Shown in pieces: positions 1 to 64,000 of a DNA stretch of 64,000 nucleotides. Under the pieces are notes generated by a model. That model saw only the letters and a list, made by a program, of their open reading frames with translations, searched no databases and was not told where the DNA came from. Position 1 is the stretch's first letter. Each line of letters begins with the position of its first letter. Position numbers and translations under genes: made by a program. The stretch is taken from positions 78,084,028 through 78,148,027 of the forward strand of contig NC_088295.1 in the NCBI RefSeq assembly GCF_032854445.1, in the 5' to 3' direction. Source of the stretch: Liolophura sinensis. Its lineage: Eukaryota > Mollusca > Polyplacophora > Chitonida > Chitonidae.

Positions 1-1930
1 GGAAATTATTGGCTTTTCTCGGCCAGACAGACCACGTGACTCATTAATTCCTGTTCGTTTACAGCAATGTTCCAGTATTACAAATCTCGCGTGATAATGC
101 ATGTAAAGCAGATAGCGCACCTAGCTCACTAATTTTGAGTAAAAATTGTCAACTGCATTTTCTGTGCACAACAAAGATACAGTATGACCATACTTTTGCG
201 TCTAACTGATCATTTTAATCACATCTACACGAGTAGTGCATTGGCAGATATAGTTTGTCTAGGACAATGATACTTACTTCGGTATCGGGAACATTTTCTA
301 ATTTTTCGCTACTTTCTGTTTGGTTTAGTATGATAAAGTTATGTTTTTCAGTTAGCATTTTTTTGTACGATTTACCTGGTGCTAACGGGGTACGGGCCCC
401 GGAGCTCAGTTTTTAAAAAAAATATGAATGAAAATTGAGAAAATTGCTCATTTGAAATATATGGGCTTTTTTCACAAACATCCAAAATTGGTCATGTTTG
501 ACTTCCATAAAAGCACATTTTCGCACAACTAACTGTACTGTTAATAAAAATAAGAGCGGGGAAATACTTAATTGAAAAGGACTGCTGATCGACATAGATG
601 CGCCATATTCAACCTCCATGCAGACATGTCATATACACACTTTGTCATATGCACAAATCTACTGTGTTTCAGAATACTAGAATCCATCGGGGAGAAATAT
701 CGGGAACTACTGGCTAATCCCAAAAGTCAATATACAAATTAGGCATACATGCACCGGCCCAGGAGCAACAAGAAATAACCGACAAGCGTAGTTGGCGACA
801 TATTGATCAGTAACCAAGCAGTAATTCAGTATGATAAATACGTTTGAATAGTATGGACAACTGTTAAAACTAGAAAAAAAGACAAAACCTTGGCCTTAAT
901 TTTGTTGAAAATGAAGAGGAAATTCAAACGTGGCTTGTATATCATCATGGTGAAACAATGCACCACGTTTCAGTTCACTGAGAGCGCGTTTTTGTTTATA
1001 ATTTTAAAGCTATTTGCTTTTAAACATGATATTCCCAAGGAGATTGCCAATTTTTTCTGCTATGATAAGTGAATCAAAGTGGTCTGACATCCATTCTGTC
1101 TTCATTAACTGAATTAATCGCCACTTGTACAAGGGGCCTCTGTTGCGAGCAAGCTGTGTACCTACTGGGTTCTAAGTACATATCACAAAAGGTATCAAAA
1201 GCTGCTGGTCTCGAGAGTGCATGCGCGATCATCTACAGTAAGGCAGACAGGTCAATGACTTGTTAAACAAAGCCTGAGCCCTGCTGTGTAGATATCGTAC
1301 ATTGAACACTTTGAAGAGCCAGAGTCGTGCCTCTTATATATATGTACCTCCATGGTTAGACCAGCGTCAGAGCAGGTTAGCTAAGTTGTGGAAACATTCA
1401 GTTCACCGCAATTGACAGTGTGAAAGTTTCAGTGCACATGTGAACAAATGTTCCTTACTGTAAATCTGACACGTTTGTGTCTGTTTCACGTCATGACACT
1501 TGCCACTGCAGTGCTCGAATGATATCAGCCTCACTCCACAAGTAAAAATCCTCAGTACGCGAGTCACACCTATAATGGAAAGCCCAAAACATGGCAAAAC
1601 ACCATCCCCTTTTACACCTTTGTTGAAAATGCAGTATAATTCATTTCATGTTTTTTTTGTATTGTCGGTGCACATCAGTTGAACTATTCATTTCAGTGTT
1701 TGAATGCCCATGAATTTGTTCGTCATCCAGATCAAAAGCATTTTTACACAACAATCTGATATACATAATTGGGAGAACATGGGAACAGGTGGTGTTCGTA
1801 CCAGAGGGGATGGAACAAGAACAAGGGGTGGCTCGTGGGGTTTTGTTACTCCTTTTCATGGGCATTTTAGGTACTTCCAGTCCCTCCACATTCATGGACG
1901 GAAATATTAGCAAATTCACCAGTATTTAAC
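1..1930. other. Leading non-genic stretch
   Basis: I see no supportable exon, RNA gene or recognisable repeat here on either strand. The open frames are short (60-92 codons), AT-rich, and lack family motifs and convincing splice sites. Confidence 0.5.
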
Positions 1931-1946
1931 ATCAATGAAACCCCTG

Positions 1947-2500
1947 GTTTTAGACACCCCATGCAAAACAATTTGACATCAGATTATTTTGGCCTGTTTT
2001 AGCTGGAATTGATAGATATAATGGTAACGGAAACACACCGATATGCAGTGGATGATATGAATAAACGAAGAGCTCTTTGCCAAGCATCATACATAAACTG
2101 TTGGGTAGAAACGAACGCTGTAGAAATGAAGCAGTTCCTTGGGTTGGAGATCCAGGTGTGGCCTCTTACACGCCCAACATTAGAACTGTATAGGAGTACA
2201 TTGGAACTCTATAGAACAACCCTCTTCAGAGATGTGATGATTAGAAATCCTGTCCAGTTACTGTTGTGATTTTGGCTTTTTGCAGATAACACACAGCCCA
2301 CTGAAGACAAATTTTACAAAGTGTGATGAGTCTTAGATCACCTCAACAAGACAGTGAAGCAAATCTATTATCCCAGAAAAAAACTATGTATAGACAAGTC
2401 CCTGGTGTTGTAGCGTGGCAAGCTGTTATATCGGCAGTATATAGACACAAATAGGAAATCAAACGGTATGAATCTAGGGGCATGATTCTGTCAGTTCGCA
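1947..2500 (+). pseudogene. Decayed piggyBac-family (PGBD) transposase fragment
   Basis: Reading one frame through several stops gives a recognisable piggyBac DDE_Tnp_1_7 transposase. It runs LELIDIMVTETHRYA, then a W..TNAVEMKQFLGLEIQ block, LFRDVMIRNPVQLL, FADNTQPTEDKFYKV, VLDHLNKTVKQIYYP, CIDKSLVL and RGKLLYRQYI. CIDKSLV lies where the family has its first catalytic aspartate (usually S-I-D-E-S-M). In-frame stops occur at about 2000, 2267, 2319-2324 and 2410, so it cannot make an active enzyme. Sequence to about 2700 may hold the cysteine-rich tail (a C.CDVC.KKPG stretch near 2575), but that is weak. The order of motifs is seen directly; the family name rests on knowledge of piggyBac proteins. 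No terminal repeats were identified. Confidence 0.8.
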
Positions 2501-3239
2501 TAAGTATCTGGTACCTGTGGGCTAAACCATGTCGGGCATGCACAAAGAACAGTCCAGAGAAGCAAAGGTCGGTGCATGTGTGATGTCTGTCCCAAAAAAC
2601 CAGGCCTTGCATTGACAAATGCTTCAGAGCACACCATGTTCCTGAATAACTGACAGTTGGTGTTCACCTGATCGAGCACTAGACCTGGTTGACCCTTATA
2701 AATGTGGCGTGAGAAAGGTCCAGTAAAAATGTTGAAACATAAATGATACAGTCCAAGCGATTATTTTTATTTAGTAGATGTATTGTAAAAACTGCCGTAA
2801 TTTCCCAGTTGTATTATCACCATTGGCAGCCGACCAGTGGTGCAAAACTGTGTGTTTCAGTAGGAGTTACATGTATCTTGTAGTGGCATATAGGATCACA
2901 CATGCTGTCACGAGATATCTGATAGCCGGCAGTGAACGTGTTAAATTCGGAACTGACAGGACTTGTTTTTTTCCCCTTTTTGTTGCATACTTCCTTACTG
3001 TTGCATACTGTAAAGTACTTATTATTCACTGGAATTCATTTTCCCAGATTTACTTAAACAATGGGTTCACCGGAATTAATTTTCTCGTATTTAATCAAGG
3101 AAATACTGAAAAAAATCTTAAAGCTGTTTAATTTTCCTTATTTGCCTTGTTATAACATCAAGCTTAGAGTGAAAAGAATAAAAAATATCCTCGTTGGCTC
3201 AAATGTTTGATGTAGGTAACTGGCTTGCTTAAAGCTGTG

Positions 3240-3425
3240 ACTTCGTCAGGAGATATTTGAAGTGCTGGGTACCTCTGTTACTCAGTAACATAGGTGTAGT
3301 CGTAAATGATTCTGGAGTGATCCGGAAACTTCACTGTCCAAAGCTAGGATTGAACCCACATCTTGAGTGTCCGATCCCTCAAGTTAGACTACAGCATCAA
3401 ACTCTCTTGTTAATGCCTTTGAATC
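3240..3425 (-). mobile_element. Possible tRNA-derived SINE remnant
   Basis: On the minus strand a B-box-like GGGTTCAATCC sits downstream of a TAGTCTAACTTGAGGG segment that resembles a degenerate A box. The rest is too decayed to assign to a family. Confidence 0.35.
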
Positions 3426-4360
3426 AAATAGAGTGTATGTACATACTATACGTTGTAAATTGGACTACTGAGAATTGTTATTTGTTAACGAATGAATACA
3501 TATAAATGTACAAGTTTGTAAAATGGGCCATGCAGCTGTAATACTTTTGATTGTTACACACTATCTGTCCTTTCATATCTTGATTGCAGTGTTTCTCCGA
3601 GAATATAGAAATTGTTCTGTAAGTTATAAAATTAGACTTAATTTTGGTACACGTTGTAAAGACAAAGGTGGTTTAACACAAAAGAGTTGGCATGTGTAAG
3701 CATATATATTAAGTTATATTAGTTACTTCAGAAATAGCTTTTTGACAGCATAAAGCATTATAATAGGTGTCTTATTACAGAGTCATGTGGGCACAGCGTG
3801 TTCATTTATCGTCTTCAGCTCTGAATAAAGTCACGATAGGCCATCCTTTAAAAATAAGTCTGTTGTACATCATCAGCAGCCCCCTCAAAATTGCGCTAAC
3901 TTAATGGTGGTTTGGGCGAAGGAAATGCCCAACAAGGGTGCTCAGGAGTCTGGAGAATAGCTTCTTTTGGTGTTCAGGTGCAGCATCTTGGTTTTTGGGT
4001 ATTCTTTTGAAGTTTCATTCCTGAAGTTTTACCATGGACAGTCCAGCTAACTTCTGTGTCATAAGTGCTTTGCTTCAGGCCACATTATTACACCTGAAAG
4101 TTAAAGTGTTTGTTTATTGTCCCATTAACCAGAGATCAGGAAGCATAGCTTCATCTGTGTAAACCATGCAATTTAAAGATCTCCATATTAAAGTTGTACA
4201 AAGCTGTAAGGTACTAACTATTAAGCTCAGACATTTGTTGTCGAAACAAGAATGGATGACTGTGTGCTGACAATCTGTATGTTTTGAAATTGTTGTCATA
4301 ATTGCATCGACCAAATGTGTGCATTCTGCTTAAACAAAGGCTCATGTTTCGGGAATTCCA

Positions 4361-4573
4361 TGGCCGAGGGAGTCAGCACACCAGCACGCCACAATGACCC
4401 AATGCAGTCACTGTAAGTTCAAGTCCAGCTCATGCTGGCAACATGCAGATGGTTGTGGTGTTTCTCCTGGGATCTTTCCGGTTTCCGCCAACCATTGTGC
4501 TGGCCATCGTCGTATAAGTGAAATATTCTTGAGTGCGACATATAACACCATTCAAATAAATAAATAAATAAAC
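4361..4573 (+). mobile_element. tRNA-derived SINE, near full length
   Basis: A tRNA-like head with B box GTTCAAGTCC (4417-4426) is followed by the family body (CCAGCTCATGCTGGC, GGTTTCCGCC, GCTGGCCATCGTCGTATAAG, AAATATTCTTGAGT) and an AAATA tail. At least eight more copies or fragments occur in this window in both orientations, which defines the family internally. It looks like the SINE common in mollusc genomes. Confidence 0.8.
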
Positions 4574-4672
4574 TAAGGCTCTGTTTATTATGACATCTGG
4601 CGATGCCTTGTATTGATTGAAATTTTGATTTGCACACACTTGAAAAGTGTTAAAGCAAACAGAGTATGTGTG

Positions 4673-4816
4673 AAGGTCTGTTAGCAACTTGTAGATGGTT
4701 GTGGGTTTCCCCTGGACTTTGACCGGTTTCCTGCCCTCCATAATGCTGACGACCGTCGAATAAGTGAAATATTCTTGAGTACGGCAGTAAACACCAATCA
4801 AATAAATAAATAAATT
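4673..4816 (+). mobile_element. 5'-truncated SINE, same family
   Basis: This copy starts in the body (GGTCTGTTAGCAACTTGTAG) and runs through the CGTCGAATAAGTGAAATATT block to an AAATA tail. It lies in the same direction, about 100 bp after the near-complete copy. Confidence 0.75.
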
Positions 4817-6160
4817 AATAATGCAAACAGACCTATTTGTTGGGTTGGCTTTAACCTTGGGAAAGGTAATGTATTGACCTAGAGCTCTTAAGACCTGTAA
4901 GAGTTTGAGGGGATAGTCGAATGTCCAGTAGGTGACCTTTTATCTGCAAGACTGGTTAACACGAAACATACATGTACTTCCAACACCTTTAGACATGTTA
5001 GAGGTGCCTGACCTTTTTCACTAATGTAACACTGAACACATGAACGTCAAATGGACAGTCGTCCCTGCGTTGTAACTTCACTGAACAGTATTCACTAGTT
5101 CATCATTTAGCACTACTTATGATACCATTAGTGTACCGATCCCTACTGGTATCTTTCAGAGACACAATTGAGGAAGTTGTGTGTGTTGCAGTTGTTGATG
5201 CACTAGGATTGCTTTTAAGTCATGAAGAAGATAAGATACATATGACCTAGGGTGTAGCCAAAACTGTTTTTCATAGATGTATAATAAATTGCATCTTTCT
5301 TCTTATTAATTTATGAATGAAAATGTATTGTCTTCATGAGTAATAACATCTGGGTGTTAACAGAAGAGCTTGAAAGCTTTGTCTTGTGTTTATTTCGAAA
5401 ATTGTCTTAATTATTTTTTAAAGGTTAAATCATGTGTTCAGTCCTCCCTCCATATCATGTGCTCCCTCCATAATGTACATGTAAGGATCAAAAGACATGT
5501 TAAGTTTGTATTGAATGCTTTCAGCAAACAATACACAAAGCCTGAGTTACACATTCATTGTTAAGTTTGATATACCAATATCCAATAACAGTGTGTGTGA
5601 AGGTCTGTTAGTGTGTGTGTTTCTGCCTATTTTGTTTTACTAGTAATTCCTTGAGAGTTCATTAAGTGTTCGATTTTGTGTGTGCTGGTATTTTGCATGA
5701 CTCCCACAGGATCTAAGATGATAGTGAGAAAACCTGTCCATTGTGTACAGAGCAGTGCAGCTAAAAGCTTTTGCATCACTTCATTGGCACATCATTACCC
5801 TGCGTCAGCTTCTGTTGGTGTTTTGAATTCTGTATGAGTGCATGTGTACTGGTACTTGTATCTTATGACACTACAGTAGTTGTCTTCTTTCTCAAAACTG
5901 TGGATTTCTCCTGTCGTAAACTTAACAGACAGTGTCATTTTATGATATTTTAAAGGAAGAACATTTCACTAATGAGGGAAGTGGGCCATAAGTGCACATA
6001 TACATTATGTATACGTACAAATACATTGTATGTCCGGGTTTTGTTTTGTTTTCTACTCTTGTTTGTTAGGAAGTACATGCGTGACATGCTGGCAGTTAAA
6101 CTTCACTTAATGAGCTTTATGACGCTATTGATATACATGTAACTGAGAAGCTTTTGAGGT

Positions 6161-6166
6161 TATATA

Positions 6167-6209
<43 letters not shown>
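6161..6209. repeat. (TA)n microsatellite
   Basis: About 24 TA units with one TG interruption near the left end. Confidence 0.95.
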
Positions 6210-6211
<2 letters not shown>

Positions 6212-8047
6212 ATACATACGTTATGCACCAGATGACTTTAATTGTTCTTGATGATGTGGTTTACAGTAACACACAGTGACAAGCAGTACCCAGTGGCCAC
6301 ATGCAGATTAATTGTTCGTGTACCTTGTCGTGCAATATACCTTTGTTTGTGTACCTTGTCAGAACTGTCAATCAAGAACACGCAATTGACCAGTATTATA
6401 AGCAGTATTGTTGTACTTAAGTCAACTGGACGTCCCACACATTGGTTACAAATGTGTAATCTTTCTGTGGCGCTAATAGGGGACTTGAGCATGAGCTATA
6501 CAGGAGGTCTAAATGACATTGGAATGCATGTTTTTATTTCTGTGAAATTGCGTGCGTGTGTACTTCAGATACTTCAGTTAAAAATAATCATTCGTTCAGT
6601 TAAAAATGTTTTTAAATTTGAAGTCATGTTACCTGAAGTTGTGACGTCAATGGTGACACATGTATAGCTGTTAAAACATCTCTGTGGAGGGAAGAATCCA
6701 TATTCATGAGTTCATTGTTTGCATCATTTTCGAAAATTTCGGAAAATATGTATAAAATAGAATAGATTGCGTATCTGAGGAGCGGATTAAAAATTATTGC
6801 ATAAGATAGCTTGGCATAATAAGGGTCTAGTTAATAATTGTTCAGCCAGGCTGTTTAATCTTCATGAAGATATTAACCGCGTGTATAATTTGGTAGCCTG
6901 ATGATCAGTCAGTTTGCATTCATCCTGTCACTTATGAGTGATCTGAAAGGAATGGGTCATTGTGAAAGTTGAAACTTTTTCGATCACAAAAGGCGTGTCC
7001 TTTTCGCTGAATGACTTTAGTTACCAAGCAGTCAAAATGGAGTGATAATTTGAGATGACAGCAAAATAAATTGGCGTTGATCAATGATGAGGCGTGGATA
7101 AGTGAGGAAACATTAGTATACTGTTCGCACACGGCCTTCCATGTGCTACCTGAAGTCTTGCGCATGAGCTGTGAATCTTGTCTCCTGTGTGTGGCTTGAG
7201 CTTAGAAAGTTAAAGGCATAATTCCTGTGGTCTCCTTTGTGTGGCTCGAGGTTAAAAAAATGAAAGGTTCAAATCTTGTGGTGGTCATGCAACATAAAAT
7301 ATAAAATTGTATAGGGCAATGGAATGACAGTATAAGCTGTTACCTGTCAGATTTGCTGATACACTACCGACCACAGCGAAATCTAGTATTCTTCATGTAT
7401 CGAGATATGCTAACTTGTTGTCAAACTCTGGTAGGTCTACTCATCGTAAAGATGATCCGTGTGGATTTTCTGTTTCTGTTCAAAATGGTCTGTCCGAAGC
7501 CAAAGCATACAAACTTCACAATTATTTTTTTTTTTTTTTTGTTATACCCCTTGGCTTACTTTGGATGAAGGCAGAGTATTGTTTTTAATAGTGATGTTAC
7601 TCCTGGTGATATTTAGCGAAGCCCTTTACCTGCATGTTAACTTATGTGTCCTAACACTAGTGGGAAAACTATAGAAAGTGAACTTCGGTGGGTAATATTT
7701 TACGGGCCTTTGGCTGACTTTCTCTGTTCAGAATTCATATTTGACTTGCTAATATTGTATCTCCAAAACTATATAGCAAAATTCAATGTACATAGGTGCT
7801 CTGGTGCATCACCCAGAAAGTATTATATGTTTGATTGGGTCAGATATCCTTGGGTCAGAGTTAATTTTGGACTTCAAGTTGATATTTCCAAACTGCTGAG
7901 ATGTGCAAGACAAAATACCTGAAGAAATAGTTCCACGGTTGCATGAAATTAGATACCTTTATGTACATGCAGTGTGTGCAGGAGAGAAAGTGTGAGTATA
8001 TTATATAAAACAATAAATGAACTGAAGATGTGTTTGCCTATTTTCAG

Positions 8048-11000
8048 GTGGATACTTGGCCAATAGCCTTGCCCTATTCACAGATGTTTTGCACCTGGGC
8101 AGTGATCTGGTAGGTTTTCTCATCAGCCTCTTGGCCATCTACCTGTCAACTAAACCCGCCTCCAAGAAGATGTCATTTGGGTATCATAGGGCAGGTAAGT
8201 CAGCCATTTCAACTGAATGTGGAGTATAGCACATTTAGGATGCGTACATACCTGAAATACTGAAATTATTCACAAATTTTGTGTTTTTTTGTGGGTGTTC
8301 CATGGGCAGGTGTTGAGTAATATACAGCTTATATCCATGTAGTTAGCTTGAAACATGTTGAAGTTGTTTCCAGTTTGTTTCAAAAATACCTGGAGAAAAG
8401 ATTCAGGTATCTTTACAAATTTGATGAACTTATTTATCTAGGCACAAGAAGGAATCCTTGCTCTCAGACAGTATTTTTAATGCTGGCCTTTGTAACCCAT
8501 TTCTTGATTAAGGACATGACTGCCTCTAAATGACCTTAGATTTTGCCCACAAAAGTACCTTTTTAAGGCAAATAAATGTCACATAATTATTATTATTTTT
8601 GGTGCTTACAAACTTACATTATTTTTGGAAACTTACAATTTCCCAGTAGAATATCATCCCATGTTCCAAGCAAACCTCAAAATACCTTTCTAAAATTGAT
8701 AGAGCTCTCAGGATCAGGAAATGGACAAGTTAGTCCTGGATGAAATTTGTGGTCAGTAAGGGTAGTCTATCAGATTGTTTGCACCCTGTGGAATAACAGT
8801 CGATTTTGGAATGAAGTTTTTAAAATCAACTTACATGTAGATTTAGTTATAGTGTTGATACATAATGACAATTTGACCCGGAATATTTTTTTTATATTTA
8901 GAGCTGATCTTTTATGACATTAAACAGGCTTCGAGAGGTTTTTGTTATTTAATTTCTTGTCACGGATAATTGACTGCTATTACAGTGTCATGATAATACT
9001 TGTCAGTAACAATCACTGATATCAACTTATTGATTTATTTTTAACCCAGGAATGTGACCACAGACTCATAACAATGGACATAAGGCAGATGATATTTGAT
9101 TCCTTGTTTTTCCTGAGTAGTTTCAAATTGAAAATTAGGTACGAGTGGTGGAACTCTGAACATTTTTCAATATCATAATTTTTTGACAATTACTGGAATG
9201 CAGTGCTTGATGGAATACAAGAGGTTTTTTGTCATTGGCCTGATGAAATTTAATTATCCCTGGCGATGTACTGAAGATTACAGCCTTATCACAGAGGCTG
9301 GTGTAAACTTATTAACTGATTAACTGATTAATTAACTAATTGCTATATGTGTGAAATCTTTCGGTTTATTTATTTTATTGTCAACAGTTTCCTGTTATTG
9401 TATAAGATATGGAAATTTGCTGATAAATTTTTATAATTGTCAGATGTAATGTACTTAAAATGTACATCACTTGTCTCTGTTTGTTTTTTGAACGTCATGA
9501 TGTCATTGGTTGTGCTGGTCAAATGTACGGACATCTGTATGTACTATGTATTTCTCTTCACACGTATTAAAATTCCCATATGCATGTACAAAAGCAATGG
9601 AAAATGTAACCCAATCATAATCTAATAACTCTTAGTTTCAAATTAAAAACCTTTATCTATAAGGAGTATTGTTTGGCCGTATTTTATGCTGGGGCAGCCA
9701 TTCATACCTTTACCTAAATGGTATGAGGTTGTGGACTCAAATTGTGTTCTGGATCAGTTTATGTGACCTTTATAACATAAATGTTATTATGGGATCTATG
9801 TCATCATTTTCACTGACAATGGATCTGCAAGTTCAGACCCTAGGACTGATTCTACAAAGTTAGTTGTACATAGCTTTAGATTTTAAATTTCAGTATGATG
9901 TAGTTTACAGTCCATAAGCTTCAAACTGGGAAACAATTGTCTTAAAATTTAAAGTTAACTTAAATAAGTAACTGGAATAATTTATTTCCAATTTTAGACT
10001 AATTGTGTGGAATTTTGCGTGCTCATATAATCAGACATTATGGAATTTTCTTACTCACCATGATTGTTGAATGCATGAAAAAAAATAATCTCAATGTATC
10101 ACGATACATCTGAGCAATAAGTGAGTCATTTTTGTTTACATAATGATATTGGCTTTGTGTAAGTTGATGGATGTTGTACTGGGGTGATGTTTCAGAGGTT
10201 CTTGGGGCACTAGTTAGTGTTTATCACTACGCATCTCAGCAATTATGATGATACCTATCTTTCTTATTTAATTATTTGATTGGTGGTTTACACTGTACTT
10301 AAGAATATTTTACTTATTCGACATCGGTCAGCGTTACGGTGGGAGGAAACCAGGCAGAGCCTGAGGGAAACCCACAACTATCCCCAGGCTGCTGGCAGAC
10401 CTTCCCACATTTAGCCAGGGAGAATGCCAGCATGAGCTGGACTTGAACTTCTAGCGACTACATCGGTGAGAGGCTCCCAGACTCACCTTTCAGATAATAT
10501 TATTGAGTTTGTATGTCGATGTATGTTATGCTTGGGTGCTGTTTCAGAGGTCCTTGGTGCACTGTTCAGTGTTTTCTTCATCTGGCTGGTGTCGGGAGTG
10601 CTGTGTTACATCGCAGTGGAGAGGATTATACATGAACACTACAAGGATGTAAAAGCCGATGAGATGCTGGTAACCGCTGGACTTGGAGTTGTCTTCAATA
10701 TTGTGTAGGTTATAGGGTCATTTCAGACGGTGTTGTGGGACAGGTCTGTATTGTTTATGGACCACCACAGATGTAAATTCGGTTGATTTACAACTGAATT
10801 GATGTACAATAAATATTACACAAGCCATGTAATATTCAATGTCAGCATCACAAATTATGTCGGACATTAGCATATCGCCTCGGCCTAAACAGCATTCACC
10901 TCCCCAATAGACCTTAGGCCTGTCACTCTGTTCAAATTATACAAATACATTTTTTGTCATTCATTTTGGTGCTTAGTCAGCAGCTTGGGAATAACAAATA

Positions 11001-14000
11001 TCAGAGTCAGTGCAAATTCATTAGGGATGCCAAAGGTTTGTGGAAATAAGAAGACGGTATGTCATTGGACATTAATTAAATCTTATGTTTTTTTTGTTGT
11101 TTTTTTTCTTTATTAGAAATGAAAAATTTTAATTTTGCTAATTTCTCTTACGGTGTTTTTTTTTCTGTTTTATGTCATGAAACAAAGTAAAGTTATTGAA
11201 ACGTTTTTGTTCAAGCCGAGGTGCTTTCTCTGTCTGTGACAATTAGGTCAGCACTGCTTTCATCTTAGAATCCACCACAACAAAATTGAAGCATAAAATC
11301 CAGCAGCAGTCGAATGCCTAGATCATCCTCAGTGGTGCTTGGACTTTCTTCCATTTGATTCAGAATTGAGCATTAATCGAGTTGTAACAATCCCGTTGTA
11401 ATTTTGAAAACATTAAACAGGGGTCAAAATCACCAGCACAACCCCTAGAGAGGCTAAGACCTGAACCAGGAATGACTCAAATCCACAACTTTTATCCGCC
11501 ATAGGCTACTGCGTAGACAATTATACGGAAAATACCTTCGATGTTAGAGAGCTAGAGTTAACATGACATCACCTTGCTCTAATAATGAAGATTGCTTAAG
11601 CTGTGTCGGCCAGTGAAGTTGTGCATACAAATCCAGCTTTGAAGTCAGGAAGTGTATGCAGTACCTGGCTCAGGTAAGCACTCTTCCACCCATAAAACTG
11701 ACCCCTATCAGATAAGTGAAAAATTATACAGCATGGCATTAAAATGCCAGTCACACAAATAAGACAAACATGAAATTCTAAACCTGCTACTGTAATTCTT
11801 CAGCCTTTATTGCCTGTTTGCACGGTGTTCATTCAAGCATATTCTGAAGGCATTGTTCTGTGTAGAATATGCTGTGTTTATACTTTTTGTGAAACCCTGA
11901 AATTAGCCAATCCAACCAATCTAGTTTTGTCAGCAAAATCATATTAAAAATGTTCATAAATTGCACTAAGATTTTCTCTTTCATATTTGGAAATATTGAG
12001 AAATTAGTGTAATGCCTTTTCTTAAGGGTACTAAATGTATATTGTTGCTCTCTCAGCACCACTATGAAAACATAATGCTGTCTAGAAAAAGCAGTACTAG
12101 GTATGTGTGCACTTATAAACACGTACAAATATGTTATTAATCTCTCATCAGACCAATAGAAGCGGATCTTTGGCCTCCAGGATTCCGGAATACAATAAAC
12201 CTAAACCATTGCAACCCGGGCGTAATGTTTAATATTTGTACTGTAGTAACCCACACTGTCAGATGCACTTGTTTATGTTTCTTGAAAACTCTAAACTCTA
12301 GGAGCATTATCAGATAAACACCAAGAATGGACACCTTCTGACTGCATTACGTAATACATGTGTCTGTGATCTGTTTACCTATTTTATCACTGTCTTACAT
12401 CAGAGTCTGTGGGCGTGGGTTTTATGCTTGCTTAGTCATGTAAATCCTTTGTATGAAATATAACCAGAGTTCTTGTTCTTGGTCTCATTGTGCTACCTAG
12501 GCAAGATCGTTTCTGCAGTCAGTTATATCAGTCTTCACTGAACCCCTTTCAGTTGAGATACCGGCGTAGAAGATGTGAAGAGTCTTGTCATCTGTCCTCA
12601 TTGTTTACATTTCTGTCACCTTTGGACATCATCATTCAGATATATCTTTTCTGTATCTCCCAGTCATCTGTTGTGTTGCATGAGTGAAATAAATAGTGTA
12701 GCCTTGTGTGGGGTCTTTGTATCTACAGGAAATGGACACACGATCCAGATTTATAGAAACACCCGATGTTATCGCACACAAACTGTAATCCTACAGTCTG
12801 TGTGAACATACATACAAATTTACCATTGTTGTGCATATAATGGAGAAAGGCGATACATGTACTGTTATACCAAAAAAACAAATTTTATACTTCGTTCCCA
12901 TAAGTTCATTAGTACTCATGTGATGCACACTGTTATCATGTCCAGGACAATATCTTGCGACTTTAACTTGCAACTTATGTTTGCCTGTAAAATTTATTAA
13001 ACATGTTTATCACCCTTCAAGGTTTAAACCGATATTGATAAAAAGAGTTGTTAGATGATATTGCATGTCTTTATTTGAATTTCTGCTTCATTTTCTTCAA
13101 AGACGACTTCAGTGGCGTAATGGTGATATTTCAGAGATGGCATCACTTTGGCGGCTCGGACTAGCCCTGACACAAGCAGAGTCAATTTATTGGTTTATGG
13201 CTCATGGTTTAAAAAATGAAATAAAACTCAAAATGAAAAGATAAACTGAAAGTATTTGTAAATGCGGTTTACAACAAGGAGTTGTAGAGAAGGTTTTGAA
13301 AATAAAATCTTACTAAGCTCAAAGTGTTGAAGACCTAAAATTTGATCCTTAACTAAGTTGCACATTGTACCTGAAACTGGGAGTTGGATCTTAGAAAGGT
13401 GTTTTGAGATGTATTTGGCAGTTACATATAGGGTGGTATACAGTGGGGATGTAAGGTTCAGCACCAAAAGTAATATTTTAGGACCTGAATTTACCTCATA
13501 AAATGTTTTATGTTTGTAGGATGGGAATAGTGCTGCAGTCAGATCGGTGCTGTAAGTCTGCAACCTCCCACACGTCCTTTGGCCATTCCCACGGGGGTCA
13601 TGGACATTCCCATGGCGGCCGAGGACATTCCCACGAGAGGCACAGACACAATGATGCCACCTTACTGCCTCTGGATGATGAATCCGAAGAGGAGTCTACC
13701 CACCACACCGCTGAACGAAAACGTCACAAAAATATCAATGTTAGAGCGGCTTTTATCCATGTCATAGGAGACATTATACAGAGCCTGGGCGTATTCACCG
13801 CAGCGCTGATCATCAAATGCACGGTGAGCCTACGATATCCGTTTCTACTCAGTCTCGCTTATCTTAGTCTTCATATTAAAAGCTTTAAAAGAGGAAGTTG
13901 TAACTTCCTCACTTGGTGTTCAGCATAAAGGGGATAGTGTAACAACTGGTTGACCCGTATCAGTACAATAGCTCAGGGTGGGGGGTTGGGGGGGGGATGT

Positions 14001-17000
14001 TACTTGCCTTCAGTAAGTCTTCTCAGTGAAGCAGCACTAGATAAAAGAGCGGTAAAAATCTGTCCTACAACAAGGAGGCACATTACATGCACTGTAAGGA
14101 TTCCTTCGTTGTCATATAACTGAAAAATGGTTAAGTACGACGTTAAACCTCAAGCGCTCACTCACTCATATTAAAAAAACCTACATTTTCATATTACAAA
14201 ATCTTATGTCGAATAAACCGTAATCGGTAGAATTTTTACATGTATTATCCGATTTGTTTGGCAAGTAGTATTAAGACACTTTTCGTATACTAAAGCTTTA
14301 TAAATTAACTAGCTTCTCTCTGAATTAAACAAAGATCAATGATTAATCACGCCAAACTGTACAAAATCCTGCAAAACCTTTTTTGCATGTCTTAAAATGG
14401 CATGATAGAAGGGGGGGTAACTCTGTATGGGAAATTTGTCATAAGGGCTTTGGCACAAACCAGTCAAATTTACATGTATATGCCATCTTTGCCTATTACG
14501 TAATCACAAATGGAAACTTATTTGGAGTTTATGTTTCATGTTTTCAGGCAGATGACCGTTACCGCCTTGCTGATCCCATCTGTACGTTCCTCTTTTCCAT
14601 TCTTGTGCTTGTAACAACAATAACTATTTTGAGAGATACATTAAGAGTAATCCTTGAAGGTAGGTAAATTAGGCAGGGGTTAAAACAAGTTCTGCCTCAC
14701 TGTTAGTTGCCGGCTGTGTGCAGATGTACATATCAAATAGAAATGACCTTTCAAACAACAGTAGGTGTGACACGCAACACACTGGCTGGTACGTTTACCT
14801 CCCCAAATAATATCCTTTCATGGTAAAAGGATTTGAGTTTGTTTAATTTGATTTGATTTTTTATTTCACCAAATATTTTACATGTTTAAGTTAGATGACA
14901 GTGTATTTGTTAAATTTGTTGTTATGATTTATATTAATGTGAAATATTGAAATTTTCTTCAGCAATGAAAGTGTTATTTTGCACAATTTATAGATATCGC
15001 TTTTATTTTTACAATTTTAATATTTTACACCCAGACGTCATGGAAAGAGAAACATTTTGCTTCCTGACCTTCCAATCTGAGCTCAGTGATATGAGATCAT
15101 AATACCTGTACAGTAAACTTCTACATTCCTTCATGACACCATACTTACGCAGCTTTGAAATATCTAGGTCAACTGAGGTAATCTAAGTTTGGTGTTTTAA
15201 AAATTTCATTTTGCTGGGTATTTTTATACCTGTTCCTTACCCCTCTACACCATGCCTATTTTCCATCAGCGGTCAGATTTTTTCAGAAATTATTGTCATC
15301 GTTGATCTTGCTTGGAACTAGGTGAACACCCCGAAGTGCCCCAAGCCCAGTGAACCATGACGATACAGTGTGGGCAAGGTGACATGTACACAGATACTGC
15401 ATGTCTTCTTCGGGCCAGCTTAGTATCCCCTCCGTGCCCCTTCATTTGTGCCCCCTTTCCCTCTGTTCCCCACACCCCCGCCCCCATTCAGCCAGGCACA
15501 TTTGGTCTATCCCCCACAATTCTTTTTAAAGAGGAATCATCGTTGACATACTACATTTGCAGGACTGATTTTTGGGGCATTAAGAAAAAACTACTTTGAA
15601 CCCATTTTTACCTCCCCAAAGTTCCCTGCGTGGAAGTTGAAAAACTTGTTTGTAGTGTTGTATGTTATAACGCATGATGATCTGCACATTAAAAAATAAA
15701 ACCAAAGCGTTTTATGTATACAGTTCACACTACATGTACATTCATATCACTGTTACAGGTGTACCAAGTGAACTGAAGTATATGGAGATACTAAAGGACC
15801 TAGAGTCAATAGATGGTGTAGAAATGGCTCATGGATTACACTTGTGGTCCTTGACCATAGACAAGAATGCCATAGCTGTCCACTTAGCCATAGGTAGGTT
15901 ACACCGCTGTCATGCTCCCTGTTCAACACACTGGGCTCTAAATGGGATTGTTTTCATGAGTTGATGCTTATTTTGATTAAAGGACATATTTGACTTAAAA
16001 CCTGAAAACCTAACCATGAGTTGATGTGGTATTAATATTGTACATCATTTACATAATTAGTTCTGCATGAATTCTTAAAGAGACATTTAGAAATTGAACT
16101 ATAGTTAGTTCCGCATGAATTCTTAAAGAGACATTTACAAATTATCAAAATAGCATCAAAGGGTTGGTAAATGGATAAATGCACAACTAAAACAAGCCAG
16201 TTTCCAACTGAAGTCCAAAATACACACTGTTGTTCTTGGATAACCAGTGAGATTCACATAGTGAGATATTTTGCATATGACCTTTTTCAGCTAGACACGT
16301 TTTGCAAACGGCATTGTGAAGTCACCCGTGTACATGCTCTTGCATATTCACTGCATGCAGCAACAACAGCTGTCCGTTATTCACAGCGCAGAGGTCACCG
16401 AGAAAATTTATCTCACACAATGAAATCATCCCGTTGTGCGTTTCCACTTTGCCCTGTCATTTGGCTCACTGGGCACGTGCCGTTGTAAAACGCTGATCAC
16501 CAGTTTCATTGGCACGTGGAATCTTAGTCATCAAATGTATTAGGAGCCTAATGTGGATTTTGGACATCAGTTGGAAACTGGTTTGTTTTAGTTGTTCACA
16601 GTTAGGTTTTCAGGTTTTAAGTCAAATATGTCCTTGCATTGAAGATTGGCTGTGATATATTTTAGGAGTATTGTGAATTAAACGAAAAAAATGGTGCGCA
16701 AACTTTTGTATGATCAGCTGCTCGGATTCACACAGTTTACACAGCGTTTTTTTTTTTTTCCGCTTATATCTCAATAAACCGAAATAATATTACAGCCAAT
16801 ACTTAAACAAACCCTGTGAGTTCGATGGTTCTGCTTGTGCTATTGTCTGCCTTCTGTGGCTACTTTTGCTAATCTTTGTTAGTCAGTTTTTCATTACTTT
16901 GTAAATGACATTGTCTCATGTCCTAAGGTGACATGATTATCGAAAAAGTTACAAAAAATCTGACTTACAGGATTTTGTCAACGGAAAGCCAGATGAACAG

Positions 17001-17714
17001 TAATCACCAGGTTAATTGAGTTATATATTTGGTTATCTCAGAGTAACGACTTTAACATGTTTCCTTGAGCATTGTACTCACCTGGAGATCTGCAACCAAG
17101 CTAGATTGTGCACATAAAAAGATAAAAAAATCTTGAATATTCATATTCTGGATCTCTCGGTGAGCCTGAGGCTAGAGTTTAAGCTGCCACAGTGTTTTTC
17201 CTGATATACCCTAATTCCTCAAACTGTTTGCATATAAAAGAGCAACTTTCAGTGCAATTTATGCACATTTTTAATTAGATTTGGAGACAAAACTACATTG
17301 GCTGGATTAGCAAAACTGTTTGCATATAAAAGAGCAACTTTCAGTGCAATTTATGCATATTTTTAATTAGATTTGGAGACAAAACTACATTGGCTGGATT
17401 GGCCTCAGAAAAATTATAATTTGATCAGTCAACACAGAATAATGCCTTTATAATGTACTTGAATAAACACCTTGCAAGCATGCCAAAAGATTGAAGAATT
17501 ACAGTAGGGTTAAGACAAGACCCACCCACACATAAATTTTATCTTCCCTCTATTTTCAGATTCCAATGCTGATTTTGAGCGGGTGTTATCCATATCATCT
17601 ACAAAACTTCGCAATCAGTACAATTTCTACCACTGCACCGTTCAAGTTGAGCGGTACAACCATGAGTTGATGTCTACATGCAACCGCTGTCAAGGAGGTC
17701 CCCAAAGGATATAA
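8048..17714 (+). CDS. SLC30A2-like: Zinc transporter of the SLC30A2/3/8 (ZnT, cation diffusion facilitator) group, 5' exon(s) missing
   Basis: Predicted to export Zn2+ from the cytosol into vesicles by proton exchange. Six phase-consistent exons: 8048-8194, 10548-10704, 13520-13823, 14548-14659, 15759-15893, 17560-17714 (TAA), about 336 codons. Exon 1 here is TM2 with HLGSD; exon 2 is TM3-TM4; exon 3 is a histidine-rich cytosolic loop (GHSHGGHGHSHGG) then TM5 with HVIGD; exon 4 is TM6 (DPICTFLFSILVL); the last two form the C-terminal domain and end in a CNRC motif, the place of the CxxC tail in human ZnT2/3/8. The two HxxxD motifs are the expected transport-site ligands, so the enzyme looks intact. 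The first exon (N-terminus, TM1) must end in phase 1 and was not found, so it may lie left of the window. Introns carry SINEs, a foldback element and a decayed duplicate of the second exon's start. Confidence 0.93.
8661..8763 (+). repeat. Unnamed dispersed repeat, copy 1
   Basis: This segment, starting ATGTTCCAAGCAAACCTCAA, is clearly related to 57180-57283 in NCAPG2 (same orientation). Shared words include TTCCAA.CAAACCTCAAAA, CTCAG.AT..GAAA.TGG and AAATTT.TGGTCA. It has no coding content and I do not recognise the family. Confidence 0.7.
10139..10221 (+). pseudogene. Decayed duplicate of a zinc-transporter exon start with its 3' splice site
   Basis: About 80 bp here align with 10495-10574, which holds the end of an intron, the acceptor and the first codons of the second recognised transporter exon. 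The words GTTTCAGAGGT, CTTGG.GCACT and AGTGTTT recur in order. Read in the exon's frame the copy gives EVLGALVSV, then departs and stops within nine more codons. It therefore looks like an old local duplication leaving a decoy acceptor (AG at 10194-10195) 352 bp upstream of the real one. A SINE lies between the two copies. Confidence 0.75.
10262..10480 (-). mobile_element. tRNA-derived SINE, near full length
   Basis: Reverse-strand copy: tail side TTATTTGATTGGTGGTTTAC, body TGGGAGGAAACCAGGCAGAG, B-box region GAGCTGGACTTGAACTT, then the head (GGTGAGAGGCTCCCAGACTC). It ends about 65 bp upstream of a zinc-transporter exon. Confidence 0.8.
13890..14166 (+). mobile_element. Second dispersed SINE-like family, with ACGACGTTAAAC tail
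   Basis: This starts near GAGGAAGTTGTAACTTCCTC and ends AAGTACGACGTTAAACCTCA followed by CACTCACTC. Related sequence appears reversed at about 38555-38820, and tail fragments lie at about 21868, 31195, 36155 and 46389. A G-run at about 13978-13997 lies inside. It sits just after a zinc-transporter exon. Confidence 0.65.
15980..16635. mobile_element. Foldback (MITE-like) element with perfect 35-bp terminal inverted repeats
   Basis: 15980-16014 and 16601-16635 are exact inverted repeats (35/35, by eye). Just inside, 16184-16226 and 16552-16594 are inverted repeats at 40/43. The left arm carries about 160 extra bp between its two blocks. That insert includes an imperfect tandem duplication at about 16060-16142 around GCATGAATTCTTAAAGAGAC. 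A 12-bp direct repeat (CATGAGTTGATG) flanks the left terminal block at 15955 and 16015. There is no transposase; the open frame inside (16171-16488) resembles nothing. It lies in a zinc-transporter intron. Confidence 0.8.
17221..17403. repeat. Tandem duplication, 92-bp unit, two copies
   Basis: AAACTGTTTGCATATAAAAG begins both copies (17221 and 17313), and they are almost identical over the whole unit. The duplication therefore looks recent. It lies about 160 bp upstream of the last zinc-transporter exon. Confidence 0.9.
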
Positions 17715-20017
17715 ATATCACAGGGACACTATTACAAATAGGGTGCCTTGTGTAATAAGTGTTACTGTTATCTCATTTTAACTTATTTTATTTGTTGCGA
17801 AAACAGGTTCATCCTACAGGTTGAATGCACTCAGGTGGTGGTGGTGTTGTTGGACAGGCTCATCCCACTGTAGTGAAGAAGAGGTGTATTTTGTACTTGG
17901 GGTACATTTACTGTACTTAATAGACTTCAAAATATTGGTGCTTTTTGATGACCACAATCATATAATTTATGAATCATTAACTTGTATGTAATGTTAATAT
18001 GCTTAAGGTGCTGCATACAGATACCCTTTGGCCCGAGGTACTCAAGTTTCATCTACACTTAAAGCTAACTGATCTCTTGAGTATTGCATTAAATAACAAT
18101 TATATAAATTAATAAATAAATAATTTGATGGCTAATTCAAGGAGCAGGAGGTATTGCAATATCTCATGTAGTATGAATGAAACATTTTTCTGTGACAGGG
18201 TCAGGTAGCATTAAAAGAACAAAATTTTATGTATAAGATATTTGTACAGATGCTGCATATTATTATTGTTTGAGCAGGAAGATTATCATTGTGTTTGTCA
18301 GTTCGTACATAGTTGACTGATTAATACTGCAGTGAATGGTTCCTGCTCCATGAGAGGTGTCACATATCAGAGAGCAAAAAGACACCAGATCACTTAGTTT
18401 TCACCTGGAAGTCAGCATGTGATTGGCTAGCTTCCTGTCTCTAGCAGAGCTAGAAGCTGTGGGTCGCTGGCGTATCCTTCACAACAAAACTACAAGAACT
18501 GCTTGAGAGTTGATTAAGTATTTTGACTAATTCCCACCTGTAGATTTGTGAAAGGCCAACCTTCTCTTATATAAACATTTACCCTGATTATAGAAGCATC
18601 AGGGGGAAGACAAACATTTTCTCACACCTATTGATATAAGTTTTTATGACCTCACATGATGTACATTATCTGTGACATTTTGTTGTCATATCAAGCTATT
18701 CTTTATTCTCTTCCAAGTTATGCAGTTTTTGCATGATGGCAAAAGTTTGTATTTCTTTATTTGAAAGTGATCTGCAAATATGTCAAGTACATGGAAGGCC
18801 AGAAAAGAAAAAAGCAAATTTGTTATTGAACAAAGTTGTTGAATGTTTTATTCATTATTATGTAATACTTTTATAAACAATCACTCTTCATAAGCATGCA
18901 GAGATACCTAGTATTGAGTGTTTCTGTTTGTTTTAGCTTTAGGAAGTAGTTTGCTGTCATTTTGTCAATCAGTCAAGTTTTAGACATCTTAATTTTTATC
19001 ATGGATAATTTACTTAACCAGGAATATAAATGCATTATAAATTGTGAACATGCACTTGTTAAAACGTCATGATGATGTTTGAAACTCCTTCATTCCTGTT
19101 ACCATCCCCAGAAAACAGACTTAATCTTAACTTGTAGTATTATTCCTGAACTTATGTTTGAACTTAGAGGCTAATTTTCATTTTGAGCACGAAGGTCAAA
19201 GACAACTCTTAGTGGTAAAAAATCCTTAAAGTAATAGAGTCTCCAAATTTTAGTGCAACTAAATGTTTAATGTCAAGACTACATCTCACGTAAATCTGTA
19301 AGACAGTTTCGGTGATCCTGGGGCCTAGTCCAGGTCATAAGCTCGTTTGGCAAGAAATTGCATGTTGTGTGATTGAATACAAATACATGTTCTGTAGCTG
19401 GTAATCAAATATTTTGTCAGGTTATTGGCTAGATTCACCATGTTTTTTTGATAAGGTGTCATTTATCAGTCTGTGATTACTCAATAACACAACTTGATTG
19501 CCCAAGAGAGCTGAAGGCCAACAGTAATGCACTGTACTATTTTCTGATCTCATGGTACATACATATACATACCAAGCCTGTCTGTGTGTGTTAACATTAT
19601 ATTAACTTAACTTTACTGTGCTATGTGGTAAACATAATAACCTGTGTATTTGTACCATTGAAAAAGCATGTCTGTGACAGAATGATACTAGTATATGAAT
19701 GGCTTTGCTTTTATTCAACTTCTGAAGATATGACAAAGATGGTTAGCATTTTCTTCTTTGATATTTGTACTTGATAATCAACATATATGGATTTTGTGTA
19801 AATGGTGAATGGTTTTGTATATGCAGATTTCGTGATTTGAAGTAATCGAAATGTATTTTTATATCATAGAAGATCGTGATGTCGTCTAACATAGGTGTTG
19901 ATATATTTTTATGCTGCAAATGATAAACAGTTACATATATATATTGCCGTTATGTATGCTTAAAAAATGACTTAAAAGGTATTGATACCCTCTTCAGTTG
20001 GGGCTTTTTCTACGTTT

Positions 20018-20220
20018 AGGCTAATTCTCTAGGGTTACAGACAGGTGGTTGACCGGCAGGCTCTTTTTCACATGGGAAAGTTAGTTTGTAACTTACCAAA
20101 GGTTGGCTGTGTACCCAAGGCGCTCCAGTTTCCTTCACCCATGGAACTAACGGCCATTGTAAAAGTGATAACCCCTTCAGTATGGCGTAAAACAACAGTC
20201 AAATAAATCTAATCAAATCT
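20018..20220 (+). mobile_element. Diverged SINE fragment
   Basis: CAGTATGGCGTAAAACAACA followed by GTCAAATAAATC matches the 3' end of the main SINE family. The 5' part is too diverged to bound precisely. Confidence 0.55.
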
Positions 20221-21867
20221 AATAGTAGAAGATTCACATTTAGATTTGAACTGATACATATAGTGTTTACTATAGAAGAATTAAGTTGTCCAATCTTAAG
20301 TATGAAATGTATCAAGAAAGAAATCAAAGCTAGTGTATTGCTTTTGGTGTTCTAGTTTCCACCTATATAACAAAATCTGCTTTTCAGTTTCATTATTAAA
20401 TTATTACATCTATGATCTTATAGGCGTGTTTTTTTTGATTTTGTCAGTTGTTTCTTTTTGTTTTATGGTGTCTGAAAATTGGTAACTGTGTACATCATAA
20501 AAGCAGATATGCTTGGTGACAGTACCTGGTTTATGGCCTGTGATTGTACATTTTGTTTATTTTCTGTGTTAGGCTTTTTTTTTGTTTTTTTTTTGTTTTG
20601 TTTTTGATGTCAGATTTCGGTTTTTTTTTTGTGATGACAAATACACCATATGTCTACACAGACAAACTTATGAATACATAAATGTTTGGATGGTGGGCTA
20701 TATACATGTATTTAAAGTATTAGACATGCATTTCATTTTGTTGGCCTGTGTTTCCATTTGAGATACATACTTGTTGTTGACTAGGTTTTGGTGAGGATAT
20801 TTGTTCATTTTGTTATTAATTTCATTTGTTGTGAGTTATTGTGTTTCTTTTTTCTTTGTTTTTGTTTTTATTTTTTGAGGATTTTGTACTGCGATAATTA
20901 TTGTATGATGAAGCATCACATTCCTCGCCCAACTGGCCCAACCCACTCCACACTCTGCATAATGCTGATCACGGCCTCTGGGGTTATCCCACCTGGGAGT
21001 AAGATAGAAGCCTATCTTAATCCCAGATTCCACATAGGAAATTATTTGTTTGGGTTTGAATTCTGCATGACACACACAGATCTGTTTATTGAAAGAACAC
21101 TCACCAAGATCTATTGATTATAAGCGGTCTAGAATGAATGAAGGGTTGTTGTGTAACAAGTCTGGAGATCATAGTATAGTGTAATGCTTTAGTAGAAGTG
21201 TATCTTTTAACATTAATTGAATATCTTTGCTATGTGTCATTATTTATTCAGATAGTGTGATATGTAAATCACTAGTACATGAAAAAAACATTATATTTGT
21301 CACATGAATTTTTGGTGATGATTTTGGTTAGCGTACATTAGTGATTTTGTCTCATTATTATCATTATAATCAAGTTTTAGTGGAGGTTTATTGTAACCAG
21401 ATGTTGTGTTGCAGTGGCTTTTCATTTTTGAAGTTTCCTGCGACAATTACTGTATTTCACCTAAGGTTTGATATGTACAAATGCACTTTCACAAACCCAC
21501 AAAGGCCTGAAAATGATACTGTTGTCACAAATGCTGAAGTTTTTCATACAAGAAATTAATTTAACTCCACAAAACGGTGTTACGAGACCCTATAATTTGA
21601 TTAAATCAACATGAATCAAGTAAAATCTTTCCCTTGAAAAATGGAAATCTTTAGGTGAAATACAGTATGTACCTAGCCAGAAAATACATGTAACTACACC
21701 CAATTGTCCTTCAGGATCTAACATCTGTTGCTGAATCAGTCCGATTATAATTTTGCTTTACAAAATAAACATTCCAATCTCCTTCATAATTTTTGATCTT
21801 TTATTTGTTTTATTGATTTACATGTTGTAATTTACACTCATCAGTAACTTCTCCCTGTTCATAAATA

Positions 21868-21945
21868 ATCCCTAAGGATTCCTGCGTCATGACTGAAAAA
21901 TTGTTGAGTACGACGTTAAACCCCAAGCACTCACTCACTCTTTGA
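21868..21945 (+). mobile_element. Tail fragment of the ACGACGTTAAAC family
   Basis: ATTGTTGAGTACGACGTTAA, then ACCCCAAGCACTCACTCACT, as at the end of the 13890-14166 copy. Confidence 0.7.
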
Positions 21946-22039
21946 TAAATCAAGCATAAAATCAGTTTTCATCTTGTCTTACGAAGTAAGGAGAGGTATT
22001 GTGAGAGAGGGATCAGATGCTGTCAGTGGCGGTGCCGGT

Positions 22040-22610
22040 GTCGGTGTCCAGTTCTGTTACAGTATTTGGACAATCATAGGATTACAATGGACACCCATAG
22101 TGCACGGATAGCCAATCAACGGTAGCGATTTGAATATGAAAGACCAAAGAAGTCTTACCTCACAGTTCAGCGTTGTTGTTCAGCTATTCACAGGGTTGCA
22201 ATTGCCTCCCATCACTCATGGATTGCCAAATGCTGCTCGCAATTTGCGTAACAAAGACCCCTGGTAAATTTGTACAGTAACAATCCACAGTGTCTTTTTT
22301 TTTTTACCACCACAATGATTACAACTCCATAACATTTGAACTCACTGCTGGGCAATCTTTACGCATACGATAAACATAGTTGTCGCAGTATAATGGTTTT
22401 GGCCTTTCTTGTTGATTTAATGGCTAGCACTATATATGATCAGAGGAAATATCAGGGTGTGATAGTGTCTATCATTCTACTTTCTGTAGATGTCAATATT
22501 TGCATGTATCACATGAACATTATGCATTTTTTTTTTTACAAACTGCTCAATCAGGCGAGCTACCCGTATTCTCTGAATGCCTTGTTAAATTTGGATTTGA
22601 GCGTAAAACA
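22040..22610 (+). mobile_element. Unnamed dispersed element, copy 1 (about 0.5 kb)
   Basis: This region is homologous, in inverse orientation, to about 44060-44540. Matching blocks are spread along its length: CTGCTCAATCAG..AGCTACC and TCTCTGAATGCC..GTT; GGCCTTTCTTGTTGATT (reverse AATCAAGAAGAAAGGCC); TGGATTGCCAAATGC (reverse GCATTTGGCAATCCA); and a GCGATTTG..TATGAAAGACC block. Two related sub-blocks about 125 bp apart (near 22065 and 22190) suggest an internal tandem duplication. Open frames on the two copies share a LLNQ.SY..SLNALL string, but this follows from the DNA homology and is not good evidence for a gene. Confidence 0.7.
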
Positions 22611-23615
22611 TCCGAGAAATCGGTCTCAGGTCTTTCATTGACAAACATATTTCATCAAGCTTTCTAATATCTTTATGGAATCATTAAGAGAATATCATCT
22701 TCAAAATATTATCAACGCACAGGACCTTCTCATTTCGTCAGAACCAATGGCAGTACAAAAAAAACGAACGTTTTCTGAAACCATTGATGCACAAACCGGC
22801 TTTCCTAAAACATTTACAGCAGGTACTGACAGCTCCCTCAGCATGCTTAACAGCTTTCCCGGCGTTGCAGTTGTGCTTTAAAGTTCTGCAATTTTGCATC
22901 AACGACAGGTGTCAACCAGAATTATGCAGATCAGGGCCTACCTGTGATCTTTAAAGATCTGCTATACCGGTATACATGTATATAGATTGTAGTGGTTGGG
23001 GTTTATCGTAGTACTGTAGATTGTATACATTTATTAGGGACGAATTAATAAGATTAATAACATTTGTTACGGTTATGAATGAACATGAAAAGTCATATAC
23101 AATATAAAGATGTCCCAGGCCTGCATGAATTCAAAAATTTTGGAAGAAGTGATGACACAAAGTCATTAATTTTCCCTTCCCTGATCATCTTTTTGCTTTT
23201 ACATTACATGTAATAATGTATAGCCACCGAATGAATGGTCATCGGTTGATTTTTCTTTTGTTGCGGTACTATGTTCAATTTTCGTCCTTTCGTACTGTAT
23301 AGAAGCCATGAATTATTGTTAGAATTGTCCATGAAAGGTGATGCAGTCTTGTTTTGAAATATCTGTGGCAATAATACCCTGTAATAATGATGACTGACAG
23401 TAAATTAGGATCGATCGCAAAACTACCTCATTTACTGTGAACAAAAGAGCGACGTAGTGACTCAGCTTATGTAGGCTACAACTGTTACAGCTGAATGTGC
23501 CGTCGTTAGTGCGTAGTTTTCCAAAAACAACATTCCACAACAGTGCTGTATTAAGACGGGAACCCTACATGTTTTGGTAATACCGGTACTCACGTTATGT
23601 TTACTCCAAAATATA

Positions 23616-23696
23616 CACCCATAATGCTCGCCGCCGTCGTATAAGTGAAATACTCTTCAGTACGGCGTAAAACATTAATCAAATAAATAAATAAAA
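23616..23696 (+). mobile_element. 5'-truncated SINE, main family
   Basis: CCATAATGCTCGCCGCCGTC through the CGTATAAGTGAAATACTCTT block to an AAATA tail. Confidence 0.8.
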
Positions 23697-24142
23697 TATA
23701 TACCAGACCCGAAGCAATGTTCTGATAAGAGTCTCCTCACAAAGGGGTGAAAAGTTGGCCATGACCGACTGTTTAAGGTGCCACAGTTTGCTCTCAGTCG
23801 CTGTGTCGCACGATACCTAGGCCTACGTTCAAACCCATTCTTTAATTGTACAGGTAATTTTAACGATGCGTCTCCTTCCGTTTTCCGTTCCGTGTTCGAC
23901 GAATACTGTCCTCGAAAAGTGTGTTATAGTATAACTTATCAAAGGTTCGATGTCCCCTCGGTATCCTCAACCTATAATATATTTGGGCCACTTTCACGAA
24001 ACTTCGTAAAAAAGTTTTCACATAAATAACGCCAGCAGTGACTGCCTTCAGCGGAGACAACTCTAACCTTACAGACGACGACCCTGGAAGATGTAAGCTT
24101 AGTTTCAGGGAAAGAGGTCATGTCTGGGTAGGTTATTTATGG

Positions 24143-24153
24143 ACTATATAAGG
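24143..24153 (+). promoter_or_regulatory. TATA box of the dehydrogenase gene
   Basis: ACTATATAAGG lies about 150 bp upstream of the dehydrogenase start codon at 24299. A second TATATAT follows at about 24155. The spacing would put transcription start near 24175. Position and consensus only; no other element is clear. Confidence 0.55.
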
Positions 24154-24298
24154 CTATATATGCGCAGGGTTCAGGGATGATATTTTCTGCATGAGCAACG
24201 AAGCGTCGCGGAACCATAACTGAGGCTAAACCTTACTGAACTTCAGTTTTACCTTTCATCAGGTTATAACTCTTTACTTGTAAACTATACTAGCTACC

Positions 24299-25163
24299 AT
24301 GTTTGCGAAAACGCTTTCGGGTTTAATCCGTTGCAAGAAAGTTTTCAGACCAAACTTAAGGACTTTCTGTATCTCTCCATCTTTAAGCAGGCAGTCTTCT
24401 CAGAAGGAGGTCGCCATTATTACGGGTAAGATGGGACTGAATGTAGAACAGTTTGGGTGACTTTATGTTAAAGAAGTTGACATTAAAGTTCGATGTTGAA
24501 ATAAATGCAATTATGAACAACGCATCTTGTCTCATTGTGCATCTTTGGCCCTATAAATTAACATCTATGTTAAAGTATAGCGAGTCTTAGAGCATTATCT
24601 TAGCATACATACCCTTATGGTACAATGGCAATGCATGGGTTAAGCAATATGTTTTACATATGTAGGCCTACTCGTAAAAATGACCTCTTCACACAGATTA
24701 ACTTTGCTGGTTAAACCAAGTACATATAACGTACATTTCAAACGGAACATTTTAAATACTGTCTCCGTGTTAGAACAGATAATGACCTAATCAACCATAG
24801 TACGTCTGCATGCAGTTATCTACAGAGCTATATCTATAAGATACTTTAAGAATGTATCGCAAAAGCTATATAGACAACAACATTGCTGTAATTCACAGGT
24901 CAGATATAGATAGTTTTCAACCGTAAAAAATGTATGCATGATGCACCATTGAAATCATGCAGGTGGTTAGCAGCTGTACTGTACAGCCCGCATAAATAAC
25001 TTCCGCCGTTGCATTACAACTTTCTGGCCTATGCGATTGTTCATCTTTCACATACGAATCTGTTTGAAGTAGACGTTGATAATAGGTATATTATATCTAC
25101 ATAAAATTCATATTTTACTTCTTGTCCTGTACTTAATGACCCAGATTTTGTTTTACTACATAC

Positions 25164-25217
<54 letters not shown>

Positions 25218-28200
25218 GTAGTGGAATATTCAGCTCAAGTATATTTTAATTGTCATGTCAACGTGAGGTTTAACGTCAATTAGGCCCTACACGTAATAAG
25301 GAAGTCATTCGTACCTTAATTCCTCTAAAATTTGGGACAGATATTAGTAGTGTTGAATGTAGAATGTTTCATTTCTTTACCAGCCTATTTGAAAAGTAAA
25401 GATATGAGTATGTTGTTCATTAGATGGTCTAACCATGTGAGAAAAAAGAAAGTCAATATCCCTGCTAGAATTACATATATATTGGCCAAAATACGCACAC
25501 CAGGTGTCCCAAATTTTATAAGAAACAGGGTAAGATCTGCAGGCAGTTGCAAGAAATTCATTTTCCACATACCATATTTTCTCGTGGACTGTTTCAATCA
25601 ATTTATTTTTTTTGTTTTGAATGTCAATTAGCGTATATTATTTGACTGTGAATATCTAATGTGTATAAATACGTCCAATTCTGTTTAGTATATGCATGTG
25701 TTACAGTCTGTGTGGACGTGTTGACCTTGACACTGTGAAGATTGTCAGAACAAGTCAATATACATGTATATGCAGACTTCATTATGCACTATGTCATTCA
25801 GTACTTTATAGTTTGCCTATTCATGCATCGTGCACACGTTATTAAACTCTTGGAGAAGTGTCATCTGTTTATCGCTGCGCTTATCGACTAGTTTGGCATC
25901 TGTCATTATTACCTCAAACTTTAATTATTCAAACAGATTCTGCGCGTCTTTTCCGACGAACTAACCTTGACGAACTGGCCTATTCAAGAAGTACACATAT
26001 GAAGTCCTTTTAACATAAACTGCGGCATAATTTTGTTAACTTTGAAAATTATAAATTTAACCCATGTGTATGTTGTCTACGAGTCGCCTATATGTTCTAC
26101 ACAGGTGCGAGTGGTGCCTTTGGCCGGGGTATAGCTGTGGAGTTAGCTACCCGGGGTTACGCCCTCAGTCTTCACGGTCGGGACGAGAAAGAATTAGCCA
26201 CAACAGCAAAGGAGTGTCATGAATTCGGAGCCCCCGCGTCTGATGTACGTCTCATAATACACCCTTAGTCCACAAACGTTATATCGCCTTGAGAATCCTC
26301 ACTGCTTGACTGATGTGTGAGATATTTCTGATATAGGCTGATCGAAGTATTGGTGCTGAATTCAAAATCAGTCTGCAGATTGAGTGACAAAAACTGTGCT
26401 GTCATATCTAAAAACAACCAGCATTAATTCTGCTTCCGGGTTTTTGATGTCGTTGGCTTAATTCTATTAATCATTTTCCATTTTATTAACAAATCAAAAT
26501 GTATCAAAGCAGTAGCCCATGTATGGTAAAATTATGACGACAGACACTGAAGTATTGGTCACGGATCACACTAGGTCAGGGATCACACTGAGTCAGGAGT
26601 CGCACTGGGTCAGAAATCACAATCGGTCGGGGATCACAATGAACCAGTGATCACTGTGGGCCAGGGGTCTGAGATTACACTGGATCAGTGATCACCCTGG
26701 AGTGGGGATCACACTGGATCTGGGACACAATGGGCCAGAGGTCAGGGATCACACTGGGTCAGGTGTCAGAGATCACAATGGGCCAGGGGTCGGGATCAGA
26801 CTGGGCCAGGGATCGCAATCGGCTAGGGATCAGGGATCACACTGGGCCAGGTGTTAGGGATCACAATGGGCCAGGGGCCAGGGATCACAATGGACCAAGG
26901 GTCAAGGATCACACTGGGTCAGGGATCACACTAAATCAGGGATCACACTGGACCAGGGGTCACACTGGGCCAGGATCACATTGGGCCAGGGATCACACTG
27001 CGGTGGGTGGAGATTAAAGTATTCCCGGTGGATACAGCTAGATTCCTCAGGCACCTGTACATCACATGCAAATCTTCTAGTGTAATACGTATATGTTGGT
27101 ATTAATGAAAACAGCTCGGCTATACGTATAAGTATCAGGTATATATGATGCCTTATTAATGAAGCCTTTTTGTGGAGATTAGTACAGTTTTTGATACAAG
27201 AAGAGGTATAGTGTTTGTTGTTGTTGATGTACACTGGTTTACCGACATTTAGTCAGTCATACACCATGTTGTTCAATGTTTTAACCATTCCAGATATTAC
27301 TAGTTAAAGGAGACGTCCGTAGTCCAGAGGATATTGAAGAACTGACCAGGCAAACTAAAGAGAAATTCGGAAAATTGAATGCGCTGGTAAGTCAGTTATA
27401 TACGAAAAAACACGTGTTTGGATGTAGTGGTGGTGTTGGGGGAGGGGTGGGGTGGGGGTTGGGGGGGGGGGGTTGTTGAAGAGAAGAGTTGGGGGAGGGG
27501 TGTTGGAGACGAGAGTTGGGGGAGGGGTGTTGGAGAGGAGAGTTGGGGGAAGGGTGTTGCATAGCATACATGCAGTGTCGCAACAAGAATACCATTGGAA
27601 AATGTTGCGCTTTTATCTATTTATTTATTTGTTTTTATCTAGTGTTACTTAGACCTTAATAAGTATTAACTAATACCACGGTGCTAAGTTTTATGGTTAG
27701 AGGAACCTCCCGGAGTGCTGGGACTAAACCCTCGACCTTTCGCAAATAGCTGACAAAGTAGAACAGGTTTTCAACAACAGTGAACTCCAAACGCTTGCTG
27801 TATATTATCGGAAGGCAAATAATCTCAGACAAACTTCACCATACAGTGCATGGTGGCAGGCAGTCTCTAGGTTGTTCAGTACTACAGGTTTGAACCAAGA
27901 AATCGTATCTCCTTCCCATATTACCAATGAAAGACAAACATCTGAACCACTCAGCCAAGACCAACATGCTTGCGGTGTTTATACACGCTTTATGGTTCAT
28001 TCATCTAACCATTTCCATGCATGTAGATTCCGTCCTGGAGCAAATATTACATATTTAATCTCACAAAATGGAGATCATCGATCAAAATGTGTTCTCACCT
28101 GTTTTGCTCATTTTACTAGATTTGATGCATTTTGATGTCATTAAAGGATGAAAAAAATGGTGAAAATGCACTGTTTGAAACACAAGCAATATAAAGGAAA

Positions 28201-31200
28201 AAGTGGCCCTTTAATATATAGTTAAAGCAGAGTTGTTCTGCATTTACGGCAGCCGTCTGATTCCAAGGTGATGACGAATATCGTATACAACTTGCAGTAG
28301 AGCTAGTGAGTGCTGGTTGCACATTCTGGCTGTTTTACACTTTGGCGGGTTAACAGGATGCAGAATTGTCTTTATGTCGAAAGAGCACGCGTCCTAGAAT
28401 TTACATCCATCATTATACGGTAAATAAGAGCACTGTCCAACCGGGCTAGGTTTACATTGTTCTTTAGCAGTTAATAGCTTAGGTTACATCGGCTGTTCAT
28501 TTACGAAGATTGTTTTTTACCTCCCCTTGCCTCTCGAGGCGAGTGGAAAGCCTTTGTGCCAATCACAAGAATTATGTTTTTAAAGCTAGGCTTTCAAAAA
28601 TTCACGATGTAATATTTTTTTCATCATTTGACCAGTGTTATTTGATTAGTATATGGGGTATTGATCAATTGACAATATGCCCAACAGCGTATAATTACAA
28701 AAGTAAGATATTATAAATGTAAAGTATCTTCTGTTTGATCAAAAGCTTCATTTGGACAGTGTTCCACGGGCATACCTGTAACCTGTAGACTAGGTTTCCA
28801 GAGCCAGGTCTCCTCGCACCATAATGCTGGCCACCGTCGTATATTCTTCCGTACGGCGTAAGATTCCAATCAAAATAAATAAATAAACCCATTGGCAGGT
28901 TTTCTGTTCTGCTTCAGATTAACAACGCAGCAATTGCAAACCCACAAGACCGTCTAGATACAGTGGAACTAAATGAGTTTGACGAGATATTTAGGATAAA
29001 TTTAAGAGCGGCGTTTTACCTAACACAAATCTGTATGCCGTCTCTAGAAGAAACAAAAGGTAAGAACAGCAAGGTAATCAACCTGTGTTTATTTACCTAT
29101 TTGATTGGTATTTACTGCGATATACTAGTACTCATGTTCATTCTTGAAATATGTATGTAATATTTACTACGGCTGATAGGATCAGACCTCAGCTCATCAC
29201 GAGATACCCGACAAACCTTAAGGCCACGTCTAAACCAGCGAGCGCTGAATTCGGGTCTATAACTTCAATTTGACTACGGATGAAGCACAAACTCTTGTCC
29301 CAGAATAACAGAATTTAGCATCTTAAGAAAGTAATCGCCGTATCATCCAAGAGTAAATATTGCAAGCAAAATTATCATTTAATCTTATACTACAACTTAT
29401 GTTCCGATTTGTTCCAGGTACTGTTGTCAACATATCTAGCATCGCATCCGACATGCCGGTAAGTTCATGTAACATGTTAGGATTTCTGGTTGCGGATGAA
29501 TTACCGCCATCTTATGCAGGGCTACCAGCATTATATGGAAGACTAACAGTGTATATATAGGCCGACGCAGTGTAGATTAACGCTTGTCACGAGTTTTGTC
29601 AGTGAAAAATTGATTTCTACGAATAATTCGCAAAAACTAATTAATTGAGTTTTGTGAAACGGCAGTTGTGAGATTAGGTTAATTTGACTCTGATATATGT
29701 ATGCATGTTCTAATGATTTTTCCCCATGCAGAATGCCCAGACGCTAGTTTACGGGATGTCCAAGGCTGCCTTAGACTATTTTACAAAGGCATTGGCAAAC
29801 GGTAAATATGCAGTTCTATACTTCACGCCGATCAGCTATTAGACGGACATGGAACATAAAACATATATTCTACAAAATGTTTGCACTATTTATTCCTCGA
29901 ATGTTTGTAGTGTTGATCTCAATTGCTGCCATATATATCATCTAGCAGTACATTAATTCTTGTCTTGCTTGACCAATCTTTTGTTACGCGTTCATGCATA
30001 CCATTTACAACCAAACATAAATATAGGATTTAATTTTGAACTCGTACTTTTAAATTCTGTCATAATGCATAAACCTATGTAATATTCAGACTGACCGGGT
30101 TCATGTGGACTGTACATTGACATGTTTATTTTCAGACGTCGGTCCGTCTGGAGTAAGGGTGTGCGGTGTTCAGTGAGTGCTCATCTACTCTACATTGCAT
30201 TCTTGGGGAAATTATACATTTAAAACTATGTAGTCACCAGCAACAGTTCTGATTGTTGTTCTATTTGAGATATTTTTCAATGGGTTTCACAATTATAAAA
30301 TTCTAGTCACCTTAGCCGGAGAGCAATGATATAGCATGACGATGATGATTTGCACTCTCTGTTGAATAAGAGGCAATACACAATAAGCGCCAGAATATTT
30401 AAGTTCCGGCTCCTTGAAGTGAAACTCCACGAAGTTACACATATACAAGGTTACCAATGTGCCAATGAATCATTTTGCCTACATTTCAGGCCAGGATACT
30501 TCCCCGCTAAGTTAAAGGAAGGAATGTTCCCAGGCATGGAATCTGTGAGTTCTGAGGCGGTAAGTAAACTGCCGGGTTTGGTAGAATGTGCACGATGAAC
30601 CATGAAATGTAAGAAAGTCGTCAAGCACAATGGCTGTCAATGTAGTAAATAGTTGCTCGGGTTATGTGTAGTCTTTCATCGAAAGCTTGTGACATAAGCG
30701 ACTGTCAAGTTTTACATGAAACTAGTGGAACAACCACAGCAAGCGTATTAATGTGAAGATGAAGTCTCAGGGGAAACCGTCATTCAGTAACAAGAACTAT
30801 TTCTGGGCCACTTTTGACTTAGTTTTCCCAATACTTTTTTCACTTCAGATGAACAAAATAATAATGTCCATGCAACCACTTCGGCGTGTTGGGAAGGTAT
30901 CAGAGATCGCCAAAACCGTAGCCTTTCTTTTATCAGAGGATGCAAGCTTTATCACAGGTGTCAATATTTGTGTGGACGGAGGAATGCATTTCCCAAGTAA
31001 GACAACTTGAATCTAAATCGATCAGCCTGCTCTCACTCCTTGTGGGGCCTTGTTGACACAAGTACTGGTGGGCATTTTACAGCCCGTTTGTACACTTTAA
31101 CGTCATTTATTTGCCACAAAGATCAACAATTTGTAAGTCACAAGACCGACAGTAAATTGGAAAAAGTTGGAAGTTTACGCGGTTTTTTTTCCTCCGATAA

Positions 31201-31580
31201 AACTGATAGTCATCATATAACTGGAAAATTTTAGAGTATGGCATTTAACAACAATCACCTGCATAAATCTCAGCTAAACAATCTTGATGATAACGCCAAA
31301 CATTAAGTTACATGCAACTTACTGAAGTTTAGCAAACCGTTGGTTCATAAAGATTATGCTGTTTATAGATCTGGTATTTATAACTTGGTAAAATATGGAA
31401 AAAACTAAAAAACACAGACTGGATTGACATGGAGGCTGTCAATGAAAATCTCTTCTAAACAATATTCTGATACCGAAACTGCATTAATCCTTTGTCACGA
31501 TGTACCTATGATAGCGATATATGATATATGTTATTGCAGGACTGGATGCCATTAGTGGAGGTTCCTCCGACTCTGACTGA
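24299..31580 (+). CDS. Short-chain dehydrogenase/reductase (classical SDR, FabG-like), probably mitochondrial
   Basis: NAD(P)H-dependent oxidoreductase; substrate unknown. Exons: 24299-24425, 26105-26244, 27294-27386, 28918-29059, 29418-29458, 29732-29801, 30136-30172, 30490-30559 and 30849 onward, all phase-consistent. Residues 1-36 are basic, rich in Ser and Arg and free of acids, which suggests a mitochondrial presequence. The Rossmann glycine motif is TGASGAFG (42-49), with Ala where TGxxxGxG has its second Gly. INNAA (121-125) follows. The catalytic tetrad fits N148, S175, Y188 and K192 (YGMSK), with the 13-residue Ser-Tyr and 27-residue Asn-Ser spacing of FabG. The C-terminal [11 protein letters not shown] is typical. 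Either exon 9 reads to TGA at 31010 (293 aa), or a GT at 30997 joins an exon at 31540-31580 (302 aa). A TATA box precedes it, and introns carry minisatellites and a SINE. Confidence 0.93.
25165..25211. repeat. (TA)n microsatellite
   Basis: A run of TA dinucleotides in dehydrogenase intron 1, followed by TGTATATG. Confidence 0.95.
26560..27005 (+). repeat. Degenerate minisatellite, core GGATCACACTGGGCCAGG
   Basis: More than 20 imperfect copies of a roughly 17-24-bp unit, such as GGATCACACTGGGCCAGG, GGATCACAATGGACCAAGGG and longer GTCAGGGATCAC forms. They fill much of dehydrogenase intron 2 and end about 290 bp before exon 3. The reading frames inside are repeat by-products. Confidence 0.9.
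27421..27557 (+). repeat. G-rich minisatellite, 27-bp unit, with a G-run
   Basis: A GGGGTGGGGTGGGGGTT stretch and a 13-G-class run are followed by about three copies of a 27-bp unit built on GAGAGTTGGGGGAGGGGTGT. The sense strand of dehydrogenase intron 3 therefore has strong G-quadruplex potential, starting about 35 bp after the exon 3 donor. Confidence 0.9.
28757..28890 (+). mobile_element. Truncated SINE, main family
   Basis: CACCATAATGCTGGCCACCG, CGTCGTATATTCTTC, CGTACGGCGTAAGATTCCAA and an AAATA tail. It ends under 30 bp before the acceptor of dehydrogenase exon 4. Confidence 0.75.
31195..31255 (+). mobile_element. Diverged tail fragment of the ACGACGTTAAAC family
   Basis: GTCATCATATAACTGGAAAA, then TTAGAGTATGGCATTTAACA, matching the family tail with substitutions. 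It lies in the dehydrogenase 3'UTR, or in its last intron if that is spliced. Confidence 0.45.
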
Positions 31581-32046
31581 TGGACAGGAACAGGGTCATT
31601 GTGATATTCATCCTTCCCGACCTCTCTCCTCCTCACTCAGGGCTTAGCTTCCACCTTCAACCTATCAGATAAATCTTAAGCTAGTGTCATATGCAGTCCT
31701 TTGTTTTAATGCTCTCTCGGTTCATTGGTGCTCTGTCTTGTAGAAATTCCTTGGTCGCGAACATTTAAGTCTAGATGGTTTGCATGCCCTACTGATGGAC
31801 ACAAGCAGCATTCCAAAGTTACATATAAAATCAGAGGTAAATCATGGGTAACTGTGAAACAGAGGCTTCATAAATGATACCTTTTGCCCTAATTTTAGCC
31901 CACAATGTACAGAGAAGATCCTTCGCAAATGGATTGGAGTTAGCTCAATACACAAATCTGACATACAAGTATATGTGATAATATATGTGTGATGTGTTTT
32001 ACAATGTTGAGTGATGACTAGCTGCCTTCATGAGTTTATGGCATGG

Positions 32047-32052
32047 AATAAA
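32047..32052 (+). terminator. Candidate polyadenylation signal of the dehydrogenase gene
   Basis: AATAAA followed by an A-run, about 470 bp after the distal stop codon and 0.76 kb before the convergent NCAPG2 stop. Confidence 0.4.
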
Positions 32053-32206
32053 AAAAATTATTGATAAATTTGTCTTGGTCCTAGTCTTTGTGTTAATGGA
32101 TGATAGGGACCACTTTCACAAAATGTAAATAATACTATCTGCAGATTATAACGCCATGATTTATGATGAAAGTAAAAAATTTGAAACCGATTTATTTTTT
32201 TGATGA

Positions 32207-32400
32207 GTTGTTTTTGCTGTACTCAAGAATATTTCACTAATACGACGGCAGCCGGCATTATGGTGGGAGGAAACCCACAATGTTTCTAGCAGACCTTACC
32301 ATGTATGGCTAGAGAGGAAGCCAGCATGAGGACAGCGATCATATTGGTAAGAGGCTCCTGGGTCATTGCACTGCGCTGGCATGCTAACCACCTTGGGCAC
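32207..32400 (-). mobile_element. tRNA-derived SINE between two convergent genes
   Basis: Reverse-strand copy: ACTCAAGAATATTTCACTAA, TACGACGGCAGCCGGCATTA, TGGTGGGAGGAAACC, then the head side GAGGCTCCTGGGTCATTGCA. The body has lost part of the sequence after the GGAAACC block. Confidence 0.8.
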
Positions 32401-32476
32401 AAATGGAAACACAATTGAGTTTTGTGAAAGTGGGCCAATTATAACAGTGTAAAACAAAATGATATAGAAAACAAAA

Positions 32477-32482
32477 TTTATT
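32477..32482 (-). terminator. Candidate polyadenylation signal of NCAPG2
   Basis: TTTATT on the plus strand (AATAAA on the minus strand) about 330 bp past the NCAPG2 stop codon. The choice rests on position only. Confidence 0.35.
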
Positions 32483-32812
32483 ACCCCATGACAGTACAAA
32501 TTGAAGATACACGCAGAAAATGACACAAGTGGGGAAACAAAATCTGCTTAACGTATTACAGAGTAGATGTACACTCATAACTAAGAGGTCTGAATGGGAT
32601 GTTAACAAGTTGACTGCACAGCTTTAGAGGTTTCAACCTACTGCATTCTTGTCTTGAGATGACTTTAATCTATCATGCAACATTGACTTAATGTTAAGAA
32701 GTTTAAATATTTGTTCACACGACATGTATAACGTAAAACAGGGCTCTATGTTGTGGAACTACATCCTGCCCCCCGAGTATACACATCTCACACAAGTGTC
32801 CCATAATCCCAG

Positions 32813-35800
32813 CTACCCTGTTATCAACTGGTCTTGTATCTGTCGTAATCTGGACATCAGTCCTCTCAACACCAGCCTGTAAATCAAACATACACATAAG
32901 ACCATTTCTGTCTGCAAATTATTCATTTGATGAGTGTTCAACGTCAATTCAAGAGGATTTCACTGTTATAAATGGAGACCAAAATTAAATGACTCAGGGC
33001 AATTTTCAGCATTCTGATGATATATTTGGTCAATACAAGACCTACATGTCTACGATCAAAGTTTACTGTCAGATTGTCCTTTTTCTTTACTATTATGTGT
33101 GAGATTTACATGCTGATATCATAGCTTGTCTCCACCAAACAACACTAACCCACATTTGCCATTCTTTCCTCTCAAAAAAATTTTGAGAGAGGATTCAAAG
33201 ACCACGAAATAATGGTGTTAATGCTGAGTACCTATCAGGACTGTCCTCCTCGTAGTCAGCCATGTCCTGTTGCATTTGTTCAGCCTGTACTTGTAGGGAG
33301 ACCAGGCAGTCCTTCAGACCTGACACTGATGATTTACCTGTGACAATAGAGCAACACTCTGAGCATTTATCCCAGGACTGTTATCAGTAAGGCAGAATGG
33401 TAATTGATTGGATTATTGTTTAAAGATAAACTGAAAAATGGCAATCAGTTTAATAGGTTGAGGAAAGTGGAGTGCCCGGGGAAACTATCAACCTTTGGCA
33501 AGTTAAAAACACTGAGGCACAACAGTATAATGGGCCAATGAAATTCGGCCTGCACATGCAGTATCTTTTTCTAATTTAAATTTTATTTAATTTAACTAAG
33601 ACATATTTTTGTTTAAACTAGCAGGTCAAGTATACAATACATACAATGGTAGAGGTTTGCAGTCAAGTACACAGCTCCATTCAGTCCGTTTAGGCCAGGC
33701 AAAGCACCGGAGCTGATGCACTCACTCAGCTCTGACGAAAATGACCTGGAATGGAAAAACAAAAGATATCAAGTTTACAACACATCTATTTATTTATTAT
33801 TTATTTCATTTGGATTTAACAACATGTAAAATAATATTTTACTTATCCAATGGCTACACAACGAAAATCATTGTCTCCACGTACCAAACACAAATGACTT
33901 AAAAAGAATGAATTTCAGCTGTAGAAACAAGAGGCACAATTTGCAAAATGTATCTATCTAAAACAAATCTGAAGTAACATTACAATATTTAACAAAAAGA
34001 AATAAATTTTTATCAAAAAGAGTCCTAGATTTCAGAGCACGTGTACTTACGTAGCCATATAGTTTTTCTTGCAAATGATGCTCAGTAAAAATGCAGAAAG
34101 GGGAGGTAAATCTGACAAAGATTCACACAATTCATCTTGATCCAGTTTCCCCTAGGGGGTAGAAAACATGGAAATGCATCACAGATGAAGCAAGAATTAT
34201 TCAGCTCGTGTCATACACAGGTACTAGCTACACACATTGTTTTATAGAATTATTGGTTACTTTTCAGGGAATCAATGTGAATAATACAGCACTAAACTAC
34301 ACCTCTGGTGTCTGAGCAAATTTCTGCCCTCATTCCATGAGGACTATATTCAGTGACGAGTTTATGTGATGACTAAGGTTCGAGATTCACATTTTTACAT
34401 ACTATGAAGACTCACTCCGATATCTGCTGCTTTGAAAATTATTAAGTGACTCACTCAGATATCACCTTCTTCCATAACTACGAATCACACATAACTATAC
34501 GCTGAGGTCAGAGATATGACGTTATCTGTTGCTTTAACATTTATGAATTGACTCCCACACATTTTGTGACGAAAAAGGTTTGACGTCTACATGACAGCTG
34601 CTTTACAGCTATGAAGTCACTAGAAAATTATCAATCTATAATGTCGGAGACTAAATGATTCCATCAGATATCTGTTGCTTTAATAAATAGTGGCACATAA
34701 AACTGAGATGAAACAATTAAGGTTTCACTTTATGGATATCTCCTTCCCAGAGAAGTCGGATATGATATCAGTTGACTCATCAGAATACCATGATGCAGGA
34801 GGTCTGAGATTTAGAGAAAAGTGTTTTATTGACACGCTTAAATCTTAAAAAAAATCTGGCTCTCTTTCCCCAAAAAACTGTATGAAATGACTCACAATTT
34901 TACTGAGATGGGTGAGGTTTAGAGATTACCTACCAGACAACTGTATTAAGTGACTCACTATTTCCATGTGATGGTGAGATCTGAAATGACATCCCAGACA
35001 ACTGTATTAAGTGACTCACTATTTAACTGTGATGGGTGAGGTCTGGTATGACATCCCAGACAACTGTATTAAGTGCCTCACTATTTTACTGTGATGGGTG
35101 AGGTCTGGTATGACTTCCCAGACAACTGTATTAAGTGACTCACTATTTTACTGTGATGGGTGAGGTCTGGTATGACATCCCAGACAACTGTATTAAGTGA
35201 CTCACTAATTTACTGTGATGGGTGAGGTCTGAAATAACTGCTGCCATCACAGAGGACATGATCTCTGGGACAAGTTTGGACTCCAGTTGCCGACATCTGT
35301 AAACTGCTTGTAGCATCTCTGTCATGGTGGGCTTCATACTGGATAACAGCTGAAATATACAATCATCTCTTTTTTGTTAACCAATAAAATCACTTCCTTC
35401 AGTTTTGTACCTGATCCATTTATTTGGTTGGAGTTTTGCCCCAAACTCAATAATATTTGACTTATACGACTGCGGCCAGCATTATGGTGGGAGAAAACCA
35501 GGCAGAGCCCTAGGGAAACCACAACAATCCGCAGGTTGCTGACAGATCTTCCCATGTATGACCAGAGTGGAAGACAGCATGAGCTTGATGTCACTGTGCA
35601 GTTTGTATTTGAAAAAAATAACAGAAAACATGCAATATTTAAATGACCACAGTATGAACCAGGATGAAAGCTTCAAGCCTTGAGTTGTGAGATGTTAATT
35701 ATAGTCAGGTTTATCTGCTATAAAAAATCTTGAGGCATTCATAATTACGGGGAAAAATCTGAACAAAATCACAAGTTTTTTTTGTTATCTAACGTAATGA

Positions 35801-38800
35801 ATGGTACAGGGCTTGGGGGCTAAGATTTTCAGCTGGGGTCGTCCTGAGCAGGTAATCCACTATTAATTTCAAACCCTGCAGTGCATCTATGGCAAAGAAG
35901 AAGTAAGATTTACCGCATCAACTTTCTCCTGTTCCATCAGTGTGAGTGGTTGACTGTCCATGTTCACAAAGGCTGCCATGGACTGCAGCAGTTTGGTAAA
36001 GAGTGAGGGGATGAGGGAGGAGTGAACACTGCCCTCGGCTTCACACACCCTCCATTGCTCTGTCAGCTGGAAGAGGGCCTGGCCAGCCAAGGGAAGTAAC
36101 TCTCCACAAGCACCTAGGTTCAATAATAAACGTTAGCATGAGCATGAATGGATGAATGATTCAGGTTTAATGCCATGTTGGCAGAATTTCAGTCATATTG
36201 TGGCCAAACCTTGTTAGAGCCAGAAAACACTTTCTGTGGTGGAAGACATCATCAACAGACAGCTAAAAAGAATTGTATAACTCAACATTATGTCCATTAC
36301 CATTTTGTAAATCCAGCTCTATGTTGTATCATGACTAGCACTTAGAAAGGAGCATTGTAAATAGTGAAATGAGAATACAAATAAAAGCAAATATAAAATG
36401 ATTATCCTACATGTATTTTTGTTACTAAGTCCGTTCATGGTGATTTTACCAACCTGTCTGTAAACACAACGACACAAAATCTGTAAAGCGTGATGCAAAC
36501 TCCACACTGCCAACACCAACCAGCAGCATGTTACAACCAGTGCACAGCAAACTCTGGAAAATAACAAAATGCCACTTGATGCATTCAATCATCTAAACTA
36601 ACCATACTCTTATAGTCTAATATGAACTCATGAATAGAGAATGTAGGCCAAATGTCATTTGCACAGAGCACATCTAATCAAGATACACTGCATGTTGGAG
36701 AACCAGCAGTGAATTCAGGCCTGATCATTTCACTGAATTTGATGGTAGCAAAATATAAACTCGGACTGGAGAAATTATATCACACATCGGAGAAATTTTA
36801 CAACAATGTCCATTTACCTTTGGCTTCCTACTTGACTGTGAATTAAAAAGTTTATGAAATGTGAAAACAATACATGAGTCAGTTCTCCAGTTATTTCTGT
36901 AATGGACAGACGGATGGACATATATTCAAGACTCGGAAAAAGTTGGCTGAGCATTAACAAATGCAATAAGGGTGTCTCAACACTGGCTGCTAACATGACT
37001 GGCCATACCTGAACCAGGCCAATGGCCAAAGTTCTCAAGGTGCTGGAGTTCTTGTCCACTTTGCGTTTCCTTGTAGACACATCTGCAGAGCTGTGGTCCA
37101 GCTGTGGGTTGTGGAGATAGGATAAGAGTTCCCGGTCAGCCCAGCTGTACAGTTCCTCCATGGATATCACAGCATTATGGCCAGAGTTGTTCTGCAAGAT
37201 GAGCAGGATAAATAGATTACAGGAACTGGCAGGACATTAGAATCTGAAAACAGTATGCCGTTATCTGCTTCAGAACCTGAATCATAGATCTACTGGTTGA
37301 AACAGCCAAATTTTTCAAACAAAACAATTTGTGGAAATGAGCAATTACTTTGTAATGTATAAATTATCTCCTCTCACATATACTATATAACAAAATACAA
37401 TATTTTAGAGGTAAAAAGGTAAAAAAAAAAAAAATGTATTGGATAACCCTCCACTAGAAGTTCAATAAAAAGCTCTAGCTGCTTAACTGAAAGTATAGTT
37501 GACTGAAACAAGCTTCAATTATTTATGCAACTGTTGTTTAACTCCATAGCTGAGGCTATTTTGTTTGTATGATGACAGGTGTATCGTTGGAGGAAACAAG
37601 ACAATCTAGGGTATATTTCAATAATCTTTCTCACATCTAATGTACCGACTTGGAAATCAAGAGGCCTTCAAGGAACCTAATACTCTGCAAACAAAATTGA
37701 GAAGGAATCTACAAAATATGGATAAGACTTAGCATGAACTTAAGGTGTCAACAAAAGAGTCCTTTAGGACACACTTACATCGCTGTGGAGTAGGATTTCT
37801 AGCTTCTGATACATGACAAATGCCTGTGTCAGGAACTCATCCGTTGTCCTTGGTCCCAATGCATCAAGACAAGCAAATTTCTTCTCCAGGCATTTCTAAG
37901 GGACAGATATACAAAGATCATTGTGAACAAAATATGAACAGAATTTTAAAAGTCTTGTTTGATTTATTTCATAATAGTTGCTTAATTGTTGTTTAACACT
38001 ATACAAGAATGTTTTAATTGTGTGTCAGCCTTATCTGAAGCAAAATTACCATCAATATACATGTACAGGTACATCGGGAAATCTTAAGTACACAGGAGTG
38101 AAAAGCATGTTACTGACACTTGAAAGTGTTTACACTCACCAGCACTGATTTGAGGAGACAAGACAATTCCTGCAGTCCTTGTTTACAGTTGATCAGAAGC
38201 AGGCTCTGACATTTGGGGTGAGACATCAGACTTGTCAGGTATCTGATGGCTAGCGTGGGCTGGGGTGTTCTGGGCTCTCTAAACGCCACTGTCTTCTTCT
38301 CTTTCTTCTTTACCTGCACATTGGCATATGAAACTCAAAAAATAACCATACGTGCATTTCATGACATCAACCCTTGATGAAGACCAACTGCTTTGGTGGC
38401 CTAATGGTTAAAGCATCTGCCTCCAAATCGGGTGACCCGGATCAATCCTAGGCCGGGTCTTACAAAAGACTTTAAAATGGTACATAGAGCTGCCTCACTT
38501 GGTGCCCAGTTTTGGAGGTTAGGGCAAGGAAACAGGACTACATGTTTCATGTATCTATGTATGTATGCTTGGCGTTTAATGTCGCACTTAACAATTTTTT
38601 GGTCATATGACGATGAAGAGTCATTGGTCTTGTAGCAAGACGAGTCCATGCCGCCGAAGTGCTGGTGCCACTGACATATCATGCTAACGACACCAGACAT
38701 GACACCTCACCCAGTCACATTATACTGATACTGTATGCTTGCTCTTACCTCTCACTGCGGAGCACTAAGTGAGGCAGCAACTAGTACAATTATTAAAGCC

Positions 38801-41800
38801 TTTGGTATGACTTTGCATTATTTATGAACAGCTGAAGTATACATTTATAAAGTCTTTATTATAGTGTCATGGATGTATGCCTTTTCTGGGCGAAAACTGC
38901 CACATATTTATTTCCTTTTCACTGTAAACCCATTCTCCATGGATGGTACCTACCTTTGACTTGGACTGGCAGGGATCAGGAATTTTTAAACCATCTTCTA
39001 ACCACTCTGTAATGAGTTCCACCAGTTCAGACATTTTGCCCCAGTTACACATGGCCTCAAGGAGTACCCAGTAGTCATCAGATCCACACTCATCTGTCAT
39101 GTCCTTCAGGCGAGACAAACAGCTGCGGCTGAGAAAGGACAGAAGAGATACTGGGTTGTCAAAGATTGCAGCTATTGACTTATAATAAACATAAAATTTC
39201 ACTTTAAACATCAGCCATCACAAGAGGGCCATTCATCAAAGTGAAAAGGATGTGCTTGGAAAGGTCTCACCACATGTACAGAAACCAGTACACAATTTTA
39301 AAGCGAAAAACTTGAGGGCGTGTATCTTACAAAGCTCAAAAAAGGTATATTCTAAGCAAATAGACTTAAGGAAGTCTTAAAAACTGTACAATTTAAGTAA
39401 ACAAACTTGTCAAGAGCACAAAAACTGCACAATGCAAGAAAATAGACTAGATAAATACTAAGCCTGTACATATGTAACTGCAATCAAGCATGTAGCTCAT
39501 TCATTTTATGAAGGAGTGATGAATGCAAATAAGGGTGCAAAATGAACACATTGATAAACTTCATACCTTATCATAAAAACAAAGTGTTTTTGCATATAGC
39601 AAGAGCTACAAACTGTCATCCTGCTGGGCAAACTGGTAGTAATAGTACTGAGGTTTACCTTACCTGAAATGTGGGACCATGTCAGGGGGCATCAGACTGG
39701 CCAGCAGGACTAGAGCAGAGTAGGCGTGTCGATTCTGTAACAGATTTGACCCATTTATTGCAGTGTTGTTTAACACTACTCAAAACCTGTTCTTCTATTC
39801 AGTGCGGTTCATGTTATGGGTGCCCAGAGGAAAACACAAATCACTGTAGATTTATTGGCAAACTCTCCTGCCTGTGACAAACAATATGTTGGTGAGCTTG
39901 AAAGAATTTAAAGTGATCACCACTATCACCAAGGATACTGAGACAGATGACAGGAAGGGTATCTAGAAAATTCCCTGTCTGAGAAACTGAGACAAGACCA
40001 AGTCTCAATGTATGCATGTATGCATGCCTGGGTTTGTACACATATTTAAAATTTTTTTCTGTCATTTGATGACGAGGGGACATTAAGTCCCTGTATAGTA
40101 TGTATATTGAGTATTCTTGAGGCAGAGCGAGTCCATCCTGTCAAAGTGCTAAAGACACCTTCCACAAAGACATTTCCGACTTAAGTCAAAATTTAAAACG
40201 TTGTCACAATGCTTAGTTTTTGGTAATGAAAATTGAAATTTTGACACATATATCTTATGATAACATAGATGAGCTTGTCAAAATTTTAATATATAGGGTT
40301 CAAAAATAAGCTGCAAATTCACATTTCAATGTTTGACTCAAGTCAAAGCTGGTCTTTGTGGAATCTGCCCCCGACATGACACTCTGCAAAGTCACTTACA
40401 TATTATACCAAGTCACGCAGCCAACCAATTTCCTTGTTCTAACTTCAACAGGCCAGGGAAGGTAGCAAGTTTGGTACAACCCGACTCGGGGTTTGAACCC
40501 AGACCTCCCAACTTCAATGCGGGGGCTTTAACCATTGGACCACTGAAGCGGTTTTGTCTCACACAGGTTAATGATTAAACAGCAAGCTCTGTATAAACCC
40601 CTTTCCTGCTTTCCCTGCCATAAGTATCACACATCATGTTTGTAGTGACACAAGTGGAGGTATAAACTAAAGTGTGCACTGTGAGAAGTATAATGTGGAG
40701 TTGCTTCTTGTATCCAGGTATACTGCTTGGTTCTAATAAAGGTCTCCCTACATACACAATGGGAAGTATAATGTGTAGTTGCCCCTTGTATCCAGGTGCC
40801 CTGCTTGTTTCCAATAAAGGTCCCCCAACATTCACTGTGGGAAGTATAATGTGTAGTTGCCCCTTGTATTCAGGTACACTGCTTGGTTCTAATAAAGGTC
40901 CCCCAACATACACAATGGGAAGTATAATGTGGAGTTGCCCCTTGTATCCAATTACACTGCTTGGTTCTAATAAAGGTCCCCCAACATTCACTGTGGGAAG
41001 TATAATGTGGAGTTGCCCCTTGTATCCAGGTATACTGCTTGGTTCTAATAAAGGTCTCCCTATATACACAATGGGAAGTATAATGTGGAGTTGCCCCTTG
41101 TATCCAGGTACACTGCTTGGTTCTAATAAAGGTCCCCCAACATACACTGTGGGAAGTATAATGTGGAGTTGCCCCTTGTATCCAGGTATACTGCTTGGTT
41201 CTAATAAAGGTCTCCCTATATACACAATGGGAAGTATAATGTGGAGTTGCCCCTTGTATCCAGGTACACTGCTTGGTTCTAATAAAGGTCCCCCAACATA
41301 CACTGTGGGAAGTATAATGTGGAGTTGCCCCTTGTATCCAGGTATACTGCTTGGTTCTAATAAAGGTCTCCCTATATACACAAGGGAAGTATAATGTGGA
41401 GTTGCCCCTTGTATCCAGGTACACTGCTTGGTTCTAATAAAGGTCTCCCTATATACACAATGGGAAGTATAATGTGGAGTTGCCCCTTGTATCCAGGTAC
41501 ACTGCTTGGTTCTAATAAAGGTCTCCCTATATACACAATGGGAAGTATAATGTGGAGTTGCCCCTTGTATCCAATTACACTGCTTGGTTCTAATAAAGGT
41601 CTCCCTATATACACAATGAGAAGTATAATGTGGAGTTGCCCCTTGTATCCAGGTACACTGCTTGGTTCTAATAAAGGTCCCCAACATACACAATGGGAAG
41701 TATAATGTGGAGTTGCCCCTTGTATCCAGGTACACTGCTTGGTTCTAATAAAGGTCTCCCTATATACACAATGGGAAGTATAATGTGGAGTTGCCCCTTG

Positions 41801-44800
41801 TATCCAATTACACTGCTTGGTTCTAATAAAGGTCTCCCTATATACACAATGGGAAGTATAATGTGGAGTTGCCCCTTGTATCCAGGTACACTGCTTGGTT
41901 CTAATAAAGGTCTCCCTACATACACTGTGGGAAGTATAATGTGGAGTTGCCCCTTGTATCCAGGTGCACTGCTTGTTTCCAATAAAGGTCCCCCAACATT
42001 CACTGTGGGAAGTATAATGTGGAGTTGCCCCTTGTATCCAATTACACTGCTTGGTTCTAATAAAGGTCTCCCTATATACACAATGGGAAGTATAATGTGG
42101 AGTTGCCCCTTGTATCCAGGTACACTGCTTGGTTCTAATAAAGGTCCCCCAACATACACTGTGGGAAGTATAATGTGGAGTTGCCCCTTGTATCCAGGTA
42201 CACTGCTTGTTTCCAATAAAGGTCCCCTGACATTCACTGTGGGAAGTATAATGTGTAGTTGCCCCTTGTATTCAGGTACACTGCTTGGTTCTAATAAAGA
42301 CCCCCCCCCCCAACATACACTGTGGGAGGTATGACGTGGAGTTGCCCCTTGTATCCAGGTACACTGCTTGTTTCCAATAAAGGTCCCCCAACATTCATTG
42401 TGGGAAGTATAATGTGTAGTTGTCCCTTGTATTCAGGTACACTGCTTGGTTCCAATAAAAGCCCCCGAACATACACTGTGGGAAGTATAATGTGGAGTTG
42501 CCCCTTGTATTCAGGTACACTGCTTGGTTCTAATAAAGGTCCCCCAACATACACAATGGGAGGTATGACGTGGAGTTGCCCCTTGTATTTAGGTACACTG
42601 CTTGGTTCTAATAAAGGTCTCCCTACATACACTGTGGGAAGTATAATGTGTAGTTGCCCCTTGTATCCAGGTGCACTGCTTGTTTCCAATAAAGGTCCCC
42701 CAACATTCACTGTGGGAAGTATAATGTGTAGTTGCCCCTTGTATTCAGGTACACTGCTTGGTTCTAATAAAGGTCCCCCAACATACACAATGGGAAGTAT
42801 AATGTGGAGTTGCCCCTTGTATTTAGGTACACTGCTTGGTTCTAATAAAGGTCTCCCTACATACACTGTGGGAAGTATAATGTGTAGTTGCCCCTTGTAT
42901 CCAGGTGCACTGCTTGTTTCCAATAAAGGTCCCCCAACATTCACTGTGGGAAGTATAATGTGTAGTTGCCCCTTGTATTCAGGTACACTGCTTGGTTCTA
43001 ATAAAGGTCCCCCAACATACACAATGGGAAGTATAATGTGGAGTTGCCCCTTGTATCCAATTACACTGCTTGGTTCTAATAAAGGTCTCCCTACATACAT
43101 TGTGGGAAGTATAATGTGGAGTTGCCCCTTGTATCCAGGTACACTGCTTGGTTCCAATAAAGGTCCCCCAACATTCACTGTGGGAAGTATAATGTGTAGT
43201 TGCCCCTTGTATTCAGGTACACTGCTTGGTTCTAACAAAGGTCCCCCAACATACACTGTGGGAAGTATAATGTGGAGTTGCCCCTTGTATCCAGGAACAC
43301 TGCTTGTTTCCAATAAAGGTCCCCCAACATACACTGTGGGAAGTATAATGTGGAGTTGCCCCTTGTATCCAGGTACACTGCTTGGTTCTAATAAAGGTCT
43401 CCCTACATACACTGTGGGAAGTATAATGTGGAGTTGCCCCTTGTATCCAGGTGCACTGCTTGTTTCCAATAAAGGTCCCCCAACATTCACTGTGGGAAGT
43501 ATAATGTGGAGTTGCCCCTTGTATTCAGGTACACTGCTTGGTTCTAATAAAGGTCCCCCAACATACACTGTGGGAAGTATAATGTGGAGTTGCCCCTTGT
43601 ATCCAGGTACACTGCTTGGTTCTAATAAAGGTCTCCCTATATACACAATGGGAAGTATAATGTGGAGTTGCCCCTTGTATCCAGGTACACTGCTTGGTTC
43701 TAATAAAGGTCCCCCAACATACACTGTGGGGAGTATAATGTGTAGTTGCCCCGTGTATCCAGATACACTGCTTGGTTCTAATAAAGGTCACCCAACATAC
43801 TGTTTTGCTTGTTTACAAGCATATACAGTAGGTCAGATTTGTGACGGATGGCAAAAGAGCAATACTTATGGTGTCCTCATCACTCAATGATTTCTCATTT
43901 CAGGATTTTGCAGCTGAGGATGAATTTGGAAATGCTTATGTTCCATTAATAAGTACTTCCTGATAATACAGATGTAATACCTGAAATGTTAATTACTGCT
44001 TTAGATCCATAGTCGTTCTGTGATGATAATGAAGAAGTCAAGGCATCACCAAGCAGGGCATTCAGAGAACATTGGTAGCTTGTCTGATTGAGCAGTTCGT
44101 AAAGCCCCATCATGTTCAAGTCATATGATACGTTCAAATCATGACCGCTAAACTAAAATGAAGTAGAATGACTGACACTTTCATACACAGATATTATTCT
44201 CTAATTAGACAGTACTACGATCTTGCTATTGAATCAAGAAGAAAGGCCAAAATTGTTATACTGTCACAACTACGACCGTTTATTAAGTGTATTCATGAGG
44301 ATTGCAGAGCAATGACTTTGTATGTAAAGACACTGTGTTCGTGCATAAATTTACTGCTGAGGTCTTTGATATACAAATCGCAAACTGCCATGACTGCATT
44401 TGGCAATCCATATACTACGGGAAGCAATTAACTGCAACCTTGTGAATGAGTAAATGTTAAGCTCCGAGGTGAAAAAACTTCCTTGATCTTTGATAAGCAA
44501 ATCGCTACAAACAACTGGCTACCTGGCTGGCCAAAAACTTCAAACCAAACTGGACATTGACACTACCATTGCCAACATCTGATTCACCCTCTGACCAACA
44601 ACTCTCCTTACTTCACAAGCTTTTTGACCCTCTCTCTAAAAAAAACCTGACACAGACCCAGGCAAGTTGGTGTAAATCTTGTGCATCTTTTTATACTTTT
44701 ATTACCTCAAATGTGTTCAGGAACTCTGGCATGGCAATGGCAAACCTTCTCCTCAAGCCTCGACGTAACTCTTCATTCTGGAAAGCATAGACATTCAAAC

Positions 44801-45859
44801 TGTGTGTATGTATTATGACTTAGTTATAAACTAATGAACTCATTCTTGCGACATTTTTGCATATGTAATATATTTACCTGGTTCCATACCATTAGTTTTT
44901 GACTTAACAATTCCGGAGAAGCTTTGTCCTGTAACTTTGTCTCAGAACCAGAACACAACCAGCCATCAGTGAATGAGCAAAGAAATTTTAAACTCTCCAA
45001 TGTACCACTTCTTTCATTTTGTCAAGTCGATTACTGAAGGAGTTTACCCACAGGAACTGCAGGCTCAAACAAGAGAGGGGTGACACTGAGCTGACCTTGT
45101 CAAGCTGGTGAGAGACACTACTCCAGAGTATGGCCATGGCTTCTAGCAGCCCCACCATCAGGTCTGTGTCATGCACAGTGAGCTCAGATTCTCCACCATC
45201 ATTCTCCTACAACACATAAAGCACGCCATGATGGGTTAGCATAACACTCACAGTCTTTTAACCGTTTCTTGGTGACACAAATCACTGGCACACAGACAGC
45301 CTATGATTAGAATGCATAATTCATAAGTGTGACAGGTCTGAATAATAAGACCTGATAAGATAAATAATAAATCAGATTTCATACACGTCAAGTTTAATAG
45401 CAATATATTTATATATCTGAGTTTTCCCCTTATATAAGTATATGACGATGGACATTTGAGGGGAGTGGAGGGGGTACAGGAAACTAAAGTACCTTAGGTA
45501 AATCAATATTCTTTAGCTGAGTTACGGTGCTGAGAAATATTTCAGTGTGTGATGTACACTTTATATTGGTGGAAATCAAGTGCATTTCAAAGAATTTCCT
45601 ATAAATACACACCCACTAGTATTTTTTATGGTATGGTGTGGTAAGAACATGAAGTATTTTTTTGGCTGCCTCGATATGACACACATATACAGTATAGTAC
45701 CCATGTATTAATACGTCTGCCTGACCTTGTCATCATCCTCTCTCTCCTCATCGCTGACCTCTCTCTCCCCTCCACTCGTCTGGGAGTTAGACTCAGCAGC
45801 TCTCTGCTCTGAACGCACACAGCACAACACACATCGACACAACAGTGTTATGTACTTTA
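32813..45859 (-). CDS. NCAPG2: NCAPG2 coding exons 14-28
   Basis: Exons in order: 45859-45726, 45206-45096, 44777-44706, 39734-39664, 39128-38954, 38313-38140, 37895-37779, 37191-37009, 36553-36454, 36113-35914, 35349-35206, 34151-34051, 33745-33645, 33337-33232, 32876-32813 (stop TAG 32815-32813). Exon 14 has the charged insert QTSGGEREVSDEEREDDD, where vertebrate proteins also have an acidic linker. Exon 19 opens with a basic run (KKKEKKT), and exon 21 holds RKRKVDK, which could serve in nuclear import. Exon 24 uses a GTGAGT donor that has been amplified into a 62-bp array. Confidence 0.93.
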
Positions 45860-48800
45860 CTGAAATCAGACAAGTACACTCAACACTTTATGCTTATGGA
45901 CACATGCTTACATGATATTTCATTACTGATTTATTTATTTGACCGGAATTTCATGCCGTACTCAAGAATATTTCATGTATTTGAGGGTGACCATCATTAT
46001 GGTGAAAGGAAAACAGGCTGAGCCCAGGGAAAACCCACGATCATCTGCAGGTTGCAGACAGACCTTCTCACGTATAGTCAGAGAAGAAGCCAGCATGAGT
46101 TGGAACTAACAGAGACCACACTGGTAAGAGGCTCCTGGATCATTGCACTGTGCTGGCATGCTAATTGCCTCTCATCCCCCCCCCCTCCCCCCCCCCCCCA
46201 ACAAACCAATATATCATTAAGATTACTGTTAAAGAAGCTGATTAAACCCTTGATGATACAGTGTTTTCCTCAACTTGTTAGAGGCTAGAACAGGGTTGTG
46301 CTTGAAGAATCTATTCCCCAATTAATTTGACTAAAATTCTAAGACACATCAACAATACTGGTTAATAAGGTGAAGATATATATTTAATAATTAGATTAGG
46401 GTTGAATGTCGTACTCAACAATTTTTAACTTGTAAGACAGATGTCAACTTTATAGGTGGAAGAAAATCAGAATGTGTTGTGATGGAAACAATGCTTTAGC
46501 TGAAGAAGTCAGCAAGGGTACACTATAAATGACAGCTGAGTTTAATGGTCTACAGTGAATGAAATCACCAATGCACAGTTTTGGCTGAGAGAATACTACC
46601 ACATGATATACATGAATGTGGTCTTCACACTTGCAGTAGGGAGGGAGTGATACATGTTCAATGACTAAGACATTTCTCAAATTATACAGTATGTGTCTTA
46701 CCAACACACACACAAAGGCTATAAGAATGATCTCTCTTAGGAGTGAAGAGATTTTCTCCCTGAACTTTTAATGTGTCTTCAGAAAGACTCCTCACACCTA
46801 AATAAAAATAAGCCCGCACAGGTTGCTAGCTGCTCAACAAATGCGAAGTTCATTCAAAGAATGCTTAACAAGAGAAGTAGAAAGATGTGTATTTGTACAA
46901 GCACTAGGCACTAAGTGATGGCACACTTCTGTGTGACTACAGGCACGGTAGGTCACACCTAGAGCAGAGTCAACAAATACTCCCAACTCCTCTATACAGT
47001 CAATGTGTACAGAAGGATATGTATCAGGTGACAGCTATTAACTGCCGGATTCTTTACTTTTTGTTCCCAATATCCACTAAGAACACTCAAAACCCTCATA
47101 CTTTTAAAAATTATTTCCACTTACACTGGTTTTATTCTGTTTTAAGAGTCAGTTTATTTCAGTTTAGTAGACACTGAAATGCAAAGGAAAAATGCAATAA
47201 CACAAAAACTTAAATTGAGAGAGTTTTCATCACATAACATGCGCGGAATCCAAGGCATACAAAGACGTAAATGTAGTTATGGGTGGGCAGTTGTCATGGT
47301 GCTTGATAAACAGTTTGATTCACACATTGGTCGCAAAGTATCTGCAAATCCAATTTCACTTAACAATTTATTCTGTGCAGAGGAAGAGTTAAGACTGATC
47401 TTTTGCTCAAGGTGGACAAGCAACTTAACTGCTGACAAACTTAATACGAGCCCAGCATGGCTTCCACTCTTCCAAATTACATCTCTAATGACTTTGTGAC
47501 TTGTTCGCTCTGTTTCTCTGCGTACAAGGACCCCAGGACTCTGCCGTGCTTGCACTCCTTCTGTCATTCCTGTTTACAGGACTACCTTAGCAAGAACACG
47601 AACAGCTCGGTTTTCGCGTGTCCAGTCTGTAAAACAAGGACCATGTCAGCATCCGAGGGTGCCACCAGGTTTAAAGCCAACCACTTCCTGTCCAGCCTGA
47701 AGGATACATTCCCCGATGTAAAGGATCTCACACCGTGGTGTGAGTTCTGTGCAGGTGAGGGTAGAGATAAATCGGGGACATCTCGGTGCCTGGACTGTCG
47801 CCAGTCTCTCTGTGACACTTGTGCCGCAGTGCACTGTCGCACCAAGCTTACCCAGAGCCACCTGGTACTCACCATGTACCAGCTTCAGAGCGGCAAGTAC
47901 GATAGAGACATTCGGATACGTCAGCCAATCACCTGTGAGGTACACCCAGGGAAGAAGGTGAAGCTGTACTGTACGAAGTGTGAGCAGCTACTCTGTCTGA
48001 CATGTAAGGCCACTGACCACGATGGGCACAAGTGTGTTGACCTGTTTGACATTGGCTCGCATGACCGTGAGTTTCTCCGAACACTTATGGAGCCCGTCAA
48101 AAACAAAGTGCCAATGTTTGAGAGGCAGCTAAGGGAAGTGGAAAGTAGCGAGACTGATGTGATGGTGAACAGAGAGCACCTGATGGAGGAGCTGCACGCC
48201 CGCCGCGACTTCCTCTGTAAGATGATTGAGGATCGCTGTAACACGCTTAAGGCCCAGATAGACGGAGTGTTTGTCAGCCATCAGAAACAGCTGGAGGGAT
48301 ACAAAGAGTCGCTGAGGCTAGACATCCAGTCCATGAAGACAGCTGCAGACTTCACAGACAAGCTGGTAACCCACGGCCGTGACGCAGAAATCGTCAGTAT
48401 GAAGAGCCTGGTACACGACAGGCTGGTCTGGCTCAAATCACTGGAAACCTCGGCTGCACAATTCCAGGATGGCTTCAAGTTCCAGATGGGCTCCATTTCC
48501 AAGGAGGAGCTACAAAAAGTGTTTGGGAACTTGGTTAGAGGAGCCTTTCCACAGCCTCGATCGGTGACTCCTCTACCAACAATCTCTCCTAAGCCAGTGG
48601 CAGACAGAACGCCACGCTACGAACAACCCAGAGATAGAGGCATCTCACCAGTACGAGAGCCTGCTGAAAAGCCAGTAGAGTATGTTTATGCTGAGACAAA
48701 GCCAAGAGATACGGTGCCTATTCTAAAGTCTTCACATACTTACCCAGAAGATAGTATACCTGTCCACCCCCACCCCTTCTACACCCGCCCAATCAAGGTG

Positions 48801-51800
48801 AGGAGGGACACCCGCAGAACACCCCCTAATGTGAAGAAGGCCCCGATTGCCAGAGAGCATGTGCAGTCGGCAGAGACGCGTCTGCCGCCTGTCCATCAAC
48901 AGCCGACTCGCGTTGCTAACGCCCACCTGTCAAAAGCCCAAATGATCAGGTCACTTCCAGTGAGGACTAGTCAGGACAGTAAGAAGAGCTGGCCCACAGA
49001 CATAGCTGTCAACAGTATTGGGGAGCTCCTGGTCGTGGACAGCAACAACAAGAAAGTCAAAGTGTTCAGTAAAGAGACGTTCCTCAGGGCAGAGATAGGT
49101 CGCACAGGTAGACAGAAGCTGATAGACCCCTGGTCGGTAGCCGTTCTCAGCAACGACAACATCGTGGTCACAGACAGAGGAAGCCACAACGTCAAATTCT
49201 ACAACCACAAGGGCAAGTTTCTGTACTCTTTTCAGGGCGGCTTAGCAGATCCGCACGGAGTTGCCGTCAACAGTAAGGATGAAATCATTGTGGCGGACTG
49301 GGAGAAACGGTTAGTGTATGTGTTTGATCCTAATGGCAACCTGCTGAACTCCATATCAGGGGTGGACGGATCTCCGTTATTCCACAGCCCTTACTACGTG
49401 AGTGTGACGCCAAGTGATGACATAATCGTCTCAGACTACATGGGTCACTGTATTAAGATCTTTGACCCCGAGGGAAGAGCCCTGTATCAGTATGGCACAC
49501 GTGGTGCAGCTGAAGAACAACTCAAGTACCCTAACGGTGTCTGTGCTGACACATACGGGAACCTGATTTTGGTAGACAGGGGAAATAACCGCATTCACAT
49601 GATATCTATGGAGGGTCAGTTCCGCTGTTTCTTGGCCACAGTACAAGATGGAGTTCGGGATCCAACAGCTGTCTGTGTGGATAGGGACGGTCATTTAGCT
49701 GTCACTGACGGCACAGGCATGATCAAAATGTATAGATACTTCCCACTCCAGTGAACAATGACCCACACAAAACCAATCAATGTGTGACATTTCAAATAAC
49801 TTATTAGCATAATTTATTTAATATCAGTTAAGAGAAATGACATAAATCCATTTGTATGCTACTGATTTATATATTTATTTGATTGCTGTTTAAGTTTTAT
49901 GCCATATTCAGGGTGTTCAAAAAAAGCATGTAGCAGGCTGCAGCTGTTTACTGCCATAACCACAGCCGCCTACACTGAATATTGTAACTATTTAAATCAT
50001 TCGTAATTGTGACATAATTACTTTCAATTCAGCCGCCTACTTTTGAACCTCCTTCTGCAATTCTAAATTAAAACCCTGCATATTCAAGAATTTTATGTGC
50101 TTATCACCACTGGAATTTATTTTGTCATCATATGTAAATAACATGATATCTTATAGATTGTTATCAGAGACATCCCTTGACATGTTTATTTTGTTCTTGG
50201 AATCTAAACATATCAAATGTCTGGTTACAAGGCAACATGTGACAGTACGACATTGTAAAAGGACTACGCTTATTATTTTTACTGTTAAGTTTATTGTAGA
50301 AATTTCTCATTTAGGTTTAACACTGATTACTAAAATGTGAAAGAATGGAAAAGCCCCACACCTTTGCAATGCCTTTCATCTTGTTTGAGCACACATTTAG
50401 AGCAAAATATTAGTTAAGAAGAAATGAATTCCACTCAAGTTTGCGAGCATTTGTCCATTCTCCCATTTTTATTAAAATAAAACATAATTACACGTAACAT
50501 TGCTTTGGCATTGATACTGTATGTACATGTATACATGCAATCCAGGGTACCTACAATGTACAGGTATATGAAAATGAAATCTTCAAGTAGTTTTCCACGA
50601 GTTTTCTGTCATTTTTAAGGCTAGTTTAAACATACCATGGTGCAAATTATACACTATATTTTAGGTCTGAATTACAGATGTTTTAATTTACATGCATGTA
50701 TATTGAATAGTACGCTTGCTTTTGCAGGAAATATCTGCCCTTCACCTCTGTAATGTGACACATTCCTTGACCCGGCCTTGGCTCAGTAAAAAAATTATTG
50801 CCATATATCATTATACAGGGCTTCCTCTGGTTCAGTAGTTTTAGTATTTTTTTCAGCCAGTCACTTTAGCCACTCATCAGATTTTGTAGTAAATACTATT
50901 TTTCTTTAGCCATACTTCCTTAGCAGATAGGACACTTGTAGGTCTCCTTCTGCAATTCGTTTTATCTGCCTTGGTGTAGCTACTAGAATCAGTTTGGTCT
51001 CTTTCAACTATATCTGGAGTTTATCAAATGTTACATTTAGAACAGTTGCCCTCAAAATAATGGAACAATGCTTGGCAGCTTCCTTTTGTTTTTTGAAAAA
51101 AAAAATCAATCCTTTTTTCAACTTTTTTGTAGAATCCTAGTAAAATGTAATTTCCTCTATCAGAAAAATTTGTTACGAAATTAAATGGTAAATTCAGTTT
51201 ATTTAAATGCAACATTATGATCGGTACATTGAAGTAAAACAGTGTGGCAGAAGAAAACCAGATGACGTACACACTTATGTAACGGCACATATTCTGAAAC
51301 ATTTAATTTACTTTGGATCCAAAAAAAATGTTTATTAAGTGGAAAAGTTTAAATTTTACATGGAAGGTAACTTCATTTACATGTGTAACTCTACCTTGAT
51401 TTATTTCCCTTGATAATTTTTTATTTTTATTTTTACAATTGGCGATGAAAGGTATCCCCCAAAATGCCATGGCTCTCATTCGTTATTTAACAATAATGAT
51501 TTCAAGCGTTATTTAATGTAAGTCAACTTGCAGCAATGCTGAACCCCCTTTGTAGATTTCTGACAAGTAATCGCCATACAACTGTGTTGTTTCGCTGAGA
51601 TGAGGCCGTTTGAAATGAAACTAAGTAGTTTATTTTAATTAGAAAAATTGTGAAAATCTGCTAAACACCCCAGGAAACTCTCATGGTAGATTTTGTATAA
51701 CGTTTGTATTTTTTCTTAAGTAAATAAATTTGTCGAGAAACACATTTGCATTTTTTCATTTTTTTTTTGCATTTTATCGCCATTTCAAAAAATTGTTCTA

Positions 51801-54800
51801 AATTTGCGACAATGGTGAGTGCGAGCAGAGGCCCTAATTATGGGAGAATTATGAGCAACCCCCTGATATACAGACTCGGCGGTCAGCAGACAATATTTAA
51901 TTTTGGGACAAACTAAGATATTCAAAGAGTTTCCACGAGTATTTGTCTTTTTTAAGGACTTTCAAGTACTTGAAAATGAAATTGTATTTTTCAAGCGCTT
52001 TCAAGGAGTTTCAAGGACTGTGCGCACCCTGCAATCACTTGTTTAAAGGTGGAGAAAACATAAAAATGACATAAAGTTCAGATGAAAGAGTGCAAAAAGT
52101 TATTCCTAAATGTGGTCTTCGATATTTTTTCCAATTTTTCCTTAAGGAGAAAAAGACACTCGAAAATAATTTTTCTATGGTGGGTAATACCAAAAGGACC
52201 ACCTTTTGGTATTTATAGCCTTTGTTTAATAATGTCATAAATGAGGATGTAAAAAAGGTTTAATAAATATTTATGCACTAGAATCTGTTCTTTTCAGCTA
52301 AAAATGTATTAAAGCTTAATTTGGATTATATTTATATTTTTAATATGTTCATAAACATTATCATAATTTAGGTTAAATGCATATGTTGCAATATAAACAA
52401 AAAATTTACATTCAAATAAATTTATTAGACAAATATCACATCCTTATTTAGAACATTATTATGCAACAACCATAAATGCCAAAAGTTGGTCCCAAATACC
52501 CACCATACAAAAATATTTTCAAATACCCTTTTCTCTTACAAAAAAAAATAAATCCAAAAAAAATTTAAAGATCATATTTGCAAATAAGTTTTGACGCTCA
52601 TTCATCTTTCTGGCATCATTTTGATGTTTTCTTCTCCTTTAAGTGTCAACCCACTCCAACTGATGCATCATGTTCAGTTTTATGAAGGAAATTCTGCCAA
52701 GTACATGTGGATGATTCCTAATAAATTTTATGAAACTGTAAGATGTGTTGAAAACCATAACAGAAACAATGTTATAATGGGTTACTTTTCAGTTCTACTT
52801 AAGATGTGCTAACAAGTTTTAGGAAAAAAGAAAAACACATGTACACTACACTATAAACTCTTTTGATGTTGAAGAAAGTTTAACTTCATGAACAAAAAGA
52901 TCTTACTAAGAGAGTACATTAATTCCATGACATTCAAAAACAAAAATGCCCATTCTTAGTGAGATCCTTTTGTTGATGAAGTTAAATTTTATTCTTCAGC
53001 ATCAAAAGAGTGTACAGAACAAAAGTATCTTACTAAAAGTGTACATTTTTTTTTGGAATGTCATGGAATTACAATGTATACTGCTGTACTGTATGTTTAA
53101 TAAAGCTGTGTATGTAAATCTTCACCCTCTAACACTTGTTTTCAGCACAATTTTGTGTATACAATTATGATGAAAATGATGCTAAAAACATGCACAATAT
53201 TTCTCTACACCCACAGTTCTCTCGGAATGTTACAAAATATTGGTCGCACGGGTGGCTGGAAAGCTTGAAGAATTAGGGTATGATGGCTACTGTGGCTATA
53301 TTAACCAATCAGAATCTTCCTCAAGAGGAAATTCCCCGACACCTTGAGAGGAAAATTCCAAGCATGTATGGCAAATGGCTACAATCTTTGCATTCTGGAA
53401 ACCTGTATCTAAAACACCATGTTTAAGTTAGATGCTGCAGAGGCTCTCAAGATTCTTATTCAGATGTGCTGTTGCTATTGAGAGTTGACATAAATCTTAC
53501 CTGTTTCCTCCAGACTCATGTGTAAATGAGCATAACGAAAGAAGTTACGCGCTGCACCAGGGTTACTGCGCAGCAAGGCTTTACAACGACTGAGCTGAAC
53601 ATCTGGTGTCTTGTCTAAAGTGACAAAGCTGTTAAAGATGAGGCGCATGATTCTGCGAGCCACAGGTGCGGTATCTATCTCCAGTCTGGCTAGCAGGTGC
53701 TCCATGGGAATGACAGACCAGAACTACAATGGCAATACATTACACTAAGGGACTGAATATTAGTTTATCCAACATATAAAACCTTCCTCCTATGAAAATA
53801 GAACATTACAAATCCATTTTCCAGAATTTAAAATAATCCATACCTATTAAATACATCTCCAAATGGGTCATCCCACTAAGAGTTAACAAAATTTCATAAA
53901 CATTTACTCAGGAAACAGAAAAACAGGATTATAAATGATAGCACATGAAAAATGGTCACAATACAAAAATAAATTCACCAGTCCATTAACAGTAATAAAT
54001 TTTCTGAATTTAATCAAAAGTAGTCAAAGTTAGTATCACGCAACTGAATCCAAAGACAGCTAATACTGTTTATTCAAATGATAAAATGAGTTGGAGTGAA
54101 CAAAAATCTCACCTTTATTCCTCGAACACTTTTCACCTTGAGAAGAAGTTCAAGCATTGTCAAACGGACCTTTTCTGATGTATCGTGAATGAAGTCCTTA
54201 AGAGCTGGCAGGAGAGACTTCAACAAAGGGTGACATAAGTGGTTGTCCAGGAGCTCCAGTTGACCCTAAAATCCTCAACGTGAAAATATGATCATTTAGG
54301 ATGGTCAGAATCATGTTTGTCATTGATCAGAAATGGTCCACCTAATATACTACTGAAAGCTGAGAGAATAATGCACACTTTCATACCCAACAAAACCCAA
54401 CAAAACATCAAACTAATCTGAATACACCATCATAAATATGTTGATAGTGTATCCTGTGAAGCAAAATGTTATTTTTGATTGCTTTGGAGTCTCTTTCCAC
54501 AATCCTTTCTAGCATTTCATGGCCTTTCTATTCCAAACGTGTCACACTTCAAGTGTCTCGCTGGAATGCTTACAAAGCACCAGAAATGACCCTCTACCCA
54601 GTCAAAGTGCTTAAGGTATTCCCTTCTGGAGAGAGCAATAAAGGTAGTACACAGGTTGCATATTTTAGTCTTGACTGCCATCTGGCTCAAGGATGCTTTA
54701 ACCACTCACACCAAAGTTATTTAGAGTCGTATGATTTTTAAGAAGACAAACAGACCAAAAGGTAAGTTCTGTTGACAGCATTATAATGGTTAAAGACGAA

Positions 54801-57800
54801 TGTCAATGAACAAAACATACTGCCATAAAAATAAACTTGATCCCATCCGACTTTTCAGTTTAATTTTTTTAGTTCTGCTAACCTTGATGACTGCCACACG
54901 GACATCAGCTGAGGAGACATCATAGATAACCTCCTGGTAAAGCTTAGTGATGAGAGCCTGGGTGACAGCTATGGGGATCACTTCCCAGTATACAGAGATG
55001 ATGTGACAAACCCCCTGTACAGTCACTGTCCTCACCTCAACATACGGGTCGGATAGCAGGGTCTACAAGTATACCATAAGTATGAAGGTCTCCTACCATC
55101 AAACCTCTGAAGGATGTTTTTCATGTGCACATCTCACACAAGTTATGTCCCTTCGATCAAGTAAAAATCTCATAAACCTATCCCTAAATGAAGCACCCTT
55201 ACCAAAAATGAAGTATCAACTTTTATGGAGATAAAATAAGTGGAAGGCAAGAAAAAGAAAATGGCAAGGAATGTGTTTTGAAACCACTAATGACTCTTAT
55301 CAATTTACATAATCATTGGAAAATATATTAATTGTAATTCAGGATCGATGACTGCTGTTTTTCCGGTCAATTCACAATACTGTCAACTGATGTACTGGTG
55401 ATAAGTGAGATAACATAAGTCAGACAACCACTGACATAATCCTTTTATTCTTTAAGTGAAATGATAACTGATAAACCTCCAAACTCATGATAAAAGGCAG
55501 TTATAACGAACTTCAAAGGTACAGTCCGTATCATGAACAGGTGACACGTACCTGGAGAAGATCAAACTGTTTCTGGAGCAACCGGTCTGTCTCTTCTACA
55601 TTAGATTCAGGGTTCTCCAGGGGAAAGGCGTCCACCAGCAGAGCAGCAGAGTTGGCCCGTACTGCACCATTCGCCACCTGATCAAACCAAGAACCGCATG
55701 TGTCAATCGCAGCACAGAATAACTGGCAATCTCTCTATAACATGAAATCTGATGTATGTGAAACAGCAACACAGTTCTCAAGCAGACAGACATATGAAGT
55801 ACTGTGGGGAGGAGAATCTCATTGAATTTACCTTGAGATCTGAACTATTTAAAAAAGCAAACACTACTGTCCTTGGTGTTAAAAATGTTTCACAATCAAC
55901 AATGAGGTCAGAGCAATATAAAACAGCAACACTGCTTGTCATGTAGGCAAATATTGTGATGTACATGTCATACAACTTACCTTGAGGGATCGCCACAAAA
56001 TGGGCTCATAGAGTCTCAATAACATTTCATCAACACCTCTCTGTTTCTTCTGCTTGTGGATGTATCCTAGCACCTGGAAATATTCATGAATCTGTTTCAC
56101 ATTCTGTTAAACATTCTGAAGAGGAGACTCCCCAACCACTATCCTTTTTGGCATGAAATCTGATTGAGCTGTTTTCAAAGGAAACAGGTTACGGCTTATT
56201 TGCACAAATTGCCTTGGAAATATATACCAATCCCTTTAACATGTGTATTCATAGCATTTATAAATTCCTTAAAGTGAAAGTTCAGTCCCAAGAGAAACCA
56301 AGTCTAAATACTAAAATGATTCGAAGCCCTAAGAAACAGAGGTTCATAAAGTTGTACCATGAATAACACTATTCAACCGGTATAAGTGAAGAGTCCTCAA
56401 AACTAAATTCTCATCAGCTATCCTGATGTGATGTGATGTTATTTCCCTATGTGATGATGAATCGGGCGGATATGACGTCAAGTAAAGCAGCTATGCTGGA
56501 ATGATGTTTCCGCATTATCCTCCTACACTAACAATTAAGGTTTTAACTGAATGCAATTTTTTTTACAATTTAGGAAAACAATTCAGACTATCTTGATCCT
56601 TATCATTAAACCCTGCTTTTAACACATACAGGTCTTGACACTGGAGTAGCTCATCAAGCTATGAAAGCTTTGACTTTACTGCCCTTCATTACCTTTCTTA
56701 GCACAAATGCCATTGAGCGTGAGGACTGCCTTTTTGCATGGACAGCATGATGCATCAAATCTTGAATACAGGAAACTTCTATTTTCTGAAAAACAACAAA
56801 ATGGACACTTTAACATAAATATTAAGAACATCAGTTGAAAACTGTATGACAAACCAACGCATTCAAAAGGTGCATGTCATCTCAGGATTTACAACAATAT
56901 TTAATGCATTTAATTAAATATTTTGTCAAATGAAGCCCCTTTAAGTGACTAGGATATATAACATCTGATACTAGCACCTGACTATGTTTACATCCACTCC
57001 AGTATCTAACAACAAACAAAGCAGATGTGTACCCACATGAAACCAGTTTAGTACCTGTAAACACTGGCCTGATGCAACTCTCCATGCACGGAAGTACACC
57101 TCCCCATAGTGCTCCAGAAAAGACCTGCCAGCAAGTAGCAGAAAGATGAAAGTTTACTGGGAAACTAACATAAAAAAACATGTTCCAAACAAACCTCAAA
57201 ACAGATTTCAAAAAATCAACAGAACCCTCAGAATTGGAAAAAATGGGCATGTTAGTCATGGTCAAAATTTATGGTCATTTAGGGCAAACGTAATTAGCCT
57301 CCAAATGTAAACAATATTTTATAGGTTCTTCCTTTTTGGAGGTTTCATCTTCATCAAAGTCCAGCAAGGTGGATGTACACAAATCATTAACATTCTCCTA
57401 TTCATCAGTAAGCTGAGACGCACTCAGGCTGTTCCTTCAAGGTCTACTATCTGTGACAAAATTTCAAAACCTTAATAGTCTTGGGTAAACCATTTTACAT
57501 CAAGTTCATATTTCCAAATCTCACATATTTACCGTGGTGAAAATACCTACTCACCTGGGAGCTACTGGTAGCTGGTTTTTAATGGTGTTATGTATGAACT
57601 CAATCATGTTTTGTCCAAGACTAAAGAGAAAACTTAAAAACCTTCGCCCCTGAAAACACATTATTAGTAGATGATTATTACAATTGAAACCAGTTTTCAT
57701 CACAGAAGGATATGAAAATGCTATCAGAAGAAGTGTCACTCTACTCTGTTTCCATTCAAGGTCATTTATCTGTGTTGGAAACACAGTAACATTTGGTTTA

Positions 57801-60800
57801 TTAATCTGATCTGAGCTTGCTGTTATACTCAACAAATTTCACTTGATAAATATCTGATTTGGGGGGGGGGGGGGGCGGGGCAAAATGGGCATCAAGGGGA
57901 GACAGCTACTGTACTTAACAAGGTGCCCACCAAAAGACTTACTGCAACCTCATTTGTCACGGGTAAAAATTTTAAAAAAAGTGTACAAGAGGGTGGCGGT
58001 TAAATAGTCTTTATAACCGTTAAAAAATGTTAAAATTCTGATTGAGGTTTTGAGGCCTTTTTTTTTACTTTATGAAGTTCCTTTTAATAAAATTCAAAAC
58101 TGTTACACTTGTGGCTTATAAGAGTAAGATCAGATGATAACACTTCCCAAGAGTGAACATGTCATAAGCAGTATTAAGATTGAGAGCACAAACCTCATCG
58201 CTTTTCAGGTATGACACATGCATATAGCAGTGGAGCAAAAGTCCTCGGACATGCTCAGACGCCTGGCTACATACATCTATCAGCTTGACAGCTTCTCTCA
58301 TTGCCCATACTCTCTTCAGATCAGTCACCTGTGGAGTCACAAAAGAGTTAATAGGGGAAAGAGTTAATAAAACTGGGGAAAACATTTCTTTACTTATTTG
58401 AACGGTCTTAGATGCCCTGGTTTATAAGAATTTTTCAGAAGAAACTGGAGAGCTTGGAGTAAACCACCACCCTTTGCCAGCTGCCTCCTGACTTTAAAGT
58501 GCAGTCGAAATAAGGAGGCAGATTCGAACATGTGACCCCATGGGTCAAGGGCCTGACAGTTGCCGCTGCGTTATCTACGTCCTTTGACTGGCCGTGTCAG
58601 CGGTGGGCCCCTTACAGGAAGAACAAATGTGTGGAAATACATGCAGTCCTGGGAAATGACAAACCACTATGTAGTAAGCATTCATAACATGTAGTACAAA
58701 ATAGGCATTTCTGCATATTTTTTCTTGCTAGAGACAATTAGAAATGTTCAGCAGGTTAAAACTTTTAAAGGATTGATACCTGTTGTATAGAATACTTACA
58801 GGAGATTTGTTTTGCAAACTACGTTCCAGTAAGTAGGTGAATGTATTTATTCCAAGTTCTTCTCTTCCATTCAGCTCCCGGGTCCACCATAACTCAAACA
58901 ATTTGGCCATGGAGTTCTTCAGCTTATCAGCAGTGTCAGGAAGGGAAAGCATCACACCTGAAGTCAGAACAATCATGCCCAGAGACATATACCAGGCCTT
59001 GTATTGTATACAAACAGAAGTCTTCTCACCACACAATGAAAGCTAAAGTATAGCAGGCATAAAGCAATAAGACAGTTGGGTCCATGTGCTTTGACGCAAT
59101 AGTGCATACAAATGAATAATAACCACTTTCATAGATACATTTTTATTTTACTGATAACAGTAAAGTCCTCCTCAAATTTATGCATGAACCACAACCAAAA
59201 AATTTATAACAACACATGTTTTATCCAGGATCACTACATATGTCAGTGAGAACGTGTCTCAGTGTCCGTAAGATGAAATTAACAAGGGAGGAATAAGAAA
59301 AAAGTGAAAACGCTACACTCTGATTTCAAAATTTGGCCAACTCTGTGGATCACTATGCAGCAGAAATTAAAAAAGTTCATAAAACTAACATGATGAAAAC
59401 AATTTAATGAAATAATAACAAGTTTGCAAAAATTGAAATACTGCATAATTTAATAATACTTACCATGTATAATAACTGCAGTGTCATAGAAGGAGTCTGG
59501 CACGTGCGGAGAATCAGACGTCAGAGCAGCTGTAGCCAAGGTGACTACACTCTGTAACACGTCCAGCATCTGTTTGTTCTTCTGAAAAAACATACAACCA
59601 AATTCCATGAAGTTAAGTGCATGTACAAGTATCAGGGAAACCCAAGAGCCCAACAGCATCAGCTAACTTTCTTAATAGACTCACTGTGTTGTGGGGATTG
59701 ACCAGTGACCAAGTGAGGAAACTTAAAAGTGGAGGCTAATCCAGTTTAATATCATGTCTATGACAGCAACTTTGGTAAGTGAACACAACCAGCAGTTCTG
59801 TTAACTTCAGATTATTTTTTTTTTTGTCATTCATCATTCGGACAATGAATATTCTGTTATGCTCAACACCGGGGAATAAGCACAGTCCTACTGTCATTAT
59901 ACATGTACTTTGTGATGTGCCTCCATGTCTGGTGTCTTCCACCACATAACATCATTGTTTAGATGCATTTTATTCACTGCACAAAACACAAAGAAAAACA
60001 TGTAAACATATCCTTCACTGTAATGTTAGTTCTATTAATGTTACATCTGCATTGGCACGAGCCCGTCTCACCTGCACACTCTCCTCATTATCAGGGTTGT
60101 CATCATCATCAAGGTTGAGCAATGTGGAAGTACACACCCCATGAACCTTCTCCCATACATCAGCAAACTGAGAGGCACCCAGACTGTTCAATGCTTCTTC
60201 AAGATCTACTATCTTTGTGTGGTTCTGCTGTAAATAAAGTTTGATTCAAATGCTCGTCGCCATGATGCATACAAGTTCTTTAGGGCAGCTGTTGTAAACA
60301 AATAGACTGCATGTTTTTCTAATATTTCTTGGCGTTGTCCACTTTATTCAAGCTTCGTTCTTATGGACAACCAACAATATTATACAGTCAGAGCATTGGC
60401 CTTCAAAATAAAGATCAAGAAAACTACATAACATTAACAGGAACAAATGTGAGAAGTATTTTATATGACAACTACTCATGTTATCAGGTAAACAAATGAA
60501 CCAAACTTAGCTGATGTTCTCAAATATACAAAATTCAACAGCACATATTTAAGTCAGCCAGGCTTTTTTTCTACAAGTGTGCTACACCTGCCCTCTGAAG
60601 TTTTGCCGGTGCAACGTTAATAGATCATAGGCAGTGGTAATTGCCACCCTACCATATTTTTTGGGGTGAGAAATGCACCTTTGCAAGCGTGCCCCTTTTG
60701 AATGTTAGCTTGGGGTTAGTTGTATCGTTAGCGTTTTTACTGCTGTAAGAATATCTTTTCTATGTCCACTGTTTTACTCTTCAGAGATTTGGTTGTACAT

Positions 60801-61064
60801 ATAACTATAACTGTATTTTACAAAGAATGAACTTCTCCAGAATACATGTATGTAGTAGACATGTCACAAGCTTACACTGTGTTCAATGAACCAAACAGCA
60901 CTTTGTCTTTAGGCATATATATACCATATATACCATCTAACACCAAGCCACTCAACATTCTTAATTTACCACCTAACAGTACTTACATATTTCACCATGA
61001 ATGCTATAAACAAGTCTGCATCTTGCTTCTCTGTTGTATCCAGGAGTTCTTCCCTTAAAGTCAT
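32813..61064 (-). CDS. NCAPG2: Condensin-2 complex subunit G2 (complete, 28 coding exons)
   Basis: HEAT-repeat, non-SMC subunit of condensin II, which compacts mitotic chromosomes with SMC2, SMC4, NCAPH2 and NCAPD3 in the nucleus. Joining 28 exons (coordinates in the two block entries) gives 3531 bp, 1176 aa, every junction in phase; vertebrate NCAPG2 is close to 1140 aa. Diagnostic stretches follow the family order: an N-terminus beginning MTLREELLD; LPDTADKL...LFELWW; GRRFLSFLF; HNTIKNQL; VYFRAWR; MLLRLYEPILWRSLK; RANSAALLVDAFP; SADVRVAVIK; HDTSEKVR; FWSVIPMEHLLARLEID; RRIMRLIFNSF; YWVLLEAMCNWG; LSDLPPLS. The start at 61064 aligns with the family N-terminus; an in-frame upstream ATG at 62579 is possible. 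Intron 13 (7.6 kb) holds an antisense TRIM gene, and intron 16 a 3.1-kb satellite. Confidence 0.96.
34880..35240 (-). repeat. 62-bp tandem array amplifying an NCAPG2 exon end and its splice donor
   Basis: Six copies have donor-equivalent AC dinucleotides ending at 34895, 34958, 35019, 35081, 35143 and 35205 (spacing 63, 61, 62, 62, 62). Each copy, read on the minus strand, holds the exon 24 end (GACCTCACCCATCACAGTAA), a GTGAGTCAC donor, and intron sequence (ACAGTTGTCTGGGATGTCAT). The true exon junction is the outermost 5' copy (35206). One copy has GTGAGGCAC. More diverged related blocks with an AAGTGACTCACT-like core continue to about 34400. Confidence 0.9.
35437..35600 (-). mobile_element. 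SINE, main family
   Basis: Reverse-strand copy: TTGACTTATACGACTGCGGC, CAGCATTATGGTGGGAGAAA, GGCAGAGCCCTAGGGAAACC, then GGAAGACAGCATGAGCTTGA. The tail side is diverged. Confidence 0.75.
38390..38820 (+). mobile_element. tRNA-headed SINE next to a reversed ACGTTAAAC-family segment
   Basis: 38392-38460 is tRNA-like: A box GTGGCCTAATGG and B box GGATCAATCC. From about 38555 (GGCGTTTAATGTCGCACTTA) to 38820 the sequence matches the reverse of the 13890-14166 element, including ACACCAGACATGACACC and AAGTGAGGCAGCAACTAGTA. This could be one composite or two adjacent insertions. Confidence 0.6.
40015..40180 (+). mobile_element. Diverged ACGTTAAAC-family segment
   Basis: TTTCTGTCATTTGATGACGA followed by GAGGCAGAGCGAGTCCATCC resembles the 38575-38660 segment, heavily substituted. 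Confidence 0.4.
40335..40555 (-). mobile_element. tRNA-derived SINE, second type
   Basis: The minus strand from 40552 reads like a tRNA: A-box-like AGTGGTCCAATGGTTAAAGC and B box GGTTCAAACCC (near 40490), then a non-tRNA body. The head resembles the one at 38392. Confidence 0.65.
40672..43800. repeat. 78-bp satellite array, about 40 units, with higher-order structure
   Basis: The unit GGAAGTATAATGTGGAGTTG...CCTTGTATCCAGGTACACTG...GGTTCTAATAAAGGTC... repeats every 78 bp for 3.1 kb in NCAPG2 intron 16. Because 78 is divisible by three and the unit lacks stops in one frame on each strand, long false open frames exist both ways (26-residue period). Variant sites define subtypes. At about 41000-41385 two subtypes alternate (156-bp period). 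At about 42590-43020 a three-unit block (234 bp) repeats. Each unit has an AATAAA hexamer on the plus strand, antisense to NCAPG2. A short indel and a C-run mark 42300-42312. Confidence 0.97.
44060..44540 (-). mobile_element. Unnamed dispersed element, copy 2
   Basis: Inverse-orientation homologue of 22040-22610, with blocks in the matching order: TTGGTAGCTTGTCTGATTGA, AATCAAGAAGAAAGGCCAAA, GCATTTGGCAATCCATATAC and TGATAAGCAAATCGCTACAA. It lies in NCAPG2 intron 16 between the satellite and exon 16. Confidence 0.7.
45925..46172 (-). mobile_element. SINE, near full length
   Basis: Reverse-strand copy running from TTATTTATTTGACCGGAATT through GTACTCAAGAATATTTCATG, GAAGCCAGCATGAGTTGGAA and GGTAAGAGGCTCCTGGATCA to the head. 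It is followed at once by a C-run. It lies 66 bp upstream (in transcription order) of NCAPG2 exon 14. Confidence 0.8.
46176..46199. repeat. Poly-C run
   Basis: Two C-tracts separated by one T, next to the 5' head of a SINE. Confidence 0.9.
46389..46480 (-). mobile_element. ACGACGTTAAAC-family tail fragment, reversed
   Basis: GGGTTGAATGTCGTACTCAA followed by CAATTTTTAACTTG is the reverse of the family tail seen at 14130. Confidence 0.5.
46702..46797 (-). other. Candidate NCAPG2 cassette exon (unproven)
   Basis: On the minus strand, TTTATTTAG precedes 46797 and GTAAGA follows 46702. The 96-bp interval fits between exons 13 and 14 (phase 1 in, phase 1 out) with no stop. It would add 32 residues starting VRSLSEDTLK. 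It shows no family similarity, and the 13-14 junction without it matches vertebrate proteins well, so it may be chance. Confidence 0.3.
47457..49754 (+). CDS. TRIM-NHL protein (RING, two B-boxes, coiled coil, NHL repeats), intronless
   Basis: Likely RING E3 ubiquitin ligase, 765 aa, in the broad TRIM2/3/32/71 architecture. RING C3HC4 spans about residues 16-58 (C16, C19, C31, H33, C36, C39, C55, C58). B-box 1 is about 95-137 (CEFC...CLDC...CDTC...H), B-box 2 about 160-194 (C..H...YCTKCEQLLCLTCK...H..H). A charged coiled coil spans about 200-345. A proline-rich, basic linker covers about 365-505. About six NHL beta-propeller blades (515-765) show repeats of DIAVNSIGELLVVDS, VAVNSKDEIIVADW and CADTYGNLILVDRG. 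No filamin/immunoglobulin-like domain is evident between coiled coil and NHL, unlike TRIM2/3/71. The ATG has a fair context (AGCATGG). It is one uninterrupted exon lying antisense in NCAPG2 intron 13, so a retroposed origin or a lineage-expanded intronless TRIM is likely. GC content is visibly higher than the surrounding intron. Substrates and exact orthology cannot be told. Confidence 0.95.
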   Translation: MASTLPNYISNDFVTCSLCFSAYKDPRTLPCLHSFCHSCLQDYLSKNTNSSVFACPVCKTRTMSASEGATRFKANHFLSSLKDTFPDVKDLTPWCEFCAGEGRDKSGTSRCLDCRQSLCDTCAAVHCRTKLTQSHLVLTMYQLQSGKYDRDIRIRQPITCEVHPGKKVKLYCTKCEQLLCLTCKATDHDGHKCVDLFDIGSHDREFLRTLMEPVKNKVPMFERQLREVESSETDVMVNREHLMEELHARRDFLCKMIEDRCNTLKAQIDGVFVSHQKQLEGYKESLRLDIQSMKTAADFTDKLVTHGRDAEIVSMKSLVHDRLVWLKSLETSAAQFQDGFKFQMGSISKEELQKVFGNLVRGAFPQPRSVTPLPTISPKPVADRTPRYEQPRDRGISPVREPAEKPVEYVYAETKPRDTVPILKSSHTYPEDSIPVHPHPFYTRPIKVRRDTRRTPPNVKKAPIAREHVQSAETRLPPVHQQPTRVANAHLSKAQMIRSLPVRTSQDSKKSWPTDIAVNSIGELLVVDSNNKKVKVFSKETFLRAEIGRTGRQKLIDPWSVAVLSNDNIVVTDRGSHNVKFYNHKGKFLYSFQGGLADPHGVAVNSKDEIIVADWEKRLVYVFDPNGNLLNSISGVDGSPLFHSPYYVSVTPSDDIIVSDYMGHCIKIFDPEGRALYQYGTRGAAEEQLKYPNGVCADTYGNLILVDRGNNRIHMISMEGQFRCFLATVQDGVRDPTAVCVDRDGHLAVTDGTGMIKMYRYFPLQ
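50544..52030. mobile_element. Possible hAT-like remnant (weak)
   Basis: The segment starts CAGGGTACC and ends GCGCACCC. A 7-bp direct repeat TGCAATC lies immediately outside both ends (50537-50543 and about 52030-52036). A GTTTTCCACGAG...TTTAAGG motif occurs near both ends in direct orientation, which argues against a simple terminal-inverted-repeat element. No transposase was seen. The rest of intron 13 between the TRIM gene and 52040 is AT-rich and otherwise featureless. Confidence 0.3.
52045..52640. mobile_element. Foldback element with about 200-bp imperfect inverted arms
   Basis: 52045-52250 and about 52437-52640 align as reverse complements along their length. Examples are CTATGGTGGGTAATACCAAA versus the reverse of the GGTCCCAAATACCCACCATA region, and AATAATGTCATAAATGAGGA versus the reverse of TCCTTATTTAGAACATTATT. 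The left arm contains a small perfect hairpin, ACCAAAAGG/CCTTTTGGT (52189-52210). It has no coding potential and lies in NCAPG2 intron 13. Confidence 0.75.
52858..53079. repeat. Two interlocked inverted repeats
   Basis: Pair 1: 52858-52911 with 52954-53010 (CTCTTTTGATG.TGAAGAA; AACTTCAT.AACAAAA.GATCT.ACTAAGA). Pair 2: 52914-52948 with 53043-53079 (ATTCCATGACATTC, then an A-run and ATG). The left arm of pair 2 lies in the loop of pair 1, so the pairs cross. RNA from here could form either stem or a pseudoknot-like fold. Confidence 0.75.
53501..61064 (-). CDS. NCAPG2: NCAPG2 coding exons 1-13
   Basis: Exons in order of transcription: 61064-60987, 60227-60072, 59581-59464, 58957-58800, 58328-58194, 57649-57555, 57124-57055, 56785-56693, 56073-55981, 55677-55552, 55062-54883, 54265-54113, 53723-53501. 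All have AG/GT borders. Exon 2 encodes a short acidic run (LDDDDNPDNEE). Exons 6-13 carry the strongest matches to the condensin-2 G2 family and the HEAT-like helical repeats. Exon 13 ends in phase 1 after the codons for HMSLEET and joins an exon at 45859. Intron 6 contains a dead copy of exon 2. Confidence 0.94.
57180..57283 (+). repeat. Unnamed dispersed repeat, copy 2
   Basis: Homologue of 8661-8763 in the same orientation, lying in NCAPG2 intron 6 just beyond exon 7. Confidence 0.7.
57341..57455 (-). pseudogene. Dead duplicate of NCAPG2 exon 2 inside intron 6
   Basis: 115 bp align with 60100-60217 of exon 2. Shared words include CATC.TCATCAA, AGCAA.GTGGA.GTACACA, ATCAG.AA.CTGAGA and TTCAAG.TCTACTATCT. 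Translation of the copy retains ASQLTDE, a stop where exon 2 has Trp (TGG to TAG), and LCTSTLLDFDED. It also has a short frame-changing deletion. No splice sites in the expected places are convincing. Confidence 0.85.
57861..57880. repeat. Poly-G run
   Basis: Fifteen G, one C, four G, in NCAPG2 intron 5. Confidence 0.95.
58450..58622 (-). mobile_element. tRNA-derived SINE, third type
   Basis: On the minus strand the B-box-like ATGTTCGAATCTGCC (about 58532) is followed by GCAGCTGGCAAAGGGTGGTG and GTTTACTCCAAGCTCTCCAG, a body distinct from the main family. The upstream tRNA-like head is degenerate. Confidence 0.55.
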
Positions 61065-61207
61065 TTTCCTTCTGTGCTAGAAAATGAAGAGAATAACCAG
61101 ACATTAACCAGCTAAATACATGTACATGTACTTATTCACACAACATACAGTACTCAGGGCATAATCTTCACACACTCTGTACATCCACTATTAAAGAAAA
61201 TATTCTA

Positions 61208-61305
61208 ATTATTTATTTGATTGGTGTTTTGTACTCAAGTACTCAAAAATATTTCACTTATACCAGGGTGGCCAGCATTATGATGGCAGTGCCCAGGGGT
61301 AAAAC
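61208..61305 (-). mobile_element. SINE 3' fragment, main family
   Basis: TTATTTGATTGGTGTTTTGT, CAAAAATATTTCACTTATAC and GTGGCCAGCATTATGATGGC. It lies upstream of NCAPG2 coding exon 1. Confidence 0.75.
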
Positions 61306-61390
61306 AAAATATAACTCTCGACCAACTGTATCATTTGTATGCCTCAATATATAAAAAACAACACATAATTAAATAGAACTTTTTGACACC

Positions 61391-61843
61391 CCAGTCCTTG
61401 CCAGGACCAATCCGAGAATGCTCTGACGTTAGGTTTGGCAAAATTTTGTCTGACCACATTGGCCCCAAACCAACGCAGAATGCACTCCATTCAAAAATCT
61501 CCGGCAGTTACCTGCCCTTGTCAAATATACAGAGACTTGTCAGTACAGCAGTTTGCTTTCAGTATCACCCAAACAGCCTAAGAAATAACCGATAGACGCT
61601 GTGCTTTGTGATCAGCTGACAAACAAAAAGATAAGGAACATAAGTGTCTAATTTTAGTCCGTGGAGACGTATTTAATATTTGATTTTCTTCTCAAATGCC
61701 GTGACAACCTGCCACAGCAATTGCATCAGGTTTTTAAATGGAGCACGCTCTGATGTTGGATTGGGGCCATCTTTGGCCAAACAAAATCTTTGGTATACCT
61801 AACGTCAGAGCAATCTTGGACTATGCCAGGCCTTGGAGGAAGT
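61391..61843. mobile_element. Foldback element with about 140-bp inverted arms
   Basis: 61391-61527 and 61691-61843 align as imperfect reverse complements: TGCTCTGACGTTAGGT versus the reverse of ACCTAACGTCAGAGCA (exact), plus TTGGCCCCAA and GCACTCCATT. It lies between NCAPG2 coding exon 1 and its likely promoter. Confidence 0.8.
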
Positions 61844-62525
61844 TCAAACATGGTGGACGTTAGTTCGACTCATTTGATTCAAAAGTTTAAATGGCTGGAT
61901 TACTGTTAAAAGCTGTTTTACTGCTGATAGCTGTGGCATAACTGCAGTTTGGTCGACACAGTGAATCAGGCCATAGCAAATCTAAATAGGTTCGAACTGT
62001 TATTTTAGTGAAAATGTCCTTGAGAAAATCTATGTAACGGGCACTATTGGTTCCAGATGACTCTCAAATCTTGTCTTCACACCTGTCCAATCTATCATTC
62101 CGGTCTTAAGACTGGCCCAGTTTGTCTGACGGTCAATGGTGTATCATAATTTGCCTGTCAAAAGTCATATGAACTCAAACTATTGCCTGGATGCTACCCA
62201 GGTTGGACATTCCATACAATCTGTGCAAGCCTATCACTAAATCGGAAGTTTTATAAAATGTTACGGAGATCTTGGAGCCACACAAACTTGCCGATCTGGA
62301 GTCCTTCAAAGTTCACCGACACTGTCTGACTATGCAACATTCAATTTCAATGTATCACTTTGTTTTGACAGACACGCCACCGTGCGTGATGCATGCTGGC
62401 TTTTTGATGGGTAAAATTTCCCGTACTAGCAGATCAAAGGTGATTTATGAACACCGAAAAACAATTTACTCTCTCATTTTCTTTTAGATGTATATTAGGC
62501 TTACAGTCTTTACACTTTTCCTCAC

Positions 62526-62600
62526 CAAAGGCAAATCAGTCCGAGAGGTTGAAAGTGGCGCCAGGAAATGTTCTCGCATAACCTCGCGAGAGTTGAACTA
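62526..62600 (-). promoter_or_regulatory. NCAPG2: Probable NCAPG2 promoter and 5' exon
   Basis: The minus strand holds TCTCGCGAGG (62591-62582), matching 9 of 10 of the TCTCGCGAGA element of TATA-less housekeeping promoters. An E2F-like TGGCGCC core lies at about 62563-62557. A donor (CTTTG|GTGAGG) lies at 62526/62525 and an acceptor (TTCTAG|CACAG) at 61076. Splicing them makes ATG 62579-62577 in frame with NCAPG2 and would add 22 residues. The 61064 start fits the family N-terminus better, so this ATG may be uORF-like or an alternative start. Confidence 0.5.
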
Positions 62601-64000
62601 GACTCGTTGGTAACTATCCTCTACAAGAAATTCAACAGCTGGTCTGTCGTGATACAATGTCTACATCATACTGTTTTGTATTAGTTTTCCCCCTGATATT
62701 TTGAAAGTAATACAACGCCAAATGACAGTGTTATCTAGAATTAATAAAATATTGAAAAATTTGAATCAGTTTAGGTAATGCCAAAAACATTAGACACTGC
62801 CAGACCAAGGCGGAAGTAATTGACCCAAGCTTCTAAGCTAGGGTAACTTGAGTTGCAGCATCGTCAAGATCGAATAGGGGATGACAGGCAGGCGTGGCTT
62901 TCCCCGTTTTGAAGTGTTCAGGTCGTGAAAGGTAACTAACTAAGATAATTTTGTTCTAGTCAATACGCTGTTTTCTGTAGCATTTGTTTTTGACAAGAGT
63001 GTCACACAAGTGTTGTTTCTTAATCGGTTTCTATGGATCATGCCACTGATGGAGGTGATACAAAAATATTCTCAGACGGATATCGCACGCACAGGTGTGT
63101 TTAGGCCGAGCTCAAGTGTTCACTGAAGTTGACATGTTCACAACAGATACATGTACTACTATGATAGTGTAAGGGACTTTAGCAGTCGAAGTTTAAAAAC
63201 AATTTATTGTACACAAGAATATTTGGTCTTTTGGTCCAGTATGAGTGATTTAAAAAGAACAGTGCTTTATTGTGATACATAGTACAGTACTTAGACGGTT
63301 AATTTATTTATTGAACATGCTGAGCACAGCTTCAGTAAAATGTTGATTTTGGCTATATTTGACGATCTGATAGTTAACAGCCACATTAATGTTTAATCAG
63401 GCAACTTCCTGTATCCGAACCAGGTTTGATTTTTCTGACAGGTGTGTTGCACAGAGGACCAATATTAAAATTGATTTAAAATCACATTTCGACAATCTGC
63501 CCAGGTAATTTGTGATAATTTGTATCTTTGTTCTTTGCATACATGTACTGTGATTTTGTCCCACCTATGAAGGAGAATGGGAGTGGCTTCTCCGCCACTT
63601 ATTTGTGCTATGTCATCTCTCCAGCTGATTACTGGTGTGCCAAAATGCGAATCAGCTGTGGAGACAAGTTTCTGTAAACTGTTGATTATCGGGCATGTTA
63701 ATAAGGAGAGCAAGAGGATAATTCAAAAGTATCTTTAACATTTAGCTGATGCGTTTTTTGTGAGCACCAGTATTTGGTGGGAACAGACAGGATGCAGATA
63801 TACTCCTCAAACTCTATTCCTTCCAAAACCAGTTCGTTGGAATAGCTGATGCAAGGTAAAACTGTTGTAAGCAACTAACCGAGATACAAGTTTTTAAAAA
63901 ATGTTAAGAAGTCACAGGGGCAGGTTGTACAGTGGAGATGTGATTTTGAGTCAATTTTCATTGAGATTCTTTTCACTGCACCTCTGTCCGATATAGCCGA
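62592..64000. other. Right-hand stretch, no supported gene
   Basis: No coding exon is convincing. A possible non-coding first exon of a divergent plus-strand gene ends at AAAG|GTAACTAAC (about 62930/62931), with only a 15-codon frame from 62880. The minus-strand frame at 63465-63713 (82 codons) has no recognisable motif. Confidence 0.45.

Follow-up and report, generated by a model that had tools for sequence, protein, structure and literature searches.

Tandem repeats that carry splice donors have precedents in the human genome. IFI6 (6-16, G1P3) reportedly harbors a minisatellite with multiple splice donors, said to have been described by Turri et al. in 1995; its unit is shorter than the one considered here, and the repeat is positioned at an exon border. 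The repeat units act as alternative donors, and use of two downstream repeat donors results in three mRNA species (PMC4526556). The second case is the VNTR in intron 18 of human ABCA7, which consists of a 25-bp unit present in about 12 to about 427 copies, varies between people, and contributes the GT of its first repeat as the donor of exon 18 (De Roeck et al., 2018; PMC5954066). Retention of one unit is described as a minor isoform in which the frame is shifted and a premature stop is reached. The frameshift isoforms amount to 14 and 2%, and from the order of listing in the accessible part of the source these values are read as cryptic acceptor use and one-unit retention, respectively (PMC5954066). 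In the same part of the source, array length goes along with skipping of exon 19, and the frameshift isoforms are unchanged by length. A related event concerns the RdRp gene of potato, where a tandem duplication spanning an intron-exon border gave rise to a new intron (PMC4974935). The intron repeats of earthworm metallothionein genes, as presented in the available text, have no bearing on donors (PMC12783039).

The array treated here lies in NCAPG2 of the chiton Liolophura sinensis, within a window of 64,000 nt (assembly GCF_032854445.1, contig NC_088295.1, positions 78,084,028 to 78,148,027 of the forward strand); all positions below are those of the window. It crosses or abuts the exon-intron border, carries a donor-looking GTGAG in six of six recognizable units, and is of a kind already known from ABCA7 and IFI6, as far as the accessible parts of these sources describe them. 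With ABCA7 it shares a tandem repeat flush with the exon and a retained unit that leads to a premature stop (predicted for the chiton); the ABCA7 unit, however, starts at the donor GT and is intronic as described, whereas about half of the 62-bp chiton unit is coding exon. The alternative messages of IFI6 are said in the available text to encode isoforms, while the five downstream donors of the chiton array all meet a stop. As in the potato gene, as far as it is described there, the duplication extends across a splice border and the splicing signals are inherited from the parental structure, but a single duplication created a new intron in potato, and repeated duplication would have lengthened an existing one in the chiton. 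Less usual in the chiton array are the large coding share of the unit and an apparent aging of the copies along the intron. The reading favored here, with a probability of roughly 0.7, is an exon-edge minisatellite that arose from the exon itself, whose duplications were tolerated, with donor 35206 mostly used and the other donors giving minor premature-stop messages.

The exon and its gene

The array is attached to a coding exon of 144 nt (35206-35349, minus strand) that ends in phase 0 (...MSSVMAAVISDLTHHSKL), as judged from its translation and from alignment to a PDB sequence. The translation ends with ...ISDLTHHSKL and is followed directly by GTGAGT. The next exon, with a length of 101 nt (GKLDQDELCESLSDLPPLSAF...; 34051-34151, minus strand), is preceded by the acceptor CCCCTAG just before 34151 and followed by the donor GTAAGT; the intron between both exons spans 1,054 nt and ends at 34152. 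When the C-terminal exons were used as a query against PDB, 9f5w_G, the Condensin-2 complex subunit G2 (presumably the human protein), was the sole sequence up to E=10, with E=9.4e-9 over its residues 980-1129. The similarity to this known G2 subunit covers the exons concerned, and the LSDLPP of the next exon is also present in 9f5w_G. Other queries were less informative. The exon fragment alone gave nothing useful in PDB, Pfam assigned no family to either of two pieces, one of them including intronic read-through, and the joined-exon query hit mainly pentatricopeptide-repeat proteins through a single short segment and gave G2 an E-value of 0.017; these proteins were rejected as candidates, as the C-terminal query retrieves G2 alone.

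The alignment to 9f5w_G spans the exon border and contains a gap of one residue but no inserted repeat (...ISDLTHHS-KLGKLDQDELCESLSDLPP... versus ...VVEISHQLRKVSDVEELTPPEHLSDLPP...). Since it is continuous over the border, the exon bases shared by the repeat unit are coding sequence of an NCAPG2-like gene, and only donor 35206 can give a full-length message. Just before the border the similarity is modest (I-S-D-L-T-H-H-S versus V-V-E-I-S-H-Q-L). In the same alignment, IMSSV of the predicted protein is placed opposite VLSTL, residues 1007-1011 of 9f5w_G, which we take to be the reported PLK1-binding site of the G2 subunit, a site said to go back to Kim et al. in 2014.

A tandem array at the exon edge

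On the minus strand, about six 62-bp units occupy positions 34876-35239. TRF reports a period of 62 with 5.9 copies, 89% matches, and a score of 556 (34869-35231), which bears out the array that an earlier note on this DNA had placed at the edge of the NCAPG2 exon. Each unit runs from the end of the NCAPG2-like exon (about 33 nt) through a GTGAG(T) donor into about 20-29 intron bases. Five recognizable intronic units (34876-35185, minus strand; TRF and profile matches) are located 3' of the exonic copy and match a sequence profile with E=7.6e-26 to 1.2e-11; as this profile was built from four of the five, those four match by construction, and the independent matches are the last unit (34938-34876, E=1.2e-11) and the exonic copy (35239-35186, E=3.4e-18). 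The exonic part of the unit corresponds to the last 33 nt of the exon (35206-35238, minus strand); the five intronic copies agree with it at 29, 29, 28, 28, and 26 positions. Gaps are needed for the final two of these copies, which reach 21 and 22 of 33 when aligned without them, scarcely more than the maximum of 20 of 33 that an ungapped comparison gives for other places in the window, on either strand. On the sense strand of 34876-35205, GTGAGT occurs five times against a shuffle mean of 0.245, a number reached by none of 1000 shuffles. The alignment to the G2 subunit, in-silico splicing, and exon homology agree with the earlier description of the unit as NCAPG2 coding bases plus a donor, except that the 20-odd exon bases proposed there are too few, about 33 nt being common to the copies.

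In a search of the 609-Mb genome, where failure to match is no proof that copies are absent, BLAST placed the array at this locus only, all five matches to a 26-base pattern with up to three mismatches fell inside the array, and the distal intron matched itself alone. A dispersed repeat or transposon-borne satellite is not supported, as neither BLAST nor the pattern returned copies elsewhere in this search. An assembly artifact, either in the array itself or in its number of copies, is also very improbable. Assemblies may in general give short tandem arrays a wrong length, but the units differ from one another, the whole array is shorter than 400 bp and so within the span of a typical long read, and the genome search returned no further copy of the locus.

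The array RNA is predicted to fold somewhat better than shuffled sequences (z -2.24; 2 of 100 shuffles equally good). This excess is not used for any mechanism, because repeats with internal complementarity can fold in this way and donor accessibility differs little among the copies.

Six donors and their predicted messages

The last exon bases before the six GTGAG sites are 35206, 35144, 35082, 35020, 34959, and 34896, exactly as listed in the earlier note; its GTGAGT is found in five copies, and the third copy reads GTGAGG. Donor 1 (GTGAGT, 35200-35205, minus strand) is the only one of the six that opens into the next exon when the message is spliced in silico, giving HHSKL-GKLDQDELCESLSDLPP, which is consistent with the alignment to 9f5w_G. 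The in-silico messages of the other donor-like sites on this strand would be longer by 62 nt for site 2 (GTGAGT, 35138-35143), 124 nt for site 3 (GTGAGG, 35076-35081), 186 nt for site 4 (GTGAGT, 35014-35019), a frame-neutral length that contains stops, 247 nt for site 5 (GTGAGT, 34953-34958), and 310 nt for site 6 (GTGAGT, 34890-34895). Reading past donor 1 adds 20 foreign residues before a TAG (35143-35145, minus strand) that is common to all messages skipping donor 1; in the message from donor 2, the next exon supplies the last letter of this TAG with its first base. A premature stop in messages from downstream donors had been anticipated and is the same TAG for five of five, although it is the 21st codon and not one within about 15 codons as supposed. 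The related claim that only the first donor keeps the frame is true only through the internal stops, since the 186 nt added by donor 35020 are a multiple of three.

Pairing with the 5' end of U1 is predicted at -5.7, -5.7, -5.1, -5.7, -5.7, and -5.5 kcal/mol for donors 1-6, within the range of three donors located downstream in the gene (-7.1, -3.5, and -5.5 kcal/mol). The predicted accessibility of the six donors is likewise similar (0.27-0.40, with a region mean of 0.48). As neither U1 pairing nor accessibility singles out donor 1, some use of downstream donors is to be expected, and it is the reading frame alone that points to donor 1 as the site in use. In vertebrates, nonsense-mediated decay follows a distance rule; given this rule and the 101-nt length of the next exon, the downstream-donor messages would be open to such decay. 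Of two competing donors, SRSF1 favors the intron-proximal and hnRNP A1 the intron-distal one, according to the accessible part of the source (PMC5585400). Where SRSF1 is abundant, this preference could let a donor with a premature stop prevail, and by analogy such effects would cut against a clean first-donor rule.

Apparent aging of the copies along the intron

Compared with the exonic copy, the 60-nt units show 92, 92, 90, 89, and 80% identity when moving away from the exon, and the three young copies are 95-98% identical among themselves. A tree of the copies is weakly supported (0.64-0.83), and the duplications were not ordered by it. The exonic copy carries TTTCAG, as does the copy at 34959, and the three youngest copies have ATACCAG instead. 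These differences bear on the opposite course of events, namely that a minisatellite existed in the intron first and that gene conversion then carried it over the exon edge and replaced the last ~10 codons. Unit homology does cross the border and the young copies hardly differ among themselves, as such a process might leave them; yet similarity of the exon to the G2 subunit continues as far as the border, if at a modest level, and the exonic TTTCAG, shared with copy 34959 and absent from the young ATACCAG copies, indicates that the exon has not taken on the young type. An intronic origin appears quite unlikely on this evidence.

Beyond the recognizable units, local alignment detected probable decayed copies on the same strand (34331-34838, minus strand). 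The best segments (34838-34766, 34622-34536, 34455-34440, and 34379-34331) are scattered and comprise about 225 nt in total. The unit was aligned to 34152-34868 under a looser and a stricter scoring, with 300 shuffles and 172 other 717-nt stretches serving as controls for the stricter one. With looser gap costs, ranks 1-2 were reached by 0 of 172 control stretches, and ranks 3 and 4 by 44 and 113 of 172. Under the stricter scoring, which was picked after the looser-gap result had been seen, the four best scores were 17.5, 17, 16, and 12.5, reached by 1, 0, 0, and 0 of 300 shuffles and by none of the 172 stretches at any of these ranks. Rank 5 did not reach significance (matched by 29 of 300 shuffles and by 8 of 172 stretches), and the reverse complement scored at shuffle level. 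In the profile search the decayed segments are marginal, with E=0.022 for 34455-34440, E=7.4 for 34377-34343, and E=10 for 34810-34791, and an unrelated match at 26334-26297 (E=0.21) outranks the latter two. The best preserved piece of one segment is AGTGAGTCACTTAATA, identical at 16 of 16 positions (34455-34440). The decayed copies mostly lack a donor, and the two GTGAGT found in the distal intron (34152-34875) are not above chance, as 61 of 1000 shuffles reach this number.

Judged from sequence comparison, decayed copies are likely to be present downstream of the array, which probably extends past 34880, the end given in the earlier note, with copies detectable to about 34331. The identity gradient and the decayed segments together suggest that the array is young next to the exon and older further down the intron. 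The distal intron further contains small repeats at 34404-34689, TATCTGTTGCTTTAA and a 38-nt family with three copies each, which are perhaps an older subtype of the NCAPG2 donor array.

The same region is relevant to the idea that the array is a regulatory device, in which competition among six donors sets the fraction of premature-stop messages, and the amount of a condensin II subunit is adjusted through copy number. The identical stop reached from all five downstream donors, the GTGAG kept in six of six copies, and the full preservation of AGTGAGTCACTTAATA in one decayed segment would fit this idea, which we nevertheless consider unlikely. The chance-level GTGAGT of the distal intron gives no clear sign of donor maintenance there, and one-unit retention in ABCA7 is constant across array lengths in the accessible part of the source (PMC5954066). 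With frameshift isoforms independent of array length in that gene, tuning by donor number is a weaker proposition than was first implied.

Origin and consequences of the array

In the favored reading of an exon-edge minisatellite, tandem duplication would have acted repeatedly on a segment made up of ~33 bases from the coding end, the donor, and about 20-29 intron bases. The most upstream donor would still join the intact exon to the next exon, and the surplus copies would become intron; duplications across the border would be tolerated because this donor still yields the normal message and the remainder turns intronic. With one end of the array held constant by selection on the coding exon, nearby copies would remain similar and distant ones would decay. 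Donor 35206 would serve for most pre-mRNA. If one of donors 2-6 is now and then chosen instead, a stop would follow 20 foreign residues, and the message would probably be destroyed or the protein truncated. Most likely, the array is neutral with slight mis-splicing. We infer its history, neutrality, donor usage, and message decay from the DNA, and the array alone does not show regulation of condensin.

A more specific and tentative proposal, possible but doubtful at present, is that the coding exon end, maintained together with its donor by selection, serves as a fixed master copy, which seeds new copies of exon plus donor beside itself while older ones decay downstream, and that the intron from about 35205 to 34331 consists mostly of such copies. 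If true, this would be a polarized route of intron lengthening, and if the gradient were confirmed in relatives, an exon border could feed intron growth. The locus also represents a natural donor-duplication experiment, with six almost equivalent donors spaced by about 62 nt, of which the first alone is predicted to be productive, and RNA reads would show how position alone affects donor choice in Liolophura sinensis.

Other features of the window

Further tandem repeats are present in the window. A 78-bp unit is repeated 40 times at 40677-43800 with 90% matches; it is open in several frames on both strands, carries AATAAA and CAGGTAC on the plus strand, and all 16 genome matches listed for it fall inside 40677-43800. 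A 92-bp unit occurs in two copies with 98% matches at 17221-17400, probably as a recent duplication, and overlapping 17-, 24-, 40-, 64-, and 88-bp tandem repeats on GGGATCACACTGG-like words are found at 26557-27000. At 13482-14667 (plus strand), a histidine-rich HGHSHGG stretch, with a 21-bp tandem repeat inside, and a nearby open frame together look like an SLC30-type zinc transporter. On the strand opposite NCAPG2, a single open frame of 769 aa (47445-49754, plus strand) is possibly nested inside the NCAPG2 span and presumably encodes a RING/B-box/NHL protein (TRIM2/3-like). Exon-like pieces read by eye at about 28900-31000 (plus strand), convergent with the 3' end of NCAPG2, are presumably exons of a short-chain dehydrogenase.
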